Part shown: one piece after another, positions 1 to 64,000 of the stretch
How the letters are laid out: every line of letters starts with the position of its first letter
Numbering within the stretch: position 1 is the first letter of the stretch
NCBI GenBank assembly: GCA_027532775.1
Contig: JAPZTO010000002.1
Coordinates: forward strand, 434,001 to 498,000
DNA length: 64,000 bases
Direction of reading: 5' to 3'
Source of the DNA: Beijerinckiaceae bacterium
GTDB lineage: Bacteria > Pseudomonadota > Alphaproteobacteria > Rhizobiales > Beijerinckiaceae
Program-made: the position numbers and the translations under genes
The notes under the pieces: model-generated
What the model saw: only the letters and a program-made list of their open reading frames with translations
The model's database searches: none
Told to the model about the DNA's origin: nothing

Positions 1-723
1 GTCCATCGCATCGGCGACGCTGAGGCAATTATCGATGGCGGCCGGGGTGGTGCCCCAATCCTCGTGCAGCTTCAGCGCGCAGGCCCCGCCGAGAATCTGC
101 TCCTCCAGAGCGGCCGGCAGCGACGCATTGCCCTTGCCGGCAAAGCCGAGATTCATCGGAAAGGCATCCGCCGCCTCGATCATCCGGGCGATATGCCACG
201 GGCCGGGCGTGCAGGTGGTGGCGAGGGTGCCATGGGCCGGGCCGGTGCCGCCGCCGAGCATCGAGGTGATGCCGGCCATCAGCGCTTCCTCGATCTGCTG
301 CGGGCAGATGAAATGGATATGCGTGTCGAAGGCGCCGGCGGTGATGATCTTGCCCTCGCCGGCAATGATCTCGGTGCCCGGGCCGATGATGATATCCACG
401 CCGGGCTGGATATCCGGGTTGCCGGCCTTGCCGATTGCCGCGATCAGCCCGTCTTTCAGGCCGATATCCGCTTTGACGATGCCCCAATGGTCGAGGATGA
501 CCGCATTAGTGATGACGGTATCGACTGCGCCGGCGGCGCGCGTCACCTGGCTCTGGCCCATCCCGTCGCGGATGACCTTGCCGCCGCCGAATTTCACCTC
601 CTCGCCATAGGTGGTGAAATCCTTCTCCACCTCGATGATGAGATCGGTATCGGCCAGCCGGATCCTGTCGCCCGTGGTCGGGCCGAACATGTCAGCGTAG
701 AGGGTGCGGGGGATGCGGGCCAT
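1..723 (-). CDS. ureC: Urease subunit alpha, N-terminal part (cut by window edge)
   Basis: Catalytic subunit of the cytoplasmic nickel urease, which hydrolyses urea to ammonia and carbamate. Only the first 241 codons lie in the window; the rest, about 330 residues in the family, lies beyond position 1. Visible landmarks are the metal-binding THIHF motif with His135 and His137, and the Lys218 in ALKLHEDWG that is carbamylated to bridge the two nickels. Both fall at the spacing expected for urease alpha. The ATG at 723 is preceded by AGGAG at 731-735 (read on the minus strand), inside the 3' end of the upstream 99-codon gene, so the two are probably translationally coupled. It is the last visible gene of a continuous minus-strand operon starting with urtA. 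Identification is secure. Confidence 0.97.
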
Positions 724-725
724 CT

Positions 726-1025
726 TCAGTCTCCTAAACGCAGCGCGGCAAGTCTTGGCATGAGATCTGAGTAATTCGCCGGGTCGACGCTCAATCCCAT
801 ATGTTCGGTCACAACCCCACGAAGAAACTCTTCGATCTTGGAAATTGGCATGTTGTTTCGAAGCGCAGCTGCAATTTCGCCAATATAGCGGTCGTATTCA
901 TCTTCGGGGCCCTCTAGATCGCGAATGCCTATTGGGTCCCAGTAGTCCATGAGAATCTGACGAATTTCAGCGCGTTGCCTCCGCCATAATTCCTTTGAAT
1001 CGTGATCCTTGGGGAGGGCTGGCAT
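726..1025 (-). CDS. Small protein of unknown function between ureB and ureC
   Basis: A 99-residue protein I do not recognise. It is soluble, charged, without signal peptide or membrane segment, and rich in Asp/Glu and Arg, with a WDPIG segment near residue 29 and an [16 protein letters not shown] segment near residues 42-57. It has the look of a small helical protein. It sits three bases after the ureB stop and three bases before the ureC start, so it must be co-transcribed with and coupled to the structural urease genes, whose usual order ureABC it interrupts. Its base composition is visibly more AT-rich than both neighbours, which suggests later insertion or transfer. Similar short proteins occur as stand-alone hypotheticals in proteobacteria. 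No enzymatic motif is seen and I propose no function. Confidence 0.8.
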
Positions 1026-1028
1026 CAG

Positions 1029-1334
1029 TCACACCTTCCCCATCACCTTCTGCTGGAAGCCATAAACCTCGCGCTTGCCGGCAATCGCGACGAGGCGGAC
1101 CTCGCGGGTCTGGCCCGGCTCGAAGCGCACGGCGGTGCCGGCGGGAATATCCAGCCGGAAGCCGCGTGCCTTGTCGCGGTCGAAGCGGAGGCCGTTATTG
1201 GTTTCGAAGAAATGGTAATGACTGCCGACCTGGATCGGCCGGTTGCCTGTATTGGAGACCGTGAGCGTCAGCGTCTCGCGGCCCTCGTTGAGGGTGATGT
1301 CGCCGTCCTTGGGGAAGATTTCGCCGGGGATCAT
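1029..1334 (-). CDS. ureB: Urease subunit beta
   Basis: The 101-residue beta subunit of the (UreABC)3 urease, a structural partner without catalytic residues. The length is exactly that of stand-alone bacterial UreB. It begins with the typical MIPGEI and contains the [11 protein letters not shown] and FEPGQTREV blocks that define the family. The open frame extends upstream through the ureJ region, but the family start at 1334 is clear. The stop of ureJ lies eight bases upstream. It is in the urea operon, with an unrelated small gene separating it from ureC. Confidence 0.97.
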
Positions 1335-1341
1335 CGTGGCC

Positions 1342-1917
1342 TCACGCCATCGCCAGAGCGAGGCCGGCCGCAGCCACGAGGCCACCCGCCGCCTGAAGGA
1401 GCCGCGAGGAGGCCAGCCGCGTGAGGCCGAGGCCGAGCGCGATGCCGGCGCCATGCAGGGCCGATGTGGCCAAGGCGAAGCCGCCGCCGAAGGCCAGCGC
1501 GTTCCCCTCCATCTCGAGGCCATGCGCATAGCCATGGGCGAGGCCAGCCAGCGCGACCAGCACCGCCCCCGCCGCGACGGGCGCACGGAAGCCGAGAGCC
1601 AGCGCTCCGCCGAGCAGGATGACAGTCGAGGTGACCATCGCCTCGAGCCCGGGCAGCGCGCCAAGGAACGGCGCCAGGGCGAAGCCACCGAGCATCGCCG
1701 CCACGAAGGCCGCCGGCCAGCCGAGAATGGCCTTTCCGCCCCGGAAGGCCGCCCAAAGGCCCACCGCCAGCATGGCGAGGACATGGTCCGCTCCGCCGAC
1801 CGGATGCAGGAAGCCGGCGGCGAAGCCTCCGCCATGCCCGCCATGGGCGAAGGCGGGCGCGGCCAGCAGGGTCAAGCCGGCTGCGAGAGCAAGGCGGGTG
1901 AAAGCAGGACGGAGCAT
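1342..1917 (-). CDS. ureJ: HupE/UreJ family membrane protein
   Basis: A 191-residue polytopic membrane protein of the HupE/UreJ family, thought to be a nickel (or nickel-related) permease accompanying urease or hydrogenase. A signal-like hydrophobic N-terminus ends at AFA near residue 22, followed directly by the family's His-rich HGGHGGG segment. The [16 protein letters not shown] motif (residues about 36-51) is diagnostic, with a conserved Asp-His pair suited to metal binding. Further hydrophobic helices with a HGYAHGLE segment follow. I start it at 1917 (MLRPAF) rather than further upstream because this gives the signal peptide. Its place between ureA and ureB supports a nickel supply role, which is an inference from family and context. 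Confidence 0.92.
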
Positions 1918-1927
1918 GGCAATCCCT

Positions 1928-2404
1928 TCAGTTCTTCCATTCGCGACCGCGCGTGGCATGGCTGGCAGCAACCTGCCAGCCCGCCTCGTTGCGGACATAG
2001 GTGGTGGTCCAGTGGACGGCATAGGTCTTGCCGTCCGATTGGGCGATGATCGGGCTGATCCCGGTGGCGATGGCCACCCAACCGCCAGCATGGACGCGGA
2101 TCTTCAGGTCCTCGACCGGCGCGGTCTCAATGACGGGGTCGCCGGCCAGCAGCGCGACGATCCGGGCGTCACGGCCATCCTGCGCGGCGGTCGTGTGCGT
2201 ATGGGTGAAGTCCTCGGCGTAGAACTGGCGCAGCTTCGCCGCATCCTTCGCCTTGATCGCCTCCAGCAGCGCTTTGCGGAACGCCGTCACTTCCTCTGCA
2301 ATGCCAGCCTGCCCATGGACGGAGAGCTTCGAGGGCGGATGTGCTGAAACGGGGGCAACGATCATCAGACCGAGAAGGAGAGATACGGCCGTCAACTTGA
2401 TCAT
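1928..2404 (-). CDS. Secreted NTF2/SnoaL-like (DUF4440-type) protein
   Basis: A 158-residue protein with a clear Sec signal peptide (hydrophobic core followed by VSAHP near residue 21) and a mature domain resembling the NTF2/SnoaL-like fold. It has an N-terminal helix with LLEAIKAKDAAKLRQFYAEDFTHTH, a middle segment, and C-terminal strands with YAVHWTTTYVRNEAGWQVAASHATR. Such cone-shaped domains can be enzymes or ligand-binding proteins; no specific activity can be deduced. It has a strong AAGGAGG ribosome site and sits between ureA and ureJ in the urea operon, an unusual position for a periplasmic protein. Link to urease is by context only. Confidence 0.8.
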   Translation of the reverse strand: MIKLTAVSLLLGLMIVAPVSAHPPSKLSVHGQAGIAEEVTAFRKALLEAIKAKDAAKLRQFYAEDFTHTHTTAAQDGRDARIVALLAGDPVIETAPVEDLKIRVHAGGWVAIATGISPIIAQSDGKTYAVHWTTTYVRNEAGWQVAASHATRGREWKN

Positions 2405-2423
2405 GCGGTTCCCTCCTTCTTTC

Positions 2424-2438
2424 AGTATGTTATATACT
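2424..2438. repeat. Small inverted repeat in an AT-rich gap after ureA
   Basis: The 38-base gap between ureA and the NTF2-like gene is markedly AT-rich within a GC-rich operon and holds AGTAT-GTTAT-ATACT, a five-base inverted repeat. On the minus strand it also contains TATAAC, five of six matches to a -10 box, but no good -35 box. It may be an internal promoter or a weak processing hairpin. I see the repeat; the role is unproven. Confidence 0.3.
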
Positions 2439-2442
2439 ATTC

Positions 2443-2745
2443 TTAACGTATCGGATCATGAACGGTGACCAACTTGGTCCCGTCCGGGAAGGTCGCCTCG
2501 ACCTGGATATCGTGGATCATCTCGGCAATGCCGGGCATGACCTGATCGCGCGTGATGATCTTTGCGGCGGAATCCATCAACTCGGCCACCGAACGGCCAT
2601 CGCGCGCGCCCTCCATCACGAAATCCGAGATCAGCGCGATGCATTCCGGGTGGTTGAGCTTGACGCCCCGTTCCAGCCGACGGCGCGCGACGATGGCGGC
2701 CATCGCAATAAGCAGCTTGTCCTTTTCGCGCGGCGTCAGATTCAT
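2443..2745 (-). CDS. ureA: Urease subunit gamma
   Basis: The 100-residue gamma subunit of urease, full length for the family. It starts [17 protein letters not shown] and has the conserved [27 protein letters not shown] and [24 protein letters not shown] blocks. It has no catalytic residues itself but is part of the trimeric holoenzyme. The start at 2745 lies nine bases after the ureD stop, so it is within the same minus-strand operon. Confidence 0.98.
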
Positions 2746-2754
2746 CAGGGCATC

Positions 2755-3621
2755 TCATTCATTGGTGAAGGCACGCGGATAGGCCATGCCGATCCGCCCG
2801 AGCACGAAACGTGCCACCTGCAACAGCCGGCGGCGCAACAGGGCGGCATCCTTGCCGGCGGCGCGCAACAAGACAAGGCCATCGATGAGGGTGGTGCCGA
2901 TTTCGAGGCCGGGTTCATCCGCCACGATGGCGCGGATCGCCTCCAGCAGGTCCTGCGGATCGGCCAAGGCCAGGAGGAGCGTGCCGATGGCGACTTGATC
3001 GCCGAGGGCGACCGGATCGCGCAGGGCCGTTCCGCCGGCGAGATCGAGCCGGAGATCCTCGGCAAAGGCCAGCCTGCCCTCGCGGCGCAGGCGCCAGCGA
3101 TCACGGATCGCGCCGCGGGTGAAGGTCTCCCCCGAGGCGACGCGGCCAAAATAGAGCATCTCGCCCAGAACCAGCCGGCCGGTTGCGGCGAGATCGATGT
3201 CGAAGTTCCGCTCCAATGCGGCATCCTCGAACAGGATCGTCTCTTGTGGCAGCCAGAGCATGCGGGCATCCGGCCCGATTTCCAGCCGGTTCGACAGCTG
3301 CGTCGGTGAGCCATCCGAACGGTAGATCCGCTCGGCGGTGGCGCTCGAGAGGGCCAGGGTGCTGGACGGGCCAAGCCGCAAATCAATCGAGACGGAATCG
3401 CCGCCGGCAAGACCGCCGGCGACATTCACCAGCACCGCTTCGGGCGGGCGGCCATGGGCACGCGGAAAGCGGAACCGGAAGGCACCGGCCTCGTGACGCT
3501 CGGTCAGCCGGGACTGGCCGTCGAGATGCGCGAGCCCGAGCCGAAGCCGCGCCGCGACCCGGACGGCAGCCGGTAGCCGGACCGCTTCGCCCTCAGAGTG
3601 CAAGGCGTTGCCGGACATCAT
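2755..3621 (-). CDS. ureD: Urease accessory protein UreD
   Basis: UreD (UreH) binds apo-urease and, with UreF and UreG, forms the complex that delivers nickel and CO2 to the active site. The 288-residue length fits. Family landmarks are LVNVAGGLAGGDS (residues about 63-75), SSATAERIYRSDG, and LWLPQETILFEDAALERNFDIDLAATGRLVLGE. I chose the ATG pair at 3621/3618 because it gives the usual N-terminus; longer starts only add non-family residues. The start lies inside the 3' end of urtE (overlap about 29 bases), indicating coupling with the transporter genes. ureE, ureF and ureG are not visible and presumably lie downstream of ureC. Confidence 0.95.
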   Translation of the reverse strand: MMSGNALHSEGEAVRLPAAVRVAARLRLGLAHLDGQSRLTERHEAGAFRFRFPRAHGRPPEAVLVNVAGGLAGGDSVSIDLRLGPSSTLALSSATAERIYRSDGSPTQLSNRLEIGPDARMLWLPQETILFEDAALERNFDIDLAATGRLVLGEMLYFGRVASGETFTRGAIRDRWRLRREGRLAFAEDLRLDLAGGTALRDPVALGDQVAIGTLLLALADPQDLLEAIRAIVADEPGLEIGTTLIDGLVLLRAAGKDAALLRRRLLQVARFVLGRIGMAYPRAFTNE

Positions 3622-4288
3622 CTTCGGCCATCCGTTTCGCATCTCCCGCCATGACGACCTCGCCACGTTCCATCAGAATGAAGCTGTCGGCAAGCTCGCG
3701 GGCGAAGTCAAAATACTGCTCGACCAGCACAATGGCCATGGTGCCGAGACCGGCGAGATGGGTGATGGCGCGGCCGATATCCTTGATGATCGAGGGCTGG
3801 ATGCCTTCGGTCGGCTCGTCGAGGATCAGCAGGCGCGGCCGCATCACCAGCGCGCGGCCGATGGCGAGCTGCTGCTGCTGGCCGCCGGACAGGTCGCCGC
3901 CGCGCCGGCCGAGCATGGATTTCAGCACGGGGAACAGGTCATAGATCTCCGCCGGGATGAAGCGGTCGCCCACCTTGAGCGGAGCATAGCCGGTCTTGAG
4001 GTTTTCCTCGACGGTCAGCAGCGGGAAGATCTCGCGGCCCTGCGGCACGAAGCCGATGCCGGCCCGCGCGCGTTCCGAAGGTGGCAGGGAGCCGATATCG
4101 ACGCCGTCGAACAGGATTTTACCGCGCGAGCCCTTCTGCTGGCCGGTAATCGCCCGGCAGAGCGAGGTCTTGCCGACACCGTTGCGGCCGATCACGCAGG
4201 TGACCTTGCCGAGTTCGGCAGTCACCGAGACTGACCGGAGCGCCTGCGCCGCGCCGTAATGCAGGTCGAGATTTTCCACGCTCAGCAT
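3593..4288 (-). CDS. urtE: Urea ABC transporter ATP-binding protein UrtE
   Basis: One of the two cytoplasmic ATPases that power urea uptake by UrtABCDE, a LivF-like subunit. At 231 residues it has Walker A GRNGVGKT (about 34-41), the signature LSGGQQQQLAIGRAL, Walker B LLILDEPTEG and the switch His region replaced by VEQYF, as normal in LivF/UrtE proteins (EQ instead of EH). It begins one base after the urtD stop, so it is tightly coupled. The combination with UrtD, a UrtB with an N-terminal extension, and urease genes makes urea the likely substrate. Confidence 0.96.
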   Translation of the reverse strand: MLSVENLDLHYGAAQALRSVSVTAELGKVTCVIGRNGVGKTSLCRAITGQQKGSRGKILFDGVDIGSLPPSERARAGIGFVPQGREIFPLLTVEENLKTGYAPLKVGDRFIPAEIYDLFPVLKSMLGRRGGDLSGGQQQQLAIGRALVMRPRLLILDEPTEGIQPSIIKDIGRAITHLAGLGTMAIVLVEQYFDFARELADSFILMERGEVVMAGDAKRMAEDDVRQRLAL

Positions 4289-4289
4289 G

Positions 4290-5042
4290 TCAGCGCCCCA
4301 GATAGACTTCGATCACGCGGGGATCGGCACTCACAGTATCCAGCGGCCCCTCGGCGAGGACCGAGCCTTCGTGCAGCACCGTGACCTTCACGCCCAGTTC
4401 GCGGACAAAGGCCATGTCGTGCTCCACCACGATCACCGAATGGTCCTTCGCAATTTCTTTGAGGAGATGCGCCGTCGCTTCGGTTTCCGCATCGGTCATG
4501 CCCGCAACCGGCTCATCGACCAGCAGCAATTTCGGATCCTGCGCCAGCAGCATGCCGATCTCCAGCCATTGCTTCTGGCCATGGCTGAGATTGGCGGCCG
4601 AGGCCTCGCGCAGATGTTCGAGCCGGATCGTCGCGAGGATGCGGTTGATCTTCTCGCGCTCGCTCTCGTTGTCCTTCCAGAACAGGGTGGTGAAGACGCG
4701 GCGATCGGCCTTGAGCGCGAGGCGGAGATTGTCCTCGACGGAATGCATGTCGAAGACGGTCGGCTTCTGGAATTTCCGGCCGATCCCGAGATTGGCGATG
4801 GCGGCCTCGTCCAGCCGGGTGAGATCCACCGAGCCGTTGAACAGCACGTCGCCGGTATCCGGTTTCGTCTTGCCGGTGATGATGTCCATCATCGTCGTCT
4901 TGCCGGCACCGTTCGGGCCGATAATCGCGCGCATCTCGCCCGGCAGGATGGTCAAGGCGAGCGAATTGATCGCGCGGAAGCCGTCAAAGGCCACCGAGAC
5001 GCCGTCGAGATAGAGCAGGAAGGAGGTGACCGGCAGGTTCAT
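4290..5042 (-). CDS. urtD: Urea ABC transporter ATP-binding protein UrtD
   Basis: LivG-like ATPase of the urea importer, 250 residues. Walker A GPNGAGKT near residues 42-49, the UrtD-typical GRKFQKPTVF segment, signature LSHGQKQWLEIGMLLAQ and Walker B LLLVDEPVAGM are all present, followed by VVEHDM. The LSHGQ form of the signature is characteristic of UrtD. It lies four bases after the urtC stop on the minus strand. Confidence 0.96.
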   Translation of the reverse strand: MNLPVTSFLLYLDGVSVAFDGFRAINSLALTILPGEMRAIIGPNGAGKTTMMDIITGKTKPDTGDVLFNGSVDLTRLDEAAIANLGIGRKFQKPTVFDMHSVEDNLRLALKADRRVFTTLFWKDNESEREKINRILATIRLEHLREASAANLSHGQKQWLEIGMLLAQDPKLLLVDEPVAGMTDAETEATAHLLKEIAKDHSVIVVEHDMAFVRELGVKVTVLHEGSVLAEGPLDTVSADPRVIEVYLGR

Positions 5043-5045
5043 GGC

Positions 5046-6188
5046 TCACTCCGCCGGCTTGCTGGCAGCATGGGCCGCGAGGCTTGCCTTCTCGCGGCGC
5101 TTCTCGCGCCATTCGGCATAGGTGCCGATCACGCCCTTGGGCATGTAGAGTGTCGTCAGCACGAACAGCGCGCCAAGGGCGAATAGCCAGTAAGGGGCCA
5201 GCGCCCCGGTCGTGAAGGTGGTCTTTGCGAAATTGACAAGCACCGCGCCGATCGCCGCCCCGACCAGGGTGCCGCGCCCGCCGACCGCCACCCAGATGAC
5301 CACCTCGATTGAGTTGCCGGGCGCGAATTCGCTCGGGTTGATGATGCCGACCTGCGGCACATAAAGCGCGCCGGCCAGCCCTGCCATCATGGCCGAGAGC
5401 GTGAAGACGAAGAGCTTGTAGCGCTCGACCCGGAAGCCGAGAAAGCGAGTCCGGCTCTCGGCATCGCGGATCGCGACCAGAACCTTGCCGGCCTTCGAGG
5501 TCACGATGGCGCGGGCCAGAATGTAGCACCCGGCAAGCGCGATCAGCGTCAGGGCGAAGAGCGCGACGCGCGTGCCCTGCGCCTGCACCGGGAATCCGGC
5601 GATATCCTTGAAGTCGGTCAGGCCGTTATTGCCGCCGAAGCCCATATCGTTGCGGAAGAAGGCGAGCATCAGCGCATAGGTCAGCGCCTGGGTGATGATC
5701 GAGAGATAGACGCCGGTGACGCGGCTCCGGAAGGCGAACCAGCCGAAAACGAAGGCGAGGATGCCCGGCGCAAGGAAGACCATCAGCAGGGCGAAGGGGA
5801 ACATGTCAAAGCCGTACCAGAACCAGGGCAGTTCCTTCCAGTTCAGGAAGACCATGAAATCCGGCAGGACCGGGTGCCCATAGACGCCGCGGGTGCCGAT
5901 CTGGCGCATGAGATACATGCCCATCGCATAGCCGCCGAGCGCGAAGAAGGCGCCGTGGCCGAGGCTGAGGATGCCGCAATAGCCCCAGACCAGATCGAGC
6001 GCGAGGGCAAGGATGGCGTAGCAAAGATATTTGCCGAGCAGGCTGACCAGCCAGGTCGGGACATGGAGCGGCGAGCCGGAGGGCACGACAAGGTTGAGCA
6101 CCGGCACGAGGATCAAAGCCGCGAGGATGGCACCGAGGAACAGCCGGCCGCGCAGATCGAGCCGGGCGAGGATCGCCTGGGTGATCAT
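5046..6188 (-). CDS. urtC: Urea ABC transporter permease UrtC
   Basis: LivM-like inner-membrane permease, 380 residues, with about ten predicted membrane segments. It contains the family block YAILALALDLVWGYCGILSLGHGAFFALGGYAMGMYL and the EAA-like loop VAIRDAESRTRFLGF. The start ATG at 6188 overlaps the urtB stop by four bases (ATGA). The same frame stays open far upstream, through urtB in the wrong frame, but that upstream part has no family character, so the shorter start is right. Confidence 0.95.
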   Translation of the reverse strand: MITQAILARLDLRGRLFLGAILAALILVPVLNLVVPSGSPLHVPTWLVSLLGKYLCYAILALALDLVWGYCGILSLGHGAFFALGGYAMGMYLMRQIGTRGVYGHPVLPDFMVFLNWKELPWFWYGFDMFPFALLMVFLAPGILAFVFGWFAFRSRVTGVYLSIITQALTYALMLAFFRNDMGFGGNNGLTDFKDIAGFPVQAQGTRVALFALTLIALAGCYILARAIVTSKAGKVLVAIRDAESRTRFLGFRVERYKLFVFTLSAMMAGLAGALYVPQVGIINPSEFAPGNSIEVVIWVAVGGRGTLVGAAIGAVLVNFAKTTFTTGALAPYWLFALGALFVLTTLYMPKGVIGTYAEWREKRREKASLAAHAASKPAE

Positions 6189-7816
6189 TGTTCCACCGCC
6201 CTGCCCTTCAGCGCGAACAGGCCGCGTGGCCGTTTCTGGATGAAGAGGATGATGAAGACCAGGAGAGCAATCTTGCCAAGGACGGCGCCGGCAAAGGGCT
6301 CGAGGAACTTGTTCGCGATCCCGAGCGACAGGGCCGCGACGAGCGTTCCCCAGAGATTGCCGACCCCGCCGAAGACGACGACCATGAAGCTGTCGATGAT
6401 GTAGCTCTGGCCGAGATTGGGGCTCACATTGTCGATCTGGCTGAGCGCGACGCCGGCAAGGCCGGCAATGCCGGAGCCAAGGCCGAAGGTCAGCGCGTCC
6501 ACGCGGGCGGTGCGGATGCCCATCGAGGCGGCCATGCGCCGGTTCTGAGTCACGGCGCGCATCTGCAGGCCGAGCGGCGTGAAGCGCAGCAGGGCCAGCA
6601 CTGCGAAGAAGACAACCAGCGCGAAGCCGACAATCCAGACGCGGCCATAGGTGATGTCGATCAGGCCGATCCGGAAGGAACCGGACATGAAGGCAGGCGC
6701 GCCGACCTCGCGGTTCGTCGGGCCGAAAAGGGTGCGGGTCGCCTGCATGAGGATGAGCGAGATGCCCCAGGTGGCGAGCAGGGTTTCCAGCGGCCGCCCG
6801 TAGAGGTGGCGGATGACCAGCCGCTCCATGGCGATGCCGATCGTCCCGGCGATGAGAAAGGCCGCGGGGATGGCGATGGCGAGGGAATACTCGAACAGGC
6901 CCGGCGCATTCTGGCGGATGATTTCCTGGATGATGAAAGTGGCATAGGCGCCGATCATCACCATCTCGCCATGCGCCATGTTGATGATGCCCATCACACC
7001 GAAGGTAATGGCGAGGCCGATCGCTGCGAGCAGTAGAACCGAGCCGAGCGAGACGCCATACCAGGCATTCTGGACGGCGGACCACGTGGCCAGCCGGTTG
7101 GTGATCGTCTGGGCTGCGGCCTTTGCAGCGTCCTTCACATTTGCACCGGCACTGTCCGGGATCTGGTTCAGCGGCGTCAGCGCCTCACGGTCGCCGCGCT
7201 CCTTCAGCACCTCGATGGCGGCCAGGCGATCGATATCGCTGCGGTTCGGCGACGTCGCGATGATCGCCGCCAGTGCGGTTTGCTGGATATCGCGGATCGC
7301 TGCGATCTTCTCGTTCCGGATGGCGGCCTGCAGGGCGGTTTCGCTATCGGGCGAGCGGGACTTGAACACAGCCTCGGCGGCGGCGCGGCGCTTCGCCGGA
7401 TCAGGCGCCTGCAGGGTCAGGGTACCGAGGGCGGTGTTGATCGAACTGCGGATGCGGTTGTTGACGCGGACTCCGGTTCCGCCAGTTGGTTCTGCGGGCA
7501 ATTTCGCGCCGGAGATGAGGGCGATGAAGGCGCCGGTGGCATCGCGGAAATACACGGTCTGATCGGCGGCGACAAAGAGACGGCGGTCGTTCAGCGCCTC
7601 GATGGCCGGGCCGGCATGCGCGGCTCCGGAATCCGCCAGAAGCTCGATGGCCCGCGCCGTATCGGTGAAACTGTCCTTGGCGAAAAGCGCGGCGGCATCT
7701 TCGAGGGGGCCGGCCTGTGCCCCTTGCATCTGAACCCCGTTCAGCAGGAAAAGCCCGAGAAACAGGCAGGAGGCGAGCCGGCGAAGGGCAGTCAGGGGCA
7801 AGCGGATGATGCGCAA
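6185..7816 (-). CDS. urtB: Urea ABC transporter permease UrtB with N-terminal periplasmic extension
   Basis: LivH-like permease of the urea importer. At 543 residues it is much longer than ordinary LivH (about 290). It has a signal-like hydrophobic N-terminus and a helical region of about 210 residues before the first permease helix near residue 250, which is typical of UrtB proteins. The permease part carries AITFGVMGIINMAHGEMVMIGAY and the cytoplasmic loop RAVTQNRRMAASMGI. The role of the extension is not established. It starts after a 102-base gap from urtA that holds a strong hairpin. Confidence 0.95.
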   Translation of the reverse strand: MRIIRLPLTALRRLASCLFLGLFLLNGVQMQGAQAGPLEDAAALFAKDSFTDTARAIELLADSGAAHAGPAIEALNDRRLFVAADQTVYFRDATGAFIALISGAKLPAEPTGGTGVRVNNRIRSSINTALGTLTLQAPDPAKRRAAAEAVFKSRSPDSETALQAAIRNEKIAAIRDIQQTALAAIIATSPNRSDIDRLAAIEVLKERGDREALTPLNQIPDSAGANVKDAAKAAAQTITNRLATWSAVQNAWYGVSLGSVLLLAAIGLAITFGVMGIINMAHGEMVMIGAYATFIIQEIIRQNAPGLFEYSLAIAIPAAFLIAGTIGIAMERLVIRHLYGRPLETLLATWGISLILMQATRTLFGPTNREVGAPAFMSGSFRIGLIDITYGRVWIVGFALVVFFAVLALLRFTPLGLQMRAVTQNRRMAASMGIRTARVDALTFGLGSGIAGLAGVALSQIDNVSPNLGQSYIIDSFMVVVFGGVGNLWGTLVAALSLGIANKFLEPFAGAVLGKIALLVFIILFIQKRPRGLFALKGRAVEQ

Positions 7817-7868
7817 GGGGGCCTCTCGAAGGCACGGTCTCGGACGGCCCGGCGCGTTGGCCGGGGGA

Positions 7869-7892
7869 ACCGGCCGGGCGAACCCGGCCGGT
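7869..7892 (-). promoter_or_regulatory. Intercistronic hairpin between urtA and urtB
   Basis: A perfect ten-base-pair stem (A/CCGGCCGGG with its complement) closed by a four-base loop that reads TTCG on the transcribed minus strand, an exceptionally stable class of tetraloop. No run of U follows, so it is not a classic rho-independent terminator. Its place just after the binding-protein gene is the usual site of hairpins that stabilise the 5' mRNA segment or attenuate read-through, so that the periplasmic receptor is made in excess over the permeases. Stem and loop are seen directly; function is inferred. Confidence 0.65.
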
Positions 7893-7918
7893 AGATGCGC
7901 AGGATCAGGCGGCGAGGA

Positions 7919-9211
7919 TCAGCCGCACTTCTTCAGCTTGGTGTTGTAGTTGCCGCATTTCAGATTGACCCAGTCGGCCTCGAGGTCCTTCGAGCCTTCC
8001 AGATGATCGGTCCAGGCATCGCCGGGAACGAGGTCCTTGGTCTGCCAGACCACGTCGAACTGGCCGTCGGCGCGGATTTCGCCGATCAGGACCGGCTTGG
8101 TGATATGGTGGTTCGGGAGCATCTTGGAGATGCCGCCCGTCAGGTTCGGAACCTCGACGCCGACAATGGCATCGATCACCGCATCCGGAGCCGTCGTCTT
8201 GGCCTTCTCGACGGCCTTGATCCACATGTTGAAGCCAATCACATGGGCTTCCATCGGGTCGTTGGTCACGGCTTTCGAGGACTTCTTGTAGTCCTTCCAC
8301 TTCTTGATGAACTCGTAGTTGGCGACGTCCTTCACCGACTGGAAATAGTTCCAGGCCGCGAGATGGCCGACCAGCGGCCGTGTATCGATGCCGGCGAGTT
8401 CTTCCTCACCGACCGAGAAGGCGACAACCGGAATGTCGGTCGCCTTGATGCCGGCATTGCCGAGTTCCTTGTAGAACGGAACGTTGGCGTCGCCGTTGAT
8501 GGTCGAGACGACGGCGGTCTTCTTGCCGGCCGAACCGAACTTCTTGATATCGGCGACGATGGTCTGCCAGTCCGAGTGACCGAACGGCGTGTAGTTGATC
8601 ATGATATCTTCCTTGGCCACGCCCTTGGCGAGCAGGTAGGCTTCAAGGATCTTGTTGGTCGTGCGCGGATAGACGTAGTCGGTGCCCGCCAGAACCCAGC
8701 GCTTCACTTCGCCGCCATCCTTCGACATCAGGTAATCGACGGCCGGGATGGCCTGCTGGTTCGGGGCGGCGCCGGTGTAGAAAACGTTGCGCTCGGATTC
8801 CTCGCCCTCATACTGCACCGGGTAGAACAGGATGTTGTTCAGTTCCTTGAAGACCGGCAGGACGGACTTGCGCGACACCGAGGTCCAGCAGCCGAAGGTC
8901 GCGGCAACCTTGTGCTGCGTGATCAGCTCGCGCGCCTTTTCGGCGAAAAGCGGCCAGTTCGAGGCCGGGTCGACCACGACTGCCTCGAGTTTCTTGCCGA
9001 GAAGACCGCCCTTCTTGTTCTGCTCATCGATGAGCATGAGCATGACGTCCTTCAGGGTCGTTTCGGAAATCGCCATCGTGCCCGAGAGCGAATGCAGGAT
9101 GCCGACCTTGATCGTGTCGCCGGACTGGGCAAAGGCCGGGATGGCGGGCAGGGTCGCGGCGGCGGCCGCCATGGCCGAGGAAGCGAGAAGAGAACGGCGC
9201 GTCATTGTCAT
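7919..9211 (-). CDS. urtA: Urea ABC transporter substrate-binding protein UrtA
   Basis: Periplasmic urea receptor of the Leu/Ile/Val-binding (type I) fold, 430 residues from the chosen start. The N-terminus (TRRSLLAS followed by a hydrophobic stretch ending PAFAQ near residue 29) looks like a Tat or Tat-like signal. The mature protein begins DTIKVGILHSLSGTMAISE and has the UrtA-typical FGCWTSVSRKSVLPVFKE, LFYPVQYEGEE and TGAAPNQQAIPA blocks. The ATG at 9211 is preferred over an upstream ATG at 9265 because a sigma-54 promoter lies between them, so the longer form would begin upstream of the transcript. It heads the urea operon. Confidence 0.96.
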   Translation of the reverse strand: MTMTRRSLLASSAMAAAAATLPAIPAFAQSGDTIKVGILHSLSGTMAISETTLKDVMLMLIDEQNKKGGLLGKKLEAVVVDPASNWPLFAEKARELITQHKVAATFGCWTSVSRKSVLPVFKELNNILFYPVQYEGEESERNVFYTGAAPNQQAIPAVDYLMSKDGGEVKRWVLAGTDYVYPRTTNKILEAYLLAKGVAKEDIMINYTPFGHSDWQTIVADIKKFGSAGKKTAVVSTINGDANVPFYKELGNAGIKATDIPVVAFSVGEEELAGIDTRPLVGHLAAWNYFQSVKDVANYEFIKKWKDYKKSSKAVTNDPMEAHVIGFNMWIKAVEKAKTTAPDAVIDAIVGVEVPNLTGGISKMLPNHHITKPVLIGEIRADGQFDVVWQTKDLVPGDAWTDHLEGSKDLEADWVNLKCGNYNTKLKKCG

Positions 9212-9248
9212 TGTAAGGAATCCCCCGTTGGATGAGACGATGCGGCGC

Positions 9249-9264
9249 AGCATTTCGCGTGCCA
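9249..9264 (-). promoter_or_regulatory. Sigma-54 promoter of the urea operon
   Basis: On the minus strand this reads TGGCACGCGAAATGCT, against the consensus TGGCACG-N4-TTGCW. The -24 GG and -12 GC elements are intact and correctly spaced, with one mismatch. Transcription would start near 9238, leaving a leader of about 28 bases before urtA. GCAC/GTGC half-sites resembling NtrC enhancer halves occur upstream at 9336-9342 and 9361-9372, but no full NtrC palindrome is obvious. Nitrogen-limitation control through RpoN/NtrC fits urea uptake. Confidence 0.75.
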
Positions 9265-9482
9265 AAAACCCGACCGGATGAAACAGGGGTATTACAACCG
9301 GGCGGCGTCGCCTTTTCGGGCAGGCCCTCCCGTTCGGTGCACAATAAAGCGGCGTCTGCCTGCAATTTGTGCGGATTGTTTATGTGCGGTCGGAGGTGGC
9401 CCGTCCGGAAAGCCTGCCTGCTGCGTGGGGCGGAAGATCCGGATGCCGGCCTGATGCGTAGAGACATCCAGCGAGGTCTGTC

Positions 9483-9884
9483 ATGAAATCCACCCTCATC
9501 CTCACCGCGAGCGCCGCCATCATCCTGCTGGTGATCGATCTCCTGTGGCTCGGCGTGATCGCCAAGAACCTTTATCAGGCGGAGATCGGCGGCCTCCTGA
9601 AAAAGGAATTCAACGTCGCGGCGGCTTTGGCGTTCTATGTCCTCTACGTGATCGGCCTGACCGTTTTCGTACTCCTGCCCGCTCACGAAAGCGGCAGCGT
9701 TCTCCGGGCGCTGGCCTATGGCGCGTTTTTCGGCCTTGTCGCCTACGGCACCTATGACCTCACAAACCTCGCAACGCTCGAAGGGTTCACCCTGCGCATC
9801 GCGCTGATCGACATGAGCTGGGGCGCCTTCGTTTCCGGCGTGACTTCGGCCGGCGCCGTGGCGATTGCCCGGCATTTCGGCTGA
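9483..9884 (+). CDS. DUF2177 family membrane protein
   Basis: A 133-residue integral membrane protein with four hydrophobic segments (about 5-25, 45-68, 75-95, 108-128). It carries the DUF2177 signature residues: DLLWLGVIAKNLYQAEIG after the first helix, and AYGAFFGLVAYGTYDLTNLATL in the third helix region. Members are widespread and uncharacterised. It is divergent from urtA with a 271-base spacer and seems a single-gene unit before the ABC-F gene, so nothing in its context gives a role. Confidence 0.85.
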   Translation: MKSTLILTASAAIILLVIDLLWLGVIAKNLYQAEIGGLLKKEFNVAAALAFYVLYVIGLTVFVLLPAHESGSVLRALAYGAFFGLVAYGTYDLTNLATLEGFTLRIALIDMSWGAFVSGVTSAGAVAIARHFG

Positions 9885-9947
9885 GCTTGCCTCGACAGGA
9901 TACCGGCCGGCGGGTAGAAGGCCCGTCTTCTCGCTTGGAAACCTGCC

Positions 9948-11762
9948 GTGGCGCCACCCCTGATCCAGCTGACCGATATCCGCCTGACCTTCGGCGGCAG
10001 GAACCTGCTCGACGGGGCGGACCTTTCCGTGTCGCCCGGCGAGCGGATCTGCCTTGTCGGTCGTAACGGTTCGGGCAAGTCGACGCTGCTCAAGGTTGCT
10101 GCGGGGCAGGTCGAAGCCGATGCCGGCACGCGATTTGTCCAGCCGGGCATGCGGATCGGCGTTCTGGCGCAGGAGCCGGATTTCTCGGCCTACCCCACCA
10201 CCCTCGCCTTTGCCGCCGCCGACCTTCCGCCGGATGAGGGAGATCATGCCGCGCGGTTTCTGCTGGAGGCGCTGGGCCTGACCGGACAGGAGCCGACAGC
10301 CGGGCTTTCTGGCGGCGAGGCGCGCAGGGCGGCGCTTGCCCGTGTCCTCGCGCCGCAGCCCGATGTGCTGCTGCTCGATGAACCGACCAACCATCTCGAC
10401 CTGCCGGCCATCGAATGGCTCGAGCAGGAATTGCTGGGCCGGCAGGCCGCGCTGGTGCTGATCAGCCATGACCGCCGCTTCCTCGAACGCCTTTCCAGGG
10501 CGACCATCTGGCTGGATCGCGGCACGACGCGGCGGATCGAACGCGGATTCGGCCATTTCGAGGCGTGGCGGGACCAGGTCCTCGCCGAGGAAGAAGCGGC
10601 CCAGCACAAACTCGGACGCAAGATCGCCGACGAGGAGCATTGGTTGCGCTACGGCGTCACTGCGCGGCGCAAGCGCAATGTCCGGAGGCTCGAGAATCTC
10701 CATACACTCCGGCGCGAGAAGCGCGACCATGTCCGCGCGACCGGTTCTGCGCAGATCGTTGCTGCCGAGGAGGACAAGGGCGGGAAGCTCGTCATCGAGG
10801 CGGAAGCGCTGGCGAAACACTATGGTGAGCGGGTGATCGTCCGGGATTTCTCGATCCGCATCCTGAGGGGCGACCGGATCGGCCTTGTCGGCCCGAATGG
10901 TGCCGGCAAGACCACCCTGCTCTCGCTGATGACAGGCACGCTCGAGCCGGATTCCGGGCAGATCCGGTTCGGGGCCGGGCTCGCCATCGCCTCGCTCGAG
11001 CAGAGACGGGATTCGCTTGATCCGGAGACGAGCCTCGCCGACGCGCTGACCGGAGGCGGCACGGATACGCTGGTCATCAACGGCCAGCCGAAGAACGTCA
11101 TTGGCTATATGAAGGACTTCCTGTTCCCGCCGGAAAAGGCGCGGACGCCGCTGAAGGTGCTGTCCGGCGGCGAGCGCGCGCGGCTGATGCTCGCTCGGGC
11201 CCTCGCCCGGCCCTCAAACCTGCTGGTGCTGGACGAGCCGACCAATGATCTCGATCTCGAGACGCTCGATGTGCTCCAGGAAATGCTGGACGCCTATGCC
11301 GGCACGGTGTTGCTGATCAGCCATGACCGCGACTTCCTCGACCGGATTGTCGACCGCGTCATCGTGCCCGAGGGCAACGGGAAATGGCGAGTCTATGCCG
11401 GCGGTTACAGCGACATGCTCACCCAACGCGGTGCAGAGATCGTGCTGGACAAGCCCAGGGGGGCGAAAGCCGAGTCGCCGGAATCGGATAGGCCGGCTTC
11501 TTCGCCTGCCGTCTCAGCGCGCAAGAAGCTGACCTTCCAGCAGCTCAACCAGCTGGAAAGCCTGCCCTCCGCCATGGAAAAACTGCGGGTGGTGATCGGC
11601 AAGCTGCAGGTCCGGCTCGACGATCCGGAACTTTATGCTCGCGATCGCAAGACCTTCGACGAAACCATGGCACTGCTCGAAAAGGCCCATGCCGAACTCG
11701 GCAAGATGGAAGAACGCTGGCTCGAACTCGAGATCCTGCGCGAGGAAGCGGCGGCCGGCTGA
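9948..11762 (+). CDS. uup: ABC-F family ATPase, Uup type
   Basis: A 604-residue soluble protein with two ABC ATPase domains and no membrane segments. Walker A motifs are GRNGSGKS (about 38-45) and GPNGAGKT (about 318-325), with two LSGGE signatures and two DEPTN Walker B motifs. A charged linker of about 80 residues joins the domains, and the C-terminus (about 525-600) is a Lys/Glu-rich coiled coil as in Uup. ABC-F proteins act at the ribosome; Uup-type members also bind branched DNA and affect precise transposon excision. The start is a GTG with a poor ribosome site. The gene ends one base before the convergent flavoprotein gene. Confidence 0.9.
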   Translation: MAPPLIQLTDIRLTFGGRNLLDGADLSVSPGERICLVGRNGSGKSTLLKVAAGQVEADAGTRFVQPGMRIGVLAQEPDFSAYPTTLAFAAADLPPDEGDHAARFLLEALGLTGQEPTAGLSGGEARRAALARVLAPQPDVLLLDEPTNHLDLPAIEWLEQELLGRQAALVLISHDRRFLERLSRATIWLDRGTTRRIERGFGHFEAWRDQVLAEEEAAQHKLGRKIADEEHWLRYGVTARRKRNVRRLENLHTLRREKRDHVRATGSAQIVAAEEDKGGKLVIEAEALAKHYGERVIVRDFSIRILRGDRIGLVGPNGAGKTTLLSLMTGTLEPDSGQIRFGAGLAIASLEQRRDSLDPETSLADALTGGGTDTLVINGQPKNVIGYMKDFLFPPEKARTPLKVLSGGERARLMLARALARPSNLLVLDEPTNDLDLETLDVLQEMLDAYAGTVLLISHDRDFLDRIVDRVIVPEGNGKWRVYAGGYSDMLTQRGAEIVLDKPRGAKAESPESDRPASSPAVSARKKLTFQQLNQLESLPSAMEKLRVVIGKLQVRLDDPELYARDRKTFDETMALLEKAHAELGKMEERWLELEILREEAAAG

Positions 11763-12980
11763 TCAGCCCGCTTCCGCCTGGCGGAGCATGCCGAGGGCCG
11801 CGGCGCGCCCGGAGGCGAAGCAGGCCTGCAGCAGGTAGCCGCCGGTCGGTGCATCCCAGTCCAGCATCTCGCCGGCAAGGAACAGGCCAGGCCGCTGCGT
11901 GACCATCCAGTTTGCATCGAGACCGTCGAACGCGGCACCGCCGGCGGTCGAGATGGCCCGGTCGAGCCCGCAAAACCCCTCGACCGGAATCGGTGCGGCG
12001 CGCACGAGGTTGGCCCAGCCCTCATGATCGCCCGGGGCAAGGCCGATCTGCCGCCCGCATTCGTTGAGCAACGCCATGGCAGCGGGCTGGAGGCCGGCGG
12101 CCTTACGCAGGCGCGAGGTCCAGGAATCCTTGCTCCGGCCCTCGCGGAGGCGATGGGCGATCCATTCGGGCCGGAAATCGGGCCGCAGGTCGATCTCGAG
12201 AATTGCCGGGCTGTGACGCACCATAGCGCGGCGGATGGCGGGTGACGCAGCATAGATCGCCCCGCCCTCCAGCCCCTGCCGGGTGATCACGGCCTCGCCC
12301 GGGGCCTCGAAGCCGCCGATCCGCACCACAATGCGCTTCAGCGGTTGGCCGGCCACCTTGGCCATGAACGGCGACCATGCGATACGGATGCCGACATTCG
12401 AAGGCTCCAGCGGCGTGATGGCATGGCCGAGCGCGCCGAGCGGGCCGGTCCAGCCGCCATCGGCGCCGAGGCGTGGCCAGGAAGCCCCGCCGAGGGCCAG
12501 CAGGGTCGGGGCGGCGGGCACGACAATCTCGCCCCCGGGTGTTTCGAAACGGAGGTTTCCCGCCTCGTTCCAGCCCAGCCAGCGATGGCGGAGATGCACG
12601 ACAAGGCCCTTCGCTTCCAGCCGGCGCAGCCAGGCGCGCAGCAGCGGCGAGGCCTTCATCGTTTCCGGGAAGATGCGGCCGGAACTGCCGATGAAGGTCG
12701 GCTGGCCGAGACCCTCGCACCATTGCCGGGTCGCGTCGGGCGGGAAAGCCCGGATCGCGTCCAGCAGCAGCGGCGCAGCCTCGCCGTAGCGCGAAAGGAA
12801 TCGCGGCAGGTCCTCGGCATGGGTCAGATTCAGCCCGCCCCGCCCGGCCATCAGGAATTTCCGCCCGAGCGAAGGCATCCGCTCATAAAGATGGACCGGA
12901 TTGCCGGCATCGAGCAGGGTTTCGGCGGCCATCAGGCCCGCCGGGCCGCCGCCGATGATCAGGAAGGGATCGGATGTCAT
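11763..12980 (-). CDS. HI0933/BaiN-family flavoprotein (TIGR03862-like)
   Basis: A 405-residue FAD-binding protein of the HI0933/BaiN group of predicted NAD(P)/FAD oxidoreductases. The dinucleotide fold is at the N-terminus (IIGGGPAGLMAAETLL), followed by KFLMAGRGGLNLTH, which is characteristic of the group, and the C-terminal FAD segment LFLAGEMLDWDAPTGGYLLQACFASG. Substrates of most members are unknown. The start at 12980 (MTSDPF) places the Rossmann motif near the N-terminus. It converges on the uup gene without any gap. Confidence 0.85.
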   Translation of the reverse strand: MTSDPFLIIGGGPAGLMAAETLLDAGNPVHLYERMPSLGRKFLMAGRGGLNLTHAEDLPRFLSRYGEAAPLLLDAIRAFPPDATRQWCEGLGQPTFIGSSGRIFPETMKASPLLRAWLRRLEAKGLVVHLRHRWLGWNEAGNLRFETPGGEIVVPAAPTLLALGGASWPRLGADGGWTGPLGALGHAITPLEPSNVGIRIAWSPFMAKVAGQPLKRIVVRIGGFEAPGEAVITRQGLEGGAIYAASPAIRRAMVRHSPAILEIDLRPDFRPEWIAHRLREGRSKDSWTSRLRKAAGLQPAAMALLNECGRQIGLAPGDHEGWANLVRAAPIPVEGFCGLDRAISTAGGAAFDGLDANWMVTQRPGLFLAGEMLDWDAPTGGYLLQACFASGRAAALGMLRQAEAG

Positions 12981-13018
12981 GCCCCGGTCTTGCAGGCCCC
13001 GGGGCATGGGGTCAACGG

Positions 13019-14209
13019 CTATTCCGCCGCTTCGGCCACCGGAGCGCCGTTGCCGAGCAGATGAGTCATCGCGACCTGTACGCCACCCGGCCGATGCGGG
13101 ATGCCGCAGGCGGCGAGGCCCATCTCGACGCCGGACAGGGTGCCGGTGACCATCAGGTCATGGAAATCGCCAAGATGGCCGATCCGGAACACCTTGTCGG
13201 CGAGGATGCCGAGGCCGTTGCCGAGGCTCATGTTCGAGCGTTCGAGTATCGTCTTGCGGAGGGCATCGGCAGAATGGCCCTCGGGCAGCATGACCGCCGT
13301 CAGCGAGGATGAATAATCCGACGGCTTCTTGCAGACGGTCTCGAAGCCCCAGTGCCGCACGGCGCGGCGGGTGGCCTCGGCGGCGCGGTCATGCCGGGCA
13401 AAGACATTCGCCATGCCCTCGGCCTCCAGCATGTCGAGCGCAACTTTCAGGCCCTGCAGCATGTTTGTCGCCGGCGTATAGGGGAAGAAGCCCTTGTCGT
13501 TGATGGCGATCATTTCATGCCAGTCCCAGAAGGAACGCGGGAAGGCATTGGTCTTCGAGACAGCGAGCGCCTTGTCGGACACGGCATTGAAGGACAGGCC
13601 CGGCGGCAGCATCAGCCCCTTCTGCGAGCCGGCTACCGTGACATCGACGCCCCATTCGTCATGGCGGTAATCGATCGAGCCGAGCGAGGAAATGGTGTCG
13701 ACCATCAGCAAGGCCGGGTGGCCGGCCCGGTCAATGGCTGCCCGCACGGCCGCGATATCGGTCACGCAGCCGGTCGAGGTTTCATTGTGGACGACGCAGA
13801 CCGCCTTGATCGTGTGGCCCTTGTCCTCGCGCAGGCGCGCCTCGATGGCCGAGGCATCGGCGCCGGCGCGCCAGTCCGAGCGAATGAACTCGGCCTTGAT
13901 GCCGAGCTTGGCAGCCATCTTGTTCCAGAGCGTCGCGAACCAGCCGGTCTCGAACATCAGGACAAGATCGCCCGGCGAAAGCGTGTTGACGAGCGCGGCT
14001 TCCCAGGCTCCGGTTCCGGAGGCCGGGTAGATGATGACGGGGTTCTTCGTGCCGAAAATCGGCTTGATCCGCGCCAGCACATCGAGGCCGAGCTTCTGGA
14101 ATTCCGGGCCACGATGATCGATAGTCGGCTTGGCCATGGCTGCGAGGACCGGCAGTGGCGTATTGGTTGGTCCCGGAATCTGCAGAAAATGGCGGCCTGT
14201 CTCGACCAT
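13019..14209 (-). CDS. Serine-glyoxylate-type aminotransferase (class V)
   Basis: A PLP-dependent class V aminotransferase of 396 residues, closely resembling serine-glyoxylate/alanine-glyoxylate transaminases (SgaA type). It begins GRHFLQIPGPTNTPLPVLAAMA and contains SGTGAWEAALVNTLSPGD, HNETSTG, VDTISSLGSIDYRHDEWGVDV and the PLP-lysine motif AGSQKGLMLPPG (near residue 200). It would convert glyoxylate to glycine using serine or alanine. It is divergent from a GlcD/GlcF-like 2-hydroxyacid dehydrogenase, which could supply glyoxylate or another 2-oxoacid. GGAGA precedes the ATG. Confidence 0.88.
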   Translation of the reverse strand: MVETGRHFLQIPGPTNTPLPVLAAMAKPTIDHRGPEFQKLGLDVLARIKPIFGTKNPVIIYPASGTGAWEAALVNTLSPGDLVLMFETGWFATLWNKMAAKLGIKAEFIRSDWRAGADASAIEARLREDKGHTIKAVCVVHNETSTGCVTDIAAVRAAIDRAGHPALLMVDTISSLGSIDYRHDEWGVDVTVAGSQKGLMLPPGLSFNAVSDKALAVSKTNAFPRSFWDWHEMIAINDKGFFPYTPATNMLQGLKVALDMLEAEGMANVFARHDRAAEATRRAVRHWGFETVCKKPSDYSSSLTAVMLPEGHSADALRKTILERSNMSLGNGLGILADKVFRIGHLGDFHDLMVTGTLSGVEMGLAACGIPHRPGGVQVAMTHLLGNGAPVAEAAE

Positions 14210-14267
14210 GGCGTATCTCCCTGTCCGTTCGGAGCTGGTGGCCGTGTACGGCCCAATTTCGATGCTC

Positions 14268-14285
14268 TGTATTTTGTATTATAAA
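14268..14285. promoter_or_regulatory. AT-rich operator-like motif in the aminotransferase/dehydrogenase intergenic region
   Basis: On the minus strand this reads TTTATAATACAAAATACA. The same 18-nt motif with 16 identical positions occurs at 18999-19016, upstream of the orphan TctC gene. It lies between the two divergent start codons in an otherwise GC-rich region. It probably marks the binding site of the GntR regulator encoded at 17240, or a shared promoter element. Similarity is seen directly; the regulator assignment is inferred. Confidence 0.55.
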
Positions 14286-14343
14286 TTCACTTTTCGCAAG
14301 AGCGGTGATCCGCTAGGCTTTTCGTGGCAGGAGGAATGATCGC

Positions 14344-17232
14344 ATGCATGGAACGATCGGCGCGCGCAATCTGGGCCTTGAGCGGCGTTTGACACAGTCG
14401 ATTTCAGGCGAGGTGCGTTTCGACAGCTTCACACGCGGGCGCTACGCCACCGATGCCTCGATCTACCAGATCATTCCCGAAGGCGTGGTCTTCCCCCGAA
14501 ATGCCGATGACATTGCAGCAACGCTGGTGATTGCGAAGGAACATGGCGTTCCGGTGATCTTCCGCGGTGGCGGCACTTCCCAGAATGGCCAGCCGATCGG
14601 CAACGGCCTTATCGTCGATTGTTCGCGTTTCTTCAATGCGGTGCTGGATTACGACCCCGGCGCCCGGCGCATCCGCGTCCAGCCCGGCATGGTGCTGGAA
14701 CGGCTCAACACGCGCCTGAGGAAGGACGGCCTGTTCTTTCCGGTCGAGCCCTCCACTGCGACGCGCTGCACGATCGGCGGCATGACGGGCAACAATTCCT
14801 GCGGCGCGCGTTCGCTGGTTTTCGGCAAGATGGTCGACAATGTCCGGGCCATCGACGCGCTCTCGGTGGATGCCTCGGCCATGCATTTCGATGCCGGCGC
14901 GCCTTCGCCGCTTGGGGCGCGGATGATCGCGCTGGCGCAATCGGAGGTCGAGGAAATCCGTCTCCGCTATCCCAAGGTGCAGCGCCGCGTGGGTGGCTAC
15001 AACCTCGATGCACTGGTCGAACCCCGGCCGAACCTGGCCCATCTGCTGGTTGGTTCGGAAGGCACGCTCGCCGGTTTCACGGCCATCGACCTCGCGCTGA
15101 CGCCCCTCCCCGGACACCGGGTCATGGGCGTCTGCCATTTCCCGAGCTTCCGAGCGGCGATGGAGACGACACAGCATCTTGTCGCGCTCGGGCCCGCCGC
15201 GGTCGAGCTGGTCGACAACAACGTGATCGTGCTGGGCGCGGATATCCCGCTCTTCCGGAACACGCTGGCCAAAATCACGCGGGGAACGCCGAATTGCCTG
15301 CTGCTGGTGGAATTTGCCGGCGAGGATCTCGCGGCCCTCCAGGCGCAACTGAAGGATCTCGACCGCTGCATGGCCGATCACGGCTTCCCGGATGCGGTGG
15401 TCGAGGTGCTGGATGCGCCGACGCAGAAGACCGTCTGGGACGTGCGCGAGGCCTGCCTGAATATCATGATGTCGATGAAGGGTGATGGGAAGCCTGTTTC
15501 CTTCATCGAGGATTGCGCTGTGCCGCTCGATCGGCTCGCCGACTATACCGATGCGGTGACGGCGGTTTTCGAGAAGCATGGCACGCGCGGCACCTGGTAT
15601 GCCCATGCCTCGGTCGGGTGCCTGCATGTGCGGCCGATCCTCAATATGAAGACCGAGGCCGGCGTGAAGGCGATGCGCGCCATCGCGGAGGAGACCGTCG
15701 AACTGGTGCGGCGCTTCGAGGGTTCCTATTCCGGCGAGCATGGCGACGGCATCTCCCGTTCGGAATTCGTCGAGCCGTTGTTCGGCCCGCGGCTGACCCG
15801 CGCTTTCGAGGCGGTGAAGGATGCGTTCGACCCGGAGAACCGCCTCAACCCCGGCAAGATCGTGCGGCCGCTTCGCTTCGACGACCGCGACCTGATGCGC
15901 TATCCCGAGGGCTATGCCACAACCCTGCCCGCGCCGGCTGCGCTTGACTGGCAGGAATGGGGTGGCTTCGCCGGCGCGGTGGAGATGTGCAACAACAACG
16001 GGACCTGCCGGAAGCTGGCCGGCGGCGCGATGTGCCCTTCCTACCGCGTGACCGGCGAGGAGCAGCACCTGACGCGGGGGCGCGCCAATTCGATGCGCCT
16101 CGCGCTTTCCGGCGCCATGGGGCCGGATGCGTTTCTCTCACCCGAGATGAAGGAGACGATGTCGCTCTGCGTCGGCTGCAAGGCCTGCCAGCGTGAATGC
16201 CCGACCGGCGTCGACATGGCGCGGATGAAGATCGAATTTCTCAACCAGTATACGGCCCGCCACGGCCTGACCCTGCGCGACCGGCTGATCGCCTTCCTGC
16301 CGCGCTACGCGCCGTTCGTCAGCCGGGTTCCCGCTCTCGCCAACCTGCCGAACCGCCTGCCCCGGGTTGCAGCCCTGCTCGAACGCTTCACGCGCCTCTC
16401 CGCCCGCCGCTCGCTGCCGGAATGGCAAAAGCCGTGGCAGGAGAGCGGCGCCTTCGGGCAGCCTTCGGATGTCCGGGGCGATGGCAAGGACATCGTGCTG
16501 TTCGGGGATACGTTCAACCGCTATTTCGAGCCGGAGAATCTCGACGCGGCCTGCCGCGTGCTGCTGGCAGCCGGTTATCGCCTGCACCATGTCCAGCCAA
16601 CCCGGGGCTCGCGCCCGCTCTGCTGCGGCCGGACCTTCCTGTCGCTCGGCCAGGTGGCCGAGGCCCGCAAGGAAGCCGAAAGGCTGGTCGAGGCGCTGCA
16701 TCCCTACGTTGTCAGGGGCGCGCGGATTGTCGGGCTCGAACCGTCCTGCCTCCTGACTTTGCGCGACGAGATGCTGGCTGTCCTTCCGGGCGAGAAGGCC
16801 CGTGCGATTGGCCGGGCCGCCCGGCTGATCGAGGAGGCTCTTGCGGAGGACCTCAAGGCGGGCCGTGTCGCTTTGCCGCTGGCGGATCAAGGCGGCGTGC
16901 CGGTTCTCCTCCACGGGCATTGCCACCAGAAGGCGGCGGATGCGATGGGCGCCGTGGAAACCTGCCTCCGCGCCATACCCGGCATCCGGCTGGAGGTCAT
17001 CGAATCAAGCTGTTGCGGCATGGCCGGCAGCTTCGGCTACCAGAGCGAGACGATCGACGTTTCACTCGCCATGGCCGAGCTTTCGCTCCTTCCGGCGGTC
17101 CGCAAGGCGCCTCCGGAGGCGATCATCGTGGCAGATGGCACCTCCTGCCGCCATCAGATCGTGGATGGCTCGTCCCGCGAGGCCATTCACGTGGTCCGAC
17201 TCCTCGACAAGGCGCTTGGTGCGAAAGTATAA
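14344..17232 (+). CDS. Fused FAD-linked 2-hydroxyacid dehydrogenase / Fe-S oxidoreductase
   Basis: A 962-residue fusion of a GlcD-like FAD oxidase and a GlcF-like iron-sulfur subunit, the architecture of D-lactate/D-2-hydroxyglutarate dehydrogenases of the YdiJ/Dld type. The FAD_binding_4 domain spans about 40-190 (VIFRGGGTSQNGQPIGNG and the VEPSTATRCTIGGMTGNNSCGARS loop). The oxidase C-terminal domain is about 250-525 (GEHGDGISRSEF, LNPGKI). Cys-rich 4Fe-4S segments are near 545-560 and 605-620 (CVGCKACQRECP), and CCG-type segments near 760-910 include ESSCCGMAGSFG. It would pass electrons from a D-2-hydroxy acid to the respiratory chain. The substrate is not deducible, but the divergent glyoxylate aminotransferase suggests glycolate or a relative. 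Strong AGGAGG at 14329-14334. Confidence 0.87.
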   Translation: MHGTIGARNLGLERRLTQSISGEVRFDSFTRGRYATDASIYQIIPEGVVFPRNADDIAATLVIAKEHGVPVIFRGGGTSQNGQPIGNGLIVDCSRFFNAVLDYDPGARRIRVQPGMVLERLNTRLRKDGLFFPVEPSTATRCTIGGMTGNNSCGARSLVFGKMVDNVRAIDALSVDASAMHFDAGAPSPLGARMIALAQSEVEEIRLRYPKVQRRVGGYNLDALVEPRPNLAHLLVGSEGTLAGFTAIDLALTPLPGHRVMGVCHFPSFRAAMETTQHLVALGPAAVELVDNNVIVLGADIPLFRNTLAKITRGTPNCLLLVEFAGEDLAALQAQLKDLDRCMADHGFPDAVVEVLDAPTQKTVWDVREACLNIMMSMKGDGKPVSFIEDCAVPLDRLADYTDAVTAVFEKHGTRGTWYAHASVGCLHVRPILNMKTEAGVKAMRAIAEETVELVRRFEGSYSGEHGDGISRSEFVEPLFGPRLTRAFEAVKDAFDPENRLNPGKIVRPLRFDDRDLMRYPEGYATTLPAPAALDWQEWGGFAGAVEMCNNNGTCRKLAGGAMCPSYRVTGEEQHLTRGRANSMRLALSGAMGPDAFLSPEMKETMSLCVGCKACQRECPTGVDMARMKIEFLNQYTARHGLTLRDRLIAFLPRYAPFVSRVPALANLPNRLPRVAALLERFTRLSARRSLPEWQKPWQESGAFGQPSDVRGDGKDIVLFGDTFNRYFEPENLDAACRVLLAAGYRLHHVQPTRGSRPLCCGRTFLSLGQVAEARKEAERLVEALHPYVVRGARIVGLEPSCLLTLRDEMLAVLPGEKARAIGRAARLIEEALAEDLKAGRVALPLADQGGVPVLLHGHCHQKAADAMGAVETCLRAIPGIRLEVIESSCCGMAGSFGYQSETIDVSLAMAELSLLPAVRKAPPEAIIVADGTSCRHQIVDGSSREAIHVVRLLDKALGAKV

Positions 17233-17239
17233 GACAGCG

Positions 17240-17908
17240 ATGAACCGCATTGCTGCCGTTGACGGAATCCACCGCCGCTACCTCCATGACGAGGTGGCCG
17301 AACGGCTGCGCGAGCTGATCCTGACCGGGGAACTGGAGCCGCGCGAGCGGATCAACGAGATCGAACTCTGCGAGCGGTTCGGCATTTCCCGCACGCCGCT
17401 GCGCGAAGCCATCAAGATCCTCGCGACGGAAGGCCTGCTTGAATTGCTGCCCAATCGCGGTGCGCGGGTCGGCCATGTCAGCCAATCCGAAATCGAGGAG
17501 ATGATCGAGGTCGTGGCCGGGCTCGAGGCGACGGCGGCCGAACTGGCCTGCCGGTCGATCACCGATGCCGAGATCGACGTGATCGAGGCGAAGACGCTGA
17601 TCATGGAGAAGGCCTACAAGCGCGGCGACGAGACGTCCTATTTCACGCTGAACCGCGAGATTCATGAAGCGCTGATGCAGGCCGCGCGGAATGCCACCCT
17701 CGCCAGCATCTATTCGAACCTGTCGAGCCGGATCCAGCGGATGCGCTACACCGCGCACAAGACGCCGGAACAATGGCGCCGCGCCATGGACGAGCATCGT
17801 GTCATGGCAGAATTGCTGCGCGCGCGGGATGGCGAAGGGCTGGCGCGCGTCGTCCGCGACCATATCCGCGGCAAGAAGGACGTTATCACCGCCGCCTATG
17901 GTGTGTGA
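17240..17908 (+). CDS. GntR-family transcriptional regulator, FCD subfamily
   Basis: A 222-residue regulator with an N-terminal winged helix (LHDEVAERLRELILTGELEPRERINEIELCERFGISRTPLREAIKILATEGLLELLPNRGARV, given here only as a domain span of residues 14-76). An all-helical FCD ligand domain fills the rest; the metal-coordinating His residues of FCD proteins appear in NREIHEALMQAARN and DEHRVMAELL. It starts eight bases after the dehydrogenase stop and is probably co-transcribed with it. Likely targets are the divergent promoter at 14210-14343 and the tctC promoter at 18956-19035, which share an AT-rich motif. The ligand is unknown. Confidence 0.88.
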   Translation: MNRIAAVDGIHRRYLHDEVAERLRELILTGELEPRERINEIELCERFGISRTPLREAIKILATEGLLELLPNRGARVGHVSQSEIEEMIEVVAGLEATAAELACRSITDAEIDVIEAKTLIMEKAYKRGDETSYFTLNREIHEALMQAARNATLASIYSNLSSRIQRMRYTAHKTPEQWRRAMDEHRVMAELLRARDGEGLARVVRDHIRGKKDVITAAYGV

Positions 17909-17911
17909 GCG

Positions 17912-17939
17912 ACGCGCGCGGGGCCAGAGCCGCGCGCGT
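17912..17939. terminator. Perfect hairpin between convergent genes
   Basis: Ten perfectly paired bases (ACGCGCGCGG with its complement) and an eight-base loop lie in the 45-base gap between the convergent gntR gene and tctC gene. There is no U-run on either side, so any termination may need Rho or be inefficient. Position alone suggests a bidirectional terminator. Confidence 0.5.
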
Positions 17940-17953
17940 GCCCGTTTCAAAGC

Positions 17954-18955
17954 CTAGTTCGAGACCTTCACATCCGCCGCCTTCACGACCTGGCCCCAGC
18001 GCTCGATCTCGCTGCGGACAAACTTGGCGAAGGCATCGCCGGTGACGTTCGGGATATCCGAGCCGTTCCGCGCCCAGGTTGCCTTGATCGGCTCGGCCTG
18101 GAGTGCCTTGAGGATCTCGGCCTTCATGCGCTCGACGATATCCGGCGGGGTGCCCTTGATGGCCCAGACCGCATACCAGGTCGAGACATTGTAGCCCTTC
18201 ACGCCGGATTCTTCCGCCGTGGGCACGTTGGGCAGCGCGCTGGAACGCTGCGGGGATGCGACGGCCAGGCCGACGAGGTTGCCGCCCTGGATCTGCGGCG
18301 ATGACGTGCCGAGGCCGTCGAACATCACATGGACCTGACCGGCGACGAGGTCCTGCATGGCCGGCCCCGCACCACGATAGGGCACATGGACGAGGTTCAC
18401 GCCGGCCAGGTTCTTGAACAGCTCGCCCGCGAGATGATGAGTCGTGCCATTCCCGGCCGAGGCGAAGTTGATCTTGCCCGGATTGGCCTTCGCATAATCG
18501 ACGAAGTCCTTCAGTGTCTTCACGTTGGGCAGCGCCTTTGGCGAGATCGCGACGATCTGCGGCGGCATGGCGATCACGGCGATCGGAACGAAGTCCTTCT
18601 CGAGATCATAGGTCAGGTTGGGGTAGATGGCCGGGGCGATCGTGTGGTGGGCGGCACCGACGAAGAAGGTGTAGCCGTCCGGCGTCATTTTCGCCGCGGC
18701 TGCCGCGCCGACAGTGCCCCCGGCCCCGCCCCGGTTCTCGATGATGATGCGCTGGTTCAGCTGGCTATCGAGCTGCTGGGCGAGCGGCCGGGCGAAGGCA
18801 TCCGTGCCGCCGCCGGCCGGGAACGGGTTCAGGAAGGTGATCGGACGGCTGGGCCAGCCCTGCTGGGCGGAGGCGATCCCAGCCAGCCCGATCAGGCCGG
18901 CCGCGGCAAGGGTTGTTGTCAGCAGACGTCGTGTCAGTCCCGTTGGCTTCATCAT
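17954..18955 (-). CDS. Orphan Bug/TctC-family tricarboxylate-type binding protein
   Basis: A 333-residue periplasmic receptor of the Bug (TctC) family, which binds carboxylates. A Sec-like signal ends at IASAQQ near residue 31, and the mature protein starts WPSRPITFLNPFPAGGGTDAFARPLA. The G-G-T-D loop after beta-1, IIENRGGAGGTVGA, and VPYRGAGPAMQDLVAGQVHVMFD are all standard for the family. No TctA/TctB partners are adjacent, so it may feed a transporter elsewhere (for example the tctBA genes at 33319-35329) or act as a sensor receptor. AAGGAGG precedes the ATG at 18955. Confidence 0.93.
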   Translation of the reverse strand: MMKPTGLTRRLLTTTLAAAGLIGLAGIASAQQGWPSRPITFLNPFPAGGGTDAFARPLAQQLDSQLNQRIIIENRGGAGGTVGAAAAAKMTPDGYTFFVGAAHHTIAPAIYPNLTYDLEKDFVPIAVIAMPPQIVAISPKALPNVKTLKDFVDYAKANPGKINFASAGNGTTHHLAGELFKNLAGVNLVHVPYRGAGPAMQDLVAGQVHVMFDGLGTSSPQIQGGNLVGLAVASPQRSSALPNVPTAEESGVKGYNVSTWYAVWAIKGTPPDIVERMKAEILKALQAEPIKATWARNGSDIPNVTGDAFAKFVRSEIERWGQVVKAADVKVSN

Positions 18956-18998
18956 CGTTTCCTCCTTTATCGGCCTTTCCGGCCTGTCTTGTGGTCAG

Positions 18999-19016
18999 TT
19001 TATAATTCAAAATTCA
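18999..19016. promoter_or_regulatory. Second copy of the AT-rich operator-like motif, upstream of tctC
   Basis: On the plus strand this reads TTTATAATTCAAAATTCA, matching 16 of 18 positions of the motif at 14268-14285. It lies about 44 bases upstream of the start codon of the orphan TctC gene, in an unusually AT-rich spot. The spacing suits an operator or promoter element for that gene. It suggests that tctC and the aminotransferase/dehydrogenase pair form one regulon. Confidence 0.55.
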
Positions 19017-19035
19017 AATTGCAATGCGCGGGCCT

Positions 19036-19707
19036 TTACGCCGCGCCGAGCAGCTTGAGGCTGGCGATGAGATCACTGAAGCGCTCGCCCTGGACCTGCA
19101 CATGGGGTCGCATGATGCCGGCGGCCTCCTCGCCCTCTCCCGCCATCAATGCCGCGAGAATGCGCTCATGCTCGGAGAACGAGTTCTGGACGCGGTTGCG
19201 GACGCGGAGTTGCAGGCGTCGGTAGGGTTGCAGGCGTCGTTGCAGGAGGCGGGCCTGCTCTGCCAGGAACGTATTGCCGGAGGCGGCGTAGATCGCCTGA
19301 TGAAACATTTCGTTCGCCCGGTAATAGGCATCATGGTCGTGCCGGACGGCCTCGCAAGCCCGGTGGGCGCGTTCCAGTGCGAGGGCATCCGAAGGCCCGA
19401 GGCGGCGGGCCGCGAGGCGGCAGCACATGGCCTCGAGTTCCGCCATCACCTCGAACATCTCGTAAAGGCGTTCCGGCGTCAGGCTGGCCACCACCGCGCC
19501 CCGGCGCGGGCGGATCTCGACCATGCCAGCCATGGCCAGCTGCTGGAGCGCCTCGCGGATCGGCGTGCGGGAAACGTGAAAGCGATTGGCCAGCGTGACC
19601 TCGTCGAGCCGCTCTCCCGGGACAAGATGACCGGATGCGATGTCGTTCTCGATCTCCTGCCGGAGACGCTGGGCTGTGCTCAGGGCGCTTGCATCATCGC
19701 TCATCAT
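19036..19707 (-). CDS. matR: MatR-like GntR regulator of malonate genes (FCD subfamily)
   Basis: A GntR-family repressor of 223 residues from the ATG at 19707, with a winged helix (about 10-75: AQRLRQEIENDIASG, LANRFHVSRTPIREALQQLAMAG) and an FCD ligand domain (FHQAIYAASGNTFL, SEHERILAALMAGE). It is divergent from matA and matB, the arrangement known for MatR/MdcY-type malonate regulators. A perfect 12-base palindrome at 19709-19720 touches its own start codon, which suggests autoregulation. An upstream in-frame ATG at 19740 would place the operator inside the coding region, so I prefer the shorter form. The symbol is assigned by context. Confidence 0.85.
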   Translation of the reverse strand: MMSDDASALSTAQRLRQEIENDIASGHLVPGERLDEVTLANRFHVSRTPIREALQQLAMAGMVEIRPRRGAVVASLTPERLYEMFEVMAELEAMCCRLAARRLGPSDALALERAHRACEAVRHDHDAYYRANEMFHQAIYAASGNTFLAEQARLLQRRLQPYRRLQLRVRNRVQNSFSEHERILAALMAGEGEEAAGIMRPHVQVQGERFSDLIASLKLLGAA

Positions 19708-19708
19708 T

Positions 19709-19720
19709 CTTGTATACAAG
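19709..19720. promoter_or_regulatory. Palindromic operator CTTGTATACAAG of the malonate locus
   Basis: A perfect 12-bp palindrome with the TTGTA-TACAA core typical of FCD-type GntR operators, including those described for malonate regulators. It lies between matR and matA, directly next to the matR start codon and about 50 bases upstream of matA. A partial copy (right half GTATACAAG) is found at 21092-21103 in the end of matA, ahead of matB. The palindrome is seen; binding by this regulator is inferred. Confidence 0.75.
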
Positions 19721-19770
19721 GAAACGCTCAACGCATGCAAGCGACATGATCACGCGGAGATGGACCTGAT

Positions 19771-21144
19771 ATGAATATCGGCTTCCTGCAGGACCTGCTC
19801 TCTTCTGTCGCCGAACAGGGGCGCCATCTGGCGGATCGGCTCGGTCTCGGCGCTGGCGCCGCCCGTGCCGATGCCAGTGCCCTGCCGACGCTGATCCGCG
19901 CCCTGCTCTCCACCCGGGGCGAAGCGTCCGGTGTCGGCCTCGCCCGCGAGATCATGAACCGCTACCGCGACCTGCTGCCTGCTGAACGGATCGCCCTGCT
20001 CCAGGTACTGGCGACCAAGTTTGCGGATGATCCCGTTGCCATCCGCAAGGCCTTTGCGCTCTATGACGCCGACCCCAACCCCGAAACGCATCACGCCCTG
20101 CTGCAGGTAGTCGAACCGCCACGGCAGGAAGTGCTGCGCCGGCTGAACCTCGCGCCCGGCAACACGCATGCCCTTGTCCGGATGCGTGAGGACCTGCTCG
20201 ACGCGATGGGATCGGCTCCCGAGCTTGCCGCGCTGGACCGGGATTTCGTGCATCTCTTCTCTTCATGGTTCAATCGGGGGTTCCTCGTGCTGCGCCGCAT
20301 CGACTGGTCGAGCCCGGCCCATATCCTTGAAAAGATCATCCGCTACGAGGCCGTGCATGCCATCGAAAGCTGGGACGACCTGCGCCGGCGGATCGAGCCG
20401 GCGGACCGTCGCTGTTTCGCGTTCTTCCATCCGGCTTTGGTCGACGAACCGCTCATCTTCGTCGAGGTGGCGCTGACCCGGGACAAGCCGGCGGCGATCG
20501 ACCCGATCCTCGCCGAAGGCCGGGCCCCGCTGCCGCCCGGCGAAGCGCAGGCCGCCGTGTTCTATTCCATCTCGAACTGCCAGAAGGGTCTTGCCGGGAT
20601 CTCGTTCGGGAATTTCCTGATCAAGCAGGTGGTCGATGAGCTGCGCCGCGAATTGCCGCAGCTCGACACCTTCGTCACGCTCTCGCCGGTGCCGGGCTTC
20701 CGCCGCTGGTTGGACGAGGCCCGCTCCACCGAGAGCCAAATGCTGAGCGAAGAAGAAAGGCTGGCCATGGCGTCCCTTTCAGAAATGCAGCCCGAGACGG
20801 CAGATCTGGCATCGCTGCCAGCCTGTTTCGAGGCTGTTCTGGCCCGGTATTTTGTCGAGGCCCGGACGGGCCGGGGCCGGATCGTCGATCCCGTCGCGCG
20901 GTTCCATCTCGGCAATGGCGCGCGGCTTGATCGCCTGAACCTGCTGGCAGACCGTTCGGCCAAGGGCTGGCGCGAGAGCTATGGTGCGATGGTCAACTAT
21001 CTCTACGATCTCGGCGCCATCGAGGAGAACCATGAGCGCTTCGCCACGCATCAGGAAGTGGTGGCCTCGCCGGCCGTGCTCAAGGCGGCCAGAAGTATAC
21101 AAGCCTCGCGCGATGTGGCAGTCGCACGCAGCGCCAAACGATAA
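19771..21144 (+). CDS. matA: Malonyl-CoA decarboxylase
   Basis: Converts malonyl-CoA to acetyl-CoA and CO2 in the cytoplasm. The 457 residues cover the two-domain malonyl-CoA decarboxylase fold: a helical N-terminal domain (about 1-160) and a GNAT-like catalytic domain. The catalytic pair known from the human enzyme is present: Ser305 in TLSPVPGFRRWL and His379 in ARFHLGNGARL. The gene is followed after about 40 bases by matB, so malonate is activated and decarboxylated by one operon. The C-terminal part after residue 440 is variable. No matC carrier is adjacent. Confidence 0.95.
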   Translation: MNIGFLQDLLSSVAEQGRHLADRLGLGAGAARADASALPTLIRALLSTRGEASGVGLAREIMNRYRDLLPAERIALLQVLATKFADDPVAIRKAFALYDADPNPETHHALLQVVEPPRQEVLRRLNLAPGNTHALVRMREDLLDAMGSAPELAALDRDFVHLFSSWFNRGFLVLRRIDWSSPAHILEKIIRYEAVHAIESWDDLRRRIEPADRRCFAFFHPALVDEPLIFVEVALTRDKPAAIDPILAEGRAPLPPGEAQAAVFYSISNCQKGLAGISFGNFLIKQVVDELRRELPQLDTFVTLSPVPGFRRWLDEARSTESQMLSEEERLAMASLSEMQPETADLASLPACFEAVLARYFVEARTGRGRIVDPVARFHLGNGARLDRLNLLADRSAKGWRESYGAMVNYLYDLGAIEENHERFATHQEVVASPAVLKAARSIQASRDVAVARSAKR

Positions 21145-21185
21145 TCGGTCGCGCCCGCGACCTCACAAGACAACGAGCAACGCCC

Positions 21186-22700
21186 ATGTCGAACCATCTC
21201 TTCACGCAGATCCGCGCCCGCATGCCCGAAACCGGCACGCCTTTCGCCACGCTCGCGGACGGGCGGGTCGTGCGGTATGGCGATGTGCTCGCCCTCTCGG
21301 CGCGCTACGCCAACGCACTGGTCGCGCTCGGGGTCCAGCCGGGTGATCGCGTCGCGGTGCAGGTAGACAAGAGCATCGAGGCGCTGATGGTCTATCTCGC
21401 GGCCATCCGCGCCGGCGCGATCTTCCTGCCGCTGAACAACGCCTATACGCCGGCCGAGATCGAGTATTTCCTCGGCGATGCGACGCCGCGCGTCTTTGTC
21501 TGCGCCCCCCAGCAGGCGGAGGCGCTTGCTCCGGTGGCCAAGGCGGCCGGGGCCGTTCTCGAGACGCTGGGTACGAAGGGTGACGGCACGCTGGCCACGA
21601 AGGCTGCGGCGGCCTCGCCGGATTTCGCGGATGTTGCGCGAGGGCCGGATGATCTCGGCGCGATCCTCTATACGTCCGGCACGACCGGCCGCTCCAAGGG
21701 CGCGATGCTCAGCCATGAGAATCTCGCCTCGAATGCGCGGGTCCTTGTGGAGACGTGGCGCTTCACCGCGAAGGATGTGCTGCTGCATGCGCTGCCGATC
21801 TTCCATACGCATGGGCTTTTCGTGGCGACGAATGTCGTTCTGTTCTCCGGCGCCTCGATGATCTTCCTGCCGAAATTCGATGCCGACGAGGTGTTCCGGC
21901 ACCTGCCGAAGGCGACGACGATGATGGGCGTGCCGACCTTCTATGTCCGGCTGCTCGACGATGCGCGGCTGACCCGGGAATCGACCACGCATATGCGGCT
22001 GTTCATTTCCGGCTCTGCGCCGCTGCTTGCCGAGACGCATCGCGATTTCGAGGCCCGGACCGGTCAGGCCATCCTCGAGCGTTACGGCATGACCGAGACC
22101 AACATGAATACCTCCAACCCATACGAGGGCGACAGGCGGGCCGGAACGGTCGGCTTCCCGCTGGAGGGAACCGAGATCCGCATCACGGATCCGGAAAGCG
22201 GCGCGCGGCTCGGGGCTGACGAGATCGGGATGATCGAGGTGCGCGGACCCAACGTCTTCAAGGGCTACTGGCAGAACCCGGAAAAGACCAAGGCCGAGTT
22301 CCGCGACGATGGCTTCTTCATCACCGGCGATCTCGGCAAGATCGACGGGCGCGGCTATGTCCATATTGTCGGGCGCGGCAAGGACCTCATCATTACCGGG
22401 GGATACAATGTCTATCCCAAGGAGATCGAGGGCGAGATCGACGGCATGCCCGGCGTCAACGAAAGTGCGGTGATCGGCGTTCCGCACAAGGATTTCGGCG
22501 AGGGCGTGACGGCCGTCGTTGTGCCCAGCAAGGGCGCCACGCTCGATCCGCAGGCGATCCTGAAGACGCTGGAAGGCCGGCTGGCCAAGTTCAAGCTGCC
22601 CAAGCGCGTCATCATCGTCGATGAATTGCCCCGCAACACGATGGGCAAGGTGCAGAAGAACATCCTGCGCGAGACCTACAAGGACATTTATACTCGCTGA
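21186..22700 (+). CDS. matB: Malonyl-CoA synthetase
   Basis: ATP-dependent malonate-CoA ligase of the ANL superfamily, 504 residues. Landmarks are the phosphate loop LYTSGTTGRSKGAMLSHENL (about 160-178), YGMTETNMNTSNPY near 300, GFFITGDLGKID near 378, and the C-terminal catalytic Lys in NTMGKVQKN (near 487). The YGMTETNMNTSN segment is characteristic of malonyl-CoA synthetases rather than acetyl-CoA or fatty acyl ligases. It is the second gene of the malonate operon. Beyond catabolism it could supply malonyl-CoA. Confidence 0.95.
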   Translation: MSNHLFTQIRARMPETGTPFATLADGRVVRYGDVLALSARYANALVALGVQPGDRVAVQVDKSIEALMVYLAAIRAGAIFLPLNNAYTPAEIEYFLGDATPRVFVCAPQQAEALAPVAKAAGAVLETLGTKGDGTLATKAAAASPDFADVARGPDDLGAILYTSGTTGRSKGAMLSHENLASNARVLVETWRFTAKDVLLHALPIFHTHGLFVATNVVLFSGASMIFLPKFDADEVFRHLPKATTMMGVPTFYVRLLDDARLTRESTTHMRLFISGSAPLLAETHRDFEARTGQAILERYGMTETNMNTSNPYEGDRRAGTVGFPLEGTEIRITDPESGARLGADEIGMIEVRGPNVFKGYWQNPEKTKAEFRDDGFFITGDLGKIDGRGYVHIVGRGKDLIITGGYNVYPKEIEGEIDGMPGVNESAVIGVPHKDFGEGVTAVVVPSKGATLDPQAILKTLEGRLAKFKLPKRVIIVDELPRNTMGKVQKNILRETYKDIYTR

Positions 22701-22769
22701 CGGCGCCTGTCTGATTGACGAATCCGGCCCGCGCCCAACGTGCACCAACAACACAACCGGGAGAGAACC

Positions 22770-23525
22770 ATGTCGTTCAAGCGCCTTTCCATCATGATGG
22801 CCGGCCTGCTGGCCGCCGCCCCAGCTCTCGCCGCCGAGATCCGTATTTTCTCGACCGGCGCCAGCAAGGCGATCATCGAGCAGCTCTCGGCCTCGTTCGA
22901 GAAGAAGACCGGCCACAAGGTGATCATCACCTCCGATACGGCCGGCGGCGTGGCGCGTCGGGTCGAGGCGGGCGAAGCTTTCGAGGTGGCTGTGGCGACC
23001 GGAACCGTGGTCGACGCCCTGATCGGCAAGGGCAAGCTTGCGCCGGGCAGCCGGATCGATATCGCCTCGACCTCGATCGGGATCGCGATCAAGGAAGGCG
23101 CGCCGAAGCCGGATATCTCGACGGTGGATGCCATCAAGAAGCTGCTGGTGGAAGCGAAGACCATCTCCTATGTCGATCCCGCTTCCGGTGGCACGAGCGG
23201 CATCTACCTTGCCCGGTTGTTTGACCAATGGGGCCTGACCGAGCAGCTGAAGCCGAAGCTCCGCCTGCAGGCCGGTGGCTATGTTGCCGAGCGCGTCGCC
23301 AAGGGCGAATCCGAGGTTGTTTTCCACCAGATCAGCGAGATCATCCCGGTCAAGGGCGTGACACTGCTTGGCGGCCTGCCGGCCGAAATCCAGCTGGTGA
23401 CCACCTATTCCGGTGGGCTTGCCCCGAATGCTTCGGAGGCTGCAAAGGCGCTCCATGCCCATTTCATCGGACCGGATGCCGAGGCGATCATCAAGGGCGC
23501 CGGCATGGTGCAGCCAAAGCGCTGA
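22770..23525 (+). CDS. Orphan ModA-like periplasmic binding protein
   Basis: A 251-residue secreted protein (signal peptide ending ALAAE near residue 20) of the molybdate-binding-like (ModA, type II) fold. It starts IRIFSTGASKAIIEQLSASFEKKTGHKV and has the SVDPASGGTSGIYLARLF-like second-lobe segment. No ModB/ModC permease genes are near, and similar orphans are often annotated only as substrate-binding domain proteins. It follows matB by 69 bases with its own GGGAGAG ribosome site. Its location suggests binding of a small carboxylate or a sensory role, not molybdate transport, but that is inference. Confidence 0.82.
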   Translation: MSFKRLSIMMAGLLAAAPALAAEIRIFSTGASKAIIEQLSASFEKKTGHKVIITSDTAGGVARRVEAGEAFEVAVATGTVVDALIGKGKLAPGSRIDIASTSIGIAIKEGAPKPDISTVDAIKKLLVEAKTISYVDPASGGTSGIYLARLFDQWGLTEQLKPKLRLQAGGYVAERVAKGESEVVFHQISEIIPVKGVTLLGGLPAEIQLVTTYSGGLAPNASEAAKALHAHFIGPDAEAIIKGAGMVQPKR

Positions 23526-23534
23526 GGCCGGGTG

Positions 23535-24434
23535 ATGGCCCTGCCCCGGCTTCCTCTGGCCGCTACCCTGCCCCGCCGGCTGTCGCGCCTGATCGGCGCG
23601 ATGATCCTTGCGGGAATGGCGGCCCTGTCAAGCCATGCCCAGGGCGAACGGCCCATCCCGATCTTCGACGCGCATCTGCATTATAACTGGGAGCCGACGC
23701 CTTATTTCACGCTGGAGCAGGTGCATGCCCTGTTCCGGCAGCATGGCGTAACCGGGATTCTCGCGACGAGCCGGCCGAATGACGGCACCCATGCGCTGGT
23801 CGGGAGCCCGCGCGACGATCTCTGGGTCGTGCCCTTCATCCGGCCCTACCGCGTCCGGCCGGATGTGCAGAGCTGGTTCTCCAACCCGGTGATTTTCGAG
23901 CTCATCGAGGCGGAGTTCCGGCGCGGCTACTATATCGGGATCGGCGAATTCCACCTCAGCGGCCGGGCTGCGGCTACGGAGGTCGTGCGCAAGACGGTGA
24001 ATTTCGCCGTCGAGCACGATCTCTACCTCCATGCCCATGCGGATGAGGAGGCCGTCGAGCATCTCTACCGGCACAATCCAAAGGCGAAGGTGATCTGGGC
24101 CCATACCGGCTTCGGCCTTGCGCCCGAGCGCGTCGAGGCGCTCCTGAAAAAGCATCCCGATCTCTGGGGCGAGCTGTCCTATCGCTCCGGCATTACCGGC
24201 CCGGATGGCCAGCTGATGCCGGAATGGCGTGATCTCTTCACGCGCTATCCCGACCGGTTCCTTGTCGGTTCCGACACGTGGATCAACGAGCGCTGGGCGA
24301 GCTATGGCGAGATCATGGCCCAGTATCGCGGCTGGCTGCGGCAATTGCCGCCGGACATTGCCGCGAAAATCGCCTACAGGAACGCCCGCGCCCTGTTCGA
24401 GGCGCGGATGCAGAAACGCCCCATCCGGGGTTAG
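23535..24434 (+). CDS. Secreted amidohydrolase-superfamily protein
   Basis: A 299-residue protein with a hydrophobic signal segment ending SHAQG near residue 36, followed by a TIM-barrel amidohydrolase. FDAHLHYNW provides the first two metal His residues, HAHADEEAVEHL the middle ones, and VIWAHTGFG and FLVGSDTW (metal Asp) the last. Few members of this superfamily are exported, and the substrate cannot be read from sequence. It starts with an ATG at 23535 (a GTG lies just before) after only nine bases from the ModA-like gene, so they form a pair. Its stop codon overlaps that of the convergent dctM gene. Confidence 0.78.
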   Translation: MALPRLPLAATLPRRLSRLIGAMILAGMAALSSHAQGERPIPIFDAHLHYNWEPTPYFTLEQVHALFRQHGVTGILATSRPNDGTHALVGSPRDDLWVVPFIRPYRVRPDVQSWFSNPVIFELIEAEFRRGYYIGIGEFHLSGRAAATEVVRKTVNFAVEHDLYLHAHADEEAVEHLYRHNPKAKVIWAHTGFGLAPERVEALLKKHPDLWGELSYRSGITGPDGQLMPEWRDLFTRYPDRFLVGSDTWINERWASYGEIMAQYRGWLRQLPPDIAAKIAYRNARALFEARMQKRPIRG

Positions 24435-25711
24435 CGGAACACGCTCGGCAACCAGAGCGAGATCTGCGGGATATAGGTCACAAGCAGCAGGACCGCGAAG
24501 CTGGCGCCATAGAAGGGCCAGATCGTCCGCATCGATTCCGAGATCGAGACCTTGCCGATCGCGCAGGCCACGAATTGCACCGTTCCGACGGGCGGCGTGT
24601 TCAGCCCGATGCCGGCATTAAGGATCAGCACCACGCCGAAATGCACGGGATCCATCCCGATGGCCTTGACCACCGGCAGGAAGATCGGCGTGCAGATGAT
24701 GATCATCGGCGCCATGTCCATGAACGTGCCGAGTACCAGCAGGATGACATTGATGATCAGGAGGATGACGATCGGATTGTCCGAGATCGCCTGCATCAGC
24801 TCGATCGTGGCCTTGGGCACCTGCAGGAAGGCCATCAGCCAGCCGAAGGATGCTGACGTGCCGATCACCAGCAGGACCATGGCCGTTGTGCGGACTGCCC
24901 CAAGGGTTGCCGCGAGGAAACCGCGGAAATCCAGTGAGCGATAGACCAGCAGCGTTACCAGCAGGGCGTAGATGACGGCTACGCAAGAGCTTTCGGTCGC
25001 TGTGAAGACGCCGGACCGCACGCCGCCGAAGATGATGAAGATCAGCAGGATGCCCGGGAAAGCCGCGACGAGGTAGCGCAGCACGATCCACCAGCCCGGG
25101 AACGGATCGGCCGGATAGCCGCGCTTCACCGCGACCGCCCAGGCGGCGACCATCAGCGCGCCGCAGAGCATCAATCCCGGCACGATGCCGGCCGTGAACA
25201 GATCGGCGATCGAGATCGTCCCGCCGGCCGCCAGAGAATAGATGATCATGTTGTGCGAGGGCGGGATCAGCAGCGCGATGATCGCGGCATTGGCGGTGAC
25301 ATTGACTGCATAATCCGCGGCATAGCCGCGCTTGACCATCTGCGGGATCATGATGCCGCCGACCGCCGAGGCATCGGCAACGGCAGAGCCGGAAATTCCG
25401 CCGAACAATGTGCAGGTCACCACGTTGACCTGCCCGAGCCCGCCGCGGAGATGACCGACGAGACTTGAGGCAAACTGGATCAGCCGGTCGGCAATGCCGC
25501 CGCGGATCATCAGGTCGCCGGAGAAGATAAAGAACGGGATGGCCAGCATGGCGAAGGCGTTCATGCCGGTCGACATCTGCTGGAAGACCACGATGGGCGG
25601 GATGCCCATGTACAGGACGGTGGCGAGTGAGGACAGCCCGAGGCAGAACGCCACCGGCACGCCGATCAGCAAGAGTGTTGCGAAGGTGCCGAAGAGAATG
25701 GCGATATCCAT
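24431..25711 (-). CDS. TRAP transporter large permease (DctM type)
   Basis: The 426-residue, roughly 12-helix membrane subunit of a TRAP dicarboxylate-type importer that uses the sodium or proton gradient. Typical features are the N-terminal FGTFATLLLIGVPVAFCLGLSSL, the FSGDLMIRGGIADRLI and GISGSAVADASAVGGIMIPQM segments, and GTFMDMAPMIIICTPIFLPV. It lies two bases after dctQ and forms the distal end of the uronate import operon. Confidence 0.93.
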   Translation of the reverse strand: MDIAILFGTFATLLLIGVPVAFCLGLSSLATVLYMGIPPIVVFQQMSTGMNAFAMLAIPFFIFSGDLMIRGGIADRLIQFASSLVGHLRGGLGQVNVVTCTLFGGISGSAVADASAVGGIMIPQMVKRGYAADYAVNVTANAAIIALLIPPSHNMIIYSLAAGGTISIADLFTAGIVPGLMLCGALMVAAWAVAVKRGYPADPFPGWWIVLRYLVAAFPGILLIFIIFGGVRSGVFTATESSCVAVIYALLVTLLVYRSLDFRGFLAATLGAVRTTAMVLLVIGTSASFGWLMAFLQVPKATIELMQAISDNPIVILLIINVILLVLGTFMDMAPMIIICTPIFLPVVKAIGMDPVHFGVVLILNAGIGLNTPPVGTVQFVACAIGKVSISESMRTIWPFYGASFAVLLLVTYIPQISLWLPSVFR

Positions 25712-25713
25712 GA

Positions 25714-26247
25714 TCAGGCCTCCCCGAGCCCGTGCGAGAACCGGATCGGCATCGGCGCGGCTTCAACCTTGGCCATGCGCAGCAGGATGCGTTCGATGGA
25801 GAACAGGACGATCAGGAAGCCGCCGCCGGCAATCGGAACATAGTCCCAGCCCTTGGAGATGCCGACAACGGGCAACCGGTCCGACCACACCCCCGCCGCG
25901 AGGCGGCTGCCATAGATCACCATGGCGATGCCGAAGACCGTCACCAGCATTTCGATCGCATAGATCAGCGCGCTCTTGGTCGCGCCGGTCGTGTAATGGA
26001 GCGTCAGGTCGAAGCCCATATGGTCCTGCTCGCGCACGCCGACGGCGCCACCGAGCAGGATGAACCAGAGCATGAGGAACAGCGAGATCGGCTCACCCCA
26101 TGCCGGCGTGTCGTTGAGGACATAGCGCCCGAACACCGTCCAGGCCACGATCAGCGTCATGGCGACGAGGCCGGATCCGGCCAGCAGGAGCGAGACCAGG
26201 CTCAGCCGTGCGCAGAATTGGCTGTAGAGGGTGACAAGCTTGTCCAT
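25714..26247 (-). CDS. TRAP transporter small permease (DctQ type)
   Basis: A 177-residue membrane protein with four predicted helices, the small membrane subunit of the TRAP importer. The conserved WTVFGRYVLNDTPAWGEPISLFLMLWFILLGGAVGVREQDHMGFDL region (residues about 36-80) is diagnostic. It acts with the large subunit at 24431 and the binding protein at 26318. A hairpin in the 70-base gap after dctP may lower its expression relative to the receptor. Confidence 0.92.
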   Translation of the reverse strand: MDKLVTLYSQFCARLSLVSLLLAGSGLVAMTLIVAWTVFGRYVLNDTPAWGEPISLFLMLWFILLGGAVGVREQDHMGFDLTLHYTTGATKSALIYAIEMLVTVFGIAMVIYGSRLAAGVWSDRLPVVGISKGWDYVPIAGGGFLIVLFSIERILLRMAKVEAAPMPIRFSHGLGEA

Positions 26248-26269
26248 GACGCTTTCCCGGTAAAAGAAA

Positions 26270-26297
26270 GGCGCAACCGCCGCGGGGCGATTGCGCC
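26270..26297 (-). promoter_or_regulatory. Intercistronic hairpin between dctP and dctQ
   Basis: A seven-base perfect stem (GGCGCAA with TTGCGCC) and a 14-base GC-rich loop lie in the gap between the TRAP receptor and small permease genes. Such hairpins commonly protect the 5' part of the mRNA so the receptor is made in excess. No U-run follows, so full termination is unlikely. Function is inferred. Confidence 0.45.
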
Positions 26298-26317
26298 AAG
26301 TCCGCCGTAACCGGCGT

Positions 26318-27298
26318 TTACTTCACGGCCTGGATCGCGGCGACGAGGTCCTTCAGCGCCTGATCCTTCACGAACTTCTCGTAGACGGGCTTCATGGCGT
26401 CGATGAAGGGCTGCTTCTCGACGGTGTTGACCACCGCGCCACCGGCCTTGACCTTGGCTTCCGAGGCCTTTTCACGCGCATCCCAGAGCTTCCGCATCTC
26501 GGCAACGGATTCCTTCGCCGCCGCCTTGACCAGCGCCTGGTCTTCCTTGGAGAGCTTGTCGAAGCTCTTCTTCGACATGACGAGCACTTCCGGAGAGAGG
26601 GAATGCTCGGTCAGGGAGTAGAATTTCGAGACTTCGAAATGCTTGGTCGACTCGAAGGACGGCCAGTTGTTCTCCGCCCCGTCGATCAGGCCGGTCTGCA
26701 GGCCCGAATAGACTTCACCGAAATTCATCGGGGTGGCGTTGGCGCCGAGCGCCGAGACGAGGCTGATGAACATGTCCGATTGCTGGACGCGGATCTTCAG
26801 GCCCTTCATGTCGTCCGGCTTCGTGATCGGGCGCTTGGAATTGTAGAAAGAGCGCGCACCGGAATCGTAGAAGGCGAGACCGACAAGGTCATGCTTCTCG
26901 AATTCCTTGAGGATGCTTTCGCCGATCGGGCCATCCATCACCTTGCGCATATGGTCGACCGAGCGGAAGATGAAGGGCAGCGACGGCACGTTGGTCGCCG
27001 GGATCAGGTTGTTGAACGGCGCCATGTTGATGCGGTTCATATCGAGCACGCCGAAGCGGGTCTGCTCGATCGTATCCTTTTCCTGGCCGAGCTGGGCCGA
27101 ATGGAACACGTTGATCTTGATGCGGCCATTGGTGCGCTGCTCGAGCAGCTTGCCCATGAACTTGACGGCCTCGACCGTCGGGTAGCCATCCGGATGGATG
27201 TCGGTCGAACGCAACGTCTGCGCCTGTGCAGCAGCACCGGCGCCCAGTGACATGAGGGCTGCCAGTGCGACACCCTTGAACATACGACGAGAAATCAT
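26318..27298 (-). CDS. TRAP transporter substrate-binding protein (DctP type), likely uronate receptor
   Basis: A 326-residue periplasmic receptor with a signal ending AAAQAQT near residue 27. The TRAP-specific Arg that clamps the carboxylate lies in LKIRVQQSDMF (near residue 170), followed by PMNFGEVYSGLQTGLIDGAENN, the family hallmark. The neighbouring kduI, kduD and uxaC genes point to a hexuronate or unsaturated uronate, which agrees with the known role of many DctP proteins in this neighbourhood. AAGGAGG precedes its ATG. Confidence 0.92.
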   Translation of the reverse strand: MISRRMFKGVALAALMSLGAGAAAQAQTLRSTDIHPDGYPTVEAVKFMGKLLEQRTNGRIKINVFHSAQLGQEKDTIEQTRFGVLDMNRINMAPFNNLIPATNVPSLPFIFRSVDHMRKVMDGPIGESILKEFEKHDLVGLAFYDSGARSFYNSKRPITKPDDMKGLKIRVQQSDMFISLVSALGANATPMNFGEVYSGLQTGLIDGAENNWPSFESTKHFEVSKFYSLTEHSLSPEVLVMSKKSFDKLSKEDQALVKAAAKESVAEMRKLWDAREKASEAKVKAGGAVVNTVEKQPFIDAMKPVYEKFVKDQALKDLVAAIQAVK

Positions 27299-27352
27299 GG
27301 TCTTTCCTCCTTGAATGCGGGTTTGTTCCCGCCTTTCCCTTGCCGTTCCGGC

Positions 27353-28174
27353 CTAGACAGGCCGTGCCGATACCGCCCGCGCGGAAAAACGGATTCCGCC
27401 GGCGAATTCAAATTCCGCAACATCCCCGGCCGCCACGAGATGGATCCCCGTCGTCATGCCCGTAGAGATGAAGTCACCCGCCCGGAGGCGGTAGCCGCGT
27501 GCCCGCAGATGCGCGACCAGAAAGCCGAACGCGGCCAGCGGTCCATCCATGACGCGGGCTGCGCTGCCCTCGCCTGCCAGCTTGCCATTGATGTCGCATC
27601 GCGCTGTGAGCCGGGCCCAGTCGCAGTCTTCCCAGCCGGAAATGGCCGGGCCGACAATGATGCCTGAATTGTTGCCGAGATCGGAAATCACCGAGCAGGG
27701 CCCGAGATCGTTGATGCCGGCAAAGGGCGAGCCGGCGGTCTCGACACCCGCATGGAGCGCCCCGACGCAAGACATAAGCGCGTCCTCGCTGCCCGGCAGA
27801 TCCTCCGGGATATCCGTGCCGAGGCAGAGGATGAATTCGGCCTCGACAGCAGCGAACCCGCCCGGAAAGACCGGAAACGGCATTTCGGTGCCATTCGCGG
27901 CAAACCGCACCTGCCGGCTCATGACCGGGCCGGCGAGCCGGGCGGCGCCGAGCCTGTCGCGCCATTCCGGGGCAATGCCGGCAATCTTCCAGCCGGCGAC
28001 CTGATCGGGAAAACCGGCGATCGCGGCATCCTGGACCCGATAGGCTTCAGCAAGGGTCGCCGGAACCGTTCCGGGGAAATCAGCCAGCGGGTGGGCAGAG
28101 AGCCGGGCAATCCGGAACGCCGAGGCAATCGCCTCCTCCGTGCTCGTGCCCGCCTCTTTCCGGCCCGGTTCCAT
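27353..28174 (-). CDS. 2-keto-4-pentenoate hydratase / fumarylacetoacetase-like protein
   Basis: A 273-residue protein of the hydratase/decarboxylase group of the FAH superfamily (MhpD type). It shows HPLADFPGTVPATLAEAYRVQDA, GWKIAGIAP, VEAEFILCLG (acidic metal ligands) and SVISDLGNNSGIIVGPAI. The superfamily acts on 2-keto acids with a Mg2+ ion. In a uronate locus it could handle a keto-deoxy intermediate, but a specific reaction cannot be assigned. The frame extends to 28234 with GTG/ATG starts, but the added N-terminus is not family-like and would crowd the divergent promoter, so I start at 28174 with modest certainty. It begins the TRAP operon. Confidence 0.82.
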   Translation of the reverse strand: MEPGRKEAGTSTEEAIASAFRIARLSAHPLADFPGTVPATLAEAYRVQDAAIAGFPDQVAGWKIAGIAPEWRDRLGAARLAGPVMSRQVRFAANGTEMPFPVFPGGFAAVEAEFILCLGTDIPEDLPGSEDALMSCVGALHAGVETAGSPFAGINDLGPCSVISDLGNNSGIIVGPAISGWEDCDWARLTARCDINGKLAGEGSAARVMDGPLAAFGFLVAHLRARGYRLRAGDFISTGMTTGIHLVAAGDVAEFEFAGGIRFSARAVSARPV

Positions 28175-28244
28175 GCCTGTTTTCGCTTCTCTTCCCGGCT
28201 TTCGCGGGCGCCACTGCTTGTTGACAGACATCACGATAGTATGG

Positions 28245-28264
28245 ACTTGTATGGTAGATCAAGT
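28245..28264. promoter_or_regulatory. Candidate GntR operator of the uronate locus
   Basis: The short divergent region holds ACTTG-N10-CAAGT, an inverted repeat enclosing TGGTAGATCA, which differs at two positions from the TGGTATACCA core known for uronate regulators such as UxuR/ExuR. A direct repeat GTATGG (28239-28244 and 28249-28254) overlaps it. It would allow the GntR protein at 28285 to control both arms. Pattern seen, role inferred. Confidence 0.5.
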
Positions 28265-28284
28265 GGGAATATAAAGGTCTCATC

Positions 28285-28977
28285 ATGAACGCCCAGACCC
28301 CGCTTCCCCTCGGCCATTCCAAGGCGCCCAGCGCGACACGCGGCGTGTCCGAACGTTTGCGGCAGGCCATCATCTCGATGGAGTTTCCGCCCGGAACGCG
28401 GTTGTCCGAAGGCGAGATCGCCACGCGCTATGATGTTTCCCGCCAGCCCGTGCGCGAGGCGCTGATCTCGCTGAGCCGGATCGGCCTCGTCCAGGTCCTT
28501 CCGCAGCGCGGCACCATCGTGACCCGCATTTCCACCCGCCACATGATGCAGGTGCGGATCGCCCGCGAGGCCCTCGAATCCGCCATCGTGCAGCGCGCCT
28601 GCGAACGTTTCGACCCGGTGATCCGCGGCAGTATCGACGCGATCCTCGAAACACAGGCCCGCGCGGCCTGCGAGGGCGACTACATGACCATCACGGCCGC
28701 GGATTCCCAGTTCCATGCCGCCCTCGCCACCGGCGCCGATTGTGAGATGATCTGGCAGATCGTGCTGGATGTGAAGGCCCATATGGATCGTGTGCGGCAC
28801 CTGACGCTGCAGGACCGCGATTCCATGCGCATCCTCGTGGAGCAGCACCGCGCCATCGTCGATGCGATTGACCAGCGGGACCCCGAAAAGGCCGATCACG
28901 CCATGCGGCATCACCTGATGGAGATCCTGCGGGACCTGCCGCGCGTCCTGGCGGAGCGGGCCGACTATTTCGAATAA
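28285..28977 (+). CDS. GntR-family regulator of uronate genes (FCD subfamily)
   Basis: A 230-residue regulator with a winged helix at about 15-80 (SERLRQAIISMEFPPGTRLSEGE, IATRYDVSRQPVREALISLSRIG) and an FCD ligand domain with metal His candidates in DSQFHAALATG, VKAHMDRVRHLT and VEQHRAIVDAI. It leads the kduI-kduD-uxaC set on the plus strand and is divergent from the hydratase/TRAP operon. By position it probably senses a uronate or keto-deoxy intermediate, as UxuR-like proteins do. Confidence 0.88.
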   Translation: MNAQTPLPLGHSKAPSATRGVSERLRQAIISMEFPPGTRLSEGEIATRYDVSRQPVREALISLSRIGLVQVLPQRGTIVTRISTRHMMQVRIAREALESAIVQRACERFDPVIRGSIDAILETQARAACEGDYMTITAADSQFHAALATGADCEMIWQIVLDVKAHMDRVRHLTLQDRDSMRILVEQHRAIVDAIDQRDPEKADHAMRHHLMEILRDLPRVLAERADYFE

Positions 28978-29031
28978 GCCGGCGGGAGCGAAATCCGCCG
29001 ATCCGGGAACGGAAACACCGAGGAATCCTTC

Positions 29032-29883
29032 ATGAGTGCCATCGATATCGAGATCCGCCAGGCCATCCATCCGGAGCATGCAGAGGGCATGTCAACGGCG
29101 GAGCTGCGGAAGCATTTCCTCGTGACAGGGCTGTTCCAGCCTGGCCGGATCAAAGCGGTCTATACCCATTATGACCGCATGATCCTGATGGGCCTGATGC
29201 CGTCAAAAGGCCCCCTCGCCTTTGGTCCGGAGCTCGCCCAGCTGGTCAAGGCCGAGGATTTTCTGGCCCGGCGTGAGATCGGCCTGTTCAATCTCGGCGG
29301 GGCCGGGCGCGTGCGCGCCGGCGGCAAGACCTACGAACTCGGGCGCTACGACGCGCTTTACCTGCCGATGGGCACGCATAATGTGCTGATCGAAAGCGCG
29401 CATGCCGACGATCCGGCGCTGTTCTACGCCAATTCGGCGGCTGCCCATCATGCCCATCCGGCGCATCTGATGAAGGTCGGCGCCCTGCACGGCGACGAAC
29501 TGGGTGCCGAGGCGAGCGCCAACCGCCGCACATTGACGAAATACATGCATCCCGGCGCTTTTCCCACCTGCCAGCTCGTGATGGGGCGGACGGCGATGCA
29601 TAACGGCTCTGTCTGGAACACGATGCCGCCGCACACGCATGACCGGCGGATGGAGGCCTATCTCTACCACGACCTGCCGGAAGGCCAGGCCGTGTTCCAT
29701 TTCATGGGCCGCCCGGACCATACCCGCCATCTCGTGGTGCGGAACCATGAGGCGATCCTCTCGCCGCCCTGGTCCATCCATTGCGGCTCGGGCACCTCGG
29801 CCTATGCCTTTATCTGGTCGATGGCCGGCGACAACCAGACCTTTACCGACATGGATGCCGTTCCCGTACCGACGCTGTTCTGA
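29032..29883 (+). CDS. kduI: 5-dehydro-4-deoxy-D-glucuronate isomerase
   Basis: Isomerises 4-deoxy-L-threo-5-hexosulose uronate, the product of pectin or glycosaminoglycan lyases, to 3-deoxy-D-glycero-2,5-hexodiulosonate. The 283-residue cupin has the family start IRQAIHPEHAEGMSTAELRKHFLV and the zinc site MPPHTHDRRMEAYLYHDL, with His, His and Glu ligands, plus the later RNHEAILSPPWSIHCG His. It is followed ten bases later by kduD, the next enzyme of the route. Confidence 0.95.
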   Translation: MSAIDIEIRQAIHPEHAEGMSTAELRKHFLVTGLFQPGRIKAVYTHYDRMILMGLMPSKGPLAFGPELAQLVKAEDFLARREIGLFNLGGAGRVRAGGKTYELGRYDALYLPMGTHNVLIESAHADDPALFYANSAAAHHAHPAHLMKVGALHGDELGAEASANRRTLTKYMHPGAFPTCQLVMGRTAMHNGSVWNTMPPHTHDRRMEAYLYHDLPEGQAVFHFMGRPDHTRHLVVRNHEAILSPPWSIHCGSGTSAYAFIWSMAGDNQTFTDMDAVPVPTLF

Positions 29884-29892
29884 GGCATCGCC

Positions 29893-30654
29893 ATGGCTGC
29901 CCTCCCCAGCTTTCGCCTTGATGGCCGCGTGGCCCTTGTCACCGGTGCGAATACCGGCATAGGGCAAGCCATTGCCGTCGCACTCGGCGCGGCCGGCGCC
30001 CGGGTGGCGCTTGTCGGCCGTTCCCCGATGGACGAGACGGAGGCCCTTCTCGATGCGCTCGGTGCGGCGCATCTTGCCATACGTGCCGATCTCTCGACGG
30101 CGGAGCCCGCCGCGCATGTTGTCGGGGAGGTTCTCGGCTGGGCCGGGCGGCTCGACATCCTCGTCAACAATGCCGGCATCATCCGCCGTGCCGATGCGCT
30201 CGATTTCACCGAAGAGGACTGGGATGCGGTGGTCGACACCAATCTCAAGGTGGCGTTCTTCCTGGCGCAGGCCGCCGGCCGCCATATGGTGCCGCGCAAG
30301 GAAGGCAAGATCATCAACATCGCATCCCTGCTCTCGTTCCAGGGCGGCGTGCGCGTGGCCTCCTACACCGCCTCGAAAAGCGGCCTTGCCGGCCTGACCA
30401 GGCTGCTGGCCTGCGAATGGGCGCCGCACGGCATCAACGTCAATGCCATTGCGCCGGGCTATTTCGTGACCAACAACACCGAAGCCCTGCGCAACGATGC
30501 CGACAGGCATTCGGCCATCCTCGCCCGGATTCCCGCCGGGCAATGGGGCGACCCTGCCGATCTCGGCGGCGCCGCCGTGTTCCTCGCCTCAGACGCCGCC
30601 CGCTATATCCACGGCATTACCCTGCCGGTCGATGGCGGATGGCTAGCCCGGTAA
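29893..30654 (+). CDS. kduD: 2-dehydro-3-deoxy-D-gluconate 5-dehydrogenase
   Basis: A 253-residue short-chain dehydrogenase that reduces the KduI product to 2-keto-3-deoxygluconate. The cofactor loop VTGANTGIGQAIA (about 17-29), NNAGIIRRADALDFTEEDWD, and the catalytic YTASK (Tyr near 157) with upstream Ser are present, and the C-terminus GITLPVDGGWLAR is that of KduD. Enzymes for the next steps (kdgK, kdgA) are not in the window. Confidence 0.93.
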   Translation: MAALPSFRLDGRVALVTGANTGIGQAIAVALGAAGARVALVGRSPMDETEALLDALGAAHLAIRADLSTAEPAAHVVGEVLGWAGRLDILVNNAGIIRRADALDFTEEDWDAVVDTNLKVAFFLAQAAGRHMVPRKEGKIINIASLLSFQGGVRVASYTASKSGLAGLTRLLACEWAPHGINVNAIAPGYFVTNNTEALRNDADRHSAILARIPAGQWGDPADLGGAAVFLASDAARYIHGITLPVDGGWLAR

Positions 30655-30663
30655 GCCAAGACC

Positions 30664-32064
30664 ATGCTTCATCCAGACCGCCTCTTCCCCGCCGATCCTG
30701 CCACGCGCGATGTGGCGCGCGCCCTCTATGCCACGGTGAAGGACCTGCCGATCATCTCGCCGCATGGCCATACCGATCCACGCTGGTATGCCGAGAACGC
30801 GCCTTTCCCCGATCCGGCGCGGCTTTTTGTGGTGCCGGACCATTACATCTTCCGCATGCTCCACTCGCAGGGCGTGCGGCTCGAGGATCTCGGCATTCCC
30901 CGGCTTGATGGCGCCGCGGTCGAGCAGGACCCGCGCAAGATCTGGCGGCTTTTCGCGAAGCATTACTTCCTGTTCCGCGCCACGCCGACGCGGATCTGGA
31001 TTGATCACGCCTTCGATACCCTGTTCGGGCTGACCGACCGCCTCACGCCAGACAATGCCGATCATCATTATGACGTGATCGAGGCCGCCCTCCGCAGCGA
31101 GGCCTTCCGGCCACGGGCACTGTTCGAGCGGATGAAGATCGAGGTGATCTCCACCACTGACGGCGCGCTCGACGATCTTGGCTGGCACCGGATGATCCGC
31201 GATTCCGGCTGGACGGGCCGCGTGGTGCCCGCCTACCGGCCCGATGCCGTGGTCGATCCGGAATTCCGCGGCTTCCGCGAGAATGTCGAGCGCCTCGGCG
31301 AAATCGCCGGCGAGGATACCGGAAGCTGGGAAGGTTATCTCCGGGCGCATCGGGCAAGGCGGGCCTATTTCAAGACTTTCGGCGCGACCAGTTCCGATCA
31401 TGGCCATGCCAGCGCAGCGACGGCCAATCTCTCCCCCGGCGAAGCCTCCGCCCTGTTCCAGCGCGTGCTGAAGCCGGGCGTCAGCGCGGCGGATGCAGAG
31501 CTGTTCCGTGCCCAGATGCTCACGGAAATGGCGCGGATGAGCCTCGATGACGGGCTCGTCCTGCAGATCCATCCGGGCTCGTTCCGCAACCACAACGCGG
31601 CCTTGTTCGAGCATTTCGGGCGGGACATGGGCGCCGATATTCCGCAGCGCACGGATTATGTCCGCGCGCTCAAGCCGCTGCTTGATGCGCATGGCAATGA
31701 TCCGCGCCTGTCGGTCATCCTCTTCACGCTGGACGAGACGAGCTATTCGCGCGAACTCGCCCCGCTGGCCGGGCATTATCCGTGCCTGAAACTCGGCCCG
31801 GCCTGGTGGTTCTTCGATGCGCCGGATGGTATGCGGCGCTTCCGCGACCTGACGACCGAGACGGCTGGTTTCTACAATACGGTCGGGTTCAATGACGATA
31901 CGCGGGCCTTCCCGTCGATCCCGGCCCGGCATGATGTCGCACGCCGCATCGATTGCGCCTTCCTTGCCGAGCGCGTGGTGACGCACCGGCTCGACGAGGA
32001 CGAGGCTTTCGCGCTGGCGCATGATCTCGCCTATCGTCTGGCGAAGGAGGCGTATCGGCTGTGA
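30664..32064 (+). CDS. uxaC: Glucuronate isomerase (uronate isomerase)
   Basis: Converts D-glucuronate to D-fructuronate or D-galacturonate to D-tagaturonate. The 466-residue amidohydrolase-fold protein begins with HPDRLFPADPATRDVARALYATVKDLPIISPHGHTDPRWYAENAPFPDPARLFVVPDHYIFRMLHSQGV (domain span residues 2-72). It holds PHGHTD, the metal motif of UxaC, and the C-terminal RHDVARRIDCAFLAERV. It is nine bases after kduD, closing the uronate operon. The uxaB/uxuB and mannonate dehydratase genes are not visible. Confidence 0.95.
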   Translation: MLHPDRLFPADPATRDVARALYATVKDLPIISPHGHTDPRWYAENAPFPDPARLFVVPDHYIFRMLHSQGVRLEDLGIPRLDGAAVEQDPRKIWRLFAKHYFLFRATPTRIWIDHAFDTLFGLTDRLTPDNADHHYDVIEAALRSEAFRPRALFERMKIEVISTTDGALDDLGWHRMIRDSGWTGRVVPAYRPDAVVDPEFRGFRENVERLGEIAGEDTGSWEGYLRAHRARRAYFKTFGATSSDHGHASAATANLSPGEASALFQRVLKPGVSAADAELFRAQMLTEMARMSLDDGLVLQIHPGSFRNHNAALFEHFGRDMGADIPQRTDYVRALKPLLDAHGNDPRLSVILFTLDETSYSRELAPLAGHYPCLKLGPAWWFFDAPDGMRRFRDLTTETAGFYNTVGFNDDTRAFPSIPARHDVARRIDCAFLAERVVTHRLDEDEAFALAHDLAYRLAKEAYRL

Positions 32065-32069
32065 GCCGG

Positions 32070-32100
32070 TTGACACCCAAAACCGTGAATGCAGTATGCT
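32070..32100 (+). promoter_or_regulatory. Candidate sigma-70-type promoter of tctCBA
   Basis: A consensus TTGACA at 32070-32075 is followed by TATGCT at 32095-32100 (19-base spacer, four of six -10 matches) upstream of tctC. The spacer is long, so the promoter would be weak or activator-assisted. A perfect palindrome follows at once at 32100-32109. Confidence 0.45.
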
Positions 32101-32109
32101 GTGATCACA
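32100..32109. promoter_or_regulatory. Palindrome TGTGATCACA, operator candidate upstream of tctC
   Basis: A perfect 10-bp palindrome immediately downstream of the candidate -10 box and about 105 bases before the tctC start. Its position suits a repressor blocking initiation. The regulator is unknown, and no regulator gene lies directly beside it. Confidence 0.45.
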
Positions 32110-32214
32110 CTTGAGAGCCGGGCAAAAGATCCGGCCTCGCGGGAACGAAACACCAGGAACTCGACGGGATTCCGGCTGGAGCCGGAGCCCGGGAGCCTTT
32201 TCAAGGAGGAAACG

Positions 32215-33210
32215 ATGGACTCGATTTCACGCCGTTCGATTCTGGCTGGTGGCGCTGCCATCGGCGCCGCTGCGGGCCTCGGGGTCGCGCCGGCCCGGGC
32301 GCAGGCCTGGCCCAACCGTCCGATCACCATGGTCTGCCCGTGGGGTGCCGGCGGTGGCACCGACCAGACGGCGCGCATTGTTGCCTCGATCCTGGAACGG
32401 GACCTGAAGCAGCCGGTCAGCGTGGTCAACCGCACCGGCGGTTCGGGCGTGGTCGGGCATTCCGCGATCGCCACCGCGGCCCCCGATGGCTACACGATCG
32501 GGATGATCACGGTGGAAATCACCATGATGCATCATCAGGGCCTGACCGATCTCAACCCGACCAGCTACACCCCCCTCGCCCTCATGAACGAGGATCCGCC
32601 GGGCGTGCAGGTTCCGGGCAATTCTCCCTACAAGACCGTCAAGGAACTTGCGGATGCGATCAAGGCCGCGCCGGCCGGCAAGTTCAAGGCTTCCGGCACC
32701 GGCCAGGGCGGCATCTGGCATCTCGCGCTGATCGGCTGGCTCGGAGCCATGGGCCTGAAGCCGGATCATGTCGCCTGGGTGCCCTCGAACGGTGCGGCGC
32801 CGGCGATGCAGGATCTCGCCGCCGGCGGGATCGACCTTGTTACCTGCTCGGTGCCGGAAGCCCGCGCGATGATCGATGCCGGCAAAGCGCGCTCTCTCGC
32901 CATCATGGCGGACCAGCGCAACCCGCAGTTCAAGGATGTGCCGACGCTCAATGAGTCCCTCGGGATCAAGTATTCGGTCGGGGCCTGGCGCGGCATTGCT
33001 GCGCCAAAGGGTCTGCCGGCGGACATCCAGGCACGCTTCGTCGCGGCGCTGAAATCAGCCTATGAATCCAAGGAGTTCCAGGACTTCATGGCGGCGCGCG
33101 GCTTCGGCACGAAATTCGCCGATCCTGCCGGCTTCGCGGGCTTCATGGCCAATGGCGACAAGATGATGGCCGAAGCGATGAAGGCGGCCGGCCTCGCCAA
33201 AAAAGCCTGA
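32215..33210 (+). CDS. tctC: Tripartite tricarboxylate transporter receptor (TctC/Bug family)
   Basis: A 331-residue periplasmic receptor. The N-terminus SRRSILAGGAA followed by a hydrophobic run to ARAQA (near residue 30) looks like a Tat signal. The mature part WPNRPITMVCPWGAGGGTDQTARIVAS carries the carboxylate-binding GGGTD loop, then VVNRTGGSGVVGHS. AAGGAGGA precedes the ATG at 32215; an in-frame upstream extension is not used because it has no family character. It is followed by tctB and tctA. Confidence 0.93.
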   Translation: MDSISRRSILAGGAAIGAAAGLGVAPARAQAWPNRPITMVCPWGAGGGTDQTARIVASILERDLKQPVSVVNRTGGSGVVGHSAIATAAPDGYTIGMITVEITMMHHQGLTDLNPTSYTPLALMNEDPPGVQVPGNSPYKTVKELADAIKAAPAGKFKASGTGQGGIWHLALIGWLGAMGLKPDHVAWVPSNGAAPAMQDLAAGGIDLVTCSVPEARAMIDAGKARSLAIMADQRNPQFKDVPTLNESLGIKYSVGAWRGIAAPKGLPADIQARFVAALKSAYESKEFQDFMAARGFGTKFADPAGFAGFMANGDKMMAEAMKAAGLAKKA

Positions 33211-33246
33211 CGCGTCAAGAAAGCCTGACGCCAGCGCACCGGCTTT

Positions 33247-33298
33247 CCCTGCCGCGGCAGGGCAAAACGAACTCCGGCGGCCGCCCTGCCGGAGTTTT
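33247..33298 (+). terminator. Tandem hairpins between tctC and tctB
   Basis: A perfect 16-base palindrome (CCCTGCCGCGGCAGGG, 33247-33262) is followed by a nine-base-pair stem (33270-33278 with 33288-33296, nine-base loop) and a short T-run (TTTT, 33295-33298). The second hairpin has the form of a weak rho-independent terminator. It would cut most transcripts after the receptor gene and so set a high receptor-to-permease ratio. Confidence 0.6.
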
Positions 33299-33318
33299 CC
33301 TTCCTCTGAAAGGACTGG

Positions 33319-33816
33319 ATGATGCGGATCTCCGACCGGATTTCCGGCGTGTTCCTTGCGCTGCTCGGCGCAGCCGCGTTCTGGGGCGGCTCGCGCCTTC
33401 CGCCTGTGCCAGGCCAGCAGGTCGGGCCAAGTGCATTCCCCATGGTTGTTGGCGCCGGCCTGGTGATTGTCGGGATCCTGATCGCCCTGCATATCGGCCG
33501 CAGCTTCGAGGAGCAGGCCGAAGCGGAACTCGCGGAGCACAGCCAGCCTGACCCTGAGGCCGAACTCTACGAGAAAAGACGGCAATGGCTGGCGCTGCTG
33601 CCTCCATGTCTGCTGGTCTTCTACTATCTGGTTTCCGAGAGGCTCGGCTTCATCATCACGGCGGCGATCATGATCGGGGTGCTCGCCTGGGCCTTCAACG
33701 CCCGCCGCCGGCTGATCCTTCCAGTCGCGCTCGGTGGCGCCGTCTTCATCCACCTCGTCTTCTTCAAGGTCCTTCGCGTTCCGCTCGCGCCGGGCCTGCT
33801 TCCCATGCCCTGGTGA
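33319..33816 (+). CDS. tctB: Tripartite tricarboxylate transporter small membrane protein TctB
   Basis: A 165-residue membrane protein with four hydrophobic segments (about 9-27, 42-60, 90-108, 112-155) separated by a charged loop at 62-88. It has the usual TctB N-terminus RISDRISGVFLALLGAAAFWGGSRLP. It is required with TctA for transport but has no known catalytic motif. It starts at ATG 33319 or 33322 after AAGGA and is followed four bases later by tctA. Confidence 0.9.
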   Translation: MMRISDRISGVFLALLGAAAFWGGSRLPPVPGQQVGPSAFPMVVGAGLVIVGILIALHIGRSFEEQAEAELAEHSQPDPEAELYEKRRQWLALLPPCLLVFYYLVSERLGFIITAAIMIGVLAWAFNARRRLILPVALGGAVFIHLVFFKVLRVPLAPGLLPMPW

Positions 33817-33820
33817 CCTC

Positions 33821-35329
33821 ATGTCGGCTCTTCTCGAAGGTTTCCGTATGGTCATGGCGCTGGATGTGCTTGTCGCGATCCTCGCGTCGGCCGTCTACGG
33901 GTTGGTTGTCGGATCATTGCCCGGTCTGTCGGCAACCATGGCCACCGCCCTGCTGGTGCCCGTGACGTTCTATCTCTCGCCAATCGCGGCGGTGGCGACG
34001 ATCATCACCGCCTCCGCCATGGCGATCTTCTCGGGTGATATCCCCGGCTGCCTGATGCGCATTCCCGGCACGCCAGCCTCGGCCGCCTATACGGACGAAG
34101 CCTATGCGATGACGAAAAAGGGTCAGGCGGAAACCGCCCTCGGTATCTGCCTCTGGTTCTCCGCCCTTGGCGGTATTGCGGGCACCCTGTCGCTGATCCT
34201 CATGGCGCCGGCCCTGGCCGAGGTCGCGCTCAGCTTCTCGACTTTCGAATATTTCTGGCTCGCCATTCTCGGCCTGATGTGCGCCACGCTTGTTGCCCGC
34301 ACCTCGCCGATCAAGGCGATTGCAGCGATGCTGCTCGGGCTGCTCATTTCCTGCATCGGCATCGAGAATCCCGCCGGAACGCCACGTTTCACCTTCGGCT
34401 CGACCGATCTGCTGGGTGGGATCGAGGTCATCCCGGCCCTTGTTGGCGTCTTTGCTCTGGCCGAGGTGATGCGCGCCCTGACCCAGAAGGACATTCCACC
34501 GATCCCGCATCGCCGTCTTGGCTCGATCCTGAAGGGGCAATGGGCGCTGACCAAGGCCTATCCCAAGCAGCAGGTCCGCGGGAACATTGTCGGCATCATC
34601 ATCGGTGTCCTGCCCGGGGCGGGTGCCGACATGGCGGCCTGGGTGTCCTATGCCATGGCGAAGCGGTTCTCGAAGGAGCCGGAAAAGTTCGGTACCGGCC
34701 ATCCCGAAGGGTTGATCGAAGCCGGTGCCAGCAACAATGCCAGCCTCGCCTCGGGTTGGGTGCCTTCTTTGCTCTTCGCCATTCCGGGCGACACGATCAC
34801 CGCCATTGCCATCGGCGTGCTCTACATGAAAGGGCTCAATCCGGGCCCGACGCTCTTCACCGAGAAGGCGTCCAGCATGTATGCGCTCTACATCATCTTC
34901 ATTCTCGCCAATATCATCATGATCCCGCTGGGAATCATGATGATCCGGGCCTCGAGCCACATTCTCCGGGTTCCCCGCGCGCTGGTCATGCCCGTGATCC
35001 TGGTGTTCTGCGCGGTCGGCTCCTTCGCCACAGGCGGCAATAACCTCTTTGCCGTTCTGGTTGTCGCGGCCTTCGGTCTTGTCGGGTTCACGATGGAGAA
35101 GAACGGCTATCCCGTTGCCGCGATGGTGCTTGGTATCGTCATGGGCACGATGGTCGAGCAGAGCTTCGTGACATCGCTGATCAAGTCGGATGGATCGATC
35201 CTGCCCTTCCTGAGCCGGCCGATCTCCGCCATCCTCGCGCTCTGCACCTTCATCGCGCTGTTCTGGCCGCTTTTCGCCTGGCTCCGACGCTACAAGGCCA
35301 GTTTCGACGCGGCGTCGCCGGCGAGATAA
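33821..35329 (+). CDS. tctA: Tripartite tricarboxylate transporter large membrane protein TctA
   Basis: The 502-residue permease of the TTT importer, with about 11-12 membrane segments. Family landmarks are VYGLVVGSLPGLSATMATALLVPVTFYL, SGDIPGCLMRIPGTPASAAYTDEAYAMTKKGQAETALG, and IIIGVLPGAGADMAAWVSY with GASNNASLASGWVPSLLFAIPGD. The start at 33821 follows the tctB stop closely. Its 3' end overlaps the convergent flavoprotein gene by 40 bases. Confidence 0.95.
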   Translation: MSALLEGFRMVMALDVLVAILASAVYGLVVGSLPGLSATMATALLVPVTFYLSPIAAVATIITASAMAIFSGDIPGCLMRIPGTPASAAYTDEAYAMTKKGQAETALGICLWFSALGGIAGTLSLILMAPALAEVALSFSTFEYFWLAILGLMCATLVARTSPIKAIAAMLLGLLISCIGIENPAGTPRFTFGSTDLLGGIEVIPALVGVFALAEVMRALTQKDIPPIPHRRLGSILKGQWALTKAYPKQQVRGNIVGIIIGVLPGAGADMAAWVSYAMAKRFSKEPEKFGTGHPEGLIEAGASNNASLASGWVPSLLFAIPGDTITAIAIGVLYMKGLNPGPTLFTEKASSMYALYIIFILANIIMIPLGIMMIRASSHILRVPRALVMPVILVFCAVGSFATGGNNLFAVLVVAAFGLVGFTMEKNGYPVAAMVLGIVMGTMVEQSFVTSLIKSDGSILPFLSRPISAILALCTFIALFWPLFAWLRRYKASFDAASPAR

Positions 35330-36690
35330 CCGAAGGCGACAGCCGTCAGCAGGCCGTTGCCCGAGAGATAGCCGGAGGCTTCCGGCCCGGAGACGCCGGC
35401 TGCCGCCCCGCCTACGGCGAAAAGATTCGGGAAGGGCGTGCCATCCTCCGCCAGTACGCGTGCCTCGGCATCGATGCCGAGCCCGCCCTGGGTATGGAAA
35501 AGCGCCCCGGTGATCTTCACGGCACAGTAGGGCGCGGCCAGAGGCGCGACGTTCGACCAGACCCGCCCCTGCGCATCCGGTTGCCCCGAACGGCGCGCCT
35601 TATCGATTGCGGCGGCGGTCGCGGCCAGAGCGGCTTCCTGCAAGCCAAGGCGGTGAGCCAGAGCCGCAAGGTCCGGCGCCTCGATCAGCGCGCCGGCGGC
35701 CTCGATGTTGCGGAAATCCTCGAATTGCCGGGCAATGCCGGCAATGCGGACGTCGAAGATCGAATAGGCCAGCCGCTCAGGCTGGGCGAGAACTGCCGCC
35801 GCCTGTTCGGAATAGCCGCGCGATTCATCCGAGAAGCGCTCGCCGTGGAGGTTCACCTGAAAACCGCCCTCGGTCATGGTCGCCCAGGTCAGCAGGATGC
35901 CATGTGGTTCGGCGACCGAGCCATGGCCCTGATGGCCGGCGAGGTCCACCAGCTGCGCGCCGAGCTGCCTTCCCCAGAGTATGGCCTCGCCCTGGTTGCC
36001 GGGATGGCCGAAATAGAGCGCGTCCTTCAACCCGGGAATGTGTTCCGCAACCAGCGCGCGGTTGCCGCCATAGCCATTGCAGGCGAGAACAAGCGCATGA
36101 CATCCGACCCGGTCCCGCGTGCCATCCGGCCGTATGATCTCGACGCCGAGAATGCGGTTGCTGCCCCGTTCCACCAGCAGCGTTTCCGCGCGGGCTTCGG
36201 TGACAATATCCACCCCTGCCCGTTCCGCCGCTTCGCGCAGATGGTCCATCAGCTCGGCGCCGGAGCGCGACGGGAGGCCGTGCATCCGGTAAGCCGAATG
36301 ACCGGGATAGGTGAAATTGTCGATCACCGAGAAGGGCAGCCCATGCGCATCCGCCAGCCATTCCAGCGCCGGGCCGATCGCCCCGACGGCAGTTTCGACG
36401 CGGCGAGGATCGCCCTTGTCCTTGGCCTTGCGCCGGATATCCGAAGCAAAGGCTGCCTCGTTGTCCTCGATGCCGGAAGCGGCCTGGAACCGCGTGCCGG
36501 CAGCGGGGATCAGCCCGGCGGACAGGGCGGTCGAGCCGCGCGGCAGCGGGTCCCGTTCCAGCACCAGCACCTCCGCTCCGGCGGCCCGTGCACGGAGCGC
36601 CGTGACAAGGCCGCCGGCCCCGGCGCCGATGACCAGAATTCCGGTCTCGACATCGAAGGGCGTCGGCTCCATCATCCGGATATCGGCCAT
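35290..36690 (-). CDS. FAD-dependent oxidoreductase (fumarate reductase/flavocytochrome c flavoprotein type)
   Basis: A 466-residue flavoprotein of the FAD_binding_2 family, related to fumarate reductase, KstD and tricarballylate dehydrogenase-type enzymes. The N-terminal dinucleotide fold is GILVIGAGAGGLVTALRARAAGAEVLVLERD (span about 18-48), and PRGSTALSAGLIPAAG follows. The cap domain is in the middle, and the C-terminal ALFHTQGGLGIDAEARVL and FAVGGAAAGVSGPEASGYLSGNGL bind FAD. It has no heme or signal sequence, so it is cytoplasmic. Oxidation or reduction of a carboxylic acid imported by tctCBA is plausible. GGAGAGGGA precedes the ATG at 36690. It is divergent from the UTRA regulator. Confidence 0.85.
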   Translation of the reverse strand: MADIRMMEPTPFDVETGILVIGAGAGGLVTALRARAAGAEVLVLERDPLPRGSTALSAGLIPAAGTRFQAASGIEDNEAAFASDIRRKAKDKGDPRRVETAVGAIGPALEWLADAHGLPFSVIDNFTYPGHSAYRMHGLPSRSGAELMDHLREAAERAGVDIVTEARAETLLVERGSNRILGVEIIRPDGTRDRVGCHALVLACNGYGGNRALVAEHIPGLKDALYFGHPGNQGEAILWGRQLGAQLVDLAGHQGHGSVAEPHGILLTWATMTEGGFQVNLHGERFSDESRGYSEQAAAVLAQPERLAYSIFDVRIAGIARQFEDFRNIEAAGALIEAPDLAALAHRLGLQEAALAATAAAIDKARRSGQPDAQGRVWSNVAPLAAPYCAVKITGALFHTQGGLGIDAEARVLAEDGTPFPNLFAVGGAAAGVSGPEASGYLSGNGLLTAVAFGYLAGDAASKLAL

Positions 36691-36737
36691 CGCGTCCCTC
36701 TCCCGCATTCAGGTTTCAGCCATTCAGCTGTCTGCTC

Positions 36738-36767
36738 TTGACGACAGCAAAATGTTCTATATCTAAT
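36738..36767 (+). promoter_or_regulatory. Candidate promoter of the UTRA regulator gene
   Basis: TTGACG at 36738-36743 and TATCTA/TCTAAT at 36760-36767 give a -35/-10 pair with a 16-18 base spacer, the only AT-rich stretch in the divergent region. It overlaps the inverted repeat at 36753-36770, which fits repression by the GntR protein. Confidence 0.45.
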
Positions 36768-36770
36768 ACA
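36753..36770. promoter_or_regulatory. Imperfect palindrome overlapping the regulator promoter
   Basis: TGTTCTATATCTAATACA pairs at 12 of 18 positions with its own reverse complement (pattern TGT-N2-TA-N-AT-N-TA-N2-ACA), the size and symmetry of HutC/UTRA-type GntR operators. It lies 47 bases before the regulator start and could serve both divergent genes. Confidence 0.45.
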
Positions 36771-36816
36771 AATACAAGCTGGAAAAACAGACAAGCCAGC
36801 AGGGAGCCGTCGGGTC

Positions 36817-37653
36817 GTGGTTGCTATCGAGCCGTCCAAGACGCAACGCCTGTATCTGCTTCTCAAGGAGCAGATCCTGAAGGGCGTGCTGTCTCCCGGG
36901 CATCGCCTGCCCTCGGAGCCGCAACTTGCGGCCCAGCACCGCCTTTCCCGTGTCACCATCCGCCGCGCGCTCGAGGGGCTGGAGCAGGATGGCCTGATCC
37001 GCCGCCAGCCCGGGGCCGGAACCTTCGTACTCGATGCGCGGCCGCGCAAGGGCGTGGTCGGCGATCTCTCGAACATGCTCGCGCATCTCGTGGCGATGGG
37101 GCGCGCCACCCGCGCCAAGCTGCTCTCCTTCAGCTACCAGCCATCACCGCCGGTCGTCTCGGCCGCGCTGAAGCTCGTCGATGGCGAGCGCGTGCAGCAT
37201 TCCATCCGCGTTCGCTACATCGACGACACACCGTTTTCGCACCTGACGACCTACGTGCCGGAGCGGATCGGCGTCACCTATTCGGAAGCTGATCTCGCGA
37301 GCACGCCGCTTCTGACCTTGCTCGAACGCTCCGGCGTCGTGGCGGACCGCGCGAGCCAGACTGTGACCGCCACCCTGGCCGGGCCGGAAATCGCTGAACT
37401 CCTCCAGGTCGAGATCGGGTCACCGCTGCTGAGCATGACGCGCGTGGTCTATGATGATCACGGCCGCGGCGTCGAATATCTCTCCGCCCTTTACCGGCCT
37501 GACCTGCACAGCTTCCAGATGGAGATGACCCGGACCGGGATCGGCGCCGAACGGCGCTGGTCCCCGGTCTCGAGCCTGACCCGACCCGGAGCGGAGACAA
37601 AGCCACTTCCCGGCCGGGGCAATTCCCGCCGTCCGTCCATCACGCCGCTCTAG
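36817..37653 (+). CDS. GntR-family regulator with UTRA domain (HutC subfamily)
   Basis: A 278-residue regulator. The winged helix is at about 10-72 (RLYLLLKEQILKGVLSPGHRLPSEPQLAAQ, LSRVTIRRALEGLEQDG) and a chorismate-lyase-like UTRA ligand domain at about 90-245 (VQHSIRVRYIDDTPFSHLTTYVP, GSPLLSMTRVVYDDHGRGVEYLSALYRPD). HutC-subfamily regulators bind small acids or sugars. It starts with GTG at 36817 with AGGGAG upstream. It lies just before the Liv-type operon, which it probably controls together with itself and the divergent flavoprotein gene. Confidence 0.88.
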   Translation: MVAIEPSKTQRLYLLLKEQILKGVLSPGHRLPSEPQLAAQHRLSRVTIRRALEGLEQDGLIRRQPGAGTFVLDARPRKGVVGDLSNMLAHLVAMGRATRAKLLSFSYQPSPPVVSAALKLVDGERVQHSIRVRYIDDTPFSHLTTYVPERIGVTYSEADLASTPLLTLLERSGVVADRASQTVTATLAGPEIAELLQVEIGSPLLSMTRVVYDDHGRGVEYLSALYRPDLHSFQMEMTRTGIGAERRWSPVSSLTRPGAETKPLPGRGNSRRPSITPL

Positions 37654-37678
37654 CGCGCGTGCCGGGCATGCACCTTCG

Positions 37679-37700
37679 GGGCAGGCCCTCGGGCCTGTCC
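37679..37700 (+). terminator. Hairpin after the UTRA regulator gene
   Basis: GGGCAGGCC-CTCG-GGCCTGTCC forms a nine-base-pair stem with one G-U pair and a four-base loop in the 121-base gap between the regulator and the following binding-protein gene. No U-run follows. It may partly uncouple the regulator from the operon or stabilise an mRNA end. Confidence 0.45.
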
Positions 37701-37774
37701 GGATCGAAACCGGTCTCAATGACCGCGCGACAACCCGAACCGGCCCTGCCGGACCGCCAAGAGGAGAACGTGCC

Positions 37775-38992
37775 ATGACGAAACTTTCCGGCTTTGACCG
37801 CCGGTCGCTTCTGAAGACCGCTGCGCTCGGTTCGATTGCCACAATCGGCATGCCTGCCGTGCTGCGGGCGCAGGCTCCGGCCATCAAGATCGGCATCCTC
37901 CAGCCGGTGACCGGCGCGCTCGCGCAGGATGGCGAATATGGCCGCCTTGGTGCCGAGATCGCCCTCAAGGAACTCAACGCTGCCGGCGGCATCAAGTCGA
38001 TGGGCGGCGCCAAGCTGGAAATGGTGTTCGGCGATGCCCGGTCCAACCCGGAAGGCGGCACGCAGGAGGTCGAGCGCATGCAGGCCGAGGGTGTCGCGGC
38101 GATTGTCGGCGGCTTTGCCTCGCCGATCTGCCTCGCGGCCAGCCAGGCGGCCTCCCGCTATGATATTCCCTATCTCGTCGATGTCGGCGTGTCGGACCAG
38201 ATCGTGAAGCGCGGCCTGAAGAACACCTTCCGCTTCGGTCCGGGCTTCGGCTCTGTCACCGCCTCTGCGCTCGACAACCTGGTGAAGCTCAACGATGCCG
38301 CCGGCAAGCCGGCGAAGACGGTTGTCATTGTCCATGAGGACGGGCTGTTCGGCTCGGGCATGGCGAAGCTGCTTCAGGCCGAATTGCCGAAGCGCGGCTT
38401 CGAGGTGCTGGAAACCGTCGCCCATCCGACGCCGTCGCGCGATATGGCGAATGTCGCCCTGCGGATCCGCGCGCTGAACCCGGATCTCGTCATCCCGTCG
38501 AGCTATTATTCGGAATTCGTGCTGCTTGCCCGCACCATGCAGCAGCAGCGCATCAAGCCGAAGGGCATCTATGCGGTGCTCAATGGCGCGGCCTCGAATT
38601 TCCGCTTCGTGAAGGAATTCCCGACTGCGGCCGAGAACGTGATGGACTGCAACCACTGGGCCGATATGCGCAAGCCGCGCACGGCCAATGTGAAGGCCGA
38701 GGTGGAGCGGGCTGGGAAGGTCTGGCTCTACAACACGCCGCTCAACTACTCGTCCGTGCTGGTGCTGGCGGATGCGATCGAGCGGGCCGGCTCGGCTGAC
38801 CGGGTGAAGATCATCGAGGCGCTCAACAGCTCGACTTTCTCCGACCATATCATGCCCTATGGCCCGACCAAGTTCGTGGAAGGCCAGAATACCGGGGCGC
38901 AGGCGGTCAATACGCAGGTCCAGAACGGCGACATCAAGATCATCTTCCCGACCGATGTCGCCAATGCCAAGCCGGTCTTCCCGGTAACCTGA
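37775..38992 (+). CDS. Leu/Ile/Val-type ABC transporter substrate-binding protein
   Basis: A 405-residue receptor with a Tat-like signal (FDRRSLLKTAALG then a hydrophobic stretch to LRAQA near residue 33). The mature type I periplasmic-binding fold starts IKIGILQPVTGALAQDGEYGRLGAEIALKELNAAGGI and contains VVIVHEDGLFGSGMAKLLQAELPKRGFEV. It is strongly like LivK-type receptors of catabolic operons rather than classical amino acid LivK. AGGAGA precedes the ATG. It is the first gene of the operon to about 51089; the ligand is unknown and presumably the substrate of the enzymes downstream. Confidence 0.92.
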   Translation: MTKLSGFDRRSLLKTAALGSIATIGMPAVLRAQAPAIKIGILQPVTGALAQDGEYGRLGAEIALKELNAAGGIKSMGGAKLEMVFGDARSNPEGGTQEVERMQAEGVAAIVGGFASPICLAASQAASRYDIPYLVDVGVSDQIVKRGLKNTFRFGPGFGSVTASALDNLVKLNDAAGKPAKTVVIVHEDGLFGSGMAKLLQAELPKRGFEVLETVAHPTPSRDMANVALRIRALNPDLVIPSSYYSEFVLLARTMQQQRIKPKGIYAVLNGAASNFRFVKEFPTAAENVMDCNHWADMRKPRTANVKAEVERAGKVWLYNTPLNYSSVLVLADAIERAGSADRVKIIEALNSSTFSDHIMPYGPTKFVEGQNTGAQAVNTQVQNGDIKIIFPTDVANAKPVFPVT

Positions 38993-39074
38993 CGGTTCAG
39001 GAACGGCCTGTCCTTTAGATGGCTGCGCTTCCGGCGCGGGCGTTCGCGCCCTCGCCTCCCCTTTGCATGGTCTG

Positions 39075-39950
39075 ATGATGCTGAAGCTCGACATCTTCCT
39101 CTCGGCCCTCGCCAATGGCCTTCTGACCGGCGCGGTCTATGCGTTGATCGCGCTCGGCCTGACGCTGATCTATGGCGTGCTGCACATCATCAACTTCGCC
39201 CATGGCGCGACGCTGACGCTGGCCATGTTCGCAGTCTTTGTCGCGCATCAGGCTTTCGGGCTTGACCCCTACATCGCTGTCTTCATCCTGACGCCGCTGT
39301 TCTTCGTCCTTGGCTATGCGCTCCAGCGGGCCGTCATCACCCCGGCCAGCCATGGCGATGACGGCAACATCCTGCTGGTGACGCTTGGCGTCTCGATCAT
39401 CATCGAGAATGCCCTGCTCGCGATCTTCCGCTCCGATACGCGGTCGATCGATGTGCCCTATGGCTTCTCGGTGATGGAAGTCGGAACGCTCTTCCTCTCG
39501 ACGCCCAAGGTGATTGCCTTTGTCGCTACCCTCGCCGTGGCCGGGCTGCTGTGGCTGCTGCTGGCGCGGAGCGATACCGGCAAGGCCATCCGGGCCGTGG
39601 CGAAGGAGAAGACCGGCGCGGCACTCTGCGGGATCGATGTCGCGCATATCTATGCCGTCACCTTCGGCATCGGCACGGCTTGCCTCGCCATCGCCGCCTG
39701 CCTGCTGATGCCGACCTTCCTCGTCAATCCGCGCGTCGGTAATGCCTTCGTGCTCGTGGCCTTCACCATCGTCGTGCTTGGCGGGATGGGCTCGATCGGC
39801 GGTGCGCTGGCGGGCGGGCTCATCATCGGCGTGGTCGAGAGCCTTTCCGGGCTCTATTTCGGCGAAAGCCTCGGACAGATCGGCATTTTCCTGATCTTCC
39901 TCGTCGTCCTGCTTTTCCGGCCGACCGGCCTGTTCGGAGCCAAGGCATGA
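39075..39950 (+). CDS. livH: Branched-chain-type ABC transporter permease LivH
   Basis: A 291-residue membrane permease with eight or so helices and the LivH block GLLTGAVYALIALGLTLIYGVLHIINFAHGATLTL. The EAA-like loop IRAVAKEKTGAALCGI and the final VLLFRPTGLFGAKA are typical. I take the ATG at 39075 (or 39078) because the upstream TTG at 39063 adds only a few residues. The gene overlaps livM by four bases (ATGA). Confidence 0.94.
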   Translation: MMLKLDIFLSALANGLLTGAVYALIALGLTLIYGVLHIINFAHGATLTLAMFAVFVAHQAFGLDPYIAVFILTPLFFVLGYALQRAVITPASHGDDGNILLVTLGVSIIIENALLAIFRSDTRSIDVPYGFSVMEVGTLFLSTPKVIAFVATLAVAGLLWLLLARSDTGKAIRAVAKEKTGAALCGIDVAHIYAVTFGIGTACLAIAACLLMPTFLVNPRVGNAFVLVAFTIVVLGGMGSIGGALAGGLIIGVVESLSGLYFGESLGQIGIFLIFLVVLLFRPTGLFGAKA

Positions 39951-40939
39951 AGGGCGGCTTCCTCACCAGCGGCTACGGGCCGATCCTGATCGTGGTGGCG
40001 GCCTTGGCCATCCTGCCCTTCGGCTTCTCGGCCAATACGACGCTGAATTTCCTCGGCTTCGTGCTGATTGTCACGCTTGCGGCGCAGGGCTGGAACCTTC
40101 TGGCCGGCTATGGCGGGCAGTTCTCCTTCGGCCATGCTGCCTTCTTCGGCATGGGCGCCTATGGCATTGCATTGGCGCAGGTGCGGTTCGGCCTCAACCC
40201 CTGGCTGGCTTTGCCACTGGCCATCGCGCTCGGGGCGCTGACGGGCACGATCCTCGGCTATCTCAGCTTCCGGGCGCGGCTGCGCGGCTCGTATTTCGCG
40301 CTGGTCACGCTTGCCTTTGCCGAGGTGTTCCGCATCCTTGCCAATGCCTCCGCCTTCACCGGCGGGGCTGCGGGCGTGCTGATCCCGCTGCGGATCGATG
40401 CCGCGAATTTCCAGTTCGCGGACAAGCGGAGCTTTTACTGGCTCGCCTTGTCCTTCGTTGCCTTCGTGCTGTTGTTGACCCATTGGATCGCCCGCAGCCG
40501 GTTCGGGGCCTATCTCGTCGCGGTGCGCGAGAACGAGGATGCTGCCCGGGCGCTCGGCGTGGATGCGCTGGCCGTCAAGCTCAAGGCCATCACGCTGTCG
40601 GGTGGCATCACGGCAGCGGCCGGCTGTCTCTACGCCCAGAAGTTCCTCTACATCGACGCCAATCTCGCCTTCGGGCCGTGGATCTCCGTCGAAGCGTTGC
40701 TCGCGCCGATCATTGGCGGGATCGGCACCGTGTTCGGGCCGCTCGCCGGGGCGGTTCTCCTCCTGGGCCTCGGCGAGGTGACCAAGACCTTCTTCACCTG
40801 GCTGCTTGGCGGCGCGGTGCCCGGGATCGACCTCGTGGTGTTCGGCGTGTTGCTGATCCTTTGCGTCGCCTTCGCGCCGCGTGGCGTGCTGGGTGTGCTG
40901 CGCCGGATCGTGCCCGCCTTCCGGGGAGGTCGGCCATGA
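39947..40939 (+). CDS. livM: Branched-chain-type ABC transporter permease LivM
   Basis: A 330-residue permease with LIVTLAAQGWNLLAGYGGQFSFGHAAFFGMGAYG and the cytoplasmic loop VAVRENEDAARALGVDALAVKLKA that contacts the ATPase. It overlaps livH and livG by four bases each, so the transporter is translated as a coupled unit. Confidence 0.94.
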   Translation: MKGGFLTSGYGPILIVVAALAILPFGFSANTTLNFLGFVLIVTLAAQGWNLLAGYGGQFSFGHAAFFGMGAYGIALAQVRFGLNPWLALPLAIALGALTGTILGYLSFRARLRGSYFALVTLAFAEVFRILANASAFTGGAAGVLIPLRIDAANFQFADKRSFYWLALSFVAFVLLLTHWIARSRFGAYLVAVRENEDAARALGVDALAVKLKAITLSGGITAAAGCLYAQKFLYIDANLAFGPWISVEALLAPIIGGIGTVFGPLAGAVLLLGLGEVTKTFFTWLLGGAVPGIDLVVFGVLLILCVAFAPRGVLGVLRRIVPAFRGGRP

Positions 40940-41692
40940 AAACGGCTCCCCTGCTCTGCTGCACCGGCATCACCAAGCGCTTCGGCGGGCTCGTGGCCGT
41001 GGATGATGCCTCGCTCGATGTCGAGGCCGGCTCGATCACCGGGCTGATCGGGCCCAATGGCGCTGGCAAGACGACATTCTTTACCGTCATCGCCGGCTTT
41101 GCCGAGCCGACGGCCGGGTCCGTCAGCTTCCAGGGCCGGGACATCACCACCCTGCCCGCGCATCGGCGGGCGGAGATCGGCATCGCCCGCACTTTCCAGA
41201 TCGTGCAGCCCTTTGCCGGGCTCTCGGTGCGCGAGAACATCGCCGTCGGGGCCTATCTGCGCCATCCCGGCCGTGAGGCGGCCATGACCCGGGCTGAGGA
41301 TATCGCCAATCGCCTCGGCCTCGGCCCGATGCTCGACCAATCCGCTGGCGATCTCACGGTGGCCGGGCGGAAGCGGCTGGAAATGGCGCGGGCGCTGGCG
41401 ACAGAGCCGAGCCTGCTGCTGCTCGACGAGGTTCTCGCCGGGCTCAACCCGTCGGAAATCCGCGACATGATCCCCGTCGTTCGGGCCATCCGCGATTCCG
41501 GCGTGACGATCCTGATCGTCGAGCATGTGATGCAGGCGGTGATGCAGCTCTGCGATACGGTGGCCGTGCTGGCGCAGGGCCGGATGATCGCGAAGGGCCG
41601 GCCGGCCGAAGTGGCATCCGATCCGAAAGTCATCGAGGCCTATCTCGGCCATGGTGCCGCCAAGCGGATGCAGGCCCAGCAGGGAGCGTCCC

Positions 41693-41700
<8 letters not shown>
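40936..41700 (+). CDS. livG: Branched-chain-type ABC transporter ATPase LivG
   Basis: A 254-residue ATPase with Walker A GPNGAGKT (about 38-45), the RTFQIVQPFAGLSVRENIAVGAYL segment typical of LivG, Walker B LLLLDEVLAGL and VEHVMQAVMQL. The signature is the degenerate DLTVAGRKRLEMARALA form (LTVAG in place of LSGGQ) seen in several LivG proteins. It overlaps livF by eight bases. Confidence 0.93.
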
Positions 41701-42394
<694 letters not shown>

Positions 42395-42396
42395 CG

Positions 42397-43782
42397 ATGA
42401 AAACGCTGTCCCATGGCGTGGTTCCCGCCTCGCGCCTCGTCACCGGCAAGCACCCGGCATGGTTGCGGCAATGGAGCCGTTTCGCCTCCCGGACGAAGTT
42501 GCAGGACATGCCGCCCGAAGCGGTCAGCCGCGCGCGGCTGGTGGCTTTGGATTGCCTTGGCGCGATCCTGGCCGGACGAACGGAACCGGAAGTGCAGCAG
42601 GCCGCGCGGCGGCTGGGCAAGAGCTTCCGCGCCCGGAAATCCGGATCCCCGGCGTTGGAGGCCTTTCTCGATGGCACAGCCGGCACCATGCTGGAAATCG
42701 ACGAAGGCAACCAATATGCGCGCGGCCATCCGGGCATCCATGTGCTGCCCGCGCTGATGGCCTCTGTCCGCCTGCGTGACGTTTCCGGCGCATCTTTCCT
42801 GCGGGCGCTGATCCTCGGCTACGAGATCGGAGCGCGGATCGGCATGGCCTCGAAGCTGCGCGTTACCATGCATCCGCATGGCACATGGGGCGTGGTGGGT
42901 GCGGCCCTCGGCGTGGCGGCGCTGAACCGCGCCGGGCCGGGCCGGATGCTCTCGACGATCAATGTCGCCTCCTCGCTTGGCCTGACGACAAGCCGGCGAA
43001 CCATGCTGGAAGGCGCAACCATCCGGAACAGCTATGCCGGGTTCTCCAACATGCTCGGGCTGATGGCCTGGGAGCTGGCGGAGGCCGGCTTTACCGGCGA
43101 AGCCGACGGCGTCGGCTCGGTCTATGGCGGCATTGCTGCTGAAAACTGGGAACCTGCGGTGATGACCGAGGCGCTAGGCACGCGCTGGGAAATCGCCCGG
43201 AACTATTTCAAGCGTCACGCCGCCTGCCGTTACACGCATGGCGCGATCGATGCGCTGATCGAGATTACCCGGCGGCACGGGCGGCCGCTCAAGCCGGCGG
43301 CGATCCGCGCGATCCGGGTCGATACCTATGTCTGGGCGGCGCAGCTTGACCACCCGTCGCCGGACAACATGCTGGCGGCGAAATTCTCGCTGCCCTTCGC
43401 GCTGGCAACAACCATCGTCAACGGCGCGGCAACGTTGTATGCCTTCCGCGATACCGCGCGGGCCGACGAGGTGACGCGTGCGCTTGCCCGGCGCGTCGAG
43501 GTGCATGAGGACCCTGCCCTCACCGCGATGCTGCCCGGCCTCCGCCCTGCCCGGGTGACGGTAACGCTGGAAAGCGGCGAGAGCCTTGTCCACGAAGTCC
43601 GCACCAATCGGGGCGATACGGAAGATCCCTACAGCGCCGAGGACGTGATCGCGAAGTTCCGCGAGATCGCGGATCCGCTGCTTGGCCCCCGCCGGGCCGA
43701 AGCCGTTGTCACCCAGGCTTTGACGCTCGAGACCCTGCCTTCCACCCGCGCATTCCTCACTCTTGGCGAGACCCTCGCATGA
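42397..43782 (+). CDS. MmgE/PrpD family protein
   Basis: A 461-residue member of the MmgE/PrpD family, which includes 2-methylcitrate dehydratase, cis-aconitate decarboxylase and iminodisuccinate epimerase. Family features are RARLVALDCLGAILAG near 45, GTAGTMLEIDEGNQYARGHPGIHVLPAL at about 90-118 (the usual HxxDxD segment appears here as EIDEGN), MHPHGTWGVVGAALG near 160, YFKRHAACRYTHGAIDAL near 272, and the C-terminal YSAEDVIAKFREI. It is the first enzyme gene after the transporter and overlaps the next gene by four bases. The specific reaction, a dehydration or isomerisation of a carboxylic acid, is not deducible. Confidence 0.87.
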   Translation: MKTLSHGVVPASRLVTGKHPAWLRQWSRFASRTKLQDMPPEAVSRARLVALDCLGAILAGRTEPEVQQAARRLGKSFRARKSGSPALEAFLDGTAGTMLEIDEGNQYARGHPGIHVLPALMASVRLRDVSGASFLRALILGYEIGARIGMASKLRVTMHPHGTWGVVGAALGVAALNRAGPGRMLSTINVASSLGLTTSRRTMLEGATIRNSYAGFSNMLGLMAWELAEAGFTGEADGVGSVYGGIAAENWEPAVMTEALGTRWEIARNYFKRHAACRYTHGAIDALIEITRRHGRPLKPAAIRAIRVDTYVWAAQLDHPSPDNMLAAKFSLPFALATTIVNGAATLYAFRDTARADEVTRALARRVEVHEDPALTAMLPGLRPARVTVTLESGESLVHEVRTNRGDTEDPYSAEDVIAKFREIADPLLGPRRAEAVVTQALTLETLPSTRAFLTLGETLA

Positions 43783-44666
43783 GCCAGAACGGACATGACA
43801 TTCCAGGGCTGAAAGCCCGCCTGAAAAGGCGGCCGATCCTGCTCGCCCCGGGCATCTATGATGCGCTCAGCGCCTCCATCGCCACCGATGCCGGGGCGGA
43901 AGCGCTGTATCTCTCCGGCGCGGCTATTGCCTATACGCGGCTCGGGCGGCCCGATATCGGCCTTGTCTCGATGAACGAGGTGGTCGAAACCATCGCGCTG
44001 ATCCGCGACCGGGTTCCGACGCCGCTGATCGTCGATGCCGATAACGGCTATGGCAATGCGCTGAACATGCAGCGGACGATGCGCCTCTTCGAACGGGCCG
44101 GCGCCAATGCCCTGCAGATCGAGGATCAGGCCTATCCGAAGCGCTGCGGCCATCTCGCCGACAAGACGCTGATCTCGCCATCCGACATGTCCGGCAAGTT
44201 GCGCGCGGCGGCCGATGCCCGCCATTCGGAGGAAACGCTCATCATCGCCCGCACCGATGCCATTGCGGTGGAAGGCTTTTCCGCCGCGATCGACCGGGCC
44301 TCGCTCTATGCCGAGAGCGGCGCCGATGCGCTGTTCGTCGAGGCGCCGGGCAGCGTCGAGGAACTCGCGCGCATCACAGAAGCGCTCAAAGGCACGTTGC
44401 CGCTGATGGCGAACATGGTCGAGGGCGGGCGCACGCCGCTCATTGCCGCGCAGGAACTGGAAGCCCTGGGCTTCGCGCTGGTGATCTTCCCCGGCGGCAT
44501 TGTCCGGGCCATCGCCCATGCGGCTCAGGCCTTCTATGCGAACCTGCTGCAGAACGGCACGACATCCGGCTTCCGCAACGCGATGTTCGATTTCGACGAA
44601 CTCAACACCGTGATCGGCACGCCCGAAATGCTGGCCCTGGGCAAGAGCTACGAAGGACAGCCATGA
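43779..44666 (+). CDS. Isocitrate lyase/PEP mutase superfamily lyase
   Basis: A 295-residue TIM-barrel enzyme of the PEP mutase/isocitrate lyase superfamily. The Mg2+ site is DADNGYGNA (Asp86, Asp88), followed by ALQIEDQAYPKRCGH with Glu115/Asp116 and the catalytic-loop Cys123. The KRCGH loop marks C-C lyases such as methylisocitrate and 2,3-dimethylmalate lyase rather than PEP mutases. It would cleave a 2-hydroxy-dicarboxylate, probably to pyruvate or glyoxylate plus a carboxylic acid. The LeuCD-like genes downstream suggest an alkylmalate substrate. It overlaps neighbours by four bases on both sides. Confidence 0.88.
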   Translation: MSQNGHDIPGLKARLKRRPILLAPGIYDALSASIATDAGAEALYLSGAAIAYTRLGRPDIGLVSMNEVVETIALIRDRVPTPLIVDADNGYGNALNMQRTMRLFERAGANALQIEDQAYPKRCGHLADKTLISPSDMSGKLRAAADARHSEETLIIARTDAIAVEGFSAAIDRASLYAESGADALFVEAPGSVEELARITEALKGTLPLMANMVEGGRTPLIAAQELEALGFALVIFPGGIVRAIAHAAQAFYANLLQNGTTSGFRNAMFDFDELNTVIGTPEMLALGKSYEGQP

Positions 44667-46402
44667 CCACGCTCGACCCCGTGACCTTCGCTGTCCTGAC
44701 CGGGCGGCTGGAGCAGATTGCCGACGAGATGGATGCCACGCTCTATCGCTCGGCCTTCAACCCGATCATCGCGGAAGCGCGCGATGCCTGCCACGGCCTT
44801 TACCATCGCGAGACGGGCGATACGCTGGTTCAGGGGCAGAATGGCCTGCCGATCTTTGTCGGTGCCATGGCCTTTGCCGTGAAGGCGGTGATCGACAAGG
44901 TCGCGCGGGATGGCGGGCTTGAGGAAGGCGATGTCTTCCTGTTCAACGACCCTTACGCCGGTGGCACGCATCTCAACGATTTCCGGCTGGTCAAGCCGCT
45001 GATGCGGCAGGGACGGATCTTCGCATGGCTCGCCTCGGTCGGGCATTGGCTCGATATCGGCGGTAATGTGCCCGGCGGCTACAACCCCAAGGCGGTGGAA
45101 AGCTTCCAGGAGGGTGTACTCATCCCGCCGGTCAAGCTCTTCCGCAAGGGCGTGCTGCAGCAGGATATCGTCGATATCCTGCAGGCGAACAGCCGCGTGC
45201 CGCGCTCGAACTGGGGCGATCTCAACGGCCAGCTCAATGCGCTCGATCTCGGCGAAAGGCGGTTCCAGGCGCTGATCGATGATTACGGCGATGCCGTCGT
45301 CGAAGCCGCACTGGAAGCCGCGTCGCAGCGGGCCGAACGGCTGATGCGCGACAACATCGCCGCGCTACCGGACGGCGTCTACACGTTCGAGGATTATCTC
45401 GACAATGACGGCATCACCGACGAGCGGCTGACCATCGCGCTCGACCTGACGATTGCCGGCGAGACGATGGTGCTGGATTTCTCGCGCTCGTCGCCGGCCT
45501 GCCGTGGACCTGTCAATATCGCGCGGTCAACGGCGGTCGCAGCCTGCTATGTCGCGCTGAAGCATGTCTTCACGGAAGTGCCGGCCAATGCCGGCTGCCT
45601 GAGGCCGATCACCTTCGAGATTTCGGACAAGAGCTTCCTTGGCGTTTCCGCGCCACGCCCGGTTGCGGGCTATACCGAGACGATCCTGCGGATGATCGGC
45701 GTGGTGTTCGGCGCCCTCGCCCAGGCCGATCCTGCCCGGGCCACGGCGGCGCCGTTCGGCACGATCAACGCCCTGTCCGTCGCCGGCCATCGCGCCAATG
45801 GTGATCGCTGGGTGATGTTTTCGTTCTTCGGCGGGGGGCTGGGCGGCAATCCGGAAACGGATGGGCTCAACCATTCCAACAACCCGATCTCGACCGCCAC
45901 GATGCCGCCAGCCGAGATCCTCGAAGCTTCCTATCCGGTGATGTTCACGGAATGGGGCCTCCGCCCGGACAGTGCCGGCGCGGGGCAGCATCGCGGCGGG
46001 ATGGGGGCGGTCTATGCGCTCGAGGTGCTCGCAGAGAGCGGCGCGGAAGTCGCCTTGCTTGGCGAACGCGGGCGCTATGCGCCGTTCGGCGTGGCCGGCG
46101 GCCAGCCCGGCGCGCTCAACCTCTTCCAGTGGCAGAGCGATAGCGGCCTGCAGACCCCGCCCATGGCCTCCAAGATCACCGGGGTGCGGATCGCCCCCGG
46201 GCAGGAAATCCGGCTGCAATCGCCCGGCGGCGGCGGCTGGGGCCCTCCGATGGCGCGCGATCCGGCAGCGGTTGCCCGCGATGTCCGGCTGGGCCTGCTG
46301 ACGGCCGAGGCGGCGCGGGATGTGTATGGCGTCGGCCTTGATGGCGGCGGCGGGGTCGATGCAGCGGCGACGGCCGCGCTGAGAAGCGGGGCGGCGCGAT
46401 GA
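44663..46402 (+). CDS. Hydantoinase B/oxoprolinase family protein (HyuB)
   Basis: A 579-residue HyuB-type subunit of ATP-dependent cyclic amide hydrolases (N-methylhydantoinase, 5-oxoprolinase) or the related acetone/acetophenone carboxylases. Landmarks are EARDACHGLYHRETGDTLVQGQNGLPIFVGAM, NDPYAGGTHLNDFRLVKP, DFSRSSPACRGPVNIARSTAVAACY, PVAGYTETILRMIGVVFGAL and the C-terminal GGGGWGPP. It overlaps the HyuA gene by four bases; the pair form the enzyme. Together they would open an imide- or lactam-type ring using ATP; the true substrate is unknown. Confidence 0.92.
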   Translation: MTTLDPVTFAVLTGRLEQIADEMDATLYRSAFNPIIAEARDACHGLYHRETGDTLVQGQNGLPIFVGAMAFAVKAVIDKVARDGGLEEGDVFLFNDPYAGGTHLNDFRLVKPLMRQGRIFAWLASVGHWLDIGGNVPGGYNPKAVESFQEGVLIPPVKLFRKGVLQQDIVDILQANSRVPRSNWGDLNGQLNALDLGERRFQALIDDYGDAVVEAALEAASQRAERLMRDNIAALPDGVYTFEDYLDNDGITDERLTIALDLTIAGETMVLDFSRSSPACRGPVNIARSTAVAACYVALKHVFTEVPANAGCLRPITFEISDKSFLGVSAPRPVAGYTETILRMIGVVFGALAQADPARATAAPFGTINALSVAGHRANGDRWVMFSFFGGGLGGNPETDGLNHSNNPISTATMPPAEILEASYPVMFTEWGLRPDSAGAGQHRGGMGAVYALEVLAESGAEVALLGERGRYAPFGVAGGQPGALNLFQWQSDSGLQTPPMASKITGVRIAPGQEIRLQSPGGGGWGPPMARDPAAVARDVRLGLLTAEAARDVYGVGLDGGGGVDAAATAALRSGAAR

Positions 46403-48462
46403 GCAGGGTGCGAAGTTCCATTGTCGGCGTGGATGTCGGCGGCACGTTCACCGACCTCGCCTATTTCGACGAGGCCAGCCGCAGCTTCCGTGTGGCGAAG
46501 GTTCCGTCGAACCGCGGCGACGAGGCGGTCGGCTTCATCGACGGGCTGCGCCAGCTCGACACGATCGAGGCTTTGGGCGCCATCGTCCATGGCACCACCG
46601 TGGGCACGAATGCCCTGCTGGAGCGCAAGGGCGCGCGGATCGGGCTGATCACCACGCGCGGCTTCCGCGACGTGCTGGAAATGCGCCGGCGCGACCGCCC
46701 GAAGACCTGGGGCCTCTGGGGCGATTTCGAACCGGTGGCGCCTCGCGACATGCGGCTCGATGTGGCCGAGCGCGTGCTGGCCGATGGCACGGTGCGGCAG
46801 GCGGTTTCTGCCGAGGAATGCCAGCAGGCCGCGCGGGCACTTCTGGCGGCCGGGGCCGAGGCCGTCGCCATTGTCTTCATCAACGCCTATGCCAATCCCG
46901 TCAACGAAAAGGCCGCCTACGCGGCGGTGAAGGCGGTCTGGCCGAATGACCATGTCGCGGCATCGCATCAGCTTTTGCCGGAGATCCGTGAATTCGAGCG
47001 CACCTCCACGCTCGCGCTCAATGCCTATCTCCAGCCGGTCGTGGCATCCTATCTGGCCAAGCTGGAAGACGCACTGGCGGCGGACGCGTTTGGCGGGTCC
47101 TTCCATATCGTCCAGTCCAATGGCGGGGTCATGTCCACCGCTGTTGCCCGGAAATTCCCGGTCCGCACCGCCTTGTCCGGCCCGGCGGCCGGCGTGATCG
47201 CGGCCGCGGCGATTGCGCGGGCGGCCGGGTTCCCGGATATTGTCACGGCGGATCTTGGCGGCACGTCTTTCGATGTCTCGCTCGTCGCCGGCGGCGAGGC
47301 GGCCCTTGCGGCACAGACGACAATCGATTTCGGCCTCATCGTCCGGACGCCGATGATCGAGATCACGACAATCGGCGCCGGGGGCGGGTCGATCGCCCAT
47401 GTCGACAAGGGCGGCTTGCTGGCTGTCGGGCCGGAAAGCGCCGGCTCGCGGCCGGGCCCTGTGGCCTACGCGCAGGGCAATACCCGCCCGACACTGACCG
47501 ATGCGAATATCGTGCTCGGGCGGATCAATGCCGAAAAGCCGATCGGCGGCAAGCTCAAGCGGCTGGATGTCGAGGCGGCACGCGCGGCGATCGGCACCAC
47601 GATCGGGGACAGGCTGGGCCTTTCCATCGAGGCGGCGGCCGAAGCGATTGTCCGCGTCGCCAATGCGAAGATGGCCGGGGCTATCCGCCTTGTTTCCATC
47701 GAGCGCGGCCATGATCCGACGAAATTCACCGCCGTGCCCTTCGGCGGCGGTGGCGCGTTGCATGTCGGGGCGTTGATCCACGAGGTCGGGCTTCGCTCGG
47801 CTCTGGTGCCGCGCTATCCCGGCATCACCTCGGCGCTCGGCTGTATCATCGCGGATATCCGCCATGACGAGGTCGCGACCGTCAATCTCATGCTTGACGG
47901 GCTGGATACCGGGGCGCTGAGCCGCCGGATGGTCGAAACCGGCGAGGCTGCCCGCTCGGTCGTGGCCGGCGCGTCGCTCTCTGTCACGCGGATCGACATC
48001 GCCTATGAACTCGATATGCATTATCTCGGGCAGACGCATACGGTTGCCGTGCCGCTGACCGCAACACTGAAGGACGGGCGGGTCGATCTCACCGAGGCCG
48101 ATGTGCGCGCCGCCTTCGAGGCCGCCTATTCCCGGGCCTTTTCGCGGCTACTTCCGGGGATTCCGGTGAAGATCGTCAATCTCCGCACGGCGGCGATCGG
48201 CCGTCGGCCCGAATTCGACCTTGCGGCTCTCGCGCCGTCCGGCACGACCACGCTCGAAGGCGCAAGAACGGGAACGCGGCCGGTCTGGTTCGCCGGCGGC
48301 TGGCACGAGACGGCGATTTATGCCCGGCTCGACCTGCCGGTCGGGGCGCGGATCGCCGGGCCGGCCATTCTCGAACAGCCGGATTCCACCATTGTCGTCG
48401 ATCCCGGCCTTGCGGCGCGGGTCGATGCCTTCGGCAATCTCATCGTGGAAAGGGACAGCTGA
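46399..48462 (+). CDS. Hydantoinase A/oxoprolinase family protein (HyuA)
   Basis: A 687-residue HyuA-type subunit with an actin/HSP70-like ATPase fold. It begins VGVDVGGTFTDLAYFDEASRSFRVAKVPS, then IVHGTTVGTNALLERKGARIGLITTRGFRDVLEMRRRDRP, SNGGVMST, ADLGGTSFDVSLVAGGE and GGGSIAHVDKGGLLAVGPESAGSRPGPVAYAQG. Partner of HyuB just upstream; ATP probably phosphorylates the substrate amide. Its last base overlaps the start of the isochorismatase-like gene. Confidence 0.93.
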   Translation: MSRVRSSIVGVDVGGTFTDLAYFDEASRSFRVAKVPSNRGDEAVGFIDGLRQLDTIEALGAIVHGTTVGTNALLERKGARIGLITTRGFRDVLEMRRRDRPKTWGLWGDFEPVAPRDMRLDVAERVLADGTVRQAVSAEECQQAARALLAAGAEAVAIVFINAYANPVNEKAAYAAVKAVWPNDHVAASHQLLPEIREFERTSTLALNAYLQPVVASYLAKLEDALAADAFGGSFHIVQSNGGVMSTAVARKFPVRTALSGPAAGVIAAAAIARAAGFPDIVTADLGGTSFDVSLVAGGEAALAAQTTIDFGLIVRTPMIEITTIGAGGGSIAHVDKGGLLAVGPESAGSRPGPVAYAQGNTRPTLTDANIVLGRINAEKPIGGKLKRLDVEAARAAIGTTIGDRLGLSIEAAAEAIVRVANAKMAGAIRLVSIERGHDPTKFTAVPFGGGGALHVGALIHEVGLRSALVPRYPGITSALGCIIADIRHDEVATVNLMLDGLDTGALSRRMVETGEAARSVVAGASLSVTRIDIAYELDMHYLGQTHTVAVPLTATLKDGRVDLTEADVRAAFEAAYSRAFSRLLPGIPVKIVNLRTAAIGRRPEFDLAALAPSGTTTLEGARTGTRPVWFAGGWHETAIYARLDLPVGARIAGPAILEQPDSTIVVDPGLAARVDAFGNLIVERDS

Positions 48463-49067
48463 TGGCTGCGCCGTTCGACATGGCCAAAGCCGGCCTGCTG
48501 CTGGTGGATCTGCAGAATGATTTTCTCGATCCGAAGGGCGCCTATGGCCGCGCCGGCCAGGGCGCGGCGGAAATCGCTGCCCTGCCCGGCCGGCTGGCGC
48601 CGCTGGCGGAGGCCTTTCGCCGCAAGGGCGCGCCGGTGCTGGCAACACATTTCACGCTGGTGCCGGGGCGTGGCGGCGAGCCGATCATCTCGCCGCATCT
48701 GAAGCAGCTCCGCCCCTTCCTCGCCAGGGGTGACTTCGCTCCCGGCAGTTGGGGGCAGCGCACGGTAGATGCATTGCAGCCGGTGGATATCGCGGTGGAG
48801 AAGGTGGCCTATTCGGCCTTCTATATGAGCCGTCTCGAATGGGTTTTGCGCAAGACCGGTATCAGCCAGCTCGTGGTCGCCGGCATTGTCACCAATGGTG
48901 GGGTGGCCTCGACCGTCCGCGAGGCGCATGTCCGCGATATTGACGTCGTTGTGCTCGAGGATGGCTGCGCGGCCTTCTCGCCGGACACGCACCGGACGGC
49001 CATCGATGCCTTGCGCCCGGTCGCTCGCATCGCCACCATTGCCGAGATGCTGGCGGAAATCGGATAA
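48462..49067 (+). CDS. Isochorismatase-fold hydrolase with Gly in place of the nucleophilic Cys
   Basis: A 201-residue isochorismatase-like alpha/beta protein. Asp16 (GLLLVDLQNDF) and Lys114 (EKVAYSAF) of the usual Asp-Lys-Cys triad are present, but the third position in AGIVTNGGVASTVREAH is Gly147, where cysteine hydrolases (nicotinamidase, maleamate amidase, N-carbamoylsarcosine amidase) have Cys. True isochorismatases such as EntB and PhzD also have Gly here, so the protein may hydrolyse a vinyl ether or other non-amide bond rather than form a thioester. It follows HyuA without a gap and precedes LeuC/LeuD-like genes. Confidence 0.85.
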   Translation: MAAPFDMAKAGLLLVDLQNDFLDPKGAYGRAGQGAAEIAALPGRLAPLAEAFRRKGAPVLATHFTLVPGRGGEPIISPHLKQLRPFLARGDFAPGSWGQRTVDALQPVDIAVEKVAYSAFYMSRLEWVLRKTGISQLVVAGIVTNGGVASTVREAHVRDIDVVVLEDGCAAFSPDTHRTAIDALRPVARIATIAEMLAEIG

Positions 49068-49076
49068 GGCGAGCCC

Positions 49077-50477
49077 ATGGGACAAGCCCGGACGCTTTTC
49101 GACAAGGTATGGGACAGCCATGTCATCGTCACGCGCGAGGATGGCGAGAGCCTGCTCTGGGTCGACCGGCATTTCGTGCATGAGGGCTCCCATCATGCCT
49201 TCCGGCAGGTCGAGGCGCGTGGCCTGCCCGTGGCCGAGCCCGGCCTGACCTTCGGCGTTGCCGATCATTATGTACCCACACGGAACCGGCCCGCCATCGA
49301 CAATCCGGAGATTGCCGGCATGGTCGAGAGGCTTTCCGGCAATGCGACGCGGCATGGGTTCCGGCTTTTCGGCCTCGAGGATCCCGATCAGGGCATCGTC
49401 CACGTTGTCGGGCCGGAACAGGGGCTGACCCTGCCGGGCCTGCTCGTTGTTTGCGGCGACAGCCACACCTCCACCCATGGGGCGCTGGGTGCCTATGCGT
49501 TCGGGATCGGCGCCTCGGAAGTGGCGCATGTGCTGATGACGCAGACGCTCTGGCAGCGGAAGCCGAAGCGCATGCGCATCCGGATAGACGGCAATCTCGC
49601 CCCGGGCCTGAGCGCGAAGGATCTCGCGCTGCATGTCATCCGCACGATCGGCGCAGACGGCGCGCGCGGCCATGCGGTGGAATATGCGGGAGAGGCGATA
49701 TCCGCCCTGTCGATGGAGGGGCGGCTCACCCTGTGCAACATGTCGATCGAGGCCGGCGCCCGCTGCGCCATGGTCGCGCCGGATGCCGTGACCTTCGCTT
49801 ATCTGCGCAGCCGGCCGCTTGCCCCGCAAGGCGAGGTATTCGAGCAGGCCTGTGTGGCATGGCAGGCGCTCGCCAGCGATCCGGATGCTGTATTCGACCG
49901 CGATATCGCCCTCGACGCCTCGGCCATCGCACCGCTTGTCACCTGGGGGGTGAGCCCCGAGGATGCCTTGCCGATCGATGCCCGCGTACCGGACCCTGCC
50001 GCCGAGGCTGACCCGGCCCGGGCCGGTTATCTCGAACAGGCGCTCGCCTATATGGGCCTCCGCGCCGGAATGCGGCTGGAGGATGTCACGGTCGACCGTG
50101 TCTTCATCGGGTCCTGCACCAATGCCCGGATCGAAGATCTCCGCGCAGCAGCGGCGATCCTTCAGGGCCGGAAGGCGGTCGTACCGGGGCTGGTTTCGCC
50201 CGGCTCCTCCCGCGTCAAGGTGCAGGCAGAGCGCGAGGGGCTCGACCGGGTCTTCCGCGAGGCCGGGCTCGAATGGGCGGATTCCGGCTGTTCCATGTGC
50301 GTCGGCATGAACGGCGATCTCGTTGCCCCTGGCGAACGCTGCGCCTCGACCACCAACCGGAATTTCCGCGGACGGCAGGGGAAAGATGCCCGGACGCATC
50401 TGATGTCGCCGGCCATGGTCGCCGCTGCCGCCGTGACCGGCCGGCTGACGGACCTGCGCAAGCTGGCAGGAGGTTGA
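49077..50477 (+). CDS. LeuC-like hydro-lyase large subunit (aconitase superfamily)
   Basis: A 466-residue large subunit of the isopropylmalate isomerase type, full length for bacterial LeuC. The Fe-S ligands are visible: Cys in FIGSCTNARIEDLRAAAAIL and the Cys pair in DSGCSMCVGMNGD. DSHTSTHGALGAYAFGIGASEVAHVL and GEDALP-like active-site segments follow the family pattern. In this operon it need not be leucine biosynthesis: LeuCD-like pairs also hydrate maleate, citraconate and dimethylmaleate. The small subunit follows three bases later. Confidence 0.9.
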   Translation: MGQARTLFDKVWDSHVIVTREDGESLLWVDRHFVHEGSHHAFRQVEARGLPVAEPGLTFGVADHYVPTRNRPAIDNPEIAGMVERLSGNATRHGFRLFGLEDPDQGIVHVVGPEQGLTLPGLLVVCGDSHTSTHGALGAYAFGIGASEVAHVLMTQTLWQRKPKRMRIRIDGNLAPGLSAKDLALHVIRTIGADGARGHAVEYAGEAISALSMEGRLTLCNMSIEAGARCAMVAPDAVTFAYLRSRPLAPQGEVFEQACVAWQALASDPDAVFDRDIALDASAIAPLVTWGVSPEDALPIDARVPDPAAEADPARAGYLEQALAYMGLRAGMRLEDVTVDRVFIGSCTNARIEDLRAAAAILQGRKAVVPGLVSPGSSRVKVQAEREGLDRVFREAGLEWADSGCSMCVGMNGDLVAPGERCASTTNRNFRGRQGKDARTHLMSPAMVAAAAVTGRLTDLRKLAGG

Positions 50478-50480
50478 TCC

Positions 50481-51089
50481 ATGGAACGTTTCATACGTCT
50501 TGATGCGCGCGCTTGCCCGCTTGGCCTCGCCAATGTCGATACGGACCAGCTCATCCCCGCCCGGTTCATGAGCCGGCCGCGCAGCGAGGGCTATGGCCGC
50601 TTCCTGCTGCATGATCTCCGCTTTGGCCCGGACGGGCAGAGTCTCGGCTTCGCGCTTGACGATGCCCGCCATGCCGGTACGGGGGTGATCGCAGCGCGAC
50701 GGAATTTCGGCACCGGCTCCTCGCGCGAGGCGGCGGTCTATGCGCTCTGGGATTACGGCATACGCTGCGTGATCGCTCCGTCCTTCGGCGATATCTTCGC
50801 GTCGAACGCCGTCAAGAACGGCCTCCTCCCGGCGCAGGTCAGCCCCGAGGATGCCGAAGCGATCCTGGCTTCGCTGGAAGCCGCCGAGGTTCCGCACCTC
50901 GTGGTCGATCTGGAAACCCTGCGGATCGAGGTTGGGGGGCGATCCTTCGCATTTGCCATTGATGCCGTCCGCCGGCTGCAATTGCTCAACGGCTGGGACG
51001 ACCTCGACCTGACGCGGCGGCATGCCGGCGAGATTGCAGCGTTCCGTACTCGCCGGCTCGCCGAGGCGCCCTGGCTGCTGCCGGGCTGA
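50481..51089 (+). CDS. LeuD-like hydro-lyase small subunit
   Basis: A 202-residue small subunit with the LeuD start LANVDTDQLIPARFMSRP (binding of the substrate carboxylates), GFALDDARHAGTGVIAARRNFGTGSSREAAVYALWDYGIRCVIAPSFGDIFASNAVKNGLLP (residues about 55-115) and the VDLETLRIEVGG segment. It pairs with the large subunit at 49077 to form a hydratase/isomerase. It is the last enzyme of the operon before the GPH permease. Confidence 0.9.
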   Translation: MERFIRLDARACPLGLANVDTDQLIPARFMSRPRSEGYGRFLLHDLRFGPDGQSLGFALDDARHAGTGVIAARRNFGTGSSREAAVYALWDYGIRCVIAPSFGDIFASNAVKNGLLPAQVSPEDAEAILASLEAAEVPHLVVDLETLRIEVGGRSFAFAIDAVRRLQLLNGWDDLDLTRRHAGEIAAFRTRRLAEAPWLLPG

Positions 51090-51141
51090 TCGGTTCGCCA
51101 CGCCGGCGCGTAAGCCGGGCAGGTCCTCACAGGAAATGCCG

Positions 51142-52473
51142 ATGCCCGCGCCCTCCCCGTTCGCCAGCGAACCCTCCGCCCTCCGGTTGCTGGCCTATGC
51201 GCTGCCGGCCTTCCCGCTCGCGATCCTGACTTTGCCGCTCTACGTCATCGTGCCGAAATTCTACGCCGAGGAGCTTGGCGCGCCATTGCAGGCGGTGGGA
51301 CTGGCGCTGCTGCTCGTGCGGGTCATCGATGCCTTTTCCGATCCGCTGGCCGGCCATTTCGCCGATGGCACGCGCTCGCGCTTTGGCCGCCGCCGGATCT
51401 GGGTGGCGCTGGCTGTCCTGCCTACGGCCATCGCGGGTTATCTTGTCTTCGCGCCGCCGGCCGATGCGGGCGCCGGCTATCTCTTCCTCTGGGGAACGGC
51501 GCTCTCTCTCGCCTGGACAGCGATGCTCGTGCCTTACAACGCGTGGGGCGCCGAACTCTCGTCCAGCTATGCCGGCCGGACGCGCGTGATGGCTTTCCGC
51601 GAAACGCTGGTGGTGCTCGGCACTTTCGCGGCAATTGCCCTGGCCGGCGCGCTGCAGAAGCCGGGCTCGCTGAGGCCGGTGCTGGATGCCTTCGCGCTGG
51701 TGCTTGTTATCCTGCTGCCGCTCGCCGCCCTGGCCTGCCTCGCCTCGGTTCCCGAGCCGGTCGACCGCTCCGCCCGCGTCCTGTCCTTCCGTGAAGGCCT
51801 GCCCTTTCTCAAGGCCAACCGGCCGTTCCAGCGGCTGTTGGTGGCGTTCTTCTTCAATGGCCTCGCCAACGGCCTGCCGGCAACCCTGTTCCTGTTCTAT
51901 GTCGGACGTGTGCTTGGTGCCGAGGCGGCGCAGGGCCCATTGCTGGTGCTCTATTTTCTCTGCGGAGTGATCGGCGTGCCGTTCTGGCTCTGGCTGTCGA
52001 AGCGTATCGGCAAGCACCGGAGCTGGTGCTACGCGATGATCCTTGCCTGTACCGGTTTCCTGCCGGCGGTTTTCCTGGACCAAGGCGCTGTCACGGCCTT
52101 CGCGTTTGTTTGTGTGGTTACCGGGCTCGCGCTCGGGGCGGATATGATCCTGCCCGGGGCCCAGCAGGCGGATGTCATCGATCTCGATACCGCCGAATCC
52201 GGCGCCCAGCGTTCCGGCCTCTATCTCGCCTTCTGGGGGCTGGCGACCAAGCTGGCGCTGGCGCTGGCGGTCGGGCTGGCCTTTCCGCTGCTCGGCTTCG
52301 CCGGGTTCGACGCGCAGGGCAAGGGCAGCACGGGGCTTGGCATGCTCGCCTTCCTTTATGCCGGGCTCCCGGTCCTGCTCAAGCTTGTGGCCATCGGGCT
52401 GATGTGGAACTTCCCGATCGATGCCGCCGCGCAGGACCGGGTCCGGGCGCGCATCGAGAGCCGGCTGGCCTGA
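51142..52473 (+). CDS. GPH/MFS-type membrane transporter
   Basis: A 443-residue polytopic protein with about twelve helices, of the GPH (glycoside-pentoside-hexuronide, MelB-like) branch of the major facilitator superfamily. It has VRVIDAFSDPLAGHFADGTRSRFGRRRIWVALAV after the second helix and QRSGLYLAFWGLATKLALALAVGLAFPLLGFAGFD in the C-terminal half. The start at 51142 is preferred over 51136 because AGGA at 51131 is better spaced. It lies 52 bases after the LeuD-like gene and may be co-transcribed, perhaps exporting or importing a pathway intermediate. It converges on the SbmA-like gene with a four-base gap. Confidence 0.82.
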   Translation: MPAPSPFASEPSALRLLAYALPAFPLAILTLPLYVIVPKFYAEELGAPLQAVGLALLLVRVIDAFSDPLAGHFADGTRSRFGRRRIWVALAVLPTAIAGYLVFAPPADAGAGYLFLWGTALSLAWTAMLVPYNAWGAELSSSYAGRTRVMAFRETLVVLGTFAAIALAGALQKPGSLRPVLDAFALVLVILLPLAALACLASVPEPVDRSARVLSFREGLPFLKANRPFQRLLVAFFFNGLANGLPATLFLFYVGRVLGAEAAQGPLLVLYFLCGVIGVPFWLWLSKRIGKHRSWCYAMILACTGFLPAVFLDQGAVTAFAFVCVVTGLALGADMILPGAQQADVIDLDTAESGAQRSGLYLAFWGLATKLALALAVGLAFPLLGFAGFDAQGKGSTGLGMLAFLYAGLPVLLKLVAIGLMWNFPIDAAAQDRVRARIESRLA

Positions 52474-52477
52474 TGGG

Positions 52478-54274
52478 TCACCCTGTCTTGGTGAGGTCCA
52501 TCTGCCCGTCGTTCCATTTTCGCGGCCGCTTGATGACCCTCGACGACATGATGGCACCCGTCTCGCGGCCGATCAGCGTGATCCGACGCTCGTGATAGGC
52601 CGCGAGGCCGGTGCGATGTCCAACACTGATCACCGTGGCATGCGCAAAAGCCTCGCTGATCAGCCGGAGCATTTCTTCCTGCCCGGCTTCATCCAGCGCC
52701 GAGGTGGCTTCGTCGAGGATCAGGATATCCGGCTGGGCCAGCAACACCCGGGCAAAGGCAAGACGTTGCCTTTCGCCGCCGGAGAGCACGCTGTCCCAAT
52801 GCTCGGCCTCGTCGAGACGACCGGCAACATCCCCCAGGCCGCATCGACGGAGCGCCTCGGCCAGCTCCGCGCTTGTGAAGTTATGCGACGGCATCGGGTA
52901 GGCCAGCACCTGCCGCAACGTGCCGATCGGGATATAGGCCTTCTGCGGCACGAAGGCGATGCGGGCGCCTTCCGGCAACCGGATCCGCCCGGCGCCCCAG
53001 GGCCAGAGCCCAGCCAGGGCTCGGATCAGGGTCGATTTTCCGGTCCCGCTGGCGCCGCTGAACAGGATCTTCTCGCCCTGCTCGATCCGGACGCTCGATT
53101 CCGCGATCACCGTCACGCCGGTCCGGTGCAGCACTTCGAGGTTTTCCAGCAGGATCGCCCGGCCGGGATGGGTGTCGATCCGGATGCCGGGGCCGGCCTG
53201 CGGCGGCGGGGCCATGTCGAGATCGCCCAGCGCGCCGAGCAGTTCATCCACACGGCGGACCGAAGCATACCATTCGGCGATCTTCACGAAATGGTCGACG
53301 AACCAGATCAGGGCCGCCTGCACCGCCGTGAACGCGGCAACGACCTGCATCACCGCGCCGAGGGTAAGTGCGCCCGAGAGGTATTTCGGGGTCACCAGCA
53401 GCACCGGCAGCAGCGGAAAGAGCGCGCCGTTGGTGTTCAGCACAAGGCCGACAATGCCCTGCTGGCGGATGATCGAGAACCAGGCCGAACGCACATCGTC
53501 GAACCGGGTGCGGATCGTCGCCCGTTCGCCCGGATCACCGCGCATCAGGGCGACACTCTCGGCATTCTCGCGCAGACGCGTCATGTCCGCCCGGAACCGG
53601 GCCTCGCGCTCGTTCTTGAAGGCGACGCGGTCAATCAGCGGGCGTCCGACCCAGGTGATGAGCGCCGTGACGATGGCTGCGTAGAGCACGGCCGCCACAG
53701 CCATATAGGCCGGGATGGTAATGCTCGTGCTGCCGATCTTGAAACTGTAGGAGCCCGCGACCTGCCAGAGGATCGCCGCGAAGGTAATGGCCGAGAAGAC
53801 CGCCCCGAGGAAACCGAGCACGAAATCCACCAGCTGGTCGATGGCAAGACGGACATCCTCGGCGATCCGGTATTCCGGCGCGCCCTGATCCACCAAAGTG
53901 AATTGCAGGCGGTAATAGCGCTGGCGGTCGATCCAGCGGGCGAGCAGGAATTCGGTCAGCCATTCGCGCCAGCGCAACTGGAGCGACATGCGTGAAAGGA
54001 CCTGCCCGGTCATCACCGCCGTGTACCAGAGGATGAAGAGCGGCAGCATCCACATCGCACCGATGAGGGCCGGCCAGTTCTTGTTCTCCAGAGCGTCGAA
54101 GAAGGTGCGGTGCCACGAATTCATGGCCACCTGGGCACCGAGTGTCAGCAGCACGAGGGCGACAAGACCGAGGCTGAGGCCCCAGGCAAGAGGCGCGGTG
54201 CGGCCTTTCCAGAACCCCCGGCACAGCGTGAGGAACCGCTCGGGCGGCTTCGTCTCGAACTGCGCGCCGGCCAT
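52478..54274 (-). CDS. ABC transporter ATPase/permease fusion (SbmA/YddA, ABC_membrane_2 type)
   Basis: A 598-residue half-size ABC transporter. The first 330 residues are a membrane domain of the SbmA/BacA/ABCD type (SWHRTFFDALENKNWPALIGAM, WREWLTEFLLARWIDRQRYYRLQF, NPEYRIAEDV-like segment DQGAPEYRIAEDVRLAIDQLVDF). The rest is an ATPase with Walker A GASGTGKSTLIRALAGLW (about 425-432), signature LSGGERQRLAFARVLLAQP and Walker B ILILDEATSALD. YddA-like members are poorly understood. It stands between the uncharacterised operon and the phosphonate genes on the minus strand, and could be an independent transcription unit. Confidence 0.87.
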   Translation of the reverse strand: MAGAQFETKPPERFLTLCRGFWKGRTAPLAWGLSLGLVALVLLTLGAQVAMNSWHRTFFDALENKNWPALIGAMWMLPLFILWYTAVMTGQVLSRMSLQLRWREWLTEFLLARWIDRQRYYRLQFTLVDQGAPEYRIAEDVRLAIDQLVDFVLGFLGAVFSAITFAAILWQVAGSYSFKIGSTSITIPAYMAVAAVLYAAIVTALITWVGRPLIDRVAFKNEREARFRADMTRLRENAESVALMRGDPGERATIRTRFDDVRSAWFSIIRQQGIVGLVLNTNGALFPLLPVLLVTPKYLSGALTLGAVMQVVAAFTAVQAALIWFVDHFVKIAEWYASVRRVDELLGALGDLDMAPPPQAGPGIRIDTHPGRAILLENLEVLHRTGVTVIAESSVRIEQGEKILFSGASGTGKSTLIRALAGLWPWGAGRIRLPEGARIAFVPQKAYIPIGTLRQVLAYPMPSHNFTSAELAEALRRCGLGDVAGRLDEAEHWDSVLSGGERQRLAFARVLLAQPDILILDEATSALDEAGQEEMLRLISEAFAHATVISVGHRTGLAAYHERRITLIGRETGAIMSSRVIKRPRKWNDGQMDLTKTG

Positions 54275-54447
54275 CAGGAAGAGCTCCTGTATGCCGGCCC
54301 GGCCCGATGTCGCGCATGGCGCTTCATCGACATGCCCCCCTTGGTGCCCTGTTTCACGATGCCCCCCAGCATCTACGCGTGACTATCGCTGAGGCTAATG
54401 CAACGGCGGATGAACAATCAACCGTGCAGAACGGGAACCCTCGCCGT

Positions 54448-54482
54448 CTTGCCGGTCAATGTCGCCACACATGATCGGCAAG
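54448..54482 (-). terminator. Hairpin after the hexapeptide transferase gene
   Basis: An eleven-base stem with one G-U pair (CTTGCCGGTCA with TGATCGGCAAG, loop of 13 bases) begins ten bases after the stop codon of the transferase on the minus strand. No U-tract follows, so termination strength is doubtful. It is otherwise the only structure in the 217-base gap 54275-54491. Confidence 0.5.
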
Positions 54483-54491
54483 GGGCCGTGA

Positions 54492-55121
54492 TCAGGCTGC
54501 TTTCCGTTCGTAGCGATCGAGAAAGGCCTCGACTGGCAGGTTCCGGAAATCCTCCAGCGCCCCGCGCAGGGCGGCATGGTCCCAGTCCCACCAGGCGAGG
54601 CGATGCAGGCGCTCGCTGATCGCTTCCGGAAAGCGACGGCGGATGATGCGGGCGGGGTTGCCGGCCACGATGGTGTAATCAGGGACATCCTTCGTGACGA
54701 CCGCGCCGCCGGCCACGACGGCGCCGGTCCCGATGGAGCGGCCTGCGAGGATGATCGCGCCATGGCCGATCCAGACATCGTGCCCGATCGTCACCGCATG
54801 GCTGCGGCGCCAGTCGAAGAAGGCGGCTTCATCCTCGGCATCGTCGAAATAGGCCGAGGCGCGATAAGTGAAATGCGCCTGCGTGGCGCGATGCATGGGG
54901 TGATTGCCGGGATTGATGCGGGTATGGGCGGCGATCGAGCAGAATTTCCCGATCGTCGTATAAATGACATTCGAGTCGTTCACGACGTAGGAATAGTCGC
55001 CCATGCTGGATTCGACGAAGCTGGTCCTGGCGCCGATTTCCGTGTAACGCCCGAGGGTTGCCTGCCGGACATTTGCGGTGGGATCAATCAGCGGCTCCAG
55101 CCCGAGTTTCTTGCCTGCCAT
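54492..55121 (-). CDS. Hexapeptide-repeat transferase of phosphonate loci (TIGR03308-like)
   Basis: A 209-residue left-handed beta-helix acyltransferase (DapH/GlmU-like). The hexapeptide region (about 20-150) includes [46 protein letters not shown], and [52 protein letters not shown], with the [11 protein letters not shown] end-cap. Genes of this kind recur beside C-P lyase operons, where they may acylate aminoalkylphosphonates, an inference. GAGGAGG precedes the ATG at 55121. Its start codon overlaps that of divergent phnN (CATG). Confidence 0.87.
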
Positions 55122-55692
55122 GTCAGCCTCCTCTTCCTTGCCGTCGGGTTGTGTCCTTGCCGTGGTTGGGCCTTCCGGCGTGGGCAAGGATACGTTGATG
55201 GATGCCGCCCGTGCCGCTCTGGCCATCGAGCCGCGCTTCGGGTTCGTGACGCGGGTGATCACCCGACCGCGCGAAGCCGGCGGCGAAGCGCATGTTCCGA
55301 TGACGGAAGCGGAATTTGCCGAAGCGCGCGCAAAGGGCGCCTTCGCGCTGCACTGGCATGCCCATGGGCTGGATTACGGCATTCCCGCCGGCGTGCTGGA
55401 CGAGGTCGCGGCGGGTCGCGTCATGATCGTCAACCTGTCGCGACGCGAGATCCCGGTGGCTGAACAGGTCTTTCAGAGGCTGGCTGTGATCGAGATCACC
55501 GCGCCGCCGGCGATCCTTGCGCAAAGGCTGGCCGCGCGCGGCCGGGAGAGCGCGGCGGAAATCGAAGCCCGGCTCGCCCGCGAGGCGCCGCTGGTCGTGA
55601 CGCGGGCCCGACATCTGAGGCTGGCGAATGACCGGCCGCTCGCCGATGTTGCCGAGTCCTTCATTGCCTTGATCCGGGCGCAGGCGGACTGA
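55120..55692 (+). CDS. phnN: Ribose 1,5-bisphosphate phosphokinase
   Basis: Phosphorylates ribose 1,5-bisphosphate to PRPP, the final salvage step of the C-P lyase pathway. The 190-residue guanylate kinase-like protein has the phosphate loop [12 protein letters not shown] (about 14-25), then [38 protein letters not shown] and [19 protein letters not shown]. It is the only phn gene here on the plus strand, lying between the transferase and the DUF1045 gene, and converges on the latter. The ATG at 55120 shares two bases with the start codon of the divergent gene; no good ribosome site is visible upstream. Confidence 0.92.
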
Positions 55693-55715
55693 CCGGAAGC
55701 CGCCGTGCATTGCGC

Positions 55716-56417
55716 TCAGCCGGCGAAGGGGAAGCGTTGCAGGATGCGGAACGGCACCGAGCGGCTGTCCTGCCGGAAGATCGTGACATTGTCGATCAGC
55801 ACCGGCCTCGATGGAACCCGCCGGTAGGCTTCCTCCAGCGCCGAGGCGATCTCCGCCTGCCGCTCCGGCGCGATCGGGCCGGTCAGCGTCATGTGGAACC
55901 AGAAATCCGCATCGACATAGTGGTAGCCCCAGCAATCGAGGTTCTCGATCTGGCGGGGCGTCAGCTTGCCGGCGAGACGGCGTGCGCGCTCGGCCTCGGT
56001 CAGAGGCGCGCGGAAAGGATCGAAGGCGCGGACAATCTCGAAAGCGAGCGCATTCAGTGCCGTGACATCGCCTTCCGGCCGGAGCGCAAAATTGTTCCCG
56101 AGCCATTCCAGCGCCAGCCCGTCCAGCCGGACGGACCGGGCGGTTGCGGCATAACGCGCAGCGAAGTCCAGCAAGGCACCCTCGCCGTCCGGATCTGCCA
56201 GCGTGATCGGCGCCTTCAGGGTGGCATGGAACCCGTAGCGGCGCGGATGCCAATCCGCATTGAGGATCGCATTGACCTCCGCCATGACCGGCGGGTCAAA
56301 CGGCATGTCGAGGCCGCTCCAGGCATCATAGCCGATGATCCCGGTGCCGAACCGGCTCAGAGCCGAGCCAGCATCCGGTGCGAAATAGACGGCGTAACGC
56401 GGGGCTTCGTTCGACAT
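55716..56417 (-). CDS. DUF1045 phosphonate-operon protein (2H phosphoesterase-like)
   Basis: A 233-residue protein of the DUF1045 family found almost always with phn genes. It begins APRYAVYFAPDAGSALSRFGTGIIGYDAW and has PRRYGFHATLKAPITLAD (first His-x-Thr) and DFWFHMTLTGPIAPER (second His-x-Thr), the paired motif of 2H phosphoesterases. A cyclic phosphodiesterase-type role in phosphonate or ribosyl-phosphate handling is likely but unproven. It lies seven bases after the phnM stop. Confidence 0.88.
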   Translation of the reverse strand: MSNEAPRYAVYFAPDAGSALSRFGTGIIGYDAWSGLDMPFDPPVMAEVNAILNADWHPRRYGFHATLKAPITLADPDGEGALLDFAARYAATARSVRLDGLALEWLGNNFALRPEGDVTALNALAFEIVRAFDPFRAPLTEAERARRLAGKLTPRQIENLDCWGYHYVDADFWFHMTLTGPIAPERQAEIASALEEAYRRVPSRPVLIDNVTIFRQDSRSVPFRILQRFPFAG

Positions 56418-56424
56418 GGCCGGT

Positions 56425-57564
56425 TCAGAAGGCGCGCTGTCCGTTCGACCAGACGGCCTTGATGACCGGCGTATCCGCCACCACGGCAAAGCGGAGGAGA
56501 TCGCCGCGCAGGCCAGCATGGAGATGGCCGCGATCCTTCAGGCCGAGAATGTCGGAGACTTTCCACGTGACCATGCCCATCGCCTCCGGCAGGGCGATAC
56601 CGCTGGCCGTATTGAGCTTCAGCACAGCCTGCAGCAGGCTCGAGGGCACATAATCCGAGGAGAGCCCGTCGAGGATGCCTCTCTCCGCCAGTTCCGAGAC
56701 CGAGACGCCGCCGGAATGCGAACCGCCGCGCACGACGTTCGGCGCGCCGGCCACGGTGGCCAGGCCCTTCGCCTTGGCGGCGGCGGCGGCCTCGACCGTG
56801 GTCGGGAACTCCGAGATCACCGCCCCGGAGGCCACGCCGGCCTCGACATGATCGAGGGTGGTGTCGTCATGGGTGGCGATCGGGATGTTGCGCTGCTGGA
56901 ACATCTCCACCACGGCCTGCCAGTTCGTCGGCACATTCGCCGCCTCGCGGGCCCGCTCGACGAGATCGGTCTCGAATTCCTCGGCGCTCTTGCCGCTGCC
57001 AAGCGAATAGGTGCGCAGATGCTCGATATTCCGCCACTGGCGCTGGCCGGGCGTGTGATCCATCAGCGAGACGAGCCGGACCAGTGGGTTATCGGCATAA
57101 GGCTCGATATCGGCGAGCAGATCCGGGCTCGTCAACTCGCAGCGCATATGGATGTGGTGGTCGATTCGGAAGACGCCGAGCGCCTTGCCCTTTTCCAGCG
57201 CGTCCATCACGTCGCGGAAAATGTCCTTCCGGTAATCCTTTGACGAGAAGGGCGTGCCGGCACAGACCGCGTCATAGACAGTGGTCACCCCGGCTGCCGC
57301 CATCTGGGCATCATGGACGAGCGCCGCGGCGAGGCCGTTCGGCCAGAACACCTTCGGCCGGGGCATGAAGTGCTTTTCCATGTTGTCGGTATGCATTTCG
57401 ACGAGGCCAGGCGCGACATAATCGCCGCCGATATCCTCGGCGCCGGGCGCGGCGCTCAGGCCCTGGTCGACGGCCCTGATGCCATCGGCATCGAACACGA
57501 TCGTACCGGTGACAACCTCGTTCTCGAGGATCAGGCGGGCATTGGTCAGGATGGTTTCGCTCAC
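56425..57564 (-). CDS. phnM: Alpha-D-ribose 1-methylphosphonate 5-triphosphate diphosphatase
   Basis: Removes pyrophosphate from ribosyl phosphonate triphosphate to give the 5-phosphate that PhnJ cleaves. The 379-residue amidohydrolase-fold protein contains DYVAPGLVEMHTDNMEKHFMPRPKVFWP (metal-binding His), YDAVCAGTPFS, FRIDHHIHMRCELTS, MDHTPGQRQWRN and ATHDDTTLDHVEAG, all PhnM blocks. It starts with GTG at 57564, with AAGGAG upstream. It is downstream of phnL in the minus-strand C-P lyase operon. Confidence 0.94.
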   Translation of the reverse strand: MSETILTNARLILENEVVTGTIVFDADGIRAVDQGLSAAPGAEDIGGDYVAPGLVEMHTDNMEKHFMPRPKVFWPNGLAAALVHDAQMAAAGVTTVYDAVCAGTPFSSKDYRKDIFRDVMDALEKGKALGVFRIDHHIHMRCELTSPDLLADIEPYADNPLVRLVSLMDHTPGQRQWRNIEHLRTYSLGSGKSAEEFETDLVERAREAANVPTNWQAVVEMFQQRNIPIATHDDTTLDHVEAGVASGAVISEFPTTVEAAAAAKAKGLATVAGAPNVVRGGSHSGGVSVSELAERGILDGLSSDYVPSSLLQAVLKLNTASGIALPEAMGMVTWKVSDILGLKDRGHLHAGLRGDLLRFAVVADTPVIKAVWSNGQRAF

Positions 57565-57588
57565 GGGCGAGGCTCCTTGATCGTCGGT

Positions 57589-58347
57589 TCAGGCCGCGTC
57601 GGCGGCCGCACGGAAATGGGTAATGTCGAGCCAGCGTGTGGCTACGCGCTCGCGGACGGATTCGTCATGGAAGATACCGACAATTGCCGAGCCGCGCGAA
57701 CGGGCTTCGGCGATCAGGTCGACCACGACATCGCGGTTGCGCGCATCAAGCGAGGCGGTCGGCTCGTCGATCAGCATCACCGGTGAAGGATCGACGAAGG
57801 ACCGGGCGATGTTCACGCGCTGCTGCTCGCCACCTGAAAAGGTGGCGGGAGCCAGCGCCCACAGCCGTTCCGGGAGGTTAAGCCGGGCCAGCATGGCCCC
57901 GGCCCGCTCGGTGGCTTCGGCCGGATCGACGCCTCGGGCTAGAAGCGGATCGCGAACGATATCGAGCGCGGAAACGCGAGGAATGACCCGCAGGAATTGC
58001 GAGACGAAGCCGAGCGTCCGCCGTCGCACTTCGAGGATCGTGCGTGGCAGCGCGGAGGCGATATCCACCATTGACCCGTCATGGCGGATCTCGATCCGGC
58101 CGCTGCTCGGCAAGTAATTGCCGTAGAGGATGCGCAGCAGGCTCGATTTGCCGGCGCCGGAGGCTCCCGCAAGCACTAGCACTTCCCCGGCGCGGACCGA
58201 GAAATTCACGTCCCGGAACACGGGAAGGCGAACACTGCCCTGATTGTGCAGCGTGAAAGACTTCGAAACCGCTTCGACGCGGATCATTTCGGGCTGGTCA
58301 CTCATCGGCATTCCGGTGTCGTTGTCAGGTTTGGGTGACAGGGCCAT
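57589..58347 (-). CDS. phnL: C-P lyase operon ATP-binding protein PhnL
   Basis: A 252-residue ABC-type ATPase that with PhnI, G and H makes ribosyl phosphonate triphosphate in the C-P lyase system. Walker A GASGAGKSSLLRILYGNYLP (about 60-67), FVSQFLRVIPRVSALDIV, signature FSGGEQQRVNIARSFV and Walker B VMLIDEPTASLD are clear. The start could also be at 58311 or 58305, which removes a few N-terminal residues; I keep 58347, four bases after the phnK stop. Confidence 0.93.
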   Translation of the reverse strand: MALSPKPDNDTGMPMSDQPEMIRVEAVSKSFTLHNQGSVRLPVFRDVNFSVRAGEVLVLAGASGAGKSSLLRILYGNYLPSSGRIEIRHDGSMVDIASALPRTILEVRRRTLGFVSQFLRVIPRVSALDIVRDPLLARGVDPAEATERAGAMLARLNLPERLWALAPATFSGGEQQRVNIARSFVDPSPVMLIDEPTASLDARNRDVVVDLIAEARSRGSAIVGIFHDESVRERVATRWLDITHFRAAADAA

Positions 58348-58351
58348 GACA

Positions 58352-59164
58352 TCACACCGCCAGGACGGCCGAGGTCAGCAACTGGGTATAAGCGTGCTGG
58401 GGATCGTCGAGGACCTGATCGGTCAGGCCCGCTTCGACGACGCGGCCGTCCTTCATCACCATCAGGCGGTCCGTGAGCAGCCGGGCCACCGCCAGGTCAT
58501 GCGTGACGATGATCGCGGCGAGGCCGAGATCGCGCACCAGCACGCGCAGCAGGTCGAGCAGTCGGGCCTGCACCGAGACATCGAGCCCGCCGGTCGGCTC
58601 GTCCATGAAGACGAGGCGCGGGTTGGAAACGAGAACGCGGGCAATCTGCAGGCGCTGCTGCATGCCACCGGAAAACTGGCGCGGCCGGTCATCGATGCGC
58701 GCGGCCTCGATTTCCACCCGGGTCAGCCACTCGGTAGCCGCCTCGCGGATCCGTCCGTAATGGCGGTCGCCGCGATCCATCAGCCTTTCGCCGACATTGC
58801 CGCCGGCAGAGACATCCATCCGCAGGCCATCGCGCGGGTTCTGGTGCACGATGCCCCAGGCTGTGCGCATCAGGTGGCGGCGATCCTGTTCCGGCAGATC
58901 GAAGATCTCGAGGAAATCCGCGCCGGGCGTTGCCTCGAACAGCACCTCGCCGGCATCCGGCCGGTCGATGCCGGAGAGGCAGCGCAGCAGGGTGGACTTG
59001 CCCGAACCGGATTCGCCCACAATGCCGAGCACCTCTCCGGGCCAGAGATCGAAGGAGACCTCCGCGCAGCCGATCCGTTCGCCATAGAAGCGCGAGACCG
59101 AGCGGGCGCTGAGGATCGGCCGGAGGGTGCCCTGCAGGGCGGTGGGGGATACCAGCGCATTCAT
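58352..59164 (-). CDS. phnK: C-P lyase operon ATP-binding protein PhnK
   Basis: A 270-residue ABC ATPase that binds the core complex PhnGHIJ. It has Walker A GESGSGKS (about 50-57), YGRIREAATEWLTRVEIEAARIDDRPRQFSGGMQQRLQIARVL with the signature, and VFMDEPTGGLDVSVQARLLDLL. Its start overlaps the phnJ stop by four bases. Confidence 0.94.
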   Translation of the reverse strand: MNALVSPTALQGTLRPILSARSVSRFYGERIGCAEVSFDLWPGEVLGIVGESGSGKSTLLRCLSGIDRPDAGEVLFEATPGADFLEIFDLPEQDRRHLMRTAWGIVHQNPRDGLRMDVSAGGNVGERLMDRGDRHYGRIREAATEWLTRVEIEAARIDDRPRQFSGGMQQRLQIARVLVSNPRLVFMDEPTGGLDVSVQARLLDLLRVLVRDLGLAAIIVTHDLAVARLLTDRLMVMKDGRVVEAGLTDQVLDDPQHAYTQLLTSAVLAV

Positions 59165-60090
59165 GGCCGGGGCTCCTTGGCAGGCGTCGGGGTAGCGGCA
59201 AGCACGCTCGCCGCCTGATGGCCGAGCATCGGGCCGGCATGGCCTTCGGCACGGCGCGTCTCGCAGTAATGGCTGTCCGAGCAGACGAACATCCGCCCGC
59301 CGGCATCGTCGATCACCACCTCGTCGAGATAGCTGTCGCGGGCGCCGCAGAGGCCGCAGGGCTGTTTCCAGCTCTGGATGCGGAACGGATGATCCTCGAA
59401 ATCGAGGCTCACGACCCGGGTATGCGGCGGGATGGCGTAGATCCGCTTCTCGCGGCCGGCGCCGAACAATTGCAGGCAGGGCGACATATCCATCTTCGGA
59501 TTGTCGAATTTCGGGATGGGCGACGGCGCCATGATATGCCGGCCATTGACGCGGACCGGATAATCATAGGTTGTCGTGACCTCGCCGAACCGGGCGATGT
59601 TTTCATAGAGACGGACCTGCATCAGCCCGTATTCGGCAAAGCCATGCATTTTCCGCGTTTCGAGTTCGCGCGGCTCGAGTTTGCGCAGGGGTTCGGGCAT
59701 CGGCACCTGATAGACGAGAATCTGTCCGGCCTGCATCGGCGCTTCCGGAATGCGGTGGCGGGTCTGGATGATCGTCGCCTCGTGGGTTGCTTCGGTTGTC
59801 CTGACCGAAGCTGTCCGCTCGAAGAACCGGCGGATCGAGACGGCATTCGTCGTGTCGTCGGCGCCCTGATCGATCACCTTGAGCGTGTCGGAGGGCCCGA
59901 TCACCGCGGCGGTGATCTGGATGCCGCCGGTGCCCCAGCCGCGCGCCAGCGGCATCTCACGGCTGCCGAACGGCACCTGATAGCCGGGAATGGCAACAGC
60001 CTTGAGCAGCGCGCGACGGATCATCCGCTTCGTCTGTTCGTCGAGATAGGCATAGTTGTAGGGGGTGCCCCCTTGCGCGGCGAAGCTCAT
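59161..60090 (-). CDS. phnJ: Alpha-D-ribose 1-methylphosphonate 5-phosphate C-P lyase
   Basis: Radical S-adenosylmethionine enzyme that breaks the carbon-phosphorus bond. The 309-residue protein holds the PhnJ-specific cluster motif C-x2-C-x21-C-x5-C: CGLC near 244, then Cys 22 positions later and Cys after SDSHY, exactly the published spacing for PhnJ. NYAYLDEQTKRMIRRALLKAVAIPGYQVPFGSREMP at the N-terminus is family-typical. It overlaps phnI and phnK by four bases each. Confidence 0.96.
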   Translation of the reverse strand: MSFAAQGGTPYNYAYLDEQTKRMIRRALLKAVAIPGYQVPFGSREMPLARGWGTGGIQITAAVIGPSDTLKVIDQGADDTTNAVSIRRFFERTASVRTTEATHEATIIQTRHRIPEAPMQAGQILVYQVPMPEPLRKLEPRELETRKMHGFAEYGLMQVRLYENIARFGEVTTTYDYPVRVNGRHIMAPSPIPKFDNPKMDMSPCLQLFGAGREKRIYAIPPHTRVVSLDFEDHPFRIQSWKQPCGLCGARDSYLDEVVIDDAGGRMFVCSDSHYCETRRAEGHAGPMLGHQAASVLAATPTPAKEPRP

Positions 60091-61199
60091 TCCGCAGCCT
60101 CCTGAATCGGGGTTCCTTCCGGCGCGAGGCGCGCCTCGCGTTCGGCACGGATGCGGCGGATCAGCTCCAGCTCGCCCTGGAAATCGACGTAATGCGGCAG
60201 TTTCAGATGCTCGACGAAACCGGCCGCCTCGACATTGTCGGAATGGTAGAGGACGAATTCATCCTGTTGGGCGGGGTAATCTGCCGCTTCGCCGAATTCC
60301 CGGGCCTTCAGGGCCCGGTCGACCAACGCCATGGACATGGCCTTGCGTTCAGAATGGCCAAAGGCGAGGCCGTAGCCCCGCGTGAATTGCGGCGGCACGT
60401 CTTTCGAGCCGGAGAACTGGTTGACCATCTGGCATTCCGTCAGCGTGATCTCGCCGAGATCGACCGCAAAGCCGAGTTCCTCCGGCACGAATTCGACGCT
60501 GACCTCCCCCATCCGGATCTCGCCGGCAAACGGGTGGTTGCCGCCGAAGCCGCGCTGGACCGAATAGCCGAGGCCGAGCAGGAACCCCTCGTCGCCACGC
60601 GCCATGGCCTGCAGCCGGACATCGCGATCCGCCGGGAAGGAAACCGGCTGCCGCGTGAGATCGAACGGGGCCGGATCGCCTTGCGGTGGCGTTTCAGGTT
60701 CCATCAGCCCTTCCGCACCGAGAATATCCGGTACGCGCGGCATGGTTTGCGCCAGCGTCGCTGCAGCCTGCGGCGCCTCCGGCCGGGACTCGCCGTCCAT
60801 CAGCGCGAAATCGAAGAGGCGATGGGTGTAGTCATAGGTCGGGCCGAGAACCTGCCCGCCCGGCAGGTCCTTGTAGGCAGCCGAGATGCGCCGCCGGATC
60901 GCCATGCGCGCAGTATCGACCGGCACGGACGAACCGAAGCGCGGCAAGGTGGTGCGGAAGGCGCGAATGAGGAAGGCGGCCTCGATCGCGTCACCCTGCG
61001 CCTGTTTCAGCGCGAGGGCGGCGAGATCCGGGTCATGGAGCGAGCCCTCGTTCATCACCCGCGCAACGGCAAGGCCGAGCTGTTCGCGGATCTGCGCGAC
61101 CTCGATTTCCGGGACAGCAGGATCGCCCCGCCTTGCCTCGGCGAGAAGATCGTGGGTTGCAAGGATGGCGGCTTCCCCGCCCTTGACGGCAACATACAT
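60087..61199 (-). CDS. phnI: C-P lyase core subunit PhnI
   Basis: A 370-residue subunit of the C-P lyase core complex. In the system it catalyses the nucleosidase-like exchange of adenine for phosphonate. It begins MYVAVKGGEAAILATHDLLAEARRGD and shows PEIEVAQIREQLGLAVARVMNEGSL, LPGGQVLGPTYDYTHRLFDFAL, SKDVPPQFTRGYGLAFGHSERKAMSMALVDRAL and EFVLYHSDNVEAAGFVEHLKLPHYVDFQGEL. The start at 61199 is the family start; the open frame extends further without family character. Confidence 0.95.
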   Translation of the reverse strand: MYVAVKGGEAAILATHDLLAEARRGDPAVPEIEVAQIREQLGLAVARVMNEGSLHDPDLAALALKQAQGDAIEAAFLIRAFRTTLPRFGSSVPVDTARMAIRRRISAAYKDLPGGQVLGPTYDYTHRLFDFALMDGESRPEAPQAAATLAQTMPRVPDILGAEGLMEPETPPQGDPAPFDLTRQPVSFPADRDVRLQAMARGDEGFLLGLGYSVQRGFGGNHPFAGEIRMGEVSVEFVPEELGFAVDLGEITLTECQMVNQFSGSKDVPPQFTRGYGLAFGHSERKAMSMALVDRALKAREFGEAADYPAQQDEFVLYHSDNVEAAGFVEHLKLPHYVDFQGELELIRRIRAEREARLAPEGTPIQEAAE

Positions 61200-61209
61200 G
61201 ATCGGTTCC

Positions 61210-61857
61210 TCAGGGGCGCGGGTCGGGCGCGGGCATGCGGGTCGTGCGCGGGAGGCCGAGGATCCGGCTGCCGGCGACCAGAACGATATCCACGCCAAGC
61301 GGATAGAGGCGGGTATTGCGGGCCCATTCGACCGCGAAGCCTGCTGGAAGGCCACGCGGCGCGATGCGGCGGGTGCCGGGAATGCCCGGGCCTTCGAGAT
61401 CAAGCGTTTCGCCGCCGGTCAGGTTGTCGATCTGGAGGATCAGGGTTGTCGACCGGTCGGGGTACAGCTCGTTGCCCGGGTTGAAGGCGTTCAGGCCCGG
61501 AAAGCTGTGGCCGGCCGTATTGATCGCGAAAGCCGCCTTGTCCGGTGTGGCGGAAGGTGCGCCGCAGTGGAAGCGGAGCCAGATGCCCGCCTCCCCGCTT
61601 TCGAGCGCTTCCGGCATCCAGACCGGCGTTTCATAATCGGCCAGCGTCAGCAGCAGGATCGCCGTCGCAGGCTGGAGGCCGGCGGGACAAGGCGCGAAAG
61701 GGCCGAGATCGTGGATCGTCCCCGGCTCCGAAAGGGCCGCGAGTATGCTTCGGAAGGCTGCCTGCGACTGGAAGACAGGATCGGAAAAGCCGATCCCCGG
61801 ATTGAACGGCGCTTCGGCCGGCCCGGCCTTCGGCAAACGTGCATTCTGCTCGTGCAT
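61210..61857 (-). CDS. phnH: C-P lyase core subunit PhnH
   Basis: A 215-residue core-complex subunit. FNPGIGFSDPVFQSQAAFRSILAALSEPGTIHDLG is the standard N-terminal block and LLTLADYETPVWMP follows. The C-terminal region ALPRGLPAGFAVEWARNTRLYPLGVDIVLV-like segment closes the fold. Its ATG at 61857 shares one base with the phnG stop. Confidence 0.93.
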   Translation of the reverse strand: MHEQNARLPKAGPAEAPFNPGIGFSDPVFQSQAAFRSILAALSEPGTIHDLGPFAPCPAGLQPATAILLLTLADYETPVWMPEALESGEAGIWLRFHCGAPSATPDKAAFAINTAGHSFPGLNAFNPGNELYPDRSTTLILQIDNLTGGETLDLEGPGIPGTRRIAPRGLPAGFAVEWARNTRLYPLGVDIVLVAGSRILGLPRTTRMPAPDPRP

Positions 61858-62324
61858 CAGCCTTCTCCCCGCACCATCGTGAAGAATTCGACCTTGGTGG
61901 CGGCCGCCTTGCGCGACGCTTCTTCGCGGGCCTGCTTCTGGTGCTCGGCCAGCCGGTGCATCGCCCGATGCATCGGCCCCTCGGGCGGCTCGTTCTGCAG
62001 GAGGGCGTCGAGAACGGCCGCCTTCCGCGCCTTGGCCATGTCCCGCCCGAGCGCGTAGGAAAAGCCGAGCGTGCCGTCCTCCAGCCGGATGGCACAGCGG
62101 GTCATCGTCGCCTCGCCGAGATTGAAACGCCGCCCGCCACCGCCGGCGCGCCCCTCGACCATGATCGTCCCGGTTTCCGGCTGCTTGAGCACCGTGAAGG
62201 GCGGGATGGCCGGCGCGTCGGCCAGAACGGCCTCGACTTCGGCCAGTGCTGCGCGGGCGAGAATGGCGAAATGCCCCTGCCGGCGCGCCATAGGTTGGTT
62301 CGATTGCATCTTTGTCGAATCCAT
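61857..62324 (-). CDS. phnG: C-P lyase core subunit PhnG
   Basis: A 155-residue core-complex subunit and the first gene of the C-P lyase operon phnGHIJKLM. It shows RRQGHFAILARAALAEVEAVL, GTIMVEGRAGGGGRRFNLGEATMTRCAIRL, and GFSYALGRDMAKARKAAVLDALLQ. Start sites at 62324, 62309 or 62292 are possible; none has a strong ribosome site, and I keep 62324. The divergent promoter region to phnF holds a paired operator. No phnC, D or E transporter genes follow in this window. Confidence 0.92.
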   Translation of the reverse strand: MDSTKMQSNQPMARRQGHFAILARAALAEVEAVLADAPAIPPFTVLKQPETGTIMVEGRAGGGGRRFNLGEATMTRCAIRLEDGTLGFSYALGRDMAKARKAAVLDALLQNEPPEGPMHRAMHRLAEHQKQAREEASRKAAATKVEFFTMVRGEG

Positions 62325-62331
62325 TGACCGT

Positions 62332-62379
62332 GATAAGTCTAGACTTTAAGGTCTGGTCATCGGAATGTCTAGACTTATC
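62332..62379. promoter_or_regulatory. Paired GTCTAGAC operator between phnG and phnF
   Basis: Two GTCTAGAC palindromes (62337-62344 and 62367-62374) are 30 bases apart, about three helical turns, and are embedded in larger inverted arms: GATAAGTCTAGAC at 62332-62344 and its exact reverse complement at 62367-62379. A further GGTCTGGTC half-site lies between. The first copy is part of a 12-base perfect palindrome (AAGTCTAGACTT). The core fits HutC/PhnF-type GntR operators, so PhnF probably represses both divergent promoters from here. Confidence 0.8.
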
Positions 62380-62389
62380 GGATGACAGG

Positions 62390-63166
62390 ATGATGACGAC
62401 TGCGATGGAAACCGTTGCCTCGACCCTTGCCGCTCCTGCCCCCAACCTTGCCTGGAAGCGCATCGCCGAGGCGCTGGAGGCGGAAATCCGCGCCGGGCAG
62501 CATGCCGTGGGAGCCTTGCTGCCCCCTTCGGCTGTCCTCGCGGAACGGTTCGGCGTCCATCGTCATACGGTGCGGCACGCGTTCAAGCATCTGGCGGAGA
62601 AAGGGCTTGTCTCGGTGGAGCGCGGGCGCGGCACCGAGGTTCTCGCCCAGCGCTTCCCCTATCGAATCGGCCGCCGCGTCAGCCTCCGGACGAACTTCGG
62701 CGCTGCCGGCATCGCCGTCACGGGCCGGATCATCTCCGCCATCCGGGAGAGCGCAAACCCGATGGTAGCCGAAGCGCTCGAGATTGCGCCGGGCAGCGAG
62801 GTCCATGTGGTCCGCACGCTCAGCCTGGCAGATCAGGTGCCGGTATCCACAGGTCTTCACTACCTCGACAGGGCCCGCTTTCCGGATTTTCCGGAACGGC
62901 TCGCGCAGAACGGTGCTTCGATGTCGGCAGCCTTCGCCTCGGCCGGGATTCACGACTATCTCCGCCTCTCGACGCGGCTTTCCGCCCGCATCGCCTCGAA
63001 CGAGGAATCGGCGTTGCTGGCCCTGCCGGGAGGCAGCCCTGTGCTGCAATCGATCGGCCTCGATGCCCTGCCCGATCACAGACCGATCCAGTTCGTTGTC
63101 AGCGTCTTTGCCGGGCCGCGGATGGAAATGATCATCGAGCCGCTCGCCGAGCCTCCCGCCTCCTGA
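62390..63166 (+). CDS. phnF: GntR/UTRA regulator of phosphonate genes PhnF
   Basis: A 258-residue HutC-subfamily regulator. The winged helix is at about 20-85 (WKRIAEALEAEIRAGQHAVGALLPPSAVLAERFGVHRHTVRHAFKHLAEKGLVSVERGRG as span) and the UTRA domain at about 100-255 (APGSEVHVVRTLSLADQVPVSTGLHYLD, GGSPVLQSIGLDALPDHRPIQFVVSVFAG). It is divergent from phnG with a double palindrome between. Start choices at 62390, 62393 and 62405 are close; an upstream one at 62312 would place the operator inside the gene and is rejected. Its likely effector is phosphonate- or phosphate-related. Confidence 0.9.
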   Translation: MMTTAMETVASTLAAPAPNLAWKRIAEALEAEIRAGQHAVGALLPPSAVLAERFGVHRHTVRHAFKHLAEKGLVSVERGRGTEVLAQRFPYRIGRRVSLRTNFGAAGIAVTGRIISAIRESANPMVAEALEIAPGSEVHVVRTLSLADQVPVSTGLHYLDRARFPDFPERLAQNGASMSAAFASAGIHDYLRLSTRLSARIASNEESALLALPGGSPVLQSIGLDALPDHRPIQFVVSVFAGPRMEMIIEPLAEPPAS

Positions 63167-63239
63167 GGGTTGCGGTTTCGCCCCTTTGCAACTTGCGACG
63201 ACTTGCCACGCCCTTCCGGCTGTGTTTGGGTGATCCCGC

Positions 63240-63422
63240 TTTCGGTGCCTTTCGCGAGAAAGGTGAAACGGGAATGCGGTGCGGGCCTCTGGCCTTATGC
63301 CGCAGCTGCCCCCGCAACTGTAAGCGGTGAGCTTTCTTCCAGGACACCACTGGTCCAACGACCGGGAAGGTGGATGAAAGCAGCGATCCGCGAGCCAGGA
63401 GACCGGCCGAGAGTCCGTGCAA
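63240..63422 (+). ncRNA. Cobalamin riboswitch
   Basis: The leader shows the conserved landmarks of the AdoCbl-type riboswitch: GGTGCC at the start, GGGAATGCGGTG near 63270, GCCCCCGCAACTGTAAGCGG near 63308-63327, a long variable P6-P7 region, and the B12-box core GCCAGGAGACCGGCC at 63394-63408. It lies on the coding strand directly ahead of a btuB-like gene, the standard location. Binding of cobalamin would reduce expression of the receptor. Boundaries are approximate. Confidence 0.95.
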
Positions 63423-63430
63423 CCCCAACA

Positions 63431-63449
63431 ATTCGGCGGCGGGCCGAAT
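63431..63449 (+). promoter_or_regulatory. Hairpin abutting the btuB ribosome-binding site
   Basis: ATTCGGC-GGCGG-GCCGAAT forms a perfect seven-base-pair stem with a five-base loop, ending exactly where GGAGGA (63450-63455) begins, four bases before the ATG at 63459. It follows the riboswitch core and may be the expression-platform element that is remodelled to hide or free the ribosome site. No U-tract is present, so translational control is more likely than termination. Confidence 0.55.
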
Positions 63450-63458
63450 GGAGGAACC

Positions 63459-64000
63459 ATGACTCGCGCTTCGGGCGCACTCATCCTCGGGATGAGTGGC
63501 ATTCTTGCTGTTTATCAAAGCTTTCCAGCTTTTTCTCAATCCAGATCTTCAGAGCCTCGCGGGCTTGAAATCTTCATCACCGCGAACCGCTCGCCGACCT
63601 CGATCCAGCGCACCGGCAGCGCCATCACCGTGATCCGGGCCGATGAAATCCAGAAGACCCATTCCGGCTCCCTCGTCGATGCCTTGCGCTTCGTGCCCGG
63701 GCTCGACATCACCGAAACAGGCGGGCCGGGGGGGACGACCGCCGTGCGGATCCGGGGCACGAATGCCGGCCAGCTTCTTGTGCTCGTCGACGGCGTGCGC
63801 ATCAACGATGCCTCCTCGGCCAATGGCGAGGCGGATTTCAGCGGTATTCCAGGTGGACTTGTCGAGCGGATCGAGGTTCTCCGTGGTCCGCAAAGCGCGC
63901 TCTATGGCGCGGATGCGATGGGCGGCGTCATCAACATCATCACCCGTCGCGGGCGCGGCCCCTTCAAGGCCTTCGGGCAGGTCGAGGGCGGCAGCTACGG
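63459..64000 (+). CDS. btuB: TonB-dependent vitamin B12 receptor BtuB, N-terminal part (cut by window edge)
   Basis: The first 180 codons of an outer-membrane TonB-dependent receptor. A signal peptide ends near residue 27 (PAFSQS), then the plug domain: GLEIFITANRSPTSIQRTGSAITVI (the TonB box region), LVDALRFVPGLDITETGGPGGTTAVRIRGTNAGQLLVLVDGVRINDASS (about 78-125 as span), IERIEVLRGPQSALYGADAMGGVINIITRRG near 143-170. Substrate assignment as cobalamin comes from the upstream riboswitch plus BtuB-like plug sequence. The beta-barrel lies beyond the window. Confidence 0.9.
   Translation, partial: MTRASGALILGMSGILAVYQSFPAFSQSRSSEPRGLEIFITANRSPTSIQRTGSAITVIRADEIQKTHSGSLVDALRFVPGLDITETGGPGGTTAVRIRGTNAGQLLVLVDGVRINDASSANGEADFSGIPGGLVERIEVLRGPQSALYGADAMGGVINIITRRGRGPFKAFGQVEGGSY

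What the first reader, a model, noticed from the sequence alone, without database searches (positions are those of the whole stretch)
37775..51089. Uncharacterised operon pairing a Liv-type importer with HyuAB, isochorismatase-fold, LeuCD-like and isocitrate-lyase-type enzymes
Nine or more genes joined by four-base overlaps form one unit: ABC importer, MmgE/PrpD protein, KRCGH-type lyase, HyuB, HyuA, isochorismatase-fold protein, LeuC- and LeuD-like subunits, with a GntR/UTRA regulator ahead. Known chemistry suggests a route: HyuAB opens a cyclic imide or lactam with ATP, an isochorismatase-fold protein processes the product, a LeuCD-type hydratase makes an alkylmalate (LeuCD homologues hydrate citraconate, maleate and dimethylmaleate), and the lyase cleaves this to pyruvate plus a short acid. 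Parts resemble nicotinate fermentation (dimethylmalate dehydratase and lyase) and creatinine breakdown, but I know of no described operon with this set. The pathway is inference; the gene set is seen.
Basis: partly seen in the sequence, partly recalled or inferred. Interest (0 to 1): 0.8.

Follow-up and report, generated by a model that had tools for sequence, protein, structure and literature searches.

The report
Conserved operon likely degrading cyclic imides
A 14-gene set shared by many alphaproteobacteria looks like a complete, undescribed pathway that imports a small nitrogen-containing ring, opens it with ATP and cuts the carbon skeleton into common metabolites.

Summary
The gene set is real, and larger than described: a divergent FAD enzyme (35290-36708, minus strand) belongs to it. 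The 14 genes recur together in 14 of 18 MmgE-positive genomes of the order and in 44 of 57 untruncated loci of a second collection (Methylobacterium, Azospirillum, Microvirga, Bosea). A promoter-overlapping palindrome precedes gntR in 56 of 66 upstream regions. Lyase and LeuCD are absent together from 10 loci. The cluster LeuCD is a paralogue with its own LeuD signature.

HyuB keeps all four lactamase metal ligands. Betaproteobacterial MmgE relatives often sit beside CE4/PuuE-type hydrolases, a fold that includes cyclic imidases, which supports ring opening. But the isochorismatase-fold protein has Gly where amidases have Cys (89 of 89), so it is no ordinary amidase. MmgE is IDS-epimerase/cis-aconitate-decarboxylase-like, not PrpD.

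Best reading: breakdown of a substituted five-membered imide through a substituted maleate and malate to a 2-oxo acid plus a short acid. The substrate is unproven; a hydantoin-like ring remains possible. Searches of an open-access library listed no description.

The parts
35290..36708 (-). FAD_binding_2 flavoprotein (472 aa), proposed ring desaturase
   Evidence: Pfam 5.3e-49; present in 13 of 13 other full clusters of the order and in 72 of 80 loci of the second collection, truncated ones included; fold of urocanate/fumarate reductase; both active-site Arg positions are Tyr, invariant in the 25 sequences aligned
36738..36770 (+). Promoter -35-like TTGAC plus 18-bp palindrome TGT-N12-ACA in the FAD/gntR divergent region
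   Evidence: same arrangement upstream of gntR in 56 of 66 distinct regions, 0 in each of 30 shuffles
36817..37653 (+). GntR/UTRA (HutC-like) regulator
   Evidence: Pfam UTRA 1.6e-33, GntR 1.5e-18
37775..38992 (+). Liv-type substrate-binding protein
   Evidence: Peripla_BP_6 1.7e-49
39063..39950 (+). LivH permease
   Evidence: ORF; 70-86% identical in 13 other full clusters; counterpart annotated as branched-chain amino acid ABC permease
39947..40939 (+). LivM permease
   Evidence: ORF; 64-78% identical in 13 other full clusters; counterpart annotated
40936..41700 (+). LivG ATPase
   Evidence: start ATG at 40936 overlapping LivM by 4 bases; conserved; counterpart annotated
41693..42394 (+). 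LivF ATPase
   Evidence: start at 41693; conserved; counterpart annotated
42391..43782 (+). MmgE/PrpD-family protein of the IDS-epimerase/cis-aconitate decarboxylase branch
   Evidence: Pfam; profile vs PDB 8.8e-36 IDS-epimerase, 8.9e-36 B. subtilis IRG1, 1.4e-4 PrpD; H113, H161, K274 in 97 of 97 rows
43779..44666 (+). PrpB/dimethylmalate-lyase-type C-C lyase (KRCGH)
   Evidence: TIGR02317 277.9 bits, below its cut-off 354.4; KRCGH in 82 of 82 rows
44663..46402 (+). HyuB, metal-bearing ring-opening subunit
   Evidence: PF02538 1.4e-169; D41/H103/D106/H128 align with CapB D41/H99/D102/H124, conserved in 91 of 91 rows
46399..48462 (+). HyuA, ATP-binding subunit
   Evidence: PF01968 3.8e-87; DVGGT, DLGGT and GSRPGP aligned with CapA motifs
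48462..49067 (+). Isochorismatase-fold protein of the Asp-Lys-Gly class
   Evidence: PF00857 1.4e-39; D16, K114, G147 in 89 of 89 rows (82 distinct sequences); G147 aligns with the Cys of triuret hydrolase
49077..50477 (+). LeuC-like large subunit, cluster-specific paralogue
   Evidence: leuC model 637 bits; apart from housekeeping-type LeuC in the tree; own genome has another LeuC, 54% identical, which is 68-77% identical to housekeeping-type and 53-59% to cluster copies
50481..51089 (+). LeuD-like small subunit with GSSREAA signature
   Evidence: leuD model 155 bits; GSSRE[A/G/S]A in 75 of 75 cluster copies (69 distinct sequences)

Best explanation
This is one complete catabolic unit for a small N-containing ring, most likely a substituted five-membered cyclic imide (succinimide/maleimide type). 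Proposed steps, all inferred unless marked: (1) the Liv-type ABC importer takes up the ring compound, and GntR de-represses the unit through a palindrome that overlaps the promoter (palindrome shown, regulation inferred). (2) The FAD enzyme desaturates the ring next to a carbonyl. (3) MmgE epimerises or isomerises a ring or ring-opened intermediate. (4) HyuAB opens the ring with ATP at the metal site of HyuB (catalytic residues shown, reaction inferred). (5) The Asp-Lys-Gly isochorismatase-fold protein helps release the nitrogen by acid catalysis, without a Cys nucleophile, perhaps assisted by the substrate's own neighbouring carboxylate. (6) LeuCD hydrates the resulting substituted maleate to a substituted malate. 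(7) The PrpB/dimethylmalate-lyase-type enzyme splits it to pyruvate or another 2-oxo acid plus a short acid. The claim that the genes form one pathway of 'ring opening, then hydratase and lyase' is much safer (about 0.7) than the imide identity, to which the confidence below refers.
For: Conserved linkage: 14 of 18 MmgE-positive genomes of the order; all 14 genes in 44 of 57 untruncated loci, and MmgE+HyuBA+Isoch+FAD in 56 of 57. Shared palindrome in 56 of 66. HyuB metal tetrad 91 of 91 and HyuA ATP motifs. CE4/PuuE-like genes next to MmgE relatives in 12 of 21 betaproteobacterial loci, 14 of 21 within 9 kb, against 181 such genes in the 20 genomes. In Verticiella, MmgE, CE4, LeuCD, importer, lyase and FAD lie together, with no HyuAB match in the 20-kb stretch. 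Fungal HxnM, a CE4-type protein, is a cyclic imidase and is 64% identical to a P. putida cyclic imide hydrolase (passages of PMC9304392 and PMC8478523). Lyase and LeuCD absent together from 10 loci. No Pfam/NCBIfam match of the eleven operon proteins scanned points to an aminotransferase or ammonia-lyase, so an imide, which yields a dicarboxylate rather than an amino acid, fits best. Five-membered imides give vicinal cis-dicarboxylates, the substrate type of the LeuCD family (established knowledge).
Against: No substrate, product or expression data exist here. The isochorismatase-fold protein lacks the amidase Cys, so half-amide hydrolysis is not explained simply. PuuE itself opens a hydantoin ring (allantoin), and the three CE4 proteins scanned score with the PuuE model, so the CE4 evidence does not separate imide from hydantoin. 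7 of 21 betaproteobacterial loci have no CE4 gene in the stretch read. In 12 Roseomonas-type genomes no lyase match above 45% was found, so the pathway does not always end this way. Verticiella has no match to the isochorismatase-fold protein either. HyuAB homologues also include carboxylases.
Confidence: 0.42

Rival explanations
1. The ring is a hydantoin or ureide: HyuAB opens it to an N-carbamoyl compound, the isochorismatase-fold protein releases urea or carbamate by acid-catalysed hydrolysis of an N-C=C (enamide) bond made by the FAD enzyme, and the resulting acid enters LeuCD and the lyase.
For: HyuAB is about equally close to N-methylhydantoinase and caprolactamase (HyuB 262 and 271 bits, HyuA 410 and 387). 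The three CE4 proteins scanned score best with PuuE allantoinase, though far below its cut-off (118, 136 and 148 of 424.6 bits). Characterised isochorismatase-fold relatives near the top of the sequence list act on ureides (triuret hydrolase, RutB, names also). Related loci carry Asp/Glu/hydantoin-racemase-family genes.
Against: A hydantoin normally ends in an amino acid, and no amino-acid-consuming enzyme was recognised among the operon proteins scanned. LeuCD and the lyase need a malate-type acid, not an amino acid.
Confidence: 0.25
2. A carbon-only polycarboxylate route, a variant of the methylcitrate or tricarballylate pathways: the FAD enzyme desaturates a tricarboxylate, MmgE and LeuCD isomerise it, the PrpB-like enzyme cleaves it, and HyuAB is peripheral.
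For: MmgE + aconitase-family + PrpB-like parallels PrpD/Acn/PrpB. A 42% MmgE relative lies two genes from tcuAB in Variovorax sp. RA8. The FAD protein hits a TcuA model at 1.8e-46 (159 of 369 bits).
Against: MmgE is not PrpD (26.3 of 950 bits; PDB PrpD 1.4e-4). The lyase is below the PrpB cut-off. HyuBA and Isoch are in 56 of 57 untruncated loci. Both Arg positions of the dicarboxylate clamp are Tyr in the FAD protein. No citrate-synthase-type gene was recognised among the operon proteins scanned.
Confidence: 0.12
3. HyuAB is an ATP-dependent carboxylase of a ketone or enol, and the other enzymes process the carboxylated product; no nitrogen is involved.
For: Acetone and acetophenone carboxylases belong to the same superfamily. 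The Asp-Lys-Gly isochorismatase-fold protein and the others need no nitrogen chemistry.
Against: Similarity is clearly higher to caprolactamase/N-methylhydantoinase (HyuB 271 and 262 bits against 124 and 89; HyuA 387 and 410 against 278 and 246). No extra carboxylase subunit was recognised in the operon. CE4-type amidohydrolases occur in relatives where HyuAB is missing.
Confidence: 0.08

Closest known systems
Nicotinate fermentation of Eubacterium barkeri (dimethylmaleate hydratase DmdAB and 2,3-dimethylmalate lyase; recalled)
   Same: LeuCD-family hydratase followed by a PrpB-superfamily lyase, giving pyruvate and a short acid
   Different: there the alkylmaleate comes from methyleneglutarate by a B12 mutase and an isomerase; here ring opening by HyuAB and a FAD enzyme would precede
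ATP-dependent caprolactamase CapAB / N-methylhydantoinase HyuAB
   Same: two-subunit ATP-dependent ring opening; same metal tetrad and ATP motifs
   Different: bit scores about a third to a half of the CapAB equivalog cut-offs (322 and 504.4 of 1000); different operon partners
Cyclic imide breakdown by CE4-type imidase plus amidase (P. putida YZ-26 imidase, A. nidulans HxnM/HxnN; PMC9304392 and PMC8478523 passages)
   Same: opening of a small cyclic imide before nitrogen release; CE4-type genes stand beside MmgE in betaproteobacterial relatives
   Different: CE4 opening needs no ATP (established knowledge); HxnN is an amidase-family enzyme, whereas here a Cys-less isochorismatase-fold protein is present
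Creatinine / N-methylhydantoin pathway (HyuAB + N-carbamoylsarcosine amidohydrolase; recalled)
   Same: HyuAB next to an isochorismatase-fold protein
   Different: the amidohydrolase there uses Asp-Lys-Cys (recalled); here Asp-Lys-Gly in 89 of 89, and LeuCD, lyase, MmgE and FAD are added
Methylcitrate cycle (PrpD, aconitase, PrpB; recalled)
   Same: MmgE/PrpD family, aconitase family and PrpB family in one operon
   Different: MmgE is IDS-epimerase/decarboxylase-like; lyase below PrpB cut-off; no citrate-synthase-type gene recognised among the operon proteins scanned

Membership tests
ATP-dependent lactamase/hydantoinase (HyuAB, CapAB) | Asp-His-Asp-His metal site in the B subunit | tested here: met
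   D41, H103, D106, H128 in 91 of 91 rows, aligned with CapB
ATP-dependent lactamase/hydantoinase (HyuAB, CapAB) | ATP motifs DxGGT (two) and GxxPGP in the A subunit | tested here: met
   alignment, motifs named; of twelve columns chosen in or beside them eleven are invariant in 90 of 90 rows, one in 88
ATP-dependent lactamase/hydantoinase (HyuAB, CapAB) | ATP-dependent ring opening | not testable with these tools
   needs enzyme assay
Caprolactamase (CapAB equivalog) | score above the NCBIfam cut-off | tested here: not met
   322 of 1000 and 504.4 of 1000 bits
Isochorismatase-fold Cys amidohydrolase (CSHase, RutB, BiuH, maleamate amidase) | catalytic Cys of the Asp-Lys-Cys triad | tested here: not met
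   Gly147 in 89 of 89 rows; alignment with triuret hydrolase
Asp-Lys-Gly isochorismatase-fold proteins (EntB, YecD) | Asp-Lys-Gly active site | tested here: met
   D16, K114, G147 in 89 of 89 rows; YecD and EntB triads from PMC12553813
Asp-Lys-Gly isochorismatase-fold proteins (EntB, YecD) | enol-ether (isochorismate) hydrolysis | not testable with these tools
   needs assay
3-isopropylmalate dehydratase family (LeuCD) | score above leuC/leuD models | tested here: met
   637.1 (cut-off 560.25) and 155.3 (116.25)
Housekeeping leucine-pathway LeuCD | groups with the housekeeping-type copies; GSSREHA in LeuD | tested here: not met
   outside the 10-row housekeeping-type group (quick tree), to which the own genome's other LeuC is closest; GSSRE[A/G/S]A in 75 of 75 cluster LeuD, GSSREHA in 9 of 9 LeuD found beside that group
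Methylisocitrate lyase PrpB | score above TIGR02317 | tested here: not met
   277.9 of 354.4 bits
PrpB/ICL superfamily lyase | KRCGH catalytic motif | tested here: met
   82 of 82 rows
2-Methylcitrate dehydratase PrpD | score above NF042438 | tested here: not met
   26.3 of 950 bits; closer to IDS-epimerase/CAD
Flavocytochrome-c-type fumarate reductase | two substrate/catalytic Arg (Arg402, Arg544 of Fcc3; roles and numbering recalled) | tested here: not met
   Tyr299 and Tyr447 opposite these Arg (alignment), invariant in the 25 chosen sequences
Cyclic imide catabolism | imide accepted as substrate | not testable with these tools
   only indirect: CE4 neighbours of MmgE relatives

The most novel reading that the evidence does not exclude
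A new, widespread pathway for natural substituted maleimides/succinimides, such as those left by oxidation of chlorophyll and bilins (hematinic acid, methyl-ethyl-maleimide; recalled chemistry): FAD desaturation, ATP-dependent imide opening, nitrogen release by a cysteine-less isochorismatase-fold enzyme that borrows the substrate's own carboxylate, then a dialkylmaleate hydratase and a dialkylmalate lyase. It would be a counterpart of the dimethylmaleate branch known from nicotinate fermentation.
Probability: 0.15. Interest if true: 0.8.

Novelty: new variant of a known kind. Interest (0 to 1): 0.6.

Why it matters
If right, it assigns function to proteins that go by family names only in Methylobacterium, Azospirillum, Microvirga, Bosea, Roseomonas and others. 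It would define a cyclic-imide (or related N-ring) sink in these bacteria and give a first role to a cluster-specific LeuCD with its own LeuD signature. It would also show what an Asp-Lys-Gly isochorismatase-fold protein outside siderophore and phenazine synthesis does. It also warns that these leuCD, prpB-like and mmgE genes should not be annotated as leucine or propionate metabolism.

Tried and rejected

Limits of the counts. The phylum-wide sample of 398 genomes found only 2 MmgE relatives at E <= 1e-90, own genome included, so spread beyond alpha- and betaproteobacteria is poorly sampled; distant relatives lie on haloarchaeal plasmids. The 80 loci are the best of 144 relatives, chosen by MmgE, and some are the same genomes as; residue tallies (Isoch 89, HyuB 91, HyuA 90, lyase 82, MmgE 97, LeuD 75 rows) therefore hold a few sequences twice (82, 85, 83, 76, 91 and 69 distinct). 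In one search, 23 of 80 loci were set aside as truncated, identity thresholds were applied (LeuC 64%, lyase 50%), and genes more than 10 kb from MmgE would be missed. One search is a quick tree, midpoint-drawn; paralogues whose matched stretch was short or read through a stop were dropped, the own genome's other LeuC among them; it was compared by BLAST instead, and its LeuD was not found in the 4.4-kb stretch held. Not fitting the simple LeuD signature: three further LeuD copies with GSSRENA (L140, L141, L143) and GSSREGA in L154, outside both groups. In one search, regions with identical last 150 bases were merged (66 kept); ten regions lack the palindrome pattern. For the CE4 adjacency, relatedness of the 21 loci was not corrected for and several stretches end at contig ends. 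The heme/chlorophyll origin of the imide was not tested; it is recalled chemistry plus papers seen only in the listing.
Full report
Observation. The window lies at G000:C17:434001-498000 of a 3.8-Mb genome. The closest relative with a genus name in the second collection is Rhabdaerophilum sp. SD176 (MmgE 94%). Junctions: six four-base overlaps, one of eight, one of one, and gaps of 9 and 3 bases.

Conservation. A search of 397 genomes of the order with the MmgE protein found 18 at E <= 1e-60. Fourteen of these, own genome included, carry FAD, GntR, SBP, LivHMGF, MmgE, lyase, HyuB, HyuA, isochorismatase-fold protein, LeuC and LeuD in one neighbourhood; four (G020, G029, G050, G325) do not. A second collection gave 144 relatives, of which the best 80 were fetched. 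Of 57 untruncated loci, 44 hold all 14 genes, 56 hold MmgE+HyuB+HyuA+Isoch+FAD, and the order MmgE-lyase-HyuB-HyuA-Isoch is kept in 46 of 46 loci that have all five. FAD sits beside gntR in one group and at the end of the operon in others, and LeuCD is divergent from gntR or downstream. In one Xanthobacteraceae genome the set is split in two loci, each with its own gntR: importer+MmgE+FAD (L077) and lyase+HyuBA+Isoch+LeuCD (L195). The names seen are mostly Hyphomicrobiales (Methylobacterium, Microvirga, Bosea, Phreatobacter, Prosthecomicrobium), Azospirillum and Roseomonas-type Acetobacteraceae.

Regulation. Upstream of gntR a TTGAC box is followed by TGT-N12-ACA in 56 of 66 distinct regions and in none of 30 rounds of shuffling. 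In the window it lies at 36738-36770, inside the 108-bp FAD/gntR gap. I infer that GntR binds it.

Modules. In 10 of 57 untruncated loci (Roseomonas/Falsiroseomonas type) lyase, LeuCD and GntR are all missing while MmgE, HyuBA, Isoch and FAD remain; no untruncated locus has cluster-type LeuC without the lyase, and two (L074, L115) have the lyase without LeuCD beside it. Across 12 such Roseomonas-type genomes no lyase match above 45% was found elsewhere. Each of the 12 does hold an unlinked LeuCD (LeuC 61-63%) whose LeuD carries GSSREAA like the cluster copies (12 of 12) and whose LeuC falls in one group of 91 rows with them, apart from the 10 housekeeping-type rows (SH-aLRT 95, quick tree). 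Ten of the 12 have a related ~780-aa gene straight after FAD; the one scanned is a molybdopterin hydroxylase-type large subunit. Its role is unknown.

HyuAB. HyuB is nearest to CapB and N-methylhydantoinase (271 and 262 bits) and further from acetophenone and acetone carboxylase (124 and 89 bits). The metal ligands named for CapB in PMC8453981 (passages read) are kept in 91 of 91 HyuB rows. HyuA keeps the ATP motifs. So it should be an ATP-dependent ring-opening enzyme; the reaction itself is not shown.

Independent support for ring opening. Betaproteobacterial MmgE relatives (5 of 268 genomes; 16 of 399; 20 distinct genomes) were read at 21 loci. A CE4/PuuE-like gene is the immediate same-strand neighbour within 200 bp in 12 of 21 and lies within 9 kb in 14 of 21; 7 have none in the stretch read. 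The same 20 genomes hold 181 such genes, 2 to 20 each, so chance adjacency should be rare, though relatedness of the loci was not corrected for. In Verticiella the neighbourhood is MmgE, GntR, two CE4-type genes, LeuCD, SBP, LivHMGF, lyase (47%), FAD (50%), with no match to HyuAB or the isochorismatase-fold protein in 20 kb. Characterised CE4 members of this kind act on small rings: PuuE on allantoin, HxnM on a cyclic imide, with a P. putida cyclic imide hydrolase as its relative (passages of PMC9304392, PMC8478523 and PMC3084791). I read this as replacement of the ring-opening step by an unrelated enzyme; it does not tell an imide from a hydantoin.

The isochorismatase-fold protein. D16 and K114 are invariant, but the position of the catalytic Cys is Gly147 in 89 of 89 rows (alignment to triuret hydrolase). 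PMC12553813 (passages) assigns Asp-Lys-Gly to YecD and EntB, and reports that wild-type YecD had no gamma-lactamase activity and that the G145C mutant hydrolysed several amides that the wild type did not. In contrast the isochorismatase-fold genes at three loci with CE4-type genes keep a Cys: L207 and L227 in the alignment, and L228 by my reading of the translation. So CE4 opening goes with a Cys enzyme and ATP-dependent opening with a Gly enzyme in what was seen. My suggestion of acid catalysis aided by a neighbouring carboxylate is inference.

Downstream acids. The lyase keeps KRCGH in 82 of 82 rows but misses the PrpB cut-off. LeuCD passes the leucine-pathway models, yet it is a second copy: the own genome has another LeuC (54%) that is 68-77% identical to the housekeeping-type group and 53-59% to cluster copies. 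Cluster LeuD has GSSRE[A/G/S]A in 75 of 75, against GSSREHA in 9 of 9 LeuD found beside the housekeeping-type group; four other copies have GSSRENA (three) or GSSREGA (one).

Interpretation. The enzymes of the LeuCD and PrpB/dimethylmalate-lyase families act on malate-type acids and their cis-unsaturated forms (established knowledge). Opening a five-membered imide and losing its nitrogen gives exactly such a vicinal dicarboxylate, and no amino-acid-consuming enzyme was recognised among the operon proteins scanned. An imide is therefore my first choice (0.42), a hydantoin or ureide the second (0.25).

Novelty. No paper describing this set was listed (open-licence PMC only; titles and abstract starts seen). 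The families are known; the combination, its conservation, the Cys-to-Gly change in this setting and the LeuD signature appear new to me.

Noticed in passing
window 29032-35329: A separate set upstream (KduI/IolB-type, SDR, UxaC-type glucuronate isomerase, TctC, TctA), which looks like uronate catabolism with a tripartite tricarboxylate-type transporter.
   Followed up: no
window 51136-52473: An MFS_2 transporter follows LeuD by 46 bases; matched in 4 of 80 loci of the second collection, the closest relatives only.
   Followed up: partly
L102:17087-19441 and nine further Roseomonas-type loci: A ~780-aa gene directly follows FAD in 10 of 12 loci that lack lyase and LeuCD; the one scanned is a molybdopterin hydroxylase-type large subunit (CO/xanthine-dehydrogenase family).
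   Followed up: partly
L133 (Tistrella mobilis plasmid pTM1) 8405-21025; L134 (Neorhizobium petrolearium) 5386-24074; L035: A variant carries a small tautomerase-like or hypothetical protein, a second FAD enzyme and two Asp/Glu/hydantoin-racemase-family proteins; Tistrella has these without HyuAB or LeuCD in the stretch shown, Neorhizobium and G166 in addition to them.
   Followed up: partly
L207, L227, L228: Isochorismatase-fold genes near CE4-type genes keep the catalytic Cys, unlike the HyuAB-linked ones.
   Followed up: partly
L041:2621-6387; similar ORFs in L082, L099, L110, L121: In Phreatobacter-type loci an M24 peptidase and a chemotaxis receptor with a Cache domain follow the operon (only the L041 proteins were scanned).
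   Followed up: no
L075:95-3892 (Azospirillum): A long ORF reading as a chemotaxis signalling domain followed by a Peripla_BP_5 domain, next to an FmdA/AmdA formamidase, upstream of gntR; related ORFs in 7 loci, only this one scanned. Fusion or artefact not resolved.
   Followed up: no
L135 (Halorubrum ezzemoulense megaplasmid): Haloarchaeal plasmids carry distant MmgE relatives (38-40%); the one viewed lies next to a branched-chain-type ABC importer.
   Followed up: no
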